Positions 1 through 38,072 of a stretch of DNA of 38,072 nt are shown piece after piece. Source of the DNA: Methylocystis sp. (GTDB lineage: Bacteria > Pseudomonadota > Alphaproteobacteria > Rhizobiales > Beijerinckiaceae). Position 1 is the first letter of the stretch, and the number at the start of each line of letters is the position of its first letter. The DNA is taken from the NCBI GenBank assembly GCA_022843525.1, contig JALHNR010000004.1:1-38072 (forward strand). Reading direction: 5' to 3'. The position numbers and the translations under genes are program-made. A model generated the notes under the pieces. It worked only from the letters and a program-made list of their open reading frames with translations. It did not search any database and was not told the origin of the DNA.

Positions 1-43
1 CGCCGAGCTGTTTGGTCACCGCGATTTCGTATTCGTGGATCAT
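1..43 (-). CDS. Start of a tail-tip gene, possibly lambda K-like (partial)
   Basis: Only the first 14 codons are in the window (MIHEYEIAVTKQLG). The ATG overlaps the TGA of the upstream gpL-like gene in an ATGA, so the two are probably translationally coupled. In lambda-type tails the gene after L is K, a tail-tip assembly peptidase (JAMM plus NlpC/P60), so position suggests K. Too little sequence is present to confirm any domain. Confidence 0.45.
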   Translation of the reverse strand, partial: MIHEYEIAVTKQLG

Positions 44-765
44 CAAACCCTCGCGATGCCGGGGAATGCGCCGGTCGGCAGCACGCCGTCCTCGCCGAAA
101 CGCAGGCGGCAGTCGTTATCCTTGCGGCCGCAGCGGTCGAACGCCGCGGTGGTCGCCACGCCCTGGGCTGTGAAGGCCGCGGCGCCGGCGTAGGGACACG
201 GGAAAACCACGGGGTAGACGTAGCCGTCGGGGTGCGCCTGGGCATGGGTCGGCGAGTAGTAGCGATACCGGCGCGTGCAGGTGTCACGCACGAACTGACG
301 ACCTGGCAGCAGCTTGCCTTCCTGGTCGAACGAGGCCGACAGCTCCCATTCGATGAAAATCGGGTTCTCGTCGCTCTTGCGCTCGATGCGGTAGATGTCG
401 GGGCCGCTATAGGCGGTCGGATCCGGCTCGGTGCCGCTGTCGAGGAAGCGCGCGAAGGTGCGAACCCGGCTCAGCCCGCAGCCGGCCAGATCGCCATAGG
501 TGTTGACGAGGGACTGGATGAAGTCGTCGGAATTGGCGATCGTCAGCTTGGGCTGGGGCAACACGCCGCCCGAATTGCTCTCGAAGCCCTCGGTCTTGAT
601 GTCGACGGCGGTATAGGCCTGTCCGCCGAAGGTGATCGGGTTACCGTCGCTCTGCGCGGCCTGAACAAAATAATAGGTTCCGGCCCCCGCACTCGTGGCG
701 TCGAGCCGATACAGGAAGATCTCGGCGCCAGGAGTCAGCGACTGGGAAACCGCGGAGAGGGTCAT
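43..765 (-). CDS. Minor tail protein L-like, predicted Fe-S tail-tip protein
   Basis: This 240-residue protein matches the length and style of lambda gpL (Phage_min_tail_L family), a tail-tip component whose C-terminal domain binds an iron-sulfur cluster. Four cysteines occur in the C-terminal third, at about residues 163 (DTCTRR), 190 (FPCPYAG), 212 (DRCGRK) and 219 (DNDCRLRFG), fitting four-cysteine cluster binding. The ATG at 765 is chosen over the GTG six bases upstream because AGGTG lies six bases before it. The gene lies after M and before a K-like start, the lambda order. The palindrome at 795-810 lies just upstream. Family assignment is from recognition; cluster binding is inferred from the cysteines. 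Confidence 0.85.
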   Translation of the reverse strand: MTLSAVSQSLTPGAEIFLYRLDATSAGAGTYYFVQAAQSDGNPITFGGQAYTAVDIKTEGFESNSGGVLPQPKLTIANSDDFIQSLVNTYGDLAGCGLSRVRTFARFLDSGTEPDPTAYSGPDIYRIERKSDENPIFIEWELSASFDQEGKLLPGRQFVRDTCTRRYRYYSPTHAQAHPDGYVYPVVFPCPYAGAAAFTAQGVATTAAFDRCGRKDNDCRLRFGEDGVLPTGAFPGIARV

Positions 766-794
766 AGGCACCTATCTAATGAAGTGCCAATTAT

Positions 795-810
795 AAGTCA
801 ATACTGACTT
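795..810. promoter_or_regulatory. Operator-like palindrome, site 1
   Basis: Reads AAGTCAA-TA-CTGACTT, one of 17 copies of the AAGTCAG-NN-CTGACTT palindrome. It lies between the M-like and L-like tail genes and touches the M stop codon. Confidence 0.75.
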
Positions 811-1156
811 ATGTTTCAAGTCCGAAGTATTGCTCAAAGGTCGCGGTGATCGAATGAGCTTCATCCTTGCCGCGAGCGACCTTGGTGCAGGTCCATTTCC
901 GAATGTCGCCCTCGTCCACGTCATAGTAGAACGGAATGCAGCCCTTCTTGGCCTTGAGCCAGTTCTGGATGGTCAGCGCGTCCGCGGCCAGCAGCGTGTC
1001 CCAGGTCAGCGAGACGACGTCCTTGACGCTGTTGATGCCATCTTCGAGCTCTTGGGTGTAGCCGTCGCCGAACTCCGCCTTCTTGGTCTTGAAGGTGGTG
1101 TCGATCTTGGTGCCGGGGCTCTGGCGCAGCGGAGGCGCAAATGTGTCGAGTGCCAT
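809..1156 (-). CDS. Minor tail protein M-like
   Basis: This 115-residue protein resembles lambda gpM (about 109 residues, Phage_min_tail family), which acts at the tail tip. The family-like pattern FGDGYTQELEDGIN is followed by a Trp-containing stretch (SLTWDTL) and a conserved-looking WLKAKKG segment. The ATG at 1156 has GGAGG six bases upstream. It sits between the tape measure and L, as in lambda (H-M-L-K). The identification is good because sequence style, length and gene order agree. Confidence 0.82.
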   Translation of the reverse strand: MALDTFAPPLRQSPGTKIDTTFKTKKAEFGDGYTQELEDGINSVKDVVSLTWDTLLAADALTIQNWLKAKKGCIPFYYDVDEGDIRKWTCTKVARGKDEAHSITATFEQYFGLET

Positions 1157-1158
1157 AA

Positions 1159-4100
1159 TTACCTCCGTTTGCCGCTCAGCAGCCCGTTCGGCCGCATCTG
1201 GGTGCGCAATTCTGCGGCCATCATGCTCTTTACGGAATCGTTAACCGCCTTGGCGATCGTGGCGCCCATGCGCTCGTGATCCGCCTGCGACGCGCCGGGG
1301 CTGCCCTGCACCGAAACCTGAATGGTCGGCGCAATGGTGGCGCCGCCGCCGCCATACTGCTTGGCGAGGTTCTCCGGCCAGTCGATCTGCTCGCCCTTCT
1401 TGGCGATGATCGGAATCTCGTCGCCGGCGAGGGTCATGCCGCGGCTGCCGGTATGGAACCGGGGTGCGCCCGAGAACACCGACATATCGATCATTCGCAT
1501 CGAAGCGTTCTGACCCGCGATGCCGCCCGAATGGTGCTGAGAAAGCATGGCCGGCCCGCTCGGTCCGCCGAGCGAGAAGCCGCCGCCGCCCATGGCGCCG
1601 CCGAGGATCCCGCCGAACAGGTTCGACATGGCCGATCGGATACCAATCCGGACGATATCGGTGATGATCGAATCCGCCAGGCTCTTGAAATCAGCCTTCC
1701 CGGTCACGACCATCTTGGCCAGGCTGTCCGAGAAGCCGTCGATCCAGCCGACCGCGGACTTCTCCAGGTTGGAGGAGAAATCGCGGTAGTTCTGCAGCAT
1801 CTTGCCCAGCGGAGCGTTGCTGAAGGCCTGGGCCTGCTTGGCGGCAATCTCGCGCGCGGCCCGCACTTCGGCGTCGACACGCTCCTGCGAGCCCACGGCA
1901 TACTCGTTAACCCGCAACCGGATCTGGCGAATCTCCTCATTCAGGGCCGCGTCGCGTGCCTGACCTTCACCCATCAGGCCGCGCTCGACGATCTTGATCT
2001 TCTCCTGCGCCGCCATGTCGGCCGACTGAAGTTCCAGCGTGCGCTGCATCGCGACAGCCGCCTTGGCTCTGGCAAGGAACTCATCGGCCTGCGTCTGATT
2101 CCAGACGCCGGTATTGACCGCGGTGGTTGCGGCCAGCTTTTCGTTCTCGAACTCGCGCAGCATGGCGTAATAGCTCGAGGAAAACTTGAACTTCTTCTCC
2201 TCGTCGAGCCGCTGCTCCATGTCGGCCTTGCGCTGCGCCAGCGTGACATCCTGGATGCCCTGCTTGGCGATCGCGGACTCAATCGCGGTGCGAGCCTTGC
2301 GGCGATCCGAGGATGTCTCCTCGGCGGCGTCGAGCTCCTTCAGATCCGCCAGGCGCTTGGCGTAGATCGGGTCGTCGGCGTTCCGGTTGGAATTACCAAA
2401 AGGGCCACTGCCCTCCTCGATCTTCCTGCGGCCGGCCGCGTAATTCGACAGCTTGCCGCCGCCGTCCTCGCGGGCTTCGCGGATCTTGGCCGCGATCTCC
2501 TTGGACCAGTCGTCCATGCCCTCGATGACGCGCGCCGCGTTTTCCTTCTGAATGCGCAGGCGAGCCTCTTCGGAGGCGCGCTGCTCATTCGGCGTCAGGC
2601 CCGCCGGGATCGGCACGCGCGAATCGTTGTCGTAGACCGACTTGTAGGGTTTACCCATCGAAGCGCCGGCCCAGGCCTTGAGGTCACCGACGGTGGAGAT
2701 CTTCTTGAAGACGTCGGAGTTCGCCTTGATGGCATCTTCGAGCTGGGGAATTGACCGAACGAGGGTGTCGTCGGACTGGCTAAGCGCCGAGATAGCGCCG
2801 CCGCCGCCCAGAAAATGGGCGAGCTTCATGTTGGCGTCCGTGGCGTCCAGTCCCGCGTCGTTGAGCTGCCGGCCGTTCTGTTTGCGATACCATTCGACAG
2901 CCGCCTTCGACAGGTTTTCGTCGGTTCGCATCGCCAGCGCCTTGGTGCGATCAGTGTTCTCCCAATAGGTGCCGTCCTTGCGACTACCCATCGCGATGCC
3001 GCGGTTGATGTCGGGGCGCATTTCCTTGAGGAACTGAAGCCAGGTGCTTTCGATGAACTGGCCAAGCCCGGTCGCCGTGGAATTCGGGTTCTTGGCGAAG
3101 CGATTATTGCCGCTCTCGCTGGCGATAATGCGCTCATCGACCGAGCCATCCCGGCTGCCGCGGCTGGCATTGAACGAACGCATGCCGTTTGAGGCCAGCG
3201 ACAGCCGGCTATTCAGGCCATCGACGGCCGGCAACACGGCGCCGAAGGCCTCTTTCATAGCATCGGCCGCGGTCTTGGCCGCGGTAGCCATTTCACCGAA
3301 CTTGACGTTGATCTGCTGGATCGGGGTGAGCCCGCTCATGGAACCCTCCCTGACCGCGACGAACAATTTGTCCAGGTCGTTCTTGCTCGCGTTGGCGATC
3401 GTCGTGATGGCCTGCTGCGACTTCAGCAAAATGCGGTTCAGCTCGGCGTCGATCTGCCGCTGCTTACTCAGTTTGGCGGTGTATTCGTCGAAAATCTCCT
3501 GCTGCCTCAACAGCTCGTCGGTAGCAGCCTTGATATCCGCGTTGCTCAGCGGACCCGCGTAGTTACCCTTGGCGCGAGCTTCGTTGATCATGAACGCCAT
3601 CTTGGCGTATTCGCCCGAGGCGCCCCCGAGCTCCGCGCGCAGACCGGCAACCGAGGACTTCATATCCTCAGTCTTGGCCTTGGCCTTTTCGATCATCTTG
3701 TCGATGTCGTCGACCTTGTCGATCTTGATCGGGCCGAGCGGCATCGCACGCAGCCTGTTGGCCGCTTCGCGCGACCTGACCTGACGATCCAGCATTTCCT
3801 TCTGGAACTGAGCATCCATCCCCAGCGCCGTCTTGTCGCCCAGCGAGCGCAGGGTGTTCTGACGGTCGATCTGCCACTGAATCTCTTCGATCTCCTGGTC
3901 ATACATCGCCAGGCGCGCGGCGCGGCCTTCCGTCTGGTGAACCAGGGTCAACGCCTTATTGTCACCGTGCTCCTTCTGGATCGTCTTCAGCTTTTCGCCG
4001 TAGGCCTTTTCGCGCTCGTTCTGCTCCTTGTCGAAAGCGGTTCGGGTGGCGAGCAGACGCTCATCGAGTTCCTCGACCTGGGAACGCACAGCCGAGGCGA

Positions 4101-5667
4101 TCTCGCGCTGCTGAAACTTCTCGCGAGCCTTGGAGATCTGCTCCTGCATCGCGTCGATTTCCTGGCGCGACTTCTGCCGCTGCCCCTCGGCAAACTCGCG
4201 ATGTTCGGGCGTCAGGTTCATACTGTTGCCGGCGTGCTTGAGCTGTTCCTCGTCGACGTGCGACAGCGCCTTCCTGCGCTCCAAAAATTTCTCGGCGTTG
4301 GCGAGCTGCTTCTCGGACTGCGCGCCATATTCAATCATACTCTCGAAGGCGTCTTTTTGCTTATCGGCGAGCCACCCGAACTGAAAGGCAAGCGCAGCGA
4401 TGATGCCGACCACCGGCAGGGCGGCCGAGCCGACAAACATCAGGGCCGATCCAAGCGCCGGCAGAATGCGCGCGCTGGCGCCGGCCGCAAGCCCGATCGC
4501 GGCAGTCGCGTCGGAGACCGAACGAACGCCCGCGACCGTGCCACCGAGACCCGCAAAGCCGCTTCGCATTTGTGCCAGATCAATTGCCGCCTTGGCGTAT
4601 TCGGTCCGAATATTCCCGAACGCGCCCGTCATGGCCGAGCCGAATTTAATGAGGGTCGAAACCGCAAAGGCACTGCCGATCGCGACGCCGAGCGTGTAAA
4701 GCTCGCTGCGGAACTGAATTACCCAGCTGATGGCGCTGGAAATATGATTAACGACGGAGCCGAGCACCGCGCCGGCCTGCGTGGCGAGCGTGCTCATCAC
4801 GTCGCCGTCGAGCATCGTGTTGATTTCCTTCAGCTTGGTCTTGATGACCTCGAAGAAACCTTCGCCCATCTTGAGTGCCAGGTTCTGCATCAAGGTGGTG
4901 GACTGCGAGATCATGCCGTTGAAGGTCTTCATCTGAGCCTGGGCGGCGCCGCCGAAGGTCAGTTCGAACTCGACCGCGAGGGCCGCCAGCGAAGACTTGG
5001 CGTCGAGCGTGCCCGAGCCGATGATATTGATCAGCTGACCGGTCGAGACGCCCATCGAGCGGGCGAGCAACTCCACGGCGCGCGGCACGGCCTCACCGAG
5101 CTGCTGCCGCAATTCTTCCATCTGGATGACGCCCTTACCGGACATCTGGGTGATAGCGACGGTGGCGCGCTTGAGTTGCTCGTCGCTGCCGCCGAATGCC
5201 GCGATCGAATCGAGCAGGCTTTTGAAGCCGCCGCTCAACGGATCCAGACCGGTCGACTTCATCTTGACGAAGGTGTCGGTCAGCGCTCCGAGCGTGAACG
5301 GAGCCTCTTTAGCGGCGTCGCGCAGGAACTTGACCGAGTTCGCGGCATCCTTGACCGGATCGACCGCCTTGGACATTCCCTTCAGCAGAAACTGCAGCTT
5401 CTCCATTTCGGCGTTGACCTTGACGATGTCGCCGACCCAGCCACCCATGATATTGCGAACACCGTCGAAGGCGATGCGAGCCATGCCGAGCGCGATGGAG
5501 ACGTCGCGGATGGTGCCGAGAAACGAGACATTGACGTCGTTGAGACGCTCGACGGAACGAATGGTGCCACCGACATTGTTCCGGAATTGATTGACCGTCT
5601 CGCCCGCATGAATCATGCGGGACGTAAACGAGCCGTCTTCTAGTTCAATCTCGACCCGGATAGGCAT
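1159..5667 (-). CDS. Tail tape measure protein with embedded lytic transglycosylase-like domain
   Basis: The protein has 1502 residues and would set tail length and pass through the envelope during DNA entry. The N-terminal 300 residues match the tape-measure N-terminal domain (DTFVKMKSTGLDP, MEELRQQLGEAVPRAVELLA). A long hydrophobic stretch lies at about 402-434. Charged coiled-coil sequence fills about 440-700. Around residue 851 the sequence ASESGNNRFAKNP followed by TATGLGQF and STWLQFL is typical of a soluble lytic transglycosylase, with Glu851 the likely acid catalyst. The C-terminus (FKSLADSIITDIVRIGIRSA, then Gly-rich sequence) resembles the lambda tape-measure C-terminal domain. Its start overlaps the end of the GT reading frame by 23 bases. 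Very long open frames on the other strand are shadows of this gene. Confidence 0.95.
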   Translation of the reverse strand: MPIRVEIELEDGSFTSRMIHAGETVNQFRNNVGGTIRSVERLNDVNVSFLGTIRDVSIALGMARIAFDGVRNIMGGWVGDIVKVNAEMEKLQFLLKGMSKAVDPVKDAANSVKFLRDAAKEAPFTLGALTDTFVKMKSTGLDPLSGGFKSLLDSIAAFGGSDEQLKRATVAITQMSGKGVIQMEELRQQLGEAVPRAVELLARSMGVSTGQLINIIGSGTLDAKSSLAALAVEFELTFGGAAQAQMKTFNGMISQSTTLMQNLALKMGEGFFEVIKTKLKEINTMLDGDVMSTLATQAGAVLGSVVNHISSAISWVIQFRSELYTLGVAIGSAFAVSTLIKFGSAMTGAFGNIRTEYAKAAIDLAQMRSGFAGLGGTVAGVRSVSDATAAIGLAAGASARILPALGSALMFVGSAALPVVGIIAALAFQFGWLADKQKDAFESMIEYGAQSEKQLANAEKFLERRKALSHVDEEQLKHAGNSMNLTPEHREFAEGQRQKSRQEIDAMQEQISKAREKFQQREIASAVRSQVEELDERLLATRTAFDKEQNEREKAYGEKLKTIQKEHGDNKALTLVHQTEGRAARLAMYDQEIEEIQWQIDRQNTLRSLGDKTALGMDAQFQKEMLDRQVRSREAANRLRAMPLGPIKIDKVDDIDKMIEKAKAKTEDMKSSVAGLRAELGGASGEYAKMAFMINEARAKGNYAGPLSNADIKAATDELLRQQEIFDEYTAKLSKQRQIDAELNRILLKSQQAITTIANASKNDLDKLFVAVREGSMSGLTPIQQINVKFGEMATAAKTAADAMKEAFGAVLPAVDGLNSRLSLASNGMRSFNASRGSRDGSVDERIIASESGNNRFAKNPNSTATGLGQFIESTWLQFLKEMRPDINRGIAMGSRKDGTYWENTDRTKALAMRTDENLSKAAVEWYRKQNGRQLNDAGLDATDANMKLAHFLGGGGAISALSQSDDTLVRSIPQLEDAIKANSDVFKKISTVGDLKAWAGASMGKPYKSVYDNDSRVPIPAGLTPNEQRASEEARLRIQKENAARVIEGMDDWSKEIAAKIREAREDGGGKLSNYAAGRRKIEEGSGPFGNSNRNADDPIYAKRLADLKELDAAEETSSDRRKARTAIESAIAKQGIQDVTLAQRKADMEQRLDEEKKFKFSSSYYAMLREFENEKLAATTAVNTGVWNQTQADEFLARAKAAVAMQRTLELQSADMAAQEKIKIVERGLMGEGQARDAALNEEIRQIRLRVNEYAVGSQERVDAEVRAAREIAAKQAQAFSNAPLGKMLQNYRDFSSNLEKSAVGWIDGFSDSLAKMVVTGKADFKSLADSIITDIVRIGIRSAMSNLFGGILGGAMGGGGFSLGGPSGPAMLSQHHSGGIAGQNASMRMIDMSVFSGAPRFHTGSRGMTLAGDEIPIIAKKGEQIDWPENLAKQYGGGGATIAPTIQVSVQGSPGASQADHERMGATIAKAVNDSVKSMMAAELRTQMRPNGLLSGKRR

Positions 5668-6363
5668 CGGTTCTCATGTCTCCAATCGCATTCAGCAGCT
5701 TGATATTCATGACGGGTTTCCCCGGCACGGTAGAAGTCTCGATCTCAAAGACCGTGCCCATCTGAGCCGTCAGGCTCTCAAGCATGGCTTTGATCGACTC
5801 CCCGCTGTGCGAGTGGGCTGCGACCTGCAGTTCCCGGATGTCCTCTTCCGCAGCGATGCGGTCGATGTTCTTGTGCAGCATCCAGAACGTCCTGGCGGGT
5901 AATTCCAGGGCGTCCCGGTAGCCGATCGAGTAGAAATGCAGCAGCCGCGAAAAGAAGAAGCCGAAATCAACCGACTTGATCAGCTCGCCGTTGCCGCCAG
6001 CACGTTTCCCGCGCGCGCCGCCTCGGCGTTCTCCGCCTGCGCCTGCTTCTGGCCGTTGAGGCCGTGGGCGAGCTGCACCAGCTTGTTGAGCTGAAGCATG
6101 GTCATCTTCGTGAAGATGTCGTCCGGCATGGTCGGAAAGGCGCGTTGCAACATCTTCTTGGTGAGCCCGAGCTGACCAACCAGATCGTCCTCGGAAACGT
6201 TGTCGGCCGCTTCCTGCTCACGACTGTTCTTGATGAAATCGTCGACCGAGACCGGCTTCAGCTTGTGGTCTTCGCCGAAAATACGGATCACGATCTCTTC
6301 CTGGGCGACTTCGTCGAGGTCGAAATAGGTGACATTGGTCTTGTTGGCGGGTGCTTTGGACAT
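5645..6363 (-). CDS. Tail assembly chaperone GT fusion made by -1 frameshift
   Basis: The T part has no start of its own in a sensible place; its frame is open back into the end of G. At 6004-6010 the minus strand reads G GGA AAC in the G frame, a classical X XXY YYZ slippery heptamer, one base different from lambda's GGGAAAG at the same gene junction. Slipping back one base after G residue 120 joins 119 residues of T frame (RAGGNGELIKSVDFG, then FYSIGYRDALELPARTFW), giving 239 residues. In lambda, GT bridges the tape measure and the tail tube subunit during assembly. The T frame ends inside the first codons of the tape measure gene. Function and mechanism follow from family knowledge; the heptamer and open frame are seen directly. 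Confidence 0.85.
5980..6363 (-). CDS. Tail assembly chaperone G-like protein
   Basis: A 127-residue acidic protein directly upstream of the tape measure and downstream of the major tail protein, the position of lambda G. It is the unshifted product; the last seven residues (VLAATAS) lie after the slippery site and are replaced in the GT fusion. Its role would be to coat and stabilise the tape measure before tail-tube polymerisation. The start at 6363 follows a hairpin terminator and an operator-like palindrome, so its expression may be set separately from the major tail protein. Confidence 0.85.
   Translation of the reverse strand: MSKAPANKTNVTYFDLDEVAQEEIVIRIFGEDHKLKPVSVDDFIKNSREQEAADNVSEDDLVGQLGLTKKMLQRAFPTMPDDIFTKMTMLQLNKLVQLAHGLNGQKQAQAENAEAARAGNVLAATAS
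6004..6010 (-). other. -1 programmed frameshift site, GGGAAAC
   Basis: On the minus strand the heptamer is GGGAAAC, phased G|GGA|AAC in the G frame (codons GCG GGA AAC). It fits X XXY YYZ and falls eight codons before the G stop, inside the region where the G and T frames overlap. Confidence 0.85.
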
Positions 6364-6373
6364 GCGTTCCTGC

Positions 6374-6419
6374 TGTTAAAATAATGACTGCCAGCACGAT
6401 CAGGCGCTGACAGTCATTA
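6374..6419 (-). terminator. Hairpin terminator between major tail protein and G
   Basis: The arms TAATGACTGCCAGC (6382-6395) and GCTGACAGTCATTA (6406-6419) pair over 14 positions with one mismatch and a ten-base loop. On the minus strand the stem is followed by ATTTTAA. The right arm shares bases with operator site 2, so repressor binding and hairpin DNA overlap. It may lower transcription from the abundant tail tube gene into G and the tape measure. Confidence 0.65.
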
Positions 6420-6426
6420 CTGACTT
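6411..6426. promoter_or_regulatory. Operator-like palindrome, site 2
   Basis: Reads CAGTCAT-TA-CTGACTT; the right half matches the consensus exactly. It lies between the major tail protein and G and overlaps the terminator stem. Confidence 0.65.
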
Positions 6427-6452
6427 ATATTCCTGCCGAAGGCAAGAAGATT

Positions 6453-7319
6453 TTACGCCGTGGCCGTTTCATCGCCGACATAGAACAGGCGCTTGGTCGC
6501 GCTGTCCGGGTAGGCACTGAACTCGACCGGGAACAGACGCTCCTGATCCAGCTTGAAGGAGAACGACATCGCGCCGGCGGTCATTGCCAGCGGAATGACG
6601 AAATCCTCGGACGGGTCGGTCGGATCGTTCGCGATCGGGTGAAGCACGAGCTTGCGAGCCAGCGACAACAGCGAAATGCCGGCGCCGTTGGGGACCGAAA
6701 CGCCCTTCTTGGTGACAGCGGTGCCGCCCGCAAGGACCGCGCCGGAGACGGTGACGTTCGCGCCGGTCGCGAAGGTCGCGGCCAGGGTGATGGCATTGCC
6801 GGCGGTGCCGGCGTCGTCCGCGGTAACGGTCAGGATAGCCGCGGCACCGGTCACGGTGATCCGGGACACCAGCGCGTTGATCGAGGCGTTGATGGCGTTC
6901 TTCATATTCTGCGCCGAGATCGCGAAGGTGGCGCCGATCGCGACGTGGTTGGCGTTGAGCGGCGCCGTCTTGAACGTGAAGTCCACGCCGTTGACGGTGA
7001 CCTTGTCGCCGTCGACCGGAACCGCGGTCGAGAGGGTGACGGTGCCGCTGGCCTTGGTGCCGCCGTTCGAGAACAGCACGGCGCCCGGCATGATGCGGAC
7101 CAGGTTCTCCAGGGTGGTTTCCGCGAGCGGAACCTTGGCCTTGCAGGACCGGCTCAGAATGTATTCGTTGATTTCGGAGTTGCCGAACTGGTCGACCATG
7201 ACCTTCTTGGTCTGGGTCTCCACGGTCACTTCAACGCCGCCCTGGGTGTAGCCCAGATCGACGCCGTCGAAGGTCACCGAGCAGACGCCCAGCTTCACAT
7301 TTTCAGTATTGGAGGGCAT
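6453..7319 (-). CDS. Major tail tube protein with Ig-like insertion
   Basis: This 288-residue protein is in the lambda V position, before G/GT and the tape measure. The N-terminal half (VKLGVCSVTFDGVDLGYTQG, then VEVTVETQ) and the C-terminal half (FSFKLDQERLFPVEFSAYPD) have the look of tail tube subunits of the gpV/siphoviral type. Between about residues 92 and 200 lies a Gly/Ala/Thr/Val-rich stretch (GDKVTVNGVDFTFKT, AILTVTADDAGTAGNAIT) that reads like an Ig-like or bacteriophage surface domain inserted in the tube fold. AAGGAT lies nine bases before the ATG. Operator site 3 lies 69 bases upstream. Confidence 0.85.
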   Translation of the reverse strand: MPSNTENVKLGVCSVTFDGVDLGYTQGGVEVTVETQTKKVMVDQFGNSEINEYILSRSCKAKVPLAETTLENLVRIMPGAVLFSNGGTKASGTVTLSTAVPVDGDKVTVNGVDFTFKTAPLNANHVAIGATFAISAQNMKNAINASINALVSRITVTGAAAILTVTADDAGTAGNAITLAATFATGANVTVSGAVLAGGTAVTKKGVSVPNGAGISLLSLARKLVLHPIANDPTDPSEDFVIPLAMTAGAMSFSFKLDQERLFPVEFSAYPDSATKRLFYVGDETATA

Positions 7320-7387
7320 TGGATCAGATCCTTTTCCGAGCGCCGAGAATTACTGCCTTCTATTCTACGGCATATTGTTTCAAATAC

Positions 7388-7403
7388 AAGTCAGAACTGA
7401 CTT
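7388..7403. promoter_or_regulatory. Operator-like palindrome, site 3
   Basis: A perfect copy, AAGTCAG-AA-CTGACTT, between the cell-wall hydrolase stop and the major tail protein start. Confidence 0.8.
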
Positions 7404-7408
7404 ATATA

Positions 7409-7945
7409 TTACGCCTCGTTTCTGGACAGGGCGCCCGAGGAGGCCAGGCGGACCACCCGGATATTGGTCGGCGGGGTCGTCATCTTGGGCCGACGGATAT
7501 TGTAGAGCCGGTCTTTGCCGATACGGGTGATGGTGACATTATCGGACTGGTTGCAGCCCAGAACGTGGTAGGCCGAGCCGTCCTCGCCGACATAGAGCCC
7601 GACGTGCCCGCCACCGTTGCGGCTGAAGGTCAGAATATCGCCCAGCATCGCGACGCTCTGACGAATACCGACCGCGTCGGTGCCCCAGGACTTGGCCCAA
7701 AGCGGGGTCGCAGGCAAGGCCTTGGCGGCGCGCTTGGCCGCGACACCCATACCGAGGCCGCACCAGGGAATTCCATCGTTGGTGTAGACGTTGCGAACCC
7801 CGATCTCTTCAGCCCAGGCCATGATGACCGGATTGTTGCCTGGCCCAAGCACCTCTTTGGTGCCGTAGAGCTTGAGCATTTCAACCAGAATTCGCGGGCC
7901 GGGTTCGTTGGCGAGCCAGGCGTATTGGGCGGGAAGCGCGGTCAT
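7409..7945 (-). CDS. TIGR02594-type cysteine peptidoglycan hydrolase (lysin candidate)
   Basis: This 178-residue protein has the NlpC/P60- or CHAP-like pattern of the TIGR02594 family: NDGIPWCGLGMGVAAKRAA with likely catalytic Cys62, then GDILTFSRNGGGHVGLYVGE with likely catalytic His114, and YHVLGCNQSDNVTITRI. It would cut peptide links in peptidoglycan, either as endolysin or as a virion-carried hydrolase; its place between tail terminator and tail tube genes permits both. The start at 7945 is preferred because TAAAGGAG sits just before it and overlaps the stop of the upstream gene; an ATG eight codons earlier lacks such a site. No signal peptide is visible. Confidence 0.8.
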   Translation of the reverse strand: MTALPAQYAWLANEPGPRILVEMLKLYGTKEVLGPGNNPVIMAWAEEIGVRNVYTNDGIPWCGLGMGVAAKRAAKALPATPLWAKSWGTDAVGIRQSVAMLGDILTFSRNGGGHVGLYVGEDGSAYHVLGCNQSDNVTITRIGKDRLYNIRRPKMTTPPTNIRVVRLASSGALSRNEA

Positions 7946-7955
7946 GAGAGCTCCT

Positions 7956-8354
7956 TTAGGGCTGGACATACGAGGTGACGAAATTCAGCGACCACTCGAT
8001 GCTTCGCGAGGGGGTGTGCGGATAGACGATCGGCAGCTGGGCCGGGAAGATATGGTTGACCTTCATTTCCAGGGCGCCATCGAGGTCATAAAATTTACGG
8101 TTGAACATTTTCATGGACTGACCGACGCGCTTGGCCAGATCTTCCCCGGCCGCGTGCGTCGTCGAGCGGATGATCACCTGCAGCTTGCCGCGGTAGTAGT
8201 CGGGCAAATCAGGGTCGACCGGCGTTCCCGACAGCGGGTCGCGCAGCATGATGCCCTGCTGCACGTCGGCAGGCATCGAATGAACGAAAATATCGGTGGT
8301 GCGGGTGCCGAGACCGGCGTCTTCGAGCACCTTGGCGATCAGTTCGAGTTTCAT
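7956..8354 (-). CDS. Tail terminator-like protein
   Basis: This 132-residue protein lies between an HK97 gp10-like protein and the tail tube gene, where siphoviruses place the tail terminator or completion protein (lambda U, DUF3168-like). The DYYRGKLQVIIRSTTHAAGEDLA-type segment and the end WSLNFVTSYVQP resemble minor capsid/tail-terminator entries. Start and stop overlap neighbours through ATGA on one side and the lysin ribosome site on the other. The function is inferred mainly from position. Confidence 0.65.
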   Translation of the reverse strand: MKLELIAKVLEDAGLGTRTTDIFVHSMPADVQQGIMLRDPLSGTPVDPDLPDYYRGKLQVIIRSTTHAAGEDLAKRVGQSMKMFNRKFYDLDGALEMKVNHIFPAQLPIVYPHTPSRSIEWSLNFVTSYVQP

Positions 8355-8800
8355 TTCACTTCTGCCAGTTCTCGGTTGATGGCGGCGATCATCTGCTTCT
8401 GGATCTTGGGCATCATGTCGTCGACGGCGCGCTCCAGGAACTTGCTGCCGATGTCGCGGCCGGGATTGGCCGCTCGCTTGGCGATCGTTTCCGGACCGGG
8501 GTTCATGCTCTCGTAGTTCTCGTGAATCAGCATCGCGTAATTATCGACGTTGACGTCGCGCACGGTGCCACCCACCACGATCTCGACCCGCATGCGGCCG
8601 CGATCCTCGTAGCTCTTTTCCTTGCGAATGGAATCTTCGAGCTCCAGGTCGTCGACCGGCGTATTGAGTTTCGCCTCCTTGACGATCTTGTCGGCGCCGC
8701 GGTCCAGAATTTTGCGAGCCTGCTTCGGCACCCGGCCGGCCATTTCCTTCATCAGAAGCTGGAGCTCTTCGCAGCCGTAAACCTGAAGACCTACCCTCAT
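8351..8800 (-). CDS. HK97 gp10-like neck/tail-completion protein
   Basis: About 149 residues, basic at the N-terminus with VPKQARKILDRGADKIVKEAK, TPVDD, and IHENYESMNPGPETIAKRAAN, then RDIGSKFLERAVDD. This pattern is typical of the HK97 gp10 family that joins head completion to the tail. The ATG at 8800 overlaps the upstream TGA (ATGA); a GTG nine bases earlier is an alternative. It lies in the usual order connector, head closure, gp10, terminator, tube. Confidence 0.72.
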   Translation of the reverse strand: MRVGLQVYGCEELQLLMKEMAGRVPKQARKILDRGADKIVKEAKLNTPVDDLELEDSIRKEKSYEDRGRMRVEIVVGGTVRDVNVDNYAMLIHENYESMNPGPETIAKRAANPGRDIGSKFLERAVDDMMPKIQKQMIAAINRELAEVK

Positions 8801-9144
8801 GCCGGCCACACGTCGAAATCGACCTCGAAATGGTCGAGCTGCCCGCCGACGACGCTGAAGCGCTGCTCGATGCCGATCACGCGGAGCTTCAGGCCCTCGA
8901 TCTCGAACCGGTCGCCCTGCCCGATCGTGACGGTTGCGGGGAACAGAATCTTGGTCTTCACGACGGTTTCTTCGGAGGCGCCGCGATCAGCCGAGCTGTC
9001 GGCGCGAACCGGCGTCTTCTGGGCCGAGGTCAGATTTCCGACCATGCCGCACGGCACCCGCACCGCGGCCGCGTAGTTGAATTCGCCGTAGATATTGCGC
9101 GTGCTCTTGCGCGAAAGCATGCCGAACTTGTTGGGGAGGAACAT
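8797..9144 (-). CDS. Putative head closure protein
   Basis: This 115-residue protein ends with a beta-rich segment (FPATVTIGQGDRFEIEGLKL, then VIGIEQRFSVVG) like small head-closure or head-tail joining proteins. Its ATG overlaps the preceding stop (TGATG) and its stop overlaps the next start. The role is inferred from size, fold-like sequence and position just before the gp10-like gene. Confidence 0.5.
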   Translation of the reverse strand: MFLPNKFGMLSRKSTRNIYGEFNYAAAVRVPCGMVGNLTSAQKTPVRADSSADRGASEETVVKTKILFPATVTIGQGDRFEIEGLKLRVIGIEQRFSVVGGQLDHFEVDFDVWPA

Positions 9145-9905
9145 CAGACCTGCCTCGCGACGATGGCGTTCGCATTGGGGTGAAAAGCCTCGTTTCGGAT
9201 GTCGGCGTAGGTCGGCAGGTCGGTATTGGAGGCGATGGAAATCTCGAGCCCGTGCATGGCCGAGGTGGTGTCATCGTGCCGGATCTGGGCGGTATCGACG
9301 CCGTGATCGGCCAGCGTCATCAGAACGGTGTCGTTGTAGAGCGCCAGAAGATTGTGCCGCCACGTCGAGCGAATGAAGCGCTTTGCCGGCCATTTGGCGT
9401 TGCGCCGGTCCTGAAAGGAAAACTGGACATCGGTGACGCCGGCGATCCGGTGCTGCATCAGGGCGGTGCGCAGCGGCAGGCGCTGGGCGCGGCCGGCGAT
9501 CGAGACGCTCAAATAGGTGTCGCGCAGGGTCTTTTTCAGGAGCGCGATGTCGCGCTCGATCTGAAGCGCAAGCTCGCTCGTCAGGTGCGCGTCAAAATCG
9601 ACAACGTGCGCGCTCAGCGCGTCCGAAAACTCTTCAGCGTCTGTGATGTTCAATTCGACGTTTGTCGCTGTGAGCGCTTGTTCTGCGATATCTTCCAAGG
9701 CATCGGTAATGTCGATCGCCTCGCCGACCAGGAACATGCTGCCCATGGTGTAGGCATCGGCGACGACCTTGGTCATCTGCTTCTGGGTGCCGAAGTCGTG
9801 CGAATCGAGTGCGCGGCTAAAGAGGATCTTCCAGCCGTCGATCAGCAGACCGTAGCGCTGGGCGCCGGCCTCTGCCGTGGTCGACATCAGGTGAGTGACG
9901 CTCAT
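9144..9905 (-). CDS. Structural-region protein of unknown function
   Basis: A 253-residue protein in the connector region. The C-terminal part contains STWRHNLLALYNDTVL, then LADHGVDTAQIRHDDTTSAM and HGLEISI. This vaguely resembles the C-terminal motif of SPP1 gp7/Mu F minor head proteins (aromatic-rich helix followed by a His/Asp cluster), but I cannot confirm it. The first half is helical and acidic. It overlaps both neighbours by four bases or fewer and is certainly translated within the morphogenesis operon. Confidence 0.6.
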   Translation of the reverse strand: MSVTHLMSTTAEAGAQRYGLLIDGWKILFSRALDSHDFGTQKQMTKVVADAYTMGSMFLVGEAIDITDALEDIAEQALTATNVELNITDAEEFSDALSAHVVDFDAHLTSELALQIERDIALLKKTLRDTYLSVSIAGRAQRLPLRTALMQHRIAGVTDVQFSFQDRRNAKWPAKRFIRSTWRHNLLALYNDTVLMTLADHGVDTAQIRHDDTTSAMHGLEISIASNTDLPTYADIRNEAFHPNANAIVARQV

Positions 9906-10696
9906 GCGCGGGTCGTCGTGATGCGATTGTTGAGAAACTGGGAGAGCAGATTGAGGGCCGCGCGCGAGATCGTGTCCTCGTCGAGCGGGCGAACCCCGGA
10001 CTTGAACATGATCGAGCTCTCGCCGATCTTCTCGGAAAACACCCCGCCCCGACGGCGCGCCGTCAGCGGATCGTTGGCGCTGGCCAGGACGGCGTTCGCC
10101 TCGATCAACTGCGCGTGCGTCAGCGCATAGCGAAAATGCTCGGGATACTCAGCGAACGCCGTTGTCGTCATCAGTGGCCACATTCGCGGCGTGATGATGG
10201 ACTGTTCGTCGTCCTCGATGCGGTCCTGAGCGTTGGACGTCGGCCACGGCACGCTGAAGCTCATCAGGGTGATGCGACGAAAGGCCTCCATCAGGGCGAC
10301 CTCATGGTCGCCCTTCTCGGCGCCGACCCAGTAGACCAGATTGGGGATCGAGCTGGCGACATAGGCCGCGCCGGCCCGCGACAGGAAGGTGTTGCGGAGA
10401 AATTCCAGGCGAGCGACCGGAACAATACCGACGATCGTCTCCTGAATGAAGGTTTGGGAACCGACCGCAATGCTCAGCTCGATTGTGTATCCGCCGGGCA
10501 AGGCAAACACGGCTGCAGGCACGGTGATCGTGGTCGAAGTGCCCGTCAGGTTGGCGATAACGGTCGGGACGACGATTTCGTCGCCCCAACTGCCGGTCAC
10601 GCGATAGGACAGCCCGGTCGGCGTGATCGGGTCACCGTCGTTATTCCAGAACGGAATTTCGACGACCGCGTCAGATCCGACCGGGAAGTTCTGCAT
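9902..10696 (-). CDS. Head-tail adaptor-like protein with N-terminal beta domain
   Basis: A 264-residue protein. The first 90 residues form a Gly/Thr/Val-rich stretch like an Ig or tail-associated beta domain (VEIPFWNNDGDPITPTGLSY, TITVPAAVFALPGGYTIEL). The C-terminus has TARRRGGVFSEKIGESSIMF followed by ISRAALNLLSQFLNN. This is the style of head-tail adaptor proteins, in which a variable-grade V-SE-IG-S motif precedes a last helix ending in a Leu-rich stretch. The ATG overlaps the upstream TAA (TAATG) with GGAGCG before it. The adaptor assignment is from motif style and position. Confidence 0.6.
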   Translation of the reverse strand: MQNFPVGSDAVVEIPFWNNDGDPITPTGLSYRVTGSWGDEIVVPTVIANLTGTSTTITVPAAVFALPGGYTIELSIAVGSQTFIQETIVGIVPVARLEFLRNTFLSRAGAAYVASSIPNLVYWVGAEKGDHEVALMEAFRRITLMSFSVPWPTSNAQDRIEDDEQSIITPRMWPLMTTTAFAEYPEHFRYALTHAQLIEANAVLASANDPLTARRRGGVFSEKIGESSIMFKSGVRPLDEDTISRAALNLLSQFLNNRITTTRA

Positions 10697-11481
10697 TATT
10701 TCGCTCCGCTTTCGTCGTCGCTGACCACGATATGTTCAGCCTCGTTGGCAGCGGCGTTCTCGCCGGCTGCCTCGACGATTGCCGCGATCACTTCGACCTT
10801 GGCGCTTTCGTCGACGTTCGGGGCCGGCACGAATTTGTTCGCGGGCGGCGCCACGTAGGTCGGCTCACCGTTGGGGCCGACCGCGTTCGGGGTTTCGTCC
10901 CGAACCAGGACACGGGCGCTCTTCATGGCCTCTTCTTCGAGCCGGAGCTGCTCGGCCATCGCGGCGTCGCCGGCGGCGGCGCGGGCGGTGCGCTCCTCCT
11001 GAAGCCTCTCTTCCTGGATCTTGGCGAAGTGATTCTGCGCCTTGACGATCAGATGAATCAATTTCGGGATCGAGCGATCCTTGACGCTCCAGGGCTTGGC
11101 GATCAGCCGGAGACCGGCGATCCCTTCCAGCGTGGCGACGTTTTCGAGCTGCTCCTGAGTGTAGAAGACGCGCTTCACCGAATCGCCGGCGTCGAGGAAC
11201 GCCTGCTTCTGTTCGGCATCCTTGTCGTCGTCGGTCATGCGCGCCATCGGCGCCACAACCTCGGTCGCCAGGCCGCGCCGGCTGGCAATTCGAGCGGCCG
11301 CGCCGCCCTGCCCCTGCGTCTCGCCGTCGGCGTCGGTCAGCTCGGTGACGACAAGCCCGGAAATTCGGTCGCAGATGTTGCGCGGTAGCGGGTCGATCGA
11401 GGTGCCGTCTTTGAACTGGTAGCCACAGAAGTCGCCGCTAAAGGCCTGCCAGCCGGGATTCTTGATGGTGATGAAGAACAA
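10696..11481 (-). CDS. Structural-region protein of unknown function, TTG start
   Basis: A 261-residue protein starting with MFFITIKNPGWQAFSGD. The start codon is TTG at 11481, supported by a strong AGGAGG five bases upstream. The middle has VKRVFYTQEQLENVATLEGI; residues about 150-200 are a charged, Ala/Glu-rich helix, probably coiled coil; the tail is acidic and Ala-rich. I do not recognise the family. It lies between the glutaredoxin and adaptor genes and may be a head decoration or completion protein. Confidence 0.6.
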   Translation of the reverse strand: MFFITIKNPGWQAFSGDFCGYQFKDGTSIDPLPRNICDRISGLVVTELTDADGETQGQGGAAARIASRRGLATEVVAPMARMTDDDKDAEQKQAFLDAGDSVKRVFYTQEQLENVATLEGIAGLRLIAKPWSVKDRSIPKLIHLIVKAQNHFAKIQEERLQEERTARAAAGDAAMAEQLRLEEEAMKSARVLVRDETPNAVGPNGEPTYVAPPANKFVPAPNVDESAKVEVIAAIVEAAGENAAANEAEHIVVSDDESGAK

Positions 11482-11482
11482 T

Positions 11483-11740
11483 TTAGCCTCCTAGGATTTG
11501 CTGAATGACCGGATAGGCGCGAACGAGGTCATCAAACCCGCCGATTCGGTGCTCGCCGATGAAGATTTGGGGAATGGTCTTCGGCGTCTCACCGAGACGC
11601 TCGCTCAACTCATCGACCAGCAGAGCGTCGCTGGTCATGTCATGGTAGATGAACGGCACTGCGCGCTTCTGGCAGAAAGCACGGGCGGCCGCACAGTAGC
11701 GGCAATCGTCGCGCCCGTAGATTTCGACCCTTTGGCTCAT
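11483..11740 (-). CDS. Glutaredoxin-like protein
   Basis: An 85-residue thioredoxin-fold protein of typical glutaredoxin size. The CRYC active site lies at residues 12-15 (GRDDCRYCAAAR), TIPQIFIG supplies the cis-proline segment, and GGFDDL is the glutathione-site region. It would reduce disulfides or serve as electron donor to a ribonucleotide reductase. The ATG at 11740 overlaps the TGA of the ParA-like gene (ATGA). An upstream extension of the frame is only overlap with that gene. A redox gene inside a capsid operon is unusual; it may supply deoxynucleotide synthesis or act on a virion protein. Confidence 0.88.
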   Translation of the reverse strand: MSQRVEIYGRDDCRYCAAARAFCQKRAVPFIYHDMTSDALLVDELSERLGETPKTIPQIFIGEHRIGGFDDLVRAYPVIQQILGG

Positions 11741-12417
11741 GCCTGGTCGACTTTGAGCGGCGCGAGCGCCGCGAAGACCTTGCCGAGCCAATGACGAACC
11801 TTGCCGCGCATAACCATGGAGTTGTCCTGGTTGGCGACGAAGTCATTGAACGACACCGAAGCCTTGTCGACGTGCTCGCATGCCAGGCTGTCGAGCTTGG
11901 TAACATCGATCACGGCTTCCGACATCGCCATCGCCGCCGCGGCTTCCGGGTTACCCCAGCCGAAATAGGCGGTATCGTTGATGTGATTGGTGACCAGAAA
12001 ATAACGACAGCCGGCGATGATTGAAGCGGTCGCCTCGATCTCCTTGAGAGATTCGACGGTCGCGCCCAGCACATGCAGAATCACCAGGTTCAGCTTGCCC
12101 TCGCGCACCGCATCGAGCAGGCCGATGTTGGCCAGGGTCTGGATGATTTCGGAGAGCAGGCCGGCCTTGCAGTCGATCACAGTCATCCGCGAGCGCTGAA
12201 GGGTATCGAACACGGTCATCTGCCCGTCCGACTTGGACAGATCGACCACTTCGGCTGCGGGGAAGAAGCGCTTGAGCACACCGGGACCAGGTTCGGTGTC
12301 GAACGCGCGGTAGTCGATGGCATTGGCCTTGAGATAGTCCAGCAGCGCGCGCGTAAGGGTCGTTTTACCAACGCCTCCCTTGTCTGCGCCGACGATCATT
12401 ACGGTAGGAACGGTCAT
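11737..12417 (-). CDS. ParA/MinD-family ATPase inside the capsid operon
   Basis: A 226-residue P-loop ATPase with the deviant Walker A motif GADKGGVGKTTLT (residues 10-22) typical of ParA/MinD proteins, then FDTEPGPG and MTVIDCKAG in switch-like positions. No DNA-binding extension is present, and no ParB or RHH partner sits beside it. It lies after a terminator-like hairpin and operator site 4, with CAGGAG before the ATG, and is coupled to the glutaredoxin by ATGA. Its job between capsid and connector genes is unclear. It is distinct from the second ParA at 25864-26496. Confidence 0.85.
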   Translation of the reverse strand: MTVPTVMIVGADKGGVGKTTLTRALLDYLKANAIDYRAFDTEPGPGVLKRFFPAAEVVDLSKSDGQMTVFDTLQRSRMTVIDCKAGLLSEIIQTLANIGLLDAVREGKLNLVILHVLGATVESLKEIEATASIIAGCRYFLVTNHINDTAYFGWGNPEAAAAMAMSEAVIDVTKLDSLACEHVDKASVSFNDFVANQDNSMVMRGKVRHWLGKVFAALAPLKVDQA

Positions 12418-12438
12418 GGATTCTCCTGACAGAACGAA

Positions 12439-12463
12439 GGGGCGAGGTGTAAAGCCTCGCCCC
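12439..12463 (-). terminator. Strong hairpin after the major capsid gene
   Basis: Arms GGGGCGAGG (12439-12447) and CCTCGCCCC (12455-12463) pair perfectly over nine bases with a seven-base loop. On the minus strand it is followed by TTCGTTCTGTC. It probably attenuates transcription leaving the capsid gene, keeping the ParA-like and later genes lower. Confidence 0.65.
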
Positions 12464-12467
12464 TTAT

Positions 12468-12483
12468 AAGTCAGTTTTGACTG
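12468..12483. promoter_or_regulatory. Operator-like palindrome, site 4
   Basis: Reads AAGTCAG-TT-TTGACTG, with two changes from consensus. It sits between the capsid stop and the hairpin at 12439. Confidence 0.65.
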
Positions 12484-12498
12484 TGACGCAACACCGAA

Positions 12499-13401
12499 TT
12501 AGATGTTGGTGACGCCCTTCAGGCGGGCGACCGCGTGGGTAGCCTTCAGGGCGGCGCCGACATACCACTTGACGCGGTAGCGGACGGCGTCCTTGTTCTG
12601 GATCGTGCCGATTTCCTCGACCTTCAAACCAGCGGCTTCGCCACCGACGATGCCGTGGAAGCCGACGGACTCGTCGAACTTGATCGCGTAGATCGAGGTC
12701 GTGACCGTGCTGGTGCCCTGGACTTCATCGGCGGTGATGAAATCGTTGATGATGATGGGCATGCCATCAATCGCGGGAACCGGGCGGCCGAAGTTCGGCA
12801 GCATGATGGTGTCGGCAGCGTTGCCGTTGAAGCCGCGGAGCAACGCCTTCAGCGCACGCCAGGTGCCCTGACGCATCATGAAGCAGTCGGCGCCGAGCTT
12901 GACGGCATCCTTCAGCTCGTCGAGCGCGGAGAACGTGACGGCCGCGCCATTGACGCCGGCAACCAGGGTCTGGGCGGCGGGGGTCAGCACCTTCAGGCCG
13001 TCGAACTCTTTCGGGTTGACGCCGTTGTTGCCGTTGACCATCGTCCGCTTCAGCTTGCGGGTCAGAGCCTTCGCCTTGGAAGCGATCTGAATCGCCAGCT
13101 GCGGGTTGGCGTCGGACTGCGTCGACAGGAGAAACTTGTCCATGTCAACGTCGCCAGCCAGAATGCGCAGACGGGTGGTGACCTCGGTAAAGGTCGCGGC
13201 GCCCTCAGGAATCGCTTCGTAGGGATCGAGGAAAGCGCCTTCGCTGATCTCGTTCTCGCGATTGTAGAGGTAGGCCTTGCCGTCGATGCTCTTGAAGGGC
13301 ATCAGGGCAAACATTTCCTCGCGATCGATGATCTCTTCGATCACGCCGCGCTCCAGGAGGTCCTCCGAGAGTTTGTTGGCTTCGACTTCGAGAAGGGGCA
13401 T
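12499..13401 (-). CDS. Major capsid protein (HK97 fold)
   Basis: A 300-residue protein with features of HK97-fold capsid subunits of the 300-residue class. The N-terminal arm has SEDLLERGVIEEIIDREEMFALMPF, broken here by acidic turns. The middle has LTRKLKRTMVNGNNG, and the C-terminal domain has GMPIIINDFITADE and YAIKFDESVGFHGIVG. It follows the scaffold and portal genes. AAGGAG lies seven bases before the ATG. It is framed by two operator sites upstream, and by an operator plus a terminator downstream, so it is a separately controlled unit. Confidence 0.9.
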   Translation of the reverse strand: MPLLEVEANKLSEDLLERGVIEEIIDREEMFALMPFKSIDGKAYLYNRENEISEGAFLDPYEAIPEGAATFTEVTTRLRILAGDVDMDKFLLSTQSDANPQLAIQIASKAKALTRKLKRTMVNGNNGVNPKEFDGLKVLTPAAQTLVAGVNGAAVTFSALDELKDAVKLGADCFMMRQGTWRALKALLRGFNGNAADTIMLPNFGRPVPAIDGMPIIINDFITADEVQGTSTVTTSIYAIKFDESVGFHGIVGGEAAGLKVEEIGTIQNKDAVRYRVKWYVGAALKATHAVARLKGVTNI

Positions 13402-13442
13402 TTCGTCTCCTTGGAAGGGCCGCAGCCCCGCGTTGAATAGGT

Positions 13443-13458
13443 AAGTCAGTTTTGACTT
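13443..13458. promoter_or_regulatory. Operator-like palindrome, site 5
   Basis: Reads AAGTCAG-TT-TTGACTT, 42 bases before the capsid start and 59 bases (start to start) from site 6. It is the only closely paired set in the window. Confidence 0.75.
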
Positions 13459-13501
13459 GCACTACTCTAGCGCGGGACGGCGCAATATCCAAGAAGAATT
13501 T

Positions 13502-13517
13502 AAGTCAGAACTGACTT
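13502..13517. promoter_or_regulatory. Operator-like palindrome, site 6
   Basis: A perfect AAGTCAG-AA-CTGACTT copy just after the scaffold stop codon and upstream of the capsid gene. Confidence 0.8.
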
Positions 13518-13521
13518 TTTA

Positions 13522-14532
13522 TTACGCGGTGGGCTTTTTCAGCTGCCCGGCGGCGAGCCCGACCTGAATACGGGCCATGCCGCGCAGGCCGTTATCCACG
13601 CTCAGATCCTCGCCGCGAACATTGTCGGTGCGGGACTGGGCGCCTGGCTTGAGCTTGGAGCGAACCAGCTTGTCGCGGTCCGGGCTGGCCTCGACCAGCT
13701 TCTTCAGCGCGGCGTCGACCGACAGCGCGTTGCCGGAAGCATCGACCAGCGGGGTGCGCGCCGTCTCGCCGCGGGGCTTGTCGAACGGGACGACCTTGCC
13801 CTTCACCACGTCGAAGTGGCTCTGATAGACCTGGCGCGCGACCGAGGCGGTCAGCACCAACTCCTTGTCGATGTAGCTCGACTGGCTGAACGCGGAGCCG
13901 ACGGTCAGATCGTTGATCGTCTTCTGGGCGTCGTTCAGTTCGGTGTCCTTGGCGAGCAGCTGCTCCTTGACGGTGCCGATCGCGGTCTGGTGTTCGGCAG
14001 CCATCATGGCCTTGATGCGCTCGACGTCACCGGACTTCTCGATCGCCGCGCGTTCGGCCGCGGCCGCGGCTTCCTTGGCCGTCGCTTCGTTGGCGATCAG
14101 CTCGCGGATCTTCGCCGGGTCGATCCCGTCGAACGTCTTCAGCTTCGCGGTCGCGTCTTCGAGGGCCTTCTGAGCCTCGCGCGCGGTTTTCTTGTGCTTG
14201 AGGGTGTCCGTCAGGAATTCGAATTCCTTGTCGGTCAGCTTGCCGTCCTTGCGATCCTTCGCGATGCGCTCGGCTTCGGCAGCCTCGGCAGCGATACGGG
14301 CGGTTTCGGCGGCAGCGGCTTCGACGGCGAGACGAGCGGTCTCGGCAGCAGCAGCTTCGGCGGCAACGCGGGCAGCTTCAGCAGCAACGGCTGCGGCAGC
14401 TTCGCGGGCGGCCTTTTGCTCGGGAGTCTCACCATCCAGAAGGCGCATGCCCTCGATCGGGTGGGTGGTGACGTGACTGCTGCGCTGCGTCTGCATCGGA
14501 GCAATAGTGGTATTCTTCGCACGGGTCGTCAT
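13522..14532 (-). CDS. Scaffolding protein candidate
   Basis: A 336-residue, Ala/Glu/Lys-rich, strongly helical protein between portal and major capsid genes, the usual scaffold position. Residues about 40-100 are repeats of AAAxETARxAxEAA-like sequence, a long coiled coil. The C-terminus is basic (RSKLKPGAQSRTDN), as expected for capsid binding. The ATG at 14532 is chosen because AAGGAG lies nine bases before it; the frame is open further upstream but without a site. It would direct capsid shell assembly and be removed on maturation. No protease gene is evident nearby. Confidence 0.75.
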   Translation of the reverse strand: MTTRAKNTTIAPMQTQRSSHVTTHPIEGMRLLDGETPEQKAAREAAAAVAAEAARVAAEAAAAETARLAVEAAAAETARIAAEAAEAERIAKDRKDGKLTDKEFEFLTDTLKHKKTAREAQKALEDATAKLKTFDGIDPAKIRELIANEATAKEAAAAAERAAIEKSGDVERIKAMMAAEHQTAIGTVKEQLLAKDTELNDAQKTINDLTVGSAFSQSSYIDKELVLTASVARQVYQSHFDVVKGKVVPFDKPRGETARTPLVDASGNALSVDAALKKLVEASPDRDKLVRSKLKPGAQSRTDNVRGEDLSVDNGLRGMARIQVGLAAGQLKKPTA

Positions 14533-14623
14533 CTTGGTAGTCTCCTTCGGCACACTCTCTCGGCCAACGGGGGTTTTGGGTTGCACAGTCTCTCGGCTTC
14601 CCAGTGGGCATTATGCCCGGTCG

Positions 14624-16198
14624 TTACTTGGTCTCCTTGGTGACTTGACCTTGCTTCTTCTCCTTGGGCGCCTTCGTCTTGGCCTTTGTCTTTCCCGTCG
14701 CCGGGAATGCCTCGGGCTGACTTGCCGCCTTCAGATCGGACGCGAGGGTCATCACGTCTTCTTGGGATAGCGGCCAATCGGCGAGATCGGCCTCCATCTT
14801 CGTTCGCAAGTCGGCCGCAATGCGCGGGAACAACTTGTCGATCACCTGCCGCATTTGCTCTTGCCGCAGGGCTTTCGGCGCATCCACGAGGGCCAGTCTC
14901 TCGGCGATCGTGAATTCGTCAAAAAGGCTTCGGGTGTCAAAGGTGTCCGGATATTTCACCAGCTCGGCCTCAAGCGCGGCTTTGCCGTTCCACTTCATGA
15001 CCAGGTTGACGATCTTGTTCTCGGCGTTCTCCAGACTGTCGGCCTTGGAGGTCAGCAGCGAGTTCATGCGCTCGAAATCGTAGGCCTTGGCGACACCCGA
15101 CGAGTTGTCGATGCCCATGCCATTGTCCTGCTTGGTGCGCTCGCCGGCCATGCCGATGGTGTGGTAGATCTCATTGATGATCTTGTTGATCACCGTGATG
15201 ATCAGCGTCGCCTGCTTGACGTCCGGCGAAATGTATTCGGGCTTGGCACCGGCCTCGCCGTCATAGGCGAAGATGCGCTTGGTGCCCATTTCGATCAGGG
15301 CGTCGTATTTGTCGGTGCCCGGCATCAGGCCCTGCGCCGGCATCACCAGCTGGCTGAAGGTCTGATCCTGGATGATCGCGTCCACATTCGACAGGTAGTT
15401 GCCGCAGGCGCGATCGAGATAGGCGATGTCGTCGATCAGCGCGGGCGCCGAATACTTGCCGTCGCCGATGACGTGATCGACCGCAAACACCGGCACTTCG
15501 CCGAGATCATGCACAAACGGCGTGCCGGCGACGACGATGAAATCCTTGGGCTTCTTGCCCTGCTCGATCTTGAACAGCTGCCAGTAATTGCGGGTCCAGA
15601 GCCGATACTGACAGGTGACATCGCCGGACGAGTTGATCGGATCGGCGTCGTCACGGACATGCTCGCGGATCAGGATCCAGCTCAGCTCGCCGTCTTCGGT
15701 GAAGCCCATATCGAGAGCGTCCTGGGGGCTGACGAGATAGACGTAGACTCGCGCCTTCGCGGCTTTGGCGTCCGCAACCGAGATCACCCCTTCGGCGACC
15801 GAGGTATCAGTGACGACATAGACGCGGCCGAGCTTCGAGGTCGCCGACCCTACCAGCTTCATGAACTGGTTGATGTCGAGATTCTCGAAGGTGGCCTTTT
15901 CCCAGAAGGTCTTGATCTCCTGCGGAGCGTCGGCGCCGCGGGTGACCGGAGACTTGAAGATGTATTTCTGGACGAGATCGACGACCTCGCGGGTATGGTT
16001 GAAGCGATAGGCGCGATCGACGCGGGCCTTGTATTCCTTGGCGCCTTCCTTGACGTAGCGGAAGATGTTGGTCTTGAACCACTCGCGGCCGCCCTCATAG
16101 GTGGCTTCGAGGAAGTCCCAATGGGGCAGCTTCGCGGCGTATTCGGGATGACGCCGGGCCAGAAACTTTCGCAGTTTTGTCTGTAGATCGTCGGCCAA
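14624..16198 (-). CDS. Portal protein
   Basis: A 524-residue protein between terL and scaffold. Portal-like features are YRFNHTREVVDLVQKYIFKS, WILIREHVRD, and the mid-protein helix KPEYISPDVKQATLIITV with NEIYHTIGMAGERTKQ and GIDNSSGVAKAYDFERMNSL. It would form the dodecameric DNA gateway at one capsid vertex. No ATG opens the frame. The TTG at 16198 is preferred because AAGGTG lies six bases before it; another TTG at 16216 lacks such a site. The end is Lys-rich. Operator site 7 lies 34 bases upstream. Confidence 0.85.
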   Translation of the reverse strand: MADDLQTKLRKFLARRHPEYAAKLPHWDFLEATYEGGREWFKTNIFRYVKEGAKEYKARVDRAYRFNHTREVVDLVQKYIFKSPVTRGADAPQEIKTFWEKATFENLDINQFMKLVGSATSKLGRVYVVTDTSVAEGVISVADAKAAKARVYVYLVSPQDALDMGFTEDGELSWILIREHVRDDADPINSSGDVTCQYRLWTRNYWQLFKIEQGKKPKDFIVVAGTPFVHDLGEVPVFAVDHVIGDGKYSAPALIDDIAYLDRACGNYLSNVDAIIQDQTFSQLVMPAQGLMPGTDKYDALIEMGTKRIFAYDGEAGAKPEYISPDVKQATLIITVINKIINEIYHTIGMAGERTKQDNGMGIDNSSGVAKAYDFERMNSLLTSKADSLENAENKIVNLVMKWNGKAALEAELVKYPDTFDTRSLFDEFTIAERLALVDAPKALRQEQMRQVIDKLFPRIAADLRTKMEADLADWPLSQEDVMTLASDLKAASQPEAFPATGKTKAKTKAPKEKKQGQVTKETK

Positions 16199-16232
16199 TA
16201 CAGCACCTTGGGGCAATCGGAATTCAAACTGT

Positions 16233-16248
16233 AAGTCAGAACTGACTT
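16233..16248. promoter_or_regulatory. Operator-like palindrome, site 7
   Basis: A perfect AAGTCAG-AA-CTGACTT copy between terL and portal. Confidence 0.8.
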
Positions 16249-16258
16249 ATAAGCAACC

Positions 16259-17527
16259 TCAAATCGAGATACCGAACGCATCCTTGGCGCGCCAGGGGAA
16301 CTCGATGTCGATGCAATAGCCGGTGGCGTCGGTCGGATGCTCCATGCCCTGGGTCTTGTCGACCTCGCGGGATCCGGGCTTGTAGATGGTCTGCTCGAAG
16401 CCGGCGATGGTATGCTTGCAGGTCGAGTTGATCCGCATTTTCACGCTGCCGTCGGCCGACTTCCACATCCGGTTCACCGCATTGACGCGATCGGCGATCT
16501 TGGGATGCTTGCGCTTGGCCTTGATCCAGCGGAACCCGGCATCCTTGAGAATGTCGATGTCAGATTCGCCCCTGCCCTTGGTCGAGCGCTGGGCGCCGGC
16601 AGGATCCGGATAGATCGTGATCTGCTTCATCCACTTGAAATAGCGTCGCGACAATTCGTCCGCGGTCTCCTGAGTGTTGGAGCCGCGCAGCACGACCTCG
16701 TCGACGATCCAGATCTCGCCATTGGGCTGCGGCTGCATGATGACCGAGGACATCGGGTCGATGTTGAAATCCTGCCCCACCCAGATCGGGAGCCGAGCGT
16801 TGAACTGATAGGAGCCGACATGGGTCTTGCGATCGAAGGCATAATAGACCCGGCCCGACATCGTCTCGAACGAGGCTTCGAACTCCTGGCGGAACGATTT
16901 CTCGTCCATATCGGAGCGCGCAGCCTCGATTTCCTCCTTCGGAATGAAGGGCGAGGTGATGGTCGGGAACTGCCAGGATTTCCACGGATTGAGCCGCTTG
17001 CGGCCCTTGGCGTCCAGGAATGTGTCGCCGCGCTGGCCCAGCATGTAGACGTCGTAGAGCCAGTTAAAGGACTTCGGCGTGCCGATGATGATGACCTCGC
17101 CGAGCGTGGTGGCGAGCGTCGGGCGGAGCACCTTATACCAGGTGTCGGGCCGAATATCCTGGGCCTCGTCGATGATGACCAGATGCAGACCGACGCCGCG
17201 CAGCGTGTCGGGCTTGTCGGCGCCCTTCAGCTCGATCCGAGTGCCGTTGATCAGGCGGATAGTCATCCGCGTTTCGTTGTAGGTATGCACCCACTTTCGC
17301 GGGATCGATTCCTTCAACTCGTCCCACATAATGCCGCGGGCCATGGCGTAGGTCGGCGCCACATACCAGATCAGCTGCTTGACCTTGACCATGCGCTTGC
17401 AGATCGCCAGCTTGGCAAGCTGCGTCTTGCCCCAGCGCCGGCCGGCCACGACGCATTTGAAGCGGCGATGGTCCTGAAAGACCTCGCGCTGCTTGCCGTG
17501 CATCTTTAGGACTTGGCGATGCGCCAT
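16259..17527 (-). CDS. Terminase large subunit
   Basis: A 422-residue packaging motor. The ATPase has Walker A VAGRRWGKTQ at residues 27-36 and Walker B LHLVIIDEAQD with Asp120-Glu121; motif III-like IIIGTPKS follows. The nuclease part has WVGQDFNIDPMS with likely metal ligand Asp253 and WIVDEVVL with Asp276. It would translocate and cut DNA at the portal. The ATG overlaps the terS stop by one base (TGATG). Length is typical for the family. Confidence 0.95.
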   Translation of the reverse strand: MAHRQVLKMHGKQREVFQDHRRFKCVVAGRRWGKTQLAKLAICKRMVKVKQLIWYVAPTYAMARGIMWDELKESIPRKWVHTYNETRMTIRLINGTRIELKGADKPDTLRGVGLHLVIIDEAQDIRPDTWYKVLRPTLATTLGEVIIIGTPKSFNWLYDVYMLGQRGDTFLDAKGRKRLNPWKSWQFPTITSPFIPKEEIEAARSDMDEKSFRQEFEASFETMSGRVYYAFDRKTHVGSYQFNARLPIWVGQDFNIDPMSSVIMQPQPNGEIWIVDEVVLRGSNTQETADELSRRYFKWMKQITIYPDPAGAQRSTKGRGESDIDILKDAGFRWIKAKRKHPKIADRVNAVNRMWKSADGSVKMRINSTCKHTIAGFEQTIYKPGSREVDKTQGMEHPTDATGYCIDIEFPWRAKDAFGISI

Positions 17528-18189
17528 CAGTCGGGCCGACCTTCTTCCACGACGTCGTCCTCGGCGGGCTCGTCGGGCAGGTCGACAGCGTCAAGATCGT
17601 CCGGACCTTGCTGAATCTGCTTGATCTCGGACGCGGTCAGATCCTCGAACACCAGGACGGGCAGATCCTGCTCGTTGATGTCGTTGTCGATATCCAGAAC
17701 CTTGTAGCGGTTGTCGGCGTTGATCTGCAGGAAGGTCTCGCCCTGGCGCAGCACCTTGAAGGCCTTCTCGAACGATTCGACCGTGCGCGTGCCGGCGATC
17801 AGCTCTTTCTGCATTCGGCTGAAAATGATGTAGTTGGCCTCGGACGACCGGAAAATGTGGTCCTTGGTGCGCTCGATGCGCTCCTTCTTCTTGGCCTCAA
17901 AGTCGGACTGCACGATCGCGGCGGCGGGCGCCGGCACGATGCCGCCGGCAGCGTTCACGGCCGCCTTGTTGAGGTGGATCTTGGAATTCTTCTTGACCGT
18001 CGGGCTGTTGCGCATGTGCTGCGCCACCGCCTGCGGAGTGATCGAATACTCGGCGCAGATTTCTTTGGTCCCCATCGTGCCATATTCCCAATGGCGTTCG
18101 ATCTCGCGCCATTGATCGGGCGTAAGGCGCTTCTGCTTGGGGTCCGAAGCCTTTTCGCTCCCGGAACTCTTCTCGATATCGTCGCTCAT
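17527..18189 (-). CDS. Terminase small subunit-like protein
   Basis: A 220-residue protein immediately upstream of and coupled to terL. After an acidic and Lys-rich start it has a helix-turn-helix-like segment (QWREIERHWEYGTMGTKEIC followed by AEYSITPQAVAQHMR) suited to DNA recognition, then helices, and a very acidic C-terminal tail. It would bind the packaging start site and load terL. GAGGAT lies before the ATG, and operator site 8 abuts this ribosome site. Confidence 0.82.
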   Translation of the reverse strand: MSDDIEKSSGSEKASDPKQKRLTPDQWREIERHWEYGTMGTKEICAEYSITPQAVAQHMRNSPTVKKNSKIHLNKAAVNAAGGIVPAPAAAIVQSDFEAKKKERIERTKDHIFRSSEANYIIFSRMQKELIAGTRTVESFEKAFKVLRQGETFLQINADNRYKVLDIDNDINEQDLPVLVFEDLTASEIKQIQQGPDDLDAVDLPDEPAEDDVVEEGRPD

Positions 18190-18196
18190 TGATCCT

Positions 18197-18212
18197 CAGT
18201 CAGGACTGACTT
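18197..18212. promoter_or_regulatory. Operator-like palindrome, site 8
   Basis: Reads CAGTCAG-GA-CTGACTT eight bases upstream of the terS start. Binding here would cover the head of the whole packaging and structural operon. Confidence 0.78.
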
Positions 18213-18325
18213 GCACCCGGAAATGTCATTTCCGTGTCCTCGCTGTCTCTTATACTATAATCTGTATAAGTAATAACTTACAAGAGTGACAGCGAGGACC
18301 CGGAAATGCGACTTCCGGGTCCATC
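18211..18325. repeat. Complex inverted-repeat element, copy A, with candidate late promoter
   Basis: The left arm carries CCCGGAAATGTCATTTCCG followed by GTCCTCGCTGTC. The right arm carries GACAGCGAGGAC followed by CCGGAAATG. The 12-base blocks GTCCTCGCTGTC and GACAGCGAGGAC are exact inverses. Two smaller hairpins are nested: CGGAAATG/CATTTCCG on the left, and GGACCCGGAA/TTCCGGGTCC (ten bases) on the right. The AT-rich centre (18250-18285) contains TATAAT at 18256-18261 and CTTATAC/GTATAAG, so it may hold promoters. A related copy lies at 31432-31583. The position directly upstream of terS also fits a packaging site; I cannot decide between them. Confidence 0.6.
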
Positions 18326-18584
18326 AGACTATTGGTTTCAGTTTGAACACAGACATTCCGGAGGCGCTCGGTATCACCGAGGCTCCGTTCCGGCCGTGAT
18401 TTTTGGTGGTGACGAAGCCATGCTTCTTCAGAAACTTCAGTGAGCAGTGCAGCGAGGCGCGGCCCGGCTTGTAGCTCAGCGCGGCCAGCAGCTGGTTGAC
18501 GGTGATCAGCTGGCCGCGCGCGGTCGCCTCGACCACCAGACCCATGATCTCCTGCTGCTTCACGGTATGGGCGAAATCACTCAT
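18324..18584 (-). CDS. Small winged-helix DNA-binding protein
   Basis: An 86-residue protein: VKQQEIMGLVVEATARGQLI, then VNQLLAALSYKPGRASLHCS and LKFLKKHGFV. This spacing of three helices, a recognition-like helix and a two-strand wing fits a winged helix of the MarR/Rep type. It could be a transcription regulator and is one of two candidates here for binding the 16-bp palindromes. The ATG at 18584 overlaps the end of the GNAT gene by eight bases. It is the last gene of the 22.6-18.3 kb operon and ends at the copy A inverted-repeat element. Confidence 0.68.
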   Translation of the reverse strand: MSDFAHTVKQQEIMGLVVEATARGQLITVNQLLAALSYKPGRASLHCSLKFLKKHGFVTTKNHGRNGASVIPSASGMSVFKLKPIV

Positions 18585-19482
18585 GGCGGAACGGCTCCGT
18601 CGGCGCCTGGCGCTCGAATGCAGTGAGCGGCAGCTCCTGCGGGACTGGGCGCCCTTTGTCGGGGCTCTTGTAGAGCCCATACATCGGCGAGGCCAAGGTG
18701 ATCTGCTGCAACCCCTTGATGATGGTCTTGGCGTCCATGCCGTCGACCCGCGCCTGGCCCTTGTCGCGGTTGTTGCCGGTCTTCTCCAGCGCGGAATGGC
18801 GATAGTAGAAGTCCTTGCAGGCCTGCAGCAGCGCCGCGCGCTCCAGATCCGGCTTGCTCTCCAGCTCGGCCACGATCGCCTCGAAATCCTGCGGCGACTG
18901 CTTGAAGTGGGCGCGGAAGAACTTGATCCCGACCTCGTATTTGTTGGCGTTCATCGGCTTGACGAAGCGAAACCCGGCCTTCTGGCCGAACAGGTTGAAC
19001 TTCGACATCGAGGACTGAATCTCCATGAAGGTGTTACCCTCCATGCGCGCGACCAGATTCATCATGCGGTAGCCGCAGCCGATGCCGCGATACATGGTGT
19101 CGACCACAAACCTCGAGACCACGCGAAAGTTGGCGTTGATGAATTTGTAGCGGTAGGTGTTGGTGATCTTGGTATCGACGCCCGGCTTGATCTTGGGAAA
19201 CACCAGGTGGCGCTCCTTGAGCAGACCTTTCGGGTTCGCGGTAACCAGGACGCCGATGGTCTCGCCGTGCAGCTCCAGCTTCCAGAACCGCGGGCCGATC
19301 GGCAGATTTTCCGCCTTGTAATGCAGGTCGTGCAGCAGATCCCAGTCGCTCTTGTCTCCCCGCTTCACGATCATGTCGTTCAGCAGCGAGAAACGAGCCA
19401 CCGGTGCGTTCACACGCTCGATCAGCGTCTCGTATGCGTCGGGGTGCTCGGGCGCACCAGTGAGCTCCCCTGCGTTGCTCAC
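18577..19482 (-). CDS. GNAT-fold transferase of the phage ABC-associated type
   Basis: A 301-residue protein with a GNAT core: FWKLELHGETIGVLVTANP as a central strand pair, SRFVVDTMYRGIGCGYRMMN as the acetyl-CoA-binding V-x3-YRGxGxGxxMM motif, and MSKFNLFGQKAGFRFVKPMN as the last strand. About 100 residues of helical C-terminal extension follow. GNAT proteins transfer acyl groups; the Mu Mom DNA-modifying enzyme belongs to this fold, so base modification is possible but unproven. The start is GTG at 19482, overlapping the upstream TGA in GTGA. The ABC ATPase gene lies one gene upstream in the same operon. Confidence 0.75.
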   Translation of the reverse strand: MSNAGELTGAPEHPDAYETLIERVNAPVARFSLLNDMIVKRGDKSDWDLLHDLHYKAENLPIGPRFWKLELHGETIGVLVTANPKGLLKERHLVFPKIKPGVDTKITNTYRYKFINANFRVVSRFVVDTMYRGIGCGYRMMNLVARMEGNTFMEIQSSMSKFNLFGQKAGFRFVKPMNANKYEVGIKFFRAHFKQSPQDFEAIVAELESKPDLERAALLQACKDFYYRHSALEKTGNNRDKGQARVDGMDAKTIIKGLQQITLASPMYGLYKSPDKGRPVPQELPLTAFERQAPTEPFRHE

Positions 19483-20066
19483 TTCAGACCCTCGCGGATG
19501 TATTCGGACGGGTGCCATTGCGACTGGGTCCAGAGCCGGCCGTAGCCAGTCCACGCGATTTCCATGACGGACTCGCGCTTGTTGTCCAGCACCAGGTCGC
19601 CGGCGTCGGTGCGAACGATCAGAACAGCGTGTAGCCCGCGCTCGGCGGTATGCGCCGGCTCGGCGACAACGGCGATCAGCAGAGCCCGGCGCGGCCACCC
19701 CAGCGCAATCAGACGCTTGCGTTTCTCCAGAGCGTAGTCCTCGCAGTCACCCATGCCGTCAACCGGATAGGTCCAGCGCTCCAGCTGGGCGTAATGCGCC
19801 AGATCGCCGACGTATTGAACCTCGGTATTGACGACGCGGTTGATGCGATCGAGCTCCAGGTGTTTGGCCCTGGTCAGCGCGACCTCGAACAACTCGCCGC
19901 TCTTGTAGGGCCGGCACTCCGCCGGCAGCTCTATGCACATCGGCCAGGCGCCCAGCCGCATCCATTGGGGCGGCTCTAAGTCAGCACTGACTTTTGAGAT
20001 TAGACCGAACAAAAGCGCCAGCACCAGCACAAGCACCAACAGAAAACGGTCGAATAGCCGCGTCAT
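19479..20066 (-). CDS. Secreted LapG-like transglutaminase-family cysteine peptidase
   Basis: This 195-residue protein begins with a signal peptide (Arg near the start, a 17-residue Leu/Val run, and a VSA cleavage-like site near residue 28). The catalytic pattern of the BTLCP/peptidase C93 family follows: GMGDCEDYALEKRK (Cys nucleophile), GLHAVLIVRT (His) and GDLVLDN (Asp). LapG-type enzymes act in the periplasm on large adhesins. The phage version could alter the host surface or act during lysis or entry. Its start and stop overlap neighbours by ATGA and GTGA. Operator site 9 lies within its signal-peptide codons. Confidence 0.85.
   Translation of the reverse strand: MTRLFDRFLLVLVLVLALLFGLISKVSADLEPPQWMRLGAWPMCIELPAECRPYKSGELFEVALTRAKHLELDRINRVVNTEVQYVGDLAHYAQLERWTYPVDGMGDCEDYALEKRKRLIALGWPRRALLIAVVAEPAHTAERGLHAVLIVRTDAGDLVLDNKRESVMEIAWTGYGRLWTQSQWHPSEYIREGLK
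19978..19993. promoter_or_regulatory. Operator-like palindrome, site 9 (inside a coding region)
   Basis: A perfect AAGTCAG-CA-CTGACTT copy. It is the only site inside a gene, in codons around the signal-peptide cleavage site of the LapG-like protein. Confidence 0.75.
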
Positions 20067-20701
20067 GGCGCGATCTCCAGCTCGACCCGCTGGCGAAACC
20101 GCTTGGTGATGGTCAGCGACGGCCCCAGTTCGTTCTTCAGATCGGTGTGGGTGGTGGCGACGATCAGGGTCTTACCCATCGCGCGCGCCACCTTTTGAAC
20201 ATTGAACGCGACGCATTTTGCGGTGACGCGATCGAGCACGGCGCCGAATTCGTCGGCGATCCAGACGTCGGCCGGCATATCCATCAGCATGGCGAGCTTC
20301 AGCCGGTAGCGCTGCCCGTCGGAGAGCTCGCTCGGCTTGCGAATGTAGATCCAGGCATCCGAGATCCCGGCCTTCGACAGCAGGTCGGCCGCCTGGGTGA
20401 TGGTCTTGCCGACGATCTCAATCACGGGTTTTTCGGGCAGGTCGATCTTGTTGAGATCGGCGATCACGAGCCCCTGCCCGGTCATCTGCCGGGACAATTC
20501 ACGGAGCACGACCGACTTGCCGGAGCCGGACTGACCGGTGACAAACACCACGTCGCCCTGATTGACCTCCAGTTCGAGGTTGTCAAACACCACGAATTCC
20601 TTCGCGGTCAGGCCGAGGCCGAAGCCTTCAGCCACCTCCAGCACGCGCGGGGTGCGCTCGACGGAGGAGGAAAAACGGACGTCGATCAGATATTTGGTCA
20701 C
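20063..20701 (-). CDS. Soluble ABC-type ATPase
   Basis: A 212-residue stand-alone ABC domain: Walker A VTGQSGSGKSVVL (about residues 54-66), signature PSELSDGQRYRLKLAM (a variant of LSGGQ), Walker B ADVWIADEFGAVLDR and H-loop VATTHTDL. No membrane segments are present in it or its neighbours, so transport is unlikely. The sequence resembles phage and mobile-element ABC ATPases found with GNAT genes. The start is GTG at 20701 in a GTGA overlap. It may use ATP to drive loading or remodelling of a DNA-acting complex. Confidence 0.85.
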   Translation of the reverse strand: MTKYLIDVRFSSSVERTPRVLEVAEGFGLGLTAKEFVVFDNLELEVNQGDVVFVTGQSGSGKSVVLRELSRQMTGQGLVIADLNKIDLPEKPVIEIVGKTITQAADLLSKAGISDAWIYIRKPSELSDGQRYRLKLAMLMDMPADVWIADEFGAVLDRVTAKCVAFNVQKVARAMGKTLIVATTHTDLKNELGPSLTITKRFRQRVELEIAP

Positions 20702-21090
20702 GCGCCGACATCCTCCGGATCATCGCCGTCTTCGATCTCGACATGCCCCCCGTTAGGGGTGACGCCGAAACGGGTGGAGTTGCTGTAGATGCAGTCGCTG
20801 ACCTGCTCCTTGAGGGACTCGGCTGCGATATTCAGCAGCGCGAGATCGATAAAGGTGATGTCGTCATGAACCGGCATTGTGGAGATCGGCGAACCCTCTC
20901 CGCTCAGCGCGATGAAGGCGAGACAGCGCATTTCACCGGCCTTGATCTGTTCGACCAGGCGCTCGGCGACCTTCAGCGCGGATTCGTCAATCTTCACCGC
21001 TTCGGGCGCGTCTTCGGCGGCGGCGACCTGCGCCACGAACGGCTTGCGGTCGAGGCGGACGATCTTGTCGGGACCGGTATCGATGGTCAT
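20698..21090 (-). CDS. Hypothetical protein
   Basis: A 130-residue acidic protein with KVAERLVEQIKAGEMRCLAF and IALSGEGSPISTMPVHDDIT, a pattern seen in uncharacterised phage proteins but with no function I know. It overlaps both neighbours by four bases (ATGA, GTGA), so it is made together with the ParB-like and ABC proteins. Confidence 0.7.
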   Translation of the reverse strand: MTIDTGPDKIVRLDRKPFVAQVAAAEDAPEAVKIDESALKVAERLVEQIKAGEMRCLAFIALSGEGSPISTMPVHDDITFIDLALLNIAAESLKEQVSDCIYSNSTRFGVTPNGGHVEIEDGDDPEDVGA

Positions 21091-21761
21091 GACAGATATC
21101 CGCTATCGCCGATGAACTTGATGAAGGCATCGGCGCCCTTGAGCCCCGTCTCGGCCTCGATCGCGGTCATGAAGGTGCGAACCGACCGGCTCTGGGCCAC
21201 GGTGACCCGCTTGAAGCCCAGGGCGTCGCCGACCGGCGCCGCGGTGAGGTCGATCTGTTTCTCCTTCTCGACATTCTCGGCCTTCTGGGTCTCGACGGCG
21301 TCGCCGATGTCCTCAACGAAGATACCGTCGTCAATTTCGCCGAAGTCGGCCGTCAGCTTGATCAGTTCCTCGTCGCCGAAACCCAGCGAGGTCAGGTCGT
21401 AATCGGCTTCCTTCAGCAGCATCAGTTCGGCCTTGAGCAGCTCGGTGTCGTAGTCCAGCGATACGGTCTGATTGTCCGCGATCCGCAGCGCCATCGCCTG
21501 TTCGGGCGTCAGGTCACGGCGCACGATCACGGCGACATGAGTCCAGACCAGGTGCTTCGCGGCGAGCCAGCGGCCGTGGCCGGCAATAATGGTGCCGTCG
21601 GCCTCGACCTGAATGGTATTGGCGATGCCATGCGTGGCGATCGAGCGCGACAGCTTCTCGATGTGCTCCGGCGGGTGCTTCTTCGAATTGGTCGGCGAGG
21701 CCTTGAGCTGATCGATCTCCCAGCGCTCGGTCGGCAACTTGGTCACGTCAATTGTCGTCAT
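21087..21761 (-). CDS. ParB-like nuclease-domain protein 1
   Basis: A 224-residue protein with the ParB/sulfiredoxin-type domain: LKASPTNSKKHPPEHIEKLS, then HGIANTIQVEADGTIIAGHG and RWLAAKHL. The GHGRW..A motif and the ALRIADNQT segment are those of phage ParB-like domains often joined to or beside DNA methylases. The C-terminal half is unfamiliar. Such proteins bind or cut DNA or hydrolyse nucleotide. The ATG at 21761 is preferred over a TTG two codons earlier; it overlaps the Zn-ribbon gene by 14 bases. Confidence 0.8.
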   Translation of the reverse strand: MTTIDVTKLPTERWEIDQLKASPTNSKKHPPEHIEKLSRSIATHGIANTIQVEADGTIIAGHGRWLAAKHLVWTHVAVIVRRDLTPEQAMALRIADNQTVSLDYDTELLKAELMLLKEADYDLTSLGFGDEELIKLTADFGEIDDGIFVEDIGDAVETQKAENVEKEKQIDLTAAPVGDALGFKRVTVAQSRSVRTFMTAIEAETGLKGADAFIKFIGDSGYLS

Positions 21762-21936
21762 GGTCAAAGCCCATCTTGGAGTAAATCTTCATCAGCTCGT
21801 TGTCGGTCAGCTCGCGATCACGGACTTTCGCCTCGAAAAACTCGCCATTGCCGCATGGCAGACACTTCCGGGAGGGCCGATTCGGATTGAAGAACTTGCA
21901 ATCCGAACATTCGTCGTGGCGCGGCTTCACGAACAT
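21748..21936 (-). CDS. Small Zn-ribbon protein
   Basis: 62 residues with two CxxC pairs, DECSDCKFF and KCLPCGNGEFF, 15 residues apart, likely to bind one zinc ion. The rest is charged. It lies between two ParB-like genes and upstream of a GNAT gene. Mu Com, also a 62-residue zinc protein, activates translation of the GNAT-fold Mom, but sequence similarity is not evident. The ribosome site AGGA lies inside operator site 10. Confidence 0.72.
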   Translation of the reverse strand: MFVKPRHDECSDCKFFNPNRPSRKCLPCGNGEFFEAKVRDRELTDNELMKIYSKMGFDHDDN

Positions 21937-21938
21937 GA

Positions 21939-21954
21939 AAGTCAGTCCTGACTT
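21939..21954. promoter_or_regulatory. Operator-like palindrome, site 10, merged with a ribosome site
   Basis: Reads AAGTCAG-TC-CTGACTT on the plus strand. On the minus strand the GA centre makes AGGA nine bases before the Zn-ribbon ATG. Site 12 has exactly the same geometry. Confidence 0.8.
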
Positions 21955-22613
21955 TCGTCTGCGGTCGCGCCGAAGATCTGGTGGACCAGCGCATCGCCGG
22001 CATTGGTGAGATCATCCGCGGCCGTGAAGCCTTGGCGCTTCTTCACCTTGGTCAGAAGCTCTGTGATCTTCTCGGAATCGGCGAGGGTCACCTTGAAACG
22101 CATGATGGTGTGAGTCTTGGCGATCTTCTCGGGCGAAGGTTCCGTCGGCCGCTCGTCGGTTTCTTCGAATCCACCGGGCAGATCGAGCTCGTCCAGAGCT
22201 ATATTGACACTTGAGAAGATCGAGTTCAGGTCGGCATCGGTATAGGGAAGAACATTTTGCAGCTCGGCGTCGGCGCCAATCTCTTCCAGCAGCTTCGCCA
22301 ACTCGATGGTGTCGTCCTGACCGTAGCGGGCGTTGTCGGCCAGTGTGATCTTTCGCGCGAGGATGTCGTCGATCGGGCCAAGGTTGAAGACGGGAACCTC
22401 AGTCAGTCCCACCTCGCGCGCGGCGTCCCAGCGGTGCTCGCCGCCCAGAATCTCATATTCGTCTTCCGCGATCTGCCGCACCACGATCGGCTTGAACATG
22501 CCGAACTGACGGATGGATTCCTGCAGCTTGATCTCGTTTTCGGGCGAGACGTGGTTGCTGTTCCAGGGACTGGGCTTCAAAAGGGCGATCGGAACGGTAA
22601 TTTGCTTTGTCAC
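21942..22613 (-). CDS. ParB-like nuclease-domain protein 2
   Basis: A 223-residue protein with a clear ParB N-terminal domain: LLKPSPWNSNHVSPENEIKL, GMFKPIVVRQ, EYEILGGEHRWDAAREVG and ITLADNARYGQ. The GGEHRW motif matches the GxxR-type box. The start is GTG at 22613 with AGGA upstream. It is the first gene of the minus-strand operon and shares a 65-base divergent promoter region, containing operator site 11, with the helicase gene. It is only distantly similar to the other ParB-like protein. Confidence 0.82.
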   Translation of the reverse strand: MTKQITVPIALLKPSPWNSNHVSPENEIKLQESIRQFGMFKPIVVRQIAEDEYEILGGEHRWDAAREVGLTEVPVFNLGPIDDILARKITLADNARYGQDDTIELAKLLEEIGADAELQNVLPYTDADLNSIFSSVNIALDELDLPGGFEETDERPTEPSPEKIAKTHTIMRFKVTLADSEKITELLTKVKKRQGFTAADDLTNAGDALVHQIFGATADESQD

Positions 22614-22630
22614 GCGGATGCTTTTCCTAT

Positions 22631-22646
22631 AAGTCAGTGCTGACTT
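22631..22646. promoter_or_regulatory. Operator-like palindrome, site 11, in a divergent promoter region
   Basis: A perfect AAGTCAG-TG-CTGACTT copy centred in the 65-base gap between the divergent ParB-like and helicase genes, the most operator-like placement in the window. Confidence 0.85.
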
Positions 22647-22678
22647 ACCATAATCATTACCAATAGCAAGCGGAATTC

Positions 22679-24262
22679 ATGAAACCTGTCCTCACTCTCG
22701 TCGCCAACGCCACCGTCGCGAAGCTCCACAACATGGATGCGGCGGCAAAAGACGTGGTTACCCAGGTGCTTAGCTACATGGTCGAGGGTCACGATCACAT
22801 GCAGGCGTTCAAGACGGGCGGCTGGAACGGTCGATCGAGCTTCTTCACCAGGCGCGACTGCACCTTCCCGGCCGGCTTCGTTCACATGGTTCACGCCGAG
22901 CTGACGCGCAAAGGCTATCAGGTCCGCACCGGTATCAAGGCGGCGGCGCCGCCGCTCGGGCCTGAATTGCCGATCGTCGACGAATTCGGCAACGACGATC
23001 CGAAATACGACTATCAACTGAAGGCGCTGCGCCAGGTCGAGAAGCACAGGCGCGGCATCATCCGGGTCGCGACCGGTGGCGGCAAATCCAAGATCGCCAA
23101 ATTGATCACGGCGCGCTACCGGCGCATGACGATGTTTCTGACCACCCGCGGCGTGCTGATGTATCAGATGAAGAAGGCGTTCGAGCAGGACTGCAAGTTC
23201 ACGGTCGGCGTGATCGGCGACGGGGTCTATTCCCCGACCAAGGGCATCAATGTCGGCATGGTGCAGACCTTCGTGGCCCAGCTCAAGGAGCCGAAGCTGA
23301 TCGACGAGCGCGGCGCGGTGATCGCCGAGAACATCAACAAGAGCTTGAACCTGACCAAGGATCAGATCGCCAAGCTGGCGCAGGAGAGTTTCAACAGCAA
23401 GGTCCAGATTCGGACCCGACTGTTGAAACTGCTCTCGATGGTCGAGGTGGTGATCGGCGAGGAAGCCCACGAGGCCGGCGGCAACTCCTATTACGAGATT
23501 CTGAGCCACTGCAAGAACGCCCAGATTCGGATCGCGCTGACCGCGACGCCGTTCATGCGCTCGGCCGAAGAGGACAATATGCGCCTGATGGCTGCGTTTG
23601 GCCCGATTTTGCTGACCGTGTCGGAGAAGACCCTGATCGACCGCGGCGTGCTGGCCAAGCCCTATTTCGAGTATCGCTCGCCGAAGCCGGCCGACAAGCT
23701 GCGCAAATCCTCGCCCTGGCAGCGCGCGGTCGATATCGGTATCGTCAATGGGGAATACCGGAACCAGGATGTCGTCAATCTCGCCGTGAAGGGCCGCGAC
23801 CACGGTCTGCCGGTGCTGATTCTGGTCGCGCGCAAGAAGCACGGCCCGGTGCTGGTCGAGCTGCTCCGCGCGCGCGGCATGCGGGTTCGCCAGATCCAGG
23901 GCGAGAACGACCAGGCCGAGCGCGAGCGGGCGCTGGCCGCACTGGAGGCCGGCGAGATCGACGCGCTGATAGGCACCACTATCGTTGACGTCGGCGTCGA
24001 CGTGCCCGGAATCGCGCTCTTGATCCTTGCCGGCGGCGGCAAGGGTGAGATTCAGCTCCGGCAGCGGGTCGGTCGCGGGCTGCGCGCCAAGAAGACCGGC
24101 CCCAACGTCACCTTTGTCATCGATTTCACCGACGAATTGAACTCCACGCTGCGCGACCACGCGCGGATGCGGCGCGCGCTGATCGAGGCGACGCCGGGGT
24201 TTGCCGAGGGCATCGTAAAAAGTCTGCCCTGGCAGCTATTTTCTCAGCGCAAAGCTGCGTGA
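22679..24262 (+). CDS. UvsW-like superfamily 2 helicase
   Basis: A 527-residue DNA helicase. About 100 N-terminal residues precede the motor: YDYQLKAL (Q-like) at 110-117, motif I ATGGGKS at 131-137, motif II EEAH at 261-264 (Glu replaces the usual Asp), motif III ALTATPF at 286-292, and motif VI QRVGRGLRAKK near the end. The overall plan resembles T4 UvsW, which remodels recombination and replication forks. It begins the plus-strand cluster. A long open frame on the opposite strand is a shadow. Confidence 0.9.
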   Translation: MKPVLTLVANATVAKLHNMDAAAKDVVTQVLSYMVEGHDHMQAFKTGGWNGRSSFFTRRDCTFPAGFVHMVHAELTRKGYQVRTGIKAAAPPLGPELPIVDEFGNDDPKYDYQLKALRQVEKHRRGIIRVATGGGKSKIAKLITARYRRMTMFLTTRGVLMYQMKKAFEQDCKFTVGVIGDGVYSPTKGINVGMVQTFVAQLKEPKLIDERGAVIAENINKSLNLTKDQIAKLAQESFNSKVQIRTRLLKLLSMVEVVIGEEAHEAGGNSYYEILSHCKNAQIRIALTATPFMRSAEEDNMRLMAAFGPILLTVSEKTLIDRGVLAKPYFEYRSPKPADKLRKSSPWQRAVDIGIVNGEYRNQDVVNLAVKGRDHGLPVLILVARKKHGPVLVELLRARGMRVRQIQGENDQAERERALAALEAGEIDALIGTTIVDVGVDVPGIALLILAGGGKGEIQLRQRVGRGLRAKKTGPNVTFVIDFTDELNSTLRDHARMRRALIEATPGFAEGIVKSLPWQLFSQRKAA

Positions 24263-24280
24263 TCTCGCTATATCGTTTGT

Positions 24281-24475
24281 ATGAAGCAAAAACTCGTCGA
24301 CCCGATCTGTCTGATGGACGCCAAGGGGCGACCCTTGTCCTCCTACGACGCCATGGAAAAGCGCATCGCTTTTCTCGAACGCTGGATCGTTCGGCTGACT
24401 CGGATGCTGCGGCGCCAGTCGATGCTGGAAGAACCGGCGTCGGCCGACAGATCAGCTAATCACACCATTAACTGA
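24281..24475 (+). CDS. Small hypothetical protein
   Basis: 64 residues; the middle (MEKRIAFLERWIVRLTRMLR) is an amphipathic basic helix, perhaps a coiled coil. It lies 18 bases after the helicase and directly before a strong terminator, which suggests a real last gene of that unit, but no clear ribosome site is present. Confidence 0.45.
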   Translation: MKQKLVDPICLMDAKGRPLSSYDAMEKRIAFLERWIVRLTRMLRRQSMLEEPASADRSANHTIN

Positions 24476-24476
24476 G

Positions 24477-24504
24477 CGCTCTCAACGGTTTGAGAGCGTT
24501 TTTT
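24477..24504 (+). terminator. Rho-independent terminator
   Basis: Arms CGCTCTCAA (24477-24485) and TTGAGAGCG (24490-24498) pair perfectly around a CGGT loop, followed by six Ts (24499-24504). It ends the helicase transcription unit. Confidence 0.92.
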
Positions 24505-24519
24505 CTCGTCCATCGTCAA

Positions 24520-24535
24520 CAGTCAGGACTGACTT
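24520..24535. promoter_or_regulatory. Operator-like palindrome, site 12, merged with a ribosome site
   Basis: Reads CAGTCAG-GA-CTGACTT. The AGGA it contains is nine bases before the ATG at 24538, the same arrangement as site 10 on the other strand. It lies just after the terminator, where a new promoter is expected. Confidence 0.8.
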
Positions 24536-24537
24536 TT

Positions 24538-25158
24538 ATGGCCAATCTCTATCAGCTGCCCCGTTACATCGCGTTCTGCGGCGTCCCGAAATCCGGCAAA
24601 TCCCTGGCCCAGGAGATCCTGCTGGCCAACTACAACGTCCAGCCGGTCGACGACGGCGCCATCCTGCGCGAATTCGCGATGCAGAACCTCGGCGCCACCC
24701 ACGACCAGGTCCACACCCAGGAGGGCAAGATCTCGCTGGCGTTCTGGCCCAATGGCGACCCGATGCTGGATGCTCGCAACAGCGAGCACATGACCTGGCG
24801 CCGCGTGCTCGGGCTACTCGGCAATCAATACGAGGCGATGTTCGGCAAGTATGTGATGCCGATGACCGCCTGCGCGCGTATCGCGCCCCTTCCCGGCCCC
24901 TTCTCGTTCGGCTCGGTGCGGCGCGACCAGGGTCAGTATTACAAGAACAATGGCGGGATCATCATCGAGATCGTGAACCCGCTGGCCAAGCCGACCGGCA
25001 ATGAGTTCGACGAATACGACGCCTCGATCTGCGACTACCGGATCCCCAACGACGCCCTCGCTCGCGGGATGCCGCTGGCATCGGCCCGCCGCGATCTCGA
25101 GGAAAAGCTCCATCAGATCGTGCTGACGATCGCGCTTCAGGCCCAGAAAGCGGCCTGA
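24538..25158 (+). CDS. P-loop kinase-like protein, possible dNMP kinase
   Basis: A 206-residue protein with Walker A FCGVPKSGKSLAQEIL (residues 13-28) and QPVDDGAILREFAMQ after it, as in nucleotide-kinase-like P-loop proteins. The middle has PFSFGSVRRDQGQYY, and the C-terminal half has DASICDYRIPND. The fold fits a deoxynucleoside monophosphate kinase or the P-loop kinases of phage base-modification pathways; the substrate cannot be told from sequence. The next gene starts within its stop (TGATG). Confidence 0.7.
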   Translation: MANLYQLPRYIAFCGVPKSGKSLAQEILLANYNVQPVDDGAILREFAMQNLGATHDQVHTQEGKISLAFWPNGDPMLDARNSEHMTWRRVLGLLGNQYEAMFGKYVMPMTACARIAPLPGPFSFGSVRRDQGQYYKNNGGIIIEIVNPLAKPTGNEFDEYDASICDYRIPNDALARGMPLASARRDLEEKLHQIVLTIALQAQKAA

Positions 25159-25748
25159 TGCGTCGCGAGGATTGCGCTCTCGAAGTATGGCTGGTCGGCG
25201 GAAGCCGGCCAGTCGGCTGGCTGACCAATCTGCGGGTCGGCATCGATATCGAGGTTCGTTGCGACAGAGTTATGATCGAGACGTCCCGGATCGAGGACGG
25301 CGAAGAGATCGTTGAGTCCCGGCCGTTCACGCTCGGCAAGCGCAACACTGAGATTTCCAAGTTCGACCTGAATAATCACGGCCCCAGAACTCCCGACATT
25401 TTGCGAGATATTCCCCACTACGCCGAGTCAACCCTCAATCGGATCGTCGAAGCCACTCGGTTCACCTGGCACGCTCTCGTCGTCTCCCAGGAGGATTTCG
25501 AGTGGGTCTTCGAGCTGGATGCCTTCGAGCCGGCCGACACCGTGGCGGATCAGAAAGCCGTCATGGCTGAAAGACTGGAGAGCGTGCTGGATGACGCTAT
25601 GAAACGTATGGCCGACAAGTTCGACGCCGACCTGTTTGACACGCTCGTCGGCGGGGCGACCAGCACCTCGGCGAACCAGTCGACTCTCACAGTCGAGAGC
25701 TTCGAGCAATCAATGCGCCAGATGCGGAGCCTTATTCGACGCGCATAA
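25158..25748 (+). CDS. Hypothetical protein
   Basis: A 196-residue protein coupled to the kinase-like gene by TGATG. The N-terminal half is beta-rich with RRED and VRCDRVMIET; the middle has TRFTWHALVVSQEDFEWVFE; the C-terminal third is helical and ends in basic residues. I do not recognise the family. Its coupling suggests that it works with the kinase-like protein. Confidence 0.65.
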   Translation: MRREDCALEVWLVGGSRPVGWLTNLRVGIDIEVRCDRVMIETSRIEDGEEIVESRPFTLGKRNTEISKFDLNNHGPRTPDILRDIPHYAESTLNRIVEATRFTWHALVVSQEDFEWVFELDAFEPADTVADQKAVMAERLESVLDDAMKRMADKFDADLFDTLVGGATSTSANQSTLTVESFEQSMRQMRSLIRRA

Positions 25749-25808
25749 TGGCCGCAGAATTTCCTGTGCTGTGTCGTCTTTCCGTCTTTCATAGTCATTA
25801 AACATTTG

Positions 25809-25840
25809 TTAAGCGTCCGGGTGCTTAAAGCGAAATCGCT
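25809..25840. promoter_or_regulatory. Inverted repeats upstream of parA, possible operator or centromere
   Basis: TTAAGC (25809-25814) and GCTTAA (25823-25828) form an inverted repeat with an eight-base spacer. Directly next to it lies AGCGA-AA-TCGCT (25829-25840). Both lie in the 115-base gap before the ParA gene, where partition operons carry the operator or parS-like site. Confidence 0.5.
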
Positions 25841-25863
25841 AATTCGTCCACCGGGAGCGAACC

Positions 25864-26496
25864 ATGCTTGCGATCGCCTGTCTGTCCCAAAAGGGCGGGG
25901 TCGGTAAGTCCACACTCGCTCGACTGATCGCCCAAACCTATGCCGCGGGCGGCTGGCAGGTGAAAATCGCGGACTTCAACACCAAACAGAAAACCTCCGT
26001 GGACTGGGCGGCGCTGCGCATGTCCCAGAATGTCGAGCCCGAGATCCCCGCCGAAGCCTTCACCGAGGTCGCTAGAGCCACCAAGGGCGACCTCGATCTG
26101 ATCGTGTTCGACGGCAAGCCTGATTCCGACACCCAGACCCTGCGCCTTGCCCAGTCCGCCGAGCTGACGATCATCCCGACCGGCGTGTCGGCCGACGACC
26201 TGGTCCCGCAGATCAGATTTGCCCAGGAGCTCAAGAAGCACGGCATCGACCCGCGCAAGATCCTTTTCGTTCTCAACAAGACCACAGACAGCACCGCGGC
26301 AACCACCGACGCCCGAAACTTCATCGCCGGCGCCGGCTTCAGAGCATGCATCACCCATATTCCCAACAAGACCGCCTTCGTAAACGCTCATAACTCCGGC
26401 CGAACTCTGGCCGAAACCGACTTCCCCTCGCTCAACGAGCGCTCCACCGCCCTCGCCAACGAAATCGTCGAAGCCCTCAAAGAGATCACCGAATGA
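25864..26496 (+). CDS. ParA-family partition ATPase
   Basis: A 210-residue ParA of the short type without N-terminal DNA-binding domain. Walker A is SQKGGVGKST (residues 8-17), followed by VKIADFNTKQKTSVDW (a variant of the DxDxQ region) and DLIVFDGKPDSD (switch region), then IIPTGVSADDL. It is followed by a ribbon-helix-helix partner overlapping in ATGA, as in type Ib parFG-like systems. GGGAGCG lies before the ATG. It would move or segregate phage DNA, which suggests a plasmid-like prophage state. Confidence 0.88.
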   Translation: MLAIACLSQKGGVGKSTLARLIAQTYAAGGWQVKIADFNTKQKTSVDWAALRMSQNVEPEIPAEAFTEVARATKGDLDLIVFDGKPDSDTQTLRLAQSAELTIIPTGVSADDLVPQIRFAQELKKHGIDPRKILFVLNKTTDSTAATTDARNFIAGAGFRACITHIPNKTAFVNAHNSGRTLAETDFPSLNERSTALANEIVEALKEITE

Positions 26497-26786
26497 CCAT
26501 GACAGACGACAGCAACGGAAAGCCCGCCACCAAGCCCCAGGTCCCTCCCCCTCCGTCGCGGCAGCGCCGCGGCATCATCGCGGAGATTCCGAAGCCGGAC
26601 CAGTCCGAGAACAATCTGTCCAAGCCCAACAGCGGGCTGCAGGATATGAACTTCAAGATGGACATCGACTTCCACCAGGAGTTCAAGATGGCTGCCGTCA
26701 AACGCAAAATGACGATGAAGGAACTACTTGAAGCCTCGTTCAGATGCTGGGTAGAGCATTACGGCGACAAAACCGAAAAGAACTAA
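26493..26786 (+). CDS. ParG-like ribbon-helix-helix protein
   Basis: 97 residues with a disordered Pro-rich and basic N-terminus (VPPPPSRQRRGIIAEIPKPD) and a C-terminal ribbon-helix-helix: MNFKMDIDFHQEFKMAAVKR, then MTMKELLEASFRCWVEH. The layout of flexible arm plus RHH dimer domain is that of ParG-type partner and repressor proteins. It overlaps parA by four bases. It would bind the inverted repeats upstream of parA, and possibly other palindromes. Confidence 0.8.
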   Translation: MTMTDDSNGKPATKPQVPPPPSRQRRGIIAEIPKPDQSENNLSKPNSGLQDMNFKMDIDFHQEFKMAAVKRKMTMKELLEASFRCWVEHYGDKTEKN

Positions 26787-26800
26787 CCCCAAGGATGCGC

Positions 26801-27034
26801 ATGCGTAATCTGTTCCTGATTTCCACCCTCTTGCTCGCCGGCTGCGCGGGCAATTTCTCCTCCAACCTCGAACCCCCGACCGTGGACATGCGCGGCGTCG
26901 ATGCCCAGAAGTATGCCCACGACCTCGCCGAATGCACCGAGCAGAAGCGGCAGTCCGGCTTCGGCACCCCAGGCGGCGCGATCTCCAGGTGTCTCACCGC
27001 GCGCGGCTACGTCGTCACGATCGCCCGGACCTGA
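26801..27034 (+). CDS. Small lipoprotein
   Basis: 77 residues starting MRNLFLISTLLLAGCAG, a clear signal peptide with an LLAGC lipobox (Cys15). The mature part has ECTEQKRQSGFGTPGGAISR and CLTARGY, as in small outer-membrane lipoproteins. The ATG at 26801 has AAGG six bases upstream; an ATG two codons earlier overlaps that site. It may be an envelope-altering or superinfection-exclusion protein, or an outer spanin, but there is no inner-spanin gene beside it. Confidence 0.78.
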   Translation: MRNLFLISTLLLAGCAGNFSSNLEPPTVDMRGVDAQKYAHDLAECTEQKRQSGFGTPGGAISRCLTARGYVVTIART

Positions 27035-27044
27035 GAGCGAAGCT

Positions 27045-27278
27045 ATGGCGAACCCCGAAACGGTCAGAATCATCGAGCGTCTGGTCGAGGTCTTCCTGAA
27101 AGACGAGGCTCGTATCGGGGTCTGGTCGACCGGCGAGCGGATCGCGGTGGCTCTGGTGGTCGACCGGCCCGAGCTGGTCAAGGAAGTCTGGGGCACCATG
27201 CTCGAAGCGGTCGAGCGTCTCGGCCCCGAGTGGTTCGATGCCGCGCTTCAGGTCCAGCGTAACCGGGGCACGGGATAG
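27045..27278 (+). CDS. Hypothetical protein
   Basis: 77 residues with EDARIGVWSTG-like sequence (FLKDEARIGVWSTGERIAVA, then LVVDRPEL) and VKEVWGTMLEAVERLGPEWF. It lies ten bases after the lipoprotein. It is unrecognised, but its composition is normal for coding sequence here. Confidence 0.6.
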   Translation: MANPETVRIIERLVEVFLKDEARIGVWSTGERIAVALVVDRPELVKEVWGTMLEAVERLGPEWFDAALQVQRNRGTG

Positions 27279-27673
27279 CTATTGGCCAAGGATAAGTGGA
27301 AATCCGAGCTGGCGACACCCGAGGCATAGGGGTCAGTGCAGCGCAGCATATCTAAGACTTCAGCAATATTGTTACTCTGCGAGCCCGGCAAACGACACAT
27401 TGTTGCGTGTCTCTGTAGCACGTCTAGCAGCGTCACTGAGCGACGCTAGTCGAGCGCAGCACGTTACAGCGCGCGCTACAGCGAACGAATCAGCGAGCAC
27501 TCTCTGACGATCTAATCAGCTATTGCGCATGCGATGCTAGATCATGCGCGCAAGCGTATGTAGATCAGTCAGCACTGACTGTAACATTTCGTGATTAGAC
27601 AATGTTTGTTTAGTCGCTATGTTCATAGTCACAAGACGCAATCAAGCGACTTGCTACTTCGAAAGAAACGAAC
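27279..27673. other. Gene-free stretch leading into the GG/CC-free island
   Basis: I see no convincing gene. The last GG/CC in the stretch is CCCGG at 27384-27388; from 27389 on there is none. Short inverted repeats are present, such as GCGCATG/CATGCGC (27525-27548) and AGCGTC/GACGCT near 27428-27446, and operator site 13 lies at 27566-27581. Promoters for the island genes must lie here. Confidence 0.6.
27566..27581. promoter_or_regulatory. Operator-like palindrome, site 13
   Basis: Reads CAGTCAG-CA-CTGACTG, 92 bases upstream of the first island gene. The palindrome itself is compatible with the GG/CC ban. Confidence 0.72.
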
Positions 27674-28252
27674 ATGACTGCAATCAACACGCTTCGCGCT
27701 TCGCTCTCGTCGCTCGTCGTCGCTCGTCTCGCAAGCGACAAAGCACAGTCGATGACTGCGAACAATCGCAAGAAACTGTCAGACTTCGCTGACGTTGTGT
27801 CGCGCAACGATGCAATCGCTGAGCTTCTCGTCGCTTGCAGCTATAGCGCAAGCGCTGTCAATCAGAACGTCTACAGCGTCGAGAAAGTCGCTGACATCGC
27901 TATCACTGCGAGCAGCGACAAGCGCAACGCTCTGAGCGTCTACTGCGCAGCGACGTTCGCGAGCATGATCGCTCTCGAAAAAGCAGACATCGAGATCACG
28001 CGCGACGTGATCGCAAGCGTCTGCACAAACGACATCAAGACGAAATACGATGCGAAGATCAAGACGACGCGCGTTCAAAGCGTCAAGTCGAAATCGACTG
28101 TTGCAACGCAGCACAATTCGACGATCAATGCGATGCTCGCATTGAGCATGTTCAACGTCACGCGCAACGCTGCGAATGACGAAAAGTTCACGCTCAATCG
28201 CGAAAGCGTTGCAGTCAAAGCGATTGCGTCGCGTCTCGAACTCGCTTTGTAA
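27674..28252 (+). CDS. Protein of the GG/CC-free island 1 (no Gly, Pro or Trp)
   Basis: 192 residues with no glycine, proline or tryptophan, as forced by the lack of GGN, CCN and TGG codons. It is otherwise well composed, helical, and rich in Ala, Ser, Val, Lys and Asp. The first part has LSSLVVARLASDKAQSMTAN; a middle segment has ALSVYCAATFASMIALEKAD; the last third is Lys/Thr-rich and basic. No classical GGAGG ribosome site can exist; GAAAG lies ten bases before the ATG. I recognise no family. Codon choice differs sharply from neighbours. It is likely a real gene, because the frame is long, starts after an operator and is followed by a hairpin. Confidence 0.75.
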   Translation: MTAINTLRASLSSLVVARLASDKAQSMTANNRKKLSDFADVVSRNDAIAELLVACSYSASAVNQNVYSVEKVADIAITASSDKRNALSVYCAATFASMIALEKADIEITRDVIASVCTNDIKTKYDAKIKTTRVQSVKSKSTVATQHNSTINAMLALSMFNVTRNAANDEKFTLNRESVAVKAIASRLELAL

Positions 28253-28261
28253 GCGACTAAC

Positions 28262-28285
28262 GCAGCGCGCGCAAATGCGCGCTGC
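28262..28285 (+). terminator. GC-only hairpin between the island genes
   Basis: GCAGCGCGC (28262-28270) and GCGCGCTGC (28277-28285) pair perfectly around GCAAAT. It is followed by ACTCTCTTTC and lacks a clean T run, so it is a weak terminator or an RNA-stability hairpin. Confidence 0.5.
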
Positions 28286-28323
28286 ACTCTCTTTCATCTT
28301 CTGATAAACAGAAAGCACAAGCT

Positions 28324-28527
28324 ATGTCATACTTTGATTGCATCATGAGCGCGACACAATCGCAGCAAGTCGCGAAGCGTCATATCAGCAAGACTGCAAA
28401 AGCGCTTGCGCGCGCTGCGTTCGATTGTGTCGATCTGAGCGAAGTCATTGACTTTGACGAAAGCGAGATCTCAGACATGCAAGAACAGCGTGTCAGATAT
28501 GCAAACGCGCATCACGAATTCGATTGA
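28324..28527 (+). CDS. Protein of the GG/CC-free island 2 (no Gly, Pro or Trp)
   Basis: 67 residues without Gly, Pro or Trp: a basic N-terminal half (QQVAKRHISKTAKALARAAF) and a very acidic C-terminal half (DLSEVIDFDESEISDM). No GG-containing ribosome site is possible; AGAAAG lies upstream. It is followed by operator site 14 and a terminator. Family unknown. Confidence 0.68.
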   Translation: MSYFDCIMSATQSQQVAKRHISKTAKALARAAFDCVDLSEVIDFDESEISDMQEQRVRYANAHHEFD

Positions 28528-28534
28528 CTTCTGA

Positions 28535-28550
28535 TAGTCAGAACTGACTT
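28535..28550. promoter_or_regulatory. Operator-like palindrome, site 14
   Basis: Reads TAGTCAG-AA-CTGACTT just after the second island gene. Sites 13 and 14 bracket the island genes. Confidence 0.75.
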
Positions 28551-28559
28551 ACAAGATCG

Positions 28560-28584
28560 AGCTATGCGACAACGCATAGCTTTT
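28560..28584 (+). terminator. Rho-independent terminator of the plus-strand cluster
   Basis: AGCTATGCG (28560-28568) and CGCATAGCT (28573-28581) pair perfectly around ACAA, followed by TTT. It obeys the GG/CC ban and ends rightward transcription before the converging leftward units. Confidence 0.82.
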
Positions 28585-28824
28585 AGTTGCGTATATCGAG
28601 TAAACAACGCAATAAAATTACTCAGAAAAGACTTGACATATGTCCGGCGGGACCGGTCGCCCGCCAGGGCGACCAACCCCATGGTTCCCCAATATATCCC
28701 CAAAGCGCTTCCTATCGACCGGTTCCTAAACCGGATTATTCCATGGTTTATTTGTGGCGGAAATGAGCACCGAGGCATGACCCCGGTGCTTGGTGGTTTC
28801 CTTGGGGCTCGAACCCAATACCGA

Positions 28825-28998
28825 CTATTCCTCGGAGGTTCCGGGCACCATCCACACCGAGGACGTCAATCCGTAGGTTTTGCGATGGCGGATCGAGGAG
28901 TCCGAAATCAGTGCGGCGATCTCCGACACCGGGCCATTGAACCCGATGGCTTCACAGGTCCGGCTGGTTACACCGGCAAGGCTGTAGATCACGATCAT
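28825..28998 (-). CDS. Small hypothetical protein
   Basis: 57 residues beginning MIVIYSLAGVTSRTCEAIGF, with AALISDSSIRHRK and SSVWMVPGTSEE at the end. AAGGGA lies before the ATG and the gene follows the 27-residue membrane peptide by 12 bases. It is the last gene of the leftward early cluster. Converging genes are separated from the plus-strand terminator by about 240 bases that hold several hairpins (GGTCGCCC/GGGCGACC at 28654-28673; AGCACCG/CGGTGCT at 28766-28791). Confidence 0.6.
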   Translation of the reverse strand: MIVIYSLAGVTSRTCEAIGFNGPVSEIAALISDSSIRHRKTYGLTSSVWMVPGTSEE

Positions 28999-29010
28999 GG
29001 CGCAGTCCCT

Positions 29011-29094
29011 TCAGGTGACGATGAGAAAGATCAGCAGGAACAACCCGAGGGGCGCCCCGATCAGGCTGCAGGCGAACACCTCGCGGGCGCTCAC
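29011..29094 (-). CDS. 27-residue single-span membrane peptide
   Basis: Starts with GTG at 29094 in a GTGA overlap with the upstream stop, the same coupling used elsewhere in this genome. The sequence is MSAREVFACSLIGAPLG followed by LFLLIFLIVT, one hydrophobic span ending the protein. Confidence 0.5.
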   Translation of the reverse strand: MSAREVFACSLIGAPLGLFLLIFLIVT

Positions 29095-29330
29095 TGGGCC
29101 ACCGCGTGGTCGATCTGCGCCAAAACCAGCTTGAGGTGGCTCTCGGCGTTCCCGAGCTGCAGGTCGGAAAGACTGAGATTTCCACCGAGCGTCGCGCGCT
29201 TGGCTGCCTTGAGCCACCTTTGCGCGCCCTTCAGGTTGTTCATCAGGGCGTTGTGACCGAATCCGACGATCCGCATGGCGTGCTCGACGGCATTGAGGGC
29301 GCGGGCGATGTCGGTGAGGCGCTTGTTCAT
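29091..29330 (-). CDS. Hypothetical early protein
   Basis: 79 residues, helical: LTDIARALNAVEHAMRIVGF, then LKGAQRWLKAAKRA and LQLGNAESHLKLVLAQID. It is the first gene of the unit starting at leader element 7 and is coupled to the membrane peptide. No known domain is seen. Confidence 0.65.
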   Translation of the reverse strand: MNKRLTDIARALNAVEHAMRIVGFGHNALMNNLKGAQRWLKAAKRATLGGNLSLSDLQLGNAESHLKLVLAQIDHAVAQ

Positions 29331-29339
29331 TTTCGTTTC

Positions 29340-29400
29340 TCTCGCGGTTCGCTGTTGCTGTAAGTCAACAATGACTGATCGCGAGACGGAATGCGGCTGG
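29340..29400 (-). promoter_or_regulatory. Start-associated leader element 7
   Basis: Box 1 is CCAGCCGCATTCC (29388-29400, minus strand). In place of box 2 it has operator site 15. The stem TCTCGCG/CGCGAGA (29340-29346 with 29380-29386) encloses that operator. It precedes the 29330 start. Confidence 0.7.
29362..29377. promoter_or_regulatory. Operator-like palindrome, site 15
   Basis: Reads AAGTCAA-CA-ATGACTG, a weaker copy, at the box 2 position of leader element 7. Confidence 0.6.
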
Positions 29401-29535
29401 GAGTAATTGGTAGAAATTGCTTCACCGCGGCCGGTGGCCTGGCCGGCCGGACTCCGAGGCCTGCGCCTGGTCTTGGCCTGGGGATCAAGGTCCGGCCTGG
29501 CCTACACACCGCATCCCATGGCGCGGCCTGGTCAG

Positions 29536-29560
29536 AAGAAAGGAGCGCAACGGGCGCCCC
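29536..29560 (-). terminator. Terminator after the 55-residue gene
   Basis: On the minus strand GGGGCGC (29560-29554) pairs with GCGCTCC (29548-29542), including one G-U, around a five-base loop, followed by TTTCTTCTG. It ends the unit that begins at leader element 6. Confidence 0.65.
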
Positions 29561-29566
29561 TTGGTC

Positions 29567-29734
29567 TCAGTTCGCGTGGAAGCTCCGCCGCTGCTCGTCC
29601 TTCTTGAGACGCTCCCGCCGATAGGCCTCGGCGCCGGCCTTGGTGTTGAACTCGCGATCGCCGACGACCTCCTCGGTCGCACTCTGGAGAAAGAAGGTGC
29701 CGTCGGAACAACGCTTGATGGCATAGTGGGTCAT
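29567..29734 (-). CDS. Small hypothetical early protein
   Basis: 55 residues: MTHYAIKRCSDGTFFLQSAT, then EEVVGDREFNTKAGAEAYRR. This reads like the short beta-hairpin plus helix proteins common in phage early regions. It is the sole gene between leader element 6 and a terminator. Confidence 0.65.
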   Translation of the reverse strand: MTHYAIKRCSDGTFFLQSATEEVVGDREFNTKAGAEAYRRERLKKDEQRRSFHAN

Positions 29735-29757
29735 CGGTTCTCTCGCGGTTTGCGCAT

Positions 29758-29804
29758 GATCGCGCTGCACATTCATCGCACAGCGCGATCTGGTTTGCGC
29801 GTGG
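29758..29804 (-). promoter_or_regulatory. Start-associated leader element 6
   Basis: Box 1 CCACGCGCAAACC (29792-29804), nine bases, then TGTGCGATGAATG (29782-29770). GATCGCGCTG (29758-29767) pairs perfectly with CAGCGCGATC (29781-29790), a ten-base stem that includes box 2. Box 1 abuts the stop codon of the upstream gene. Confidence 0.78.
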
Positions 29805-30074
29805 CTATACGAAGGGAGCGAAAGCCTCCTCGTCCTCGCAATCGGTCACGAACACGCTGACCGCGTAATCGGTCATCAGGAAGCGATGGAAGTCGGTGAA
29901 CGCCTCGGACAGCTTGTCGAACTCCTTGGCGTAGAAGCGGTCGTCGTTCTGAGTGGCCTCGACCGAGAACTTTCGATCGTCACCGAGGTTATGTCTGGTG
30001 ACGATGTCGATCACGCGCAGGAACGTGCCGGGACCAACTTCTGCCTTAACCAGTGTCGTTGCTTCGATCGCCAT
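29805..30074 (-). CDS. Hypothetical early protein
   Basis: 89 residues: MAIEATTLVKAEVGPGTFL, RHNLGDDRKFSVEATQNDDR, and an acidic end (VTDCEDEEAFAPFV). GAGGAG lies before the ATG at 30074. It forms a single-gene unit under leader element 5. Function unknown. Confidence 0.65.
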   Translation of the reverse strand: MAIEATTLVKAEVGPGTFLRVIDIVTRHNLGDDRKFSVEATQNDDRFYAKEFDKLSEAFTDFHRFLMTDYAVSVFVTDCEDEEAFAPFV

Positions 30075-30093
30075 GTTTCGCTCCTCGTTGTCG

Positions 30094-30109
30094 CTGTCAG
30101 TGCTGACTT
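30094..30109. promoter_or_regulatory. Operator-like palindrome, site 16
   Basis: Reads CTGTCAG-TG-CTGACTT and overlaps box 2 of leader element 5, 20 bases before the 30074 start. Confidence 0.7.
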
Positions 30110-30139
30110 GTCGCACGTCTCGATCTGGAATGCGCGTGG
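30094..30139 (-). promoter_or_regulatory. Start-associated leader element 5 with operator site 16
   Basis: Box 1 CCACGCGCATTCC (30127-30139), nine bases, then CGTGCGACAAGTC (30117-30105), which runs directly into the palindrome CTGTCAG-TG-CTGACTT (30094-30109). Here the palindrome supplies the inverted repeat of the leader. Confidence 0.75.
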
Positions 30140-30342
30140 AAACATCAGGCAGCTTGCGTGGCGCGTTCATGGTGTGATCTGCGTTCCGATGCAGCAGCCG
30201 GCCATGGCAACGCACCACGGAGCTTCCCTGACGTTCGGCTATAGGAATATCCAGCGCCTTGCCTACGCCTCGGGTCCCATGGACCCTGCCGGTTCCGAAA
30301 TATGCGCCAGCTACCGGTTCCCATGGTGACATATAGGCAACA

Positions 30343-30369
30343 GAAAAGGCGATCCCTTTCAGGACCGCC
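30343..30369 (-). terminator. Terminator after the 299-residue early protein
   Basis: On the minus strand GGCGGTCC pairs with GGATCGCC (one G-U) around a six-base loop and is followed by TTTTCTG. The spacer 30140-30342 beyond it has no gene but contains three CCATGG palindromes and two copies of CCGGTTCC. Confidence 0.8.
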
Positions 30370-30379
30370 CTCTCTGGAC

Positions 30380-31279
30380 TTAGGCTGCTTGGAGAACAGC
30401 CTCCAGCTTCGCGACGATGGGGGCATCCGTCAGCGCGAAGATCGGGTTCTTCTCGGATCCGGAACGCGACACGACCCCGAGGTCGACCAGTGCCTGCATC
30501 GTGGAGGAGGCCTGGGTGGGCGCGGTCGAGGCGCTGACCGTGTGGCGAATCAAGAGGTTCTCGATCGCCTTGTTGGTCAGACGGATCTTGTCACTCACCG
30601 CGGCTTTCGCCACATCCATCGTGAAGGCATGCGCCGAACGCCGCATCTTGAAGAGGCTGCGCATGATGGCGTTGTTGACGGCGTTGTTGATGGCTCCGCC
30701 ACTGACCCCATAGAGGACATCGGCGAGCTTGCCGAGGGCGTAGACGTTGTAGCGCTTGCTGCCTTGCACCGAGCGGTTGATCTGCGCCTCGTTGAAGCCA
30801 GCGACCAGCATCGCCGCGGTCGCACGCTTGGTGGCGAGCTGGGCACGCGCCTTCTTCAGAGTGCGCTGGATGTTGTCGGAGCCGCCGATCAGTTCGTAGG
30901 CAGCACGATCATCCATCGCTTGCGCCACGCTCATGACGCCGAGGTCGATGGCATCCTGGCTGATCTCGGACAACGCCTTGTCCCAGCTCGAAGCATCGGC
31001 CGGCACCGTCACGGCCTGCGGAGCTTCGACTGCCTCGGCCGGCGCCTCGATCACCTCGATCGCCGAGGTAACCTGGTCGCTGGCCTCGAGGATCTGAACT
31101 GCCTGGTCCAGCTCGGCTTCGGTGATCATGCCGATCTCCTCGGTGGTCAGCGTGTCGGCCAGCGCCTCGTTGAGGAGTGCGTCGCCGAGCGTCTCGATCG
31201 CCATCATGTGGATCGCCTCGTTGGCCTCGGTCTCGATGGCAGCAACGGCGGTCTTGGTCAGCTTGGATTTCTTGGCCAT
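30380..31279 (-). CDS. Large early protein of unknown function
   Basis: 299 residues. The N-terminal 90 are acidic, Ala/Glu-rich and helical (EAPAEAVEAPQAVTVPADAS). The middle has RTLKKARAQLATKRATAAML, and GGAINNAVNNAIMRSLFKMR follows. The C-terminus (MQALVDLGVVSRSGSEKNPI, FALTDAPI) looks like a winged-helix end. It is the only gene between leader element 4 and a strong terminator, so it is probably highly and separately expressed. The ATG at 31279 follows the leader; longer upstream frames run through non-coding DNA. Confidence 0.75.
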   Translation of the reverse strand: MAKKSKLTKTAVAAIETEANEAIHMMAIETLGDALLNEALADTLTTEEIGMITEAELDQAVQILEASDQVTSAIEVIEAPAEAVEAPQAVTVPADASSWDKALSEISQDAIDLGVMSVAQAMDDRAAYELIGGSDNIQRTLKKARAQLATKRATAAMLVAGFNEAQINRSVQGSKRYNVYALGKLADVLYGVSGGAINNAVNNAIMRSLFKMRRSAHAFTMDVAKAAVSDKIRLTNKAIENLLIRHTVSASTAPTQASSTMQALVDLGVVSRSGSEKNPIFALTDAPIVAKLEAVLQAA

Positions 31280-31297
31280 TTGGGTGTCTCTCGCTGT

Positions 31298-31358
31298 TGT
31301 GCGCGCAAGATTGCGTCGCAAAGAGACAATCGCACAGCAATTTATGGAATACGGCTGG
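31298..31358 (-). promoter_or_regulatory. Start-associated leader element 4
   Basis: Box 1 CCAGCCGTATTCC (31346-31358), nine bases, then TGTGCGATTGTC (31336-31325). TGTGCG and CGCACA (31298-31303 with 31331-31336) pair, with a longer loop than in the other copies. Confidence 0.78.
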
Positions 31359-31431
31359 CAAGGGATGGGAGACCTGTAGGCGATGGACCGCTGGAGCGAC
31401 CTGGCGGATCCCGGCCATGGCAAGGCCTCTC

Positions 31432-31583
31432 GCACCCGGAAGTGTGCCACGGTTCGCCTCACTCCCGCTAAGATATAAGTTAAAAGAAGAAGTAAGTAAT
31501 AGTGACAGCGAGGACACGGAAATGGAAATCGCTCCGGGAGCGGAAAACCATGGCCTGCCAAGGAGAAGGTCACTTCCGGGTGC
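31432..31583. repeat. Complex inverted-repeat element, copy B
   Basis: GCACCCGGAAGTG (31432-31444) and CACTTCCGGGTGC (31571-31583) are exact 13-base inverses. Between them lies AGTGACAGCGAGGAC then ACGGAAATG (31501-31524), nearly identical to the right arm of copy A at 18.3 kb, preceded as there by an AT-rich run (AAGTAAGTAAT). Confidence 0.65.
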
Positions 31584-31740
31584 GGGAAGCGTCCTTGGTG
31601 AATGCTCCCACGCTGCCTGGTGGCTTTCGCCACGGATCGTTCCCACGTTCGGTCAGTCGGGATTGTCTACCGGTTTCAGGATTCAGGAAATTGATGGCGT
31701 TTCACGGCCTTGGTCGATGATGGCAAAAGCGCGTTGTGGG

Positions 31741-32050
31741 TAGATGTCGAGCCTGCCCGCCTTCTCGTCTCTCTTTCTCTTCCCCTATTACGCTCTCTCC
31801 CCGTCTATGCGCTCTCGTGGTCGTTCGCGTGTCTCTTGGCTCTGTTCGGTGTCATGTGGTGCTCTACGTCTCTCTGTGCTCTCCGTGGTCGTTTTGAGGG
31901 TCGATTTGATATGTATTGGATGCGACCGTTGTTGAGCTTTTGGTGTTTTGAGCTTGTTGGTCTGTTCTACGTCGGGATTGTCGTCGGTGCGCTTGGTCTC
32001 TCTCGTCTGAATTTGGGCGCTCGGGTCTAGGTTGTGCTTGGTCGTCTGAA
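31741..32050. other. Adenine-depleted, thymine-rich block
   Basis: In 31741-32040 I count 22 A in 300 bases (about 7 percent) on the plus strand, while T is near 38 percent. The minus strand is correspondingly T-poor and A-rich. No gene explains the bias. Confidence 0.75.
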
Positions 32051-32183
32051 TTTTGGGGTTTGATTTTCGGGTTCCCGCTGATCTTGTTTCTACCGAAAAT
32101 TTTTCCTGAGAACCTTTTGTGAAACAAAATGGAAACATAATTCCTATTGCATAAGCGATTAAACACCTGTTTCGATTGATGGA

Positions 32184-32272
32184 GTGAAATCGACCTGAAA
32201 TCGGAACTTGCTGCTCCGGGCCATGGTGATTGGCTAAAATGAAATCGGAACTGAGGTGTGTGAAATCGACCT
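32184..32272 (+). repeat. Four iteron-like direct repeats
   Basis: The core TGAAATCG occurs four times in two sequence types: GTGAAATCGACCT at 32184-32196 and 32260-32272, and TGAAATCGGAACT at 32196-32208 and 32240-32252. All are in the same direction. Confidence 0.7.
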
Positions 32273-32295
32273 ACTCGCTTAGAGGTTGCGGTTGG

Positions 32296-32325
32296 AAGCC
32301 TACCGGAGCGGCACCTGGTAGGCTT
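32296..32325. terminator. Hairpin downstream of the lysis-type genes
   Basis: AAGCCTACC (32296-32304) and GGTAGGCTT (32317-32325) pair perfectly with a 12-base loop. It lies five bases after the 32330 stop but lacks a T run on the minus strand, so termination is uncertain. Confidence 0.5.
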
Positions 32326-32329
32326 GTTG

Positions 32330-32596
32330 CTATGACCTGGACGTGGTTTCGAGGCCGGCCCTGCGCTCGGTTTGTCTGATGATAGCCTTCACGGCACTGT
32401 AGGCTTCGGCTGCGGCCTCCTGGGCCGCCTGTCTTGCGGCCTCGGTGGCGACCTCGTTCGAGACCAGACTCTTGGGCTCCTGGTTCGGCCGCGGTCGCTT
32501 CTCGGCCCAGGGCTTACGGATGAAGAGGCCCGTGCCGATTACCAAGGCCGCGGTGATCAGCGGCATGGCGAGAGCGATTGCTTGGTTAGTGGTCAT
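32330..32596 (-). CDS. Small N-terminally anchored membrane protein, possible spanin or holin partner
   Basis: 88 residues: one N-terminal membrane span (IALAMPLITAALVIGTGLFI) followed by a basic and then helical, charged cytoplasmic or periplasmic domain (ATEAARQAAQEAAAEAYSAV). AGGAGG lies before the ATG, which overlaps the holin-like stop in ATGA. The shape resembles an inner-membrane spanin, though it is shorter than most. Confidence 0.6.
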   Translation of the reverse strand: MTTNQAIALAMPLITAALVIGTGLFIRKPWAEKRPRPNQEPKSLVSNEVATEAARQAAQEAAAEAYSAVKAIIRQTERRAGLETTSRS

Positions 32597-33049
32597 TTGA
32601 GACCTCCTAAAATCCACTGGCCAGTCAAATGTAGGATCAAACCGGTTCCAAGGCAAATAACGGCTCCGATACCGATCAGGCCTTGGTCGGCGCCGGCGGG
32701 CAGGATCCCGTAGATGAACTGGGCGGTCGGCAGAAAGGTTCCGACCGTGATGACGGCCGTGGCGATGGTATTGGCCCAAGTGGCGACCAGCTTGAGCCGT
32801 TCGTTGCGTCTGTCGTCGTCGGTCATCATCCCCAGGTTCCGTAGCTCGGATTGTCCCTATAGGGTTTCGTTCGCGGTCAAGATACTCCCGAATATTCCAC
32901 AAGACCGCGAGAATGTCGCCACGCCGGCCGATAGGCCAGTGGTCGCAATTGTAATGAACCCACTCCCTAGCCTCGGTGTGGCTCGGAATCCAGCCACTGC
33001 TGTCGATCAGCTCCCAAGCAACGTTCTCGGGGCTGTCGCCGTCCTTCAC
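32330..33049 (-). CDS. Trp-rich protein whose frame stays open through the holin-like gene
   Basis: A GTG at 33049 overlaps the upstream TGA (GTGA) after GGCGGGA. The first 80 codons look genuinely coding: MKDGDSPENVAWELIDSSGW, THTEAR-like IPSHTEAREWVHYNCDHWPI and LAVLWNIREYLDRERN. The frame then passes without a stop through the holin-like gene in another frame, where it turns into Arg/His/Pro-rich sequence, and ends in phase with the 32596 gene. Either the protein has a 70-residue overlapping extension fused to the membrane protein, or a frameshift or sequence error hides its true end. Function unknown. Confidence 0.4.
   Translation of the reverse strand: MKDGDSPENVAWELIDSSGWIPSHTEAREWVHYNCDHWPIGRRGDILAVLWNIREYLDRERNPIGTIRATEPGDDDRRRQTQRTAQAGRHLGQYHRHGRHHGRNLSADRPVHLRDPARRRRPRPDRYRSRYLPWNRFDPTFDWPVDFRRSQMTTNQAIALAMPLITAALVIGTGLFIRKPWAEKRPRPNQEPKSLVSNEVATEAARQAAQEAAAEAYSAVKAIIRQTERRAGLETTSRS
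32593..32829 (-). CDS. Holin-like protein
   Basis: 78 residues with a charged start (MMTDDDRRNERLKLVATWAN), then at least two membrane spans (ATAVITVGTFLPTAQFIYGI; GLIGIGAVICLGTGLILHL) joined by a short turn. Size and layout fit a class II holin. It is followed in ATGA overlap by a second small membrane protein. The lysin candidate lies far away in the tail operon, so the assignment rests on topology. Confidence 0.6.
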   Translation of the reverse strand: MMTDDDRRNERLKLVATWANTIATAVITVGTFLPTAQFIYGILPAGADQGLIGIGAVICLGTGLILHLTGQWILGGLK

Positions 33050-33297
33050 GGTCCCGCCAAGATAGCTTCGAGCCGATGTTTCATGCGAGCGACCAGAATT
33101 CTCGCACTGGTCAGCTCCGACTCGCACTCGGCGGCGACATCGGACGCTTTCTCGCGGTATTCCGGCATCAGTGCTTCGAGCGAGGCTATGTCCTTTTCGG
33201 CCATTTCGATCATGTGTCGAAAGGTCGTGCGATCATCGAGCGTTGCGCCGTATTGTTCGAACCACGGTCGCACCTGATTATTGACGACGGGAAGCAT
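33046..33297 (-). CDS. Hypothetical coiled-coil protein
   Basis: 83 residues, mostly helical: HMIEMAEKDIASLEALMPEY, then AAECESELTSARILVARMKH. GGAGAG precedes the ATG. It is part of the eight-gene unit from leader element 3. Confidence 0.6.
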   Translation of the reverse strand: MLPVVNNQVRPWFEQYGATLDDRTTFRHMIEMAEKDIASLEALMPEYREKASDVAAECESELTSARILVARMKHRLEAILAGP

Positions 33298-33299
33298 AG

Positions 33300-33506
33300 C
33301 TATTCTCTCCTCCGTTTTGCAGCCGCGCTCAATTTAGCGCGGGTCTCGGCCGTAGGTGACATTCGCTGGCGCTTGGCCTGGTCCGGGCCGCGCCCGCGCC
33401 GCGCCACGATATCCGGGGCGGTGTAGTCCGCGATCGTAGCGCGGCGCCGCTGTGTCAGCACCAGATGGTCCTGCTTCATGACCGCCTTAAGCTGAGCTTC
33501 GGTCAT
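33300..33506 (-). CDS. Small very basic protein
   Basis: 68 residues, rich in Arg and Lys (LTQRRRATIADYTAPDIVAR, RGRGPDQAKRQRMSP, AAAKRRRE), suggesting nucleic-acid binding. Its ATG overlaps the preceding stop in ATGA. Confidence 0.6.
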   Translation of the reverse strand: MTEAQLKAVMKQDHLVLTQRRRATIADYTAPDIVARRGRGPDQAKRQRMSPTAETRAKLSAAAKRRRE

Positions 33507-33667
33507 TGCTGCCTCATCCAGTCGAGCCGTGCGAGCGCCTGCTTGATGTAGGCGGCGGCGTGGCGTTCAACACCTGTTGGCTGTTGACTCAATAGCTCCA
33601 GAAGCGCGGTGAGATCCCGCTCGCGCTCCAGGCGATCGACGGTGTCTTTCAGAGCCGACTCGGTCAT
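33503..33667 (-). CDS. Small helical protein
   Basis: 54 residues: MTESALKDTVDRLERERDLT, ALLELLSQQPTGVERH and AAAYIKQALARLDWMRQQ. Both ends overlap neighbours through ATGA, which is strong support for a real gene although it is short. Confidence 0.65.
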   Translation of the reverse strand: MTESALKDTVDRLERERDLTALLELLSQQPTGVERHAAAYIKQALARLDWMRQQ

Positions 33668-33957
33668 GTCGCCACTCCTCCCCTTCTCGGGTGCTGCACT
33701 AACGCGTAGATGTCGAACTCCTGGCGATTTTTCGCCATCGCCGCGCCGATGTTGAGATCCTGGATCACATCCTGGACATATTCCTCGGCGCGGCGCCCGT
33801 GCGCAAGATCGCCGTTTCCGCCGATATTCACGCCACAGACCGACTCGAATTTGACCCGAAGGATCGCCTCGACCTCGATGAACGTGGCGCGGTCATTCTC
33901 CTTGCGGATTCGGATTGTTTTGCCGTTTTTACCCCTGATATCGACGTGAAACGGCAC
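33664..33957 (-). CDS. Hypothetical protein
   Basis: 97 residues starting with GTG at 33957, immediately after the upstream TGA. It has a basic N-terminus (DIRGKNGKTIRIRKENDRA), FESVCGVNIGGNGDLAHGRR and a helical EEYVQDVIQDLNIGAAM. Unknown family. Confidence 0.6.
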   Translation of the reverse strand: MPFHVDIRGKNGKTIRIRKENDRATFIEVEAILRVKFESVCGVNIGGNGDLAHGRRAEEYVQDVIQDLNIGAAMAKNRQEFDIYALVQHPRRGGVAT

Positions 33958-34395
33958 TCAGGCACCCCCTACGCACATGGCGACGTAGCCCTCACCCTGC
34001 GCGCCGCTCTCGCGGAAGTCGACCTCGGCGTGACCAGGGAACTTCTCCTGAAGCCAGATATTCACCGCTTTGGCGAACTCAGGCGTCACGAACCAGCTGC
34101 CGTGGACCGTCTCACAGGTCTGAAGGTGGAGTTCGACGTGCCCATCCGAAAACACCTCGCGTTCGACCTCGAAGATGTTCCCAGATTCGCCATTCTGGAA
34201 CGTGCCGATCTTTGTAATTTCGGGATCCTCGCTGTCCAGATCGATATCGACCTCTTTGTCGCAGCCCTCGGCCAGCACCTTGAACACGGTGCCCCTGCTC
34301 TGAGGGTCGAGCATGATGCGGTGCGCCGCGCGCGCGGCTTCGAGCGGCGAATTTGCGTCCAGCTCGATGGTCCAGGAAATGAGGTATTCGGTCAT
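33958..34395 (-). CDS. Hypothetical early protein
   Basis: 145 residues, acidic. The first part (MTEYLISWTIELDANSPLEA, ARAAHRIMLDPQSRGTVFKV) resembles short phage proteins with a strand-helix-strand unit; the last part has FVTPEFAKAVNIWLQEKFPG. It is the first gene after leader element 3, with GGAG before the ATG. Confidence 0.65.
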   Translation of the reverse strand: MTEYLISWTIELDANSPLEAARAAHRIMLDPQSRGTVFKVLAEGCDKEVDIDLDSEDPEITKIGTFQNGESGNIFEVEREVFSDGHVELHLQTCETVHGSWFVTPEFAKAVNIWLQEKFPGHAEVDFRESGAQGEGYVAMCVGGA

Positions 34396-34408
34396 TGTGT
34401 TCTCCGTG

Positions 34409-34461
34409 TTGTGCGCTGCTGATGACAGACAATCGCACAACGCTGTGAGGATTGCGGCTGG
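34409..34461 (-). promoter_or_regulatory. Start-associated leader element 3
   Basis: Box 1 CCAGCCGCAATCC (34449-34461), then TTGTGCGATTGTC (34440-34428). TTGTGCG (34409-34415) pairs with CGCACAA (34434-34440). Box 1 starts five bases after the stop of the upstream gene. Confidence 0.8.
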
Positions 34462-34466
34462 AGCGA

Positions 34467-34886
34467 TCAGGCGGCTTCTGCGAAGGCCGGCGCCTCGGCG
34501 CGCTTGTAGGCTTCCGACTGGGCTTCCCAGTAGGCTTTGTCGAGACGCTTGGTCTCAGTGGCGACACCGAGGTCTTGCAGCGGCAGCTCGGCGTGACCCC
34601 CATGCTGGAACAGGTAGTTGCGGATCACCGCGGCGACGAGCTGGTTGTAGACGTCGCCTTGAAGCAACAGTTGCTCGACGGTGTAGCGTGTGAGATCGAG
34701 GTAGCTCGCGGTCTTGATGAGATTCTTGAACGGCGAATTACCGCGGTATGTCAGACGGATCGCGCGCCTCTTCGTGCCGACCTCGTGGAGACGGACCTGG
34801 CCGGCCGCACGGTCATTGAGGTAGACGCGAACGCGGTCAGCAGCGAGGACCTCGAAGGCGATCTTGAAGGTGTTTTCGGTGGCCAT
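34467..34886 (-). CDS. Hypothetical early protein
   Basis: 139 residues: TFKIAFEVLAADRVRVYLND, RRAIRLTYRGNSPF and LDLTRYTVEQLLLQGDVYNQ. It is alone between leader elements 2 and 3. No domain recognised. Confidence 0.68.
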   Translation of the reverse strand: MATENTFKIAFEVLAADRVRVYLNDRAAGQVRLHEVGTKRRAIRLTYRGNSPFKNLIKTASYLDLTRYTVEQLLLQGDVYNQLVAAVIRNYLFQHGGHAELPLQDLGVATETKRLDKAYWEAQSEAYKRAEAPAFAEAA

Positions 34887-34911
34887 GTGGTTTTACGCTC
34901 TCTGTTGTCGT

Positions 34912-34955
34912 TGCGATGTGCATTTGTCGCATGTCACGAATTGGATTGCGGCTGG
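34912..34955 (-). promoter_or_regulatory. Start-associated leader element 2
   Basis: Box 1 CCAGCCGCAATCC (34943-34955), nine bases, then CATGCGACAAATG (34933-34921). TGCGA (34912-34916) pairs with TCGCA (34927-34931). The spacer 34956-35085 upstream holds no gene. Confidence 0.77.
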
Positions 34956-35085
34956 CGCGCGCTGGTAGATGTGCGGGTCTCTCCCCGCCTGTCACGCCTG
35001 CGCTGACGTTTACGCCAAGGGCTCTGCCGATCATCCTGCTCCGTCACCGGCCTAGTGATCGAACGCCCCTCGGGTGGCTCGGTGT

Positions 35086-35397
35086 CTACGCTGCGGCCTT
35101 CTTCGCCTCGGCGCGCAGCTTGGCGATGATCGCGGGCAGCGTCTGGGCGTCGGCAAACCAGGTGTTCTTGGGCAAAATCTGGATTTCGAAGCCTATCAGC
35201 GTCTCCAGCGGGATCATGTGGAACACGGCCCGGTCCTCGGCCTTGGCGTAGAGCATCGTGCCCTCGACCTGGATCGCCTTAACGAACACGGTCTCGCCGT
35301 TGCTCAGGCGCAGCGCCATGCTCTCAAAAAGCCTGCCCTGCTCGGCTGGGTCCAGCAGCTTGATGGCGTCGAGAAGTTCGTAGGTGGTGGATTTCAT
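35086..35397 (-). CDS. Hypothetical protein
   Basis: 103 residues: helical start (TTYELLDAIKLLDPAEQGRL), beta-rich centre (NGETVFVKAIQVEGTMLYAK, IPLETLIGFEIQILP) and a Lys/Ala-rich end. AAGGAG precedes the ATG. It is the last gene of the unit that begins at leader element 1. Confidence 0.65.
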   Translation of the reverse strand: MKSTTYELLDAIKLLDPAEQGRLFESMALRLSNGETVFVKAIQVEGTMLYAKAEDRAVFHMIPLETLIGFEIQILPKNTWFADAQTLPAIIAKLRAEAKKAAA

Positions 35398-35400
35398 GGG

Positions 35401-35946
35401 TCAGTTCTCCTTGGTTCGTGAGTGGATAATTCTCTCGGCGGTGAACAGCACGTTCCAGGCCCGCTCTTTCATCGCCGGTTCCGCCTTGATCATGGCATCG
35501 AGAAGCAGGCGCTTCTCGGCCAGGTAGGTCGGCGCGAAACTGTTGGCCTCGGGGTGATCGATAAAGGCGATGTCGCGGGTGTTGCAGATCAGATCCACGC
35601 ACTTGATGGTCTGGATCCTGCCGCAGCCGCCGGCGAGGTGCGCGCGGTCGAGCGCCTTGCGGTGAGCACGGTTACCCTCCCTCGGCCTGGAAACATCCGT
35701 CAGCCCGACCACCAGCCGCACCACCTCGTCTGGAAACTCGGCGCGCAGGTCGTTCTCGGTGACGTTCGTGTCCTCGATGGCGTCGTGCAGCCAGCCGGCC
35801 GCGACCATGAAGTCGAAATAGCCGCCTTCCTGCAGAATGAACGCGACGTCCCGCAGGTGGGTCCAATAGGGTAACCCGTCGTATTTGCGCTTCTGACCGC
35901 CGTGAGCCTCGATGGCGAAGTGGCGCGCTTTGGTGATGAGGTTCAC
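35401..35946 (-). CDS. Mesh1/SpoT-type HD hydrolase, probable (p)ppGpp hydrolase
   Basis: 181 residues with the HD_4 pattern of small alarmone hydrolases: EAHGGQKRKYDGLPYWTHLR (His15, His30), AGWLHDAIEDTNVTEND (His54-Asp55, Glu58-Asp59), and KCVDLICNTRD (Asp118). These supply the metal ligands and the ED catalytic pair of the RelA/SpoT HD domain. No synthetase or regulatory domain is present. It would remove ppGpp or related alarmones in the infected cell, easing the stringent response or a toxic small alarmone synthetase. The start is GTG at 35946 in a GTGA overlap. Confidence 0.85.
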   Translation of the reverse strand: MNLITKARHFAIEAHGGQKRKYDGLPYWTHLRDVAFILQEGGYFDFMVAAGWLHDAIEDTNVTENDLRAEFPDEVVRLVVGLTDVSRPREGNRAHRKALDRAHLAGGCGRIQTIKCVDLICNTRDIAFIDHPEANSFAPTYLAEKRLLLDAMIKAEPAMKERAWNVLFTAERIIHSRTKEN

Positions 35947-36338
35947 GCCGCTTCCTTCTTCAGGTAGACCCGCACGCGGTAGGCAGTGGGTTGATAGAGA
36001 CCGCGGTTCTTCCAGGGTTTCGGCGGCATGGCATGGCTGATATCGCCTTCGCCGACACGGTAGGCGTTGATGACAAAATCGGGATCGCGCCGTTTCACCA
36101 CCTTGAGAGACGCCACCTTTTCGTAGGGCGTCTCGATGATGGCTCGAATACCGCGAGCATCCTCATGACATTCGAACCAGACGGGTTCGCCGCCGAGGCC
36201 GGCCGCGCGCGGCGTCTCAACGATGGTCTCGCGCGTCTGCTCGCGATAGAGTGAGGCCAGCTCCTTGTAGGTCCAGCCGCGCTGCGACGACCAGTAAAGT
36301 CGACCGGTTCTTTGAACCTGGCTTGCCAAGATCCACAT
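35943..36338 (-). CDS. Hypothetical protein
   Basis: 131 residues. MWILASQVQRTGRLYWSSQR, then WTYKELASLYREQTRETIVE, an ECHEDARGIRAIIETP segment and a basic end (AYRVRVYLKKEAA). The ATG at 36338 forms TGATG with the stop of the 38-residue gene and has GGAG six bases upstream, so it is preferred to the GTG at 36350. Confidence 0.62.
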   Translation of the reverse strand: MWILASQVQRTGRLYWSSQRGWTYKELASLYREQTRETIVETPRAAGLGGEPVWFECHEDARGIRAIIETPYEKVASLKVVKRRDPDFVINAYRVGEGDISHAMPPKPWKNRGLYQPTAYRVRVYLKKEAA

Positions 36339-36454
36339 CAGAGTCTCCACTTTCGCCAGATGTTGATAATCAGGCTCTCTCGCTCGCCCTCATTGAGAAG
36401 ATCGAGCAGGATCAGGGCGGCGCTCCACGCCGCAATCAATTCCCAGGGCGGCAT
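36338..36454 (-). CDS. 38-residue membrane-type peptide
   Basis: MPPWELIAAWSAALILLDLL, then NEGERESLIINIWRKWRL. It has one short hydrophobic helix and a basic C-terminus. Both ends overlap neighbours as TGATG, which argues that it is a real coupled gene. Confidence 0.55.
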   Translation of the reverse strand: MPPWELIAAWSAALILLDLLNEGERESLIINIWRKWRL

Positions 36455-36660
36455 CAGCCTGTCCTCACAATGCGAATGGTAAACTGCGCGCCGCTCTCCA
36501 TGAAGAGAACGGGGTTGTTGGCGTCGGAGATATCGACGGTCGCGATCGCATCGGCGCCGCCGTATTCCGTCACGCCGTCGATGTGGGAGATAGCGTTGCC
36601 CTCCAGGTAGTCGCGGATGGCAAAGCCGATGTCCGATGTGAGGGTGCGGCGATTACTCAT
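36454..36660 (-). CDS. Hypothetical protein
   Basis: 68 residues: MSNRRTLTSDIGFAIRDYLE, GVTEYGGADAIATVDI and a beta-rich end (ESGAQFTIRIVRTG). The ATG at 36660 overlaps the upstream TGA in ATGA. Unknown function. Confidence 0.6.
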   Translation of the reverse strand: MSNRRTLTSDIGFAIRDYLEGNAISHIDGVTEYGGADAIATVDISDANNPVLFMESGAQFTIRIVRTG

Positions 36661-36905
36661 GACGCCGCCCCTTCCACTACGCATTCCTCGATCAGGTGCG
36701 ATTCGGCGTCGCCCCAGCGGTTGACCATGCCTTCAAAGTATTCCTCGACCAGCTGATCGTCGGCCGGCAGCGGCTTGCCGCTGAACTCGGTCGGCCACCA
36801 TTCCTTGCACCAGTCGAAAACAGCCTGGTCGCACAGCTCCTTGGTGGCGAACACGCGCGCGTTGACGCCGTGCTTGTGATCGATGACCAATACCCAGACC
36901 TTCAT
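36657..36905 (-). CDS. Hypothetical protein
   Basis: 82 residues: MKVWVLVIDHKHGVNARVFA, TKELCDQAVFDWCKEWWPTE and an acidic end. This style (strand, helix, strand) recurs in small phage early proteins. ATGA overlaps occur on both sides. Confidence 0.62.
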   Translation of the reverse strand: MKVWVLVIDHKHGVNARVFATKELCDQAVFDWCKEWWPTEFSGKPLPADDQLVEEYFEGMVNRWGDAESHLIEECVVEGAAS

Positions 36906-37225
36906 GTCTCTGCTCCCGTCGCTTCCATCATCGCGCGCGCCACGAGCTCATTGGTCGCGACGTTATCGGTGTGGTCGGAGATCAGGTCGTGCTCGTTACC
37001 CCAGATCAGCAGAATGCTGCCGATCGGCGTATCCTTGGTGAGCTGCTCGGGCTTGCGGAGGATCAGCGTGTCCTCGTCGGTCGAGCCCAGCGCCGCCATG
37101 ATTGCATCGGCGTCGGTGGAGCGCTTTAACGCGGTCTCCTCGCCGTCGAAAACACTGACGGTATAGCCAGCAGCCAGGGAAAGCTCGATCAGTTTCTTGG
37201 CGATGCCTTGCTCAATGGGTCGCAT
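36902..37225 (-). CDS. Conserved-type hypothetical phage protein
   Basis: 107 residues with MRPIEQGIAKKLIELSLAAG, YTVSVFDGEETALKRSTDAD, AALGSTDEDTLILRK and SILLIWGNEHDLISDHTDN. I have the impression of a widespread uncharacterised phage family; no function is known to me. It is the first gene after leader element 1. Confidence 0.7.
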   Translation of the reverse strand: MRPIEQGIAKKLIELSLAAGYTVSVFDGEETALKRSTDADAIMAALGSTDEDTLILRKPEQLTKDTPIGSILLIWGNEHDLISDHTDNVATNELVARAMMEATGAET

Positions 37226-37246
37226 GTGTTTTGCCTCTGTATGCGT

Positions 37247-37291
37247 TGCGATGTCTCAACATCGCACATCGCTTGTTGGTTTACGGGTGGC
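37247..37291 (-). promoter_or_regulatory. Start-associated leader element 1
   Basis: Box 1 CCACCCGTAAACC (37278-37290), nine bases, then TGTGCGATGT (37268-37259). TGCGATGT (37247-37254) and ACATCGCA (37259-37266) pair perfectly around a four-base loop. Confidence 0.8.
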
Positions 37292-37294
37292 AAT

Positions 37295-37310
37295 AAGTCA
37301 AAACTGACTG
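37295..37310. promoter_or_regulatory. Operator-like palindrome, site 17
   Basis: Reads AAGTCAA-AA-CTGACTG, between the stop of the 37316 gene and box 1 of leader element 1. Confidence 0.68.
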
Positions 37311-37315
37311 GTAAA

Positions 37316-37504
37316 TCAGCGCTTTACCAGTTCGTCGGGGTCGTAGCCGAAGCGCCGCACCAGCTCCTGCGCCGAGGTCGAGCCGAGGGAAAACGTATCC
37401 ATGACCGCGGTCCACCTTGGATGCGGCGTGCCCTTACGCCATCTATTGGACCTGGCATTCGATACGGCGCGCCGCAGCAGAATATCGTCGGTCGGAGTGG
37501 TCAC
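37316..37504 (-). CDS. Small hypothetical protein
   Basis: 62 residues, basic: LLRRAVSNARSNRWRKGTPH, then PRWTAVMDTFSLGSTSAQEL and VRRFGYDPDELVKR. The last part resembles a helix-turn-helix-like end. Starts with GTG in a GTGA overlap with the upstream gene. Confidence 0.6.
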   Translation of the reverse strand: MTTPTDDILLRRAVSNARSNRWRKGTPHPRWTAVMDTFSLGSTSAQELVRRFGYDPDELVKR

Positions 37505-37728
37505 AGCGCCCTCACCTTCTCGATATTGGCGATCACGTTGTCGATCTTGGCCGAGGCCAGGCAGACTTTCATGGCCCGAGTGAACCGTTCCCGGTCGGCC
37601 GGCCGCACCTCTTCCCAGCGCGGAACCGGAATAGATCGGCCCAGATTCGACGGCTGCGCCATGAACTCGCGGCGCAGCAGCTTGAACCAGGTGACGGTGG
37701 CGACCAGGGCCGCGTCGTCCTCGATCAT
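37501..37728 (-). CDS. Small hypothetical protein
   Basis: 75 residues: MIEDDAALVATVTWFKLLRR, PVPRWEEVRPADRERFTRAM and a helical end. The ATG overlaps the upstream TGA. Unknown function. Confidence 0.6.
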   Translation of the reverse strand: MIEDDAALVATVTWFKLLRREFMAQPSNLGRSIPVPRWEEVRPADRERFTRAMKVCLASAKIDNVIANIEKVRAL

Positions 37729-38051
37729 CGAACCGCCCGGTGGCGCGACAGGTTGCGCAGAATGATTTCCGCGATGGTGTCCTCCATCGGGTCGCGCTTC
37801 ATGGCGATCGTGCAGGGGCGATGTCTCATAAGGTAGACGACCGCCTGCTCGGCCTCGCGCAGTTGCTTGCTGACCTTTGTGATCTCCGCGGTCTCGAACT
37901 CCAGCGCCTTCTGAGTGCTCTCCAGCTCCAGCTCGCAAAGCTCCAGCTGCTCAGCCAGCCCTTCGCCGTCATCGCTCAGGGAAATACCGATCGGCGCGAC
38001 GGCCGCGGTCGGCTTCTGGGGTCGTCGAAACAGGTTTCGCAACAGATCCAT
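37725..38051 (-). CDS. Hypothetical coiled-coil protein
   Basis: 108 residues. Basic N-terminus (MDLLRNLFRRPQKP), a long heptad-like coiled coil (LAEQLELCELELESTQKALE, TAEITKVSKQLREAEQAVV) and a basic C-terminus. The start is preceded by ACGAGGACAC, which shares GCGAGGAC-like sequence with the copy A/B elements. It is the first gene of its unit inside the window. Confidence 0.62.
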   Translation of the reverse strand: MDLLRNLFRRPQKPTAAVAPIGISLSDDGEGLAEQLELCELELESTQKALEFETAEITKVSKQLREAEQAVVYLMRHRPCTIAMKRDPMEDTIAEIILRNLSRHRAVR

Positions 38052-38072
38052 TGGTGCTGTGTCCTCGTTGTT

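Follow-up and report, generated by a model that had tools for sequence, protein, structure and literature searches.

Why does a stretch of more than 1.2 kb contain not a single GG or CC, in genes and spacers alike? The window analyzed here is the whole 38,072-bp stretch of contig JALHNR010000004.1 of Methylocystis sp. (assembly GCA_022843525.1). A first-pass annotation, made from its letters alone, had claimed that both dinucleotides are completely absent from 27389-28643 and that the edges of this island are abrupt. A count over the window bears out both points: the 1255 bp contain 0 GG and 0 CC, compared to 72.7 and 86.8 predicted by composition, and the island is bounded by a GG at 27387-27388 and a CC at 28644-28645. 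In 1000 shuffles of the island the mean number of GG plus CC is 159.2 and the minimum 127. Such gaps are not common in the window, where the second-longest measures 72 bp, and 300 shuffles of the whole window give no gap above 85 bp. The G+C content of the island is 50%, compared to approximately 60% for the window, and G and C each account for 24-26% of its bases.

Genes and signals of the island

The island comprises a gene termed B, a small ORF termed ORF2, spacers and two hairpins, one of which is terminator-like by scan. Its features are:

27389..28643, no strand: GG/CC-free island (dinucleotide count and shuffles)
27596..27623, plus strand: weak promoter-like site 5' of B
27674..28252, plus strand: gene B, 192 aa, GG/CC-free; helical N-terminal part and winged-helix-like C-terminal part in the model
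28262..28285, plus strand: GC-rich, terminator-like hairpin in the spacer between B and ORF2 (terminator scan)
28324..28527, plus strand: ORF2, 67 aa, GG/CC-free
28560..28585, plus strand: hairpin with arms 28560-28568 and 28573-28581 followed by TTT, a possible end of the unit

A promoter scan of the B region finds two sites against 1.0 expected, which is not above chance, and the hairpin at 28560-28585 is absent from the terminator-like sites of the scan. An ORF similar to ORF2 follows B in IMG/VR 3300048091 (L005:5556-5756). Judging from this layout, the island is a transcription unit with a control region, B, small ORF(s) and a terminator, and the purge coincides with the gene unit. As claimed earlier, neither of the two island proteins contains Gly, Pro or Trp. 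The further claim that nucleic acid, rather than protein, is the target of the ban is also supported, since synonymous shuffling of the B codons, which keeps the protein fixed, still predicts 18.9 GG and 46.1 CC.

Inspection by eye reveals ACAGAGAGA-type sequences instead of GGAGG in the start regions of the island genes. Also by eye, inverted repeats of the AAGTCAnnnnTGACTTA type, which may be operators, are seen near B. They are found at 27564-27583 and 28528-28560 in the window, at approximately 5.9 kb in L003 and at approximately 4.8 kb in L005.

A profile of B detects a second, longer paralog, termed A, which usually lies 1-3 kb from B (approximately 2 kb in the window) and has an ordinary GG/CC content:

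30380..31279, minus strand: gene A, paralog of B, 299 aa, 60 GG and 73 CC (B-profile search)

A is present in 14 of the 17 elements searched, the remaining three loci being short on at least one side, and it also occurs in further Rhizobium and Sinorhizobium elements, in RHEph10 and in Pararhizobium p5. The 14 A genes contain 48-76 GG and 42-117 CC each. Pfam has no family for B or A and gives weak matches only. In PHROGs, phrog_9272 (function not known) matches three of 12 B members (best E 1.8e-5), and phrog_3932 matches one A member (E 0.008). A PDB sequence search, carried out with the B profile only, gives one match at E 0.78. The structure model of B has a pLDDT of 91.2 and a best VIA-align Z score of 8.8, to chains of MepR and MukBEF, and a Foldseek search with it returns no match below E 0.001. 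In the models of A and B alike, a helical part precedes a winged-helix-like one. Both are thus probably DNA-binding proteins, although the fold resemblance has only a middling score.

Purged and unpurged relatives

Homology and gene order identify the window as a piece of an SSU5-type phage-plasmid. A syntenic block of the SSU5 type is present that comprises the following genes:

12499..13401, minus strand: major capsid protein homolog (match to annotated relatives)
14624..16216, minus strand: portal protein homolog (match to annotated relative)
16259..17527, minus strand: terminase large subunit (TerL), SSU5 type (homology)
21087..21767, minus strand: ParB-like protein 2 (homology)
21942..22613, minus strand: ParB-like protein 1 (homology)
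22679..24262, plus strand: DEAD/DEAH helicase, a conserved neighbour (homology)
25864..26496, plus strand: ParA-type ATPase (homology)

The terminase-capsid-portal-ParB-helicase-ParA order is the same as in the SSU5-type phage-plasmids pLM21S1 (the subject of PMC5537653), B1VFA, V1VFA-S, pAMS5a and SSU5. The block is syntenic with Methylobacterium pAMS5a, a Shinella plasmid, an M. oryzae plasmid and the Rhizobium phages B1VFA and V1VFA-S. The TerL of the window is 58.8% identical to that of SSU5, 65.7% to RHEph10, 67.4% to Shinella, 68.3% to AMS5 and 70.7% to M. oryzae. A RepC-type replicon and a circular plasmid state are present in relatives; a repC homolog was not seen in the window, which covers 38 kb of an assembly in 488 contigs. 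Within this group pLM21S1, B1VFA, V1VFA-S and pAMS5a carry the island, whereas the M. oryzae member is unpurged.

Counting the window, 30 of 38 elements have a run of 400 bp or more without GG/CC or without GGV/BCC; excluding the eight elements obtained by a motif scan and picked for a long gap leaves 24 of 30. The 38 elements consist of 37 that were tabulated for their longest run, 29 of which have such a run, and L141; duplicates (L001, L002, L005, L006, L010, L016, L022-L026, L031, L032, L034-L036, L066, L123 and L142) had been removed before. The runs are 404-1531 bp long, the longest being that of pAMS5a. Named hosts of the elements are Rhizobium, Sinorhizobium, Shinella, Pararhizobium, Methylobacterium, Faunimonas and Pseudomonas, and cultured Rhizobium and Pseudomonas phages are among the island carriers. 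B homologs with 23-58% identity are located in similar islands: 18 of the 23 B genes counted lack GG and 12 lack both GG and CC, compared to approximately 20 GG and 45 CC expected for the same proteins. L013, L067 and L078 have no run of at least 400 bp but are free of GG over 644-816 bp on the B strand only, and L033 is partly relaxed, also with no such run. The Shinella and pAMS5a records, counted as a whole, contain a single island each; besides an adjoining 151-bp gap, all other gaps are shorter than 100 bp.

Islands of 1137 and 1083 bp are also found in the Pseudomonas phages nickie and Nican01, and one of 1490 bp in L141, a relative of nickie. A search with the B profile found no similarity in the island protein of nickie and Nican01, and neither A nor B was detected in the nickie stretch.

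The first-pass annotation had named relatives with ordinary GG/CC content in the homologous genes as something that would refute it. Two members show just that, the M. oryzae plasmid and IMG/VR 3300022749, and both fall inside a purged group of the tree. In the tree of 28 proteins the unpurged M. oryzae plasmid and L018 lie inside a five-member group with pAMS5a, L021 and L014 (support 100/100). Since they are nested among purged members, the ban was most simply lost there. Finally, no island is found in the examined stretches of Salmonella SSU5 (33.3 of 103.3 kb) and Stenotrophomonas ANB28 (46.4 of 108.4 kb).

Homologs of the lysis inhibitors RIIA and RIIB are encoded at 517-4472 in B1VFA and at 82924-86818 in pAMS5a, and RIIA occurs in 14 of the 17 records searched. 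RIIA was considered as a gene covarying with the ban, because it is present in pAMS5a, Shinella and B1VFA and not in M. oryzae; it is, however, missing from the purged V1VFA-S and pRlX6. phrog_1735 has the same first pattern, yet it is found in only seven of 17 records and many purged elements lack it. Thus, neither RIIA nor phrog_1735 follows the ban in the 17 records, among which one plasmid appears twice (as L002 and L019). Presence in pAMS5a, Shinella and B1VFA together with absence from M. oryzae is also seen for RIIB and for a gene of 93 aa.

Selection, residual sites and a probable place at the DNA end

V1VFA-S and pLM21S1 differ at 327 of 988 aligned island sites, and all 12 substitution types are present among the differences. 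Random placement of identical changes along the aligned island would create 71 new GG/CC, compared to 0 in either sequence. For five other pairs 20-36 new GG/CC are expected and 0-7 GG/CC are carried. The spectra of all six pairs are balanced, T>C and A>G being approximately as frequent as C>T and G>A, which argues against erosion by a deaminase or a mutational cause. The purge is conserved by selection. The ban is kept while the sequence diverges, a point raised by the first-pass annotation.

The GG that remain in some islands follow a rule. They are GGT in 33 of 34 cases in L124, 11 of 11 in L110, 21 of 23 in L014 and eight of 10 in L078, an excess over the flanks with p values from 6e-21 to 2e-4. 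This GGT/ACC rule holds on both strands in L124, L110 and L014, and on the template strand in L078. In L116, by comparison, all three residual GG are GGA, and L005 has mostly GGA (8/12). Residual GG in L017, L020, L027 and L033 show no third-base preference. A single third-base rule on both strands makes recognition of DNA probable, and judging from these residual sites the ban probably acts in this way. In 13 partly purged loci the coding strand has 50 GG compared to approximately 728 expected, and 140 CC compared to approximately 896. That GG is rarer than CC on this strand argues against a wholly strand-blind agent.

The island lies next to a short motif on its ParA-facing side:

27352..27362, plus strand: edge motif CTAAGACTTCA, consensus CTARGACTTCG

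If a single mismatch is allowed, CTARGACTTCG is found at the ParA-facing island edge in 18 of 23 loci; nickie and Nican01 have the variant CTAAGACTTTG. B reads away from the motif in 12 of the 18 loci and towards it in six. Where ParA is visible, as in Shinella, B1VFA and M. oryzae, the orientation of the motif relative to ParA is constant despite the inversion of B, which suggests that the edge is a property of the DNA and not of B. The motif is retained in the unpurged M. oryzae plasmid and L018, and in ANB28. A scan of IMG/VR with the motif only returned 83 loci, of which 73 were dropped and 10 had an unusually long gap. Two of the latter were contigs already known (L066 is that of L030 and L123 that of L013), which left eight further elements. 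Seven of these have a B homolog, and the eighth, L124, has a minus-strand gene with a match to the profile of A (8e-11) but none to that of B. Two scan-derived elements, L110 and L117, come from pieces with 48-49% G+C.

In the printed loci, the inner island edge, as read by us, usually lies approximately 50-260 bp past the last gene or, if B is reversed, approximately 50-220 bp upstream of B. Exceptions are L005, where the strict run stops inside ORF2, and L013, where it stops in the last codons of B. In L021 the purge covers B but leaves out the DNA that separates it from the motif.

A paper that does not mention the island (PMC12509600) reports that the DNA of B1VFA and of V1VFA-S has direct terminal repeats, 3605 bp long by PhageTerm in the former and 3939 bp long by read mapping in the latter, for which PhageTerm was inconclusive. 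We mapped the two phages onto each other base by base, which placed 108,376 of 122,345 positions, endpoints being limited to mapped positions. A single interval fits both repeat lengths within 3 bp. It extends from 39631-39808 to 43236-43413 in B1VFA and measures 3940 bp in V1VFA-S, the exact length of 3939 bp being matched by none. Both A and B lie within this interval, whose right-end range includes the motif (43245-43255). From the published repeat lengths and this position of the motif we infer that the linear DNA of these two Rhizobium phages ends with the island, and that its outer edge would be within approximately 170 bp of the end of the virion DNA. Synteny suggests the same location for the island of the window. 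The inferred location at the DNA end, the edge motif, the twin gene, the GGT/ACC rule and the lineages lacking the ban are added to what the first-pass annotation described.

Possible causes of the ban

The reading we favour, to which we assign a probability of roughly one half, is that a putative DNA-acting system, host- or phage-encoded, has a site of no more than GG, or GGV in some lineages, and that the first-entering terminal unit, purged of this GG/CC core site, outlives the attack and rescues the infection. The phage family would thus probably keep a terminal gene unit GG/CC-free to survive a GG-directed attack or block. The unit would occupy the outermost position in the terminal repeat of an SSU5-type phage-plasmid and, by analogy with the pre-early genes of T5, would be exposed and expressed before any other DNA when a cell is newly infected. 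Selection would have removed the core site of the agent, in some lineages only GGV/BCC, and the purge would keep the unit intact and readable while the agent is active, before the remaining genome has entered or is protected. A purged unit at a DNA end is what one would expect if its function is needed before that point. Candidates for the agent are a nuclease, modification or silencing activity of the host, or an early activity of the phage. Protection from a GG-recognizing activity had already been proposed, and the pattern looks like it. Several observations argue against this reading: gene A lies in the same terminal repeat yet is unpurged; M. oryzae and L018 have no ban, and none is seen in the examined parts of SSU5 and ANB28; the strict run of L005 stops inside ORF2; GG is rarer than CC on the coding strand of the partly purged loci; neither RIIA nor phrog_1735 follows the ban; and palindromes are not generally avoided, which speaks against ordinary type II restriction as the agent.

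The main alternative, which is possible though we consider it doubtful, is that the island spares the phage from its own weapon. A phage-encoded agent, directed for example by A or B, would silence, nick or cut GG-bearing DNA of the host and perhaps of superinfecting phages, and the B unit would be GG-free since its expression must continue during the action of the agent. The ban is common to phages of very different hosts, and Methylobacterium has purged and unpurged members, so that the ban does not follow the host genus. Moreover, it tracks the B unit in either orientation, and the twin A is present in most elements searched. However, the remaining phage genome is rich in GG, and M. oryzae has both A and B but no ban. 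In addition, L014, which tolerates GGT, and AMS5, which has none in B, share the same putative recognition-helix residues, as assigned here, in B and in A, and the nickie-type islands lack a detectable relative of B. A ban at the level of the transcript, in which an endoribonuclease or a special state of translation requires a B mRNA without GG (and CC), would explain why the purge coincides with a gene unit and why it is stricter for GG than for CC on the coding strand (2 versus 31 in L067, 0 versus 12 in L020). We rate it unlikely, as the surviving CC in L124, L110 and L014 are nearly all ACC, the complement of GGT, in line with one rule on both strands, and as the DNA 5' of B is purged as well.

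That the island adjoins the probable end of the terminal repeat and the motif would suit a terminase of loose GG/CC specificity, against which the last 0.4-1.5 kb packaged had to be cleared to avoid premature cutting. This is quite unlikely because the M. oryzae terminase is so similar to that of the window (the most similar plasmid-borne one among the matches listed) and its DNA is unpurged; moreover, the DNA between B and the motif is unpurged in L021, and inner edges mostly follow genes. Some PAMs and many restriction sites have GG or CC at their core, which speaks for evasion of a host CRISPR system (NGG, CC) or of restriction by the DNA that enters first. Palindromes were counted in 18 pooled islands: GCGC (observed/expected 0.96), TCGA (1.04), TGCA (1.14) and ACGT (1.13) are undepleted, and ordinary type II restriction, a form of the restriction suggested earlier, was rejected as general palindromes are not avoided. 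Escape from an NGG-type CRISPR system, also suggested earlier, would require purging of the whole genome, whereas the remaining window is GG-rich, including gene A only 2 kb away; the ban also spans unrelated hosts. Evasion of either kind is thus very improbable. Least credible of all is a mutational origin, in which a targeted CC deaminase would have erased CC and GG. It would fit the lower G+C content of the island, but the six pairs show no excess of C>T or G>A, and G and C each still make up about a quarter of the window island.

Other palindromes score lower in the 18 pooled islands (AGCT 0.68, AATT 0.56, TATA 0.64), and GTAC is strongly depleted, with six counted and 38 expected (0.16).

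The closest known parallel is the first-step-transfer region of T5 and other tequintaviruses. Older work on T5 reportedly describes its insensitivity to restriction. According to PMC13250531, the pre-early genes of tequintaviruses lie in the direct terminal repeat and are injected and expressed first; EcoRI sites are lacking in the pre-early region of Bas29, by which the authors explain why EcoRI has little effect. A gene unit in a direct terminal repeat would be shared by B1VFA and V1VFA-S, and where the Bas29 region lacks the recognition sites of a nuclease, the islands lack GG/CC. In contrast to T5, it is the bare dinucleotide that is absent here over a whole unit, coding and non-coding, and only 0.4-1.5 kb are cleared, gene A of the same repeat not being included. 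Frequent nicking enzymes of the Nt.CviPII type are virus-encoded and have a 3-bp site with a CC core (CCD), in which the discriminating base is on the opposite side of CC from that in the rule of the islands. The first-pass annotation knew of no described mechanism. This agrees with the open-access literature (which mostly does not cover subscription papers), where no description of GG/CC-free islands was found among the titles listed; PMC10815195 gives genome-wide dinucleotide statistics for two other phages.

Held by selection in phages of Pseudomonas and of Alphaproteobacteria, a ban on two dinucleotides that spans as much as 1.5 kb, coding and non-coding alike, implies a strong and widespread pressure at GG. 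Identification of the agent would bring to light an activity, used for defence, takeover or silencing, whose site is extremely short, and would explain how the phage protects its first-entering DNA. The islands offer a ready assay, in which GG-free and GG-bearing versions of one gene are compared.

Finally, CCATGG palindromes cluster beside several islands, in DNA that is very rich in GG and CC; examples are 28679-32221 in the window and 58425-61567 in NZ_CP006993.
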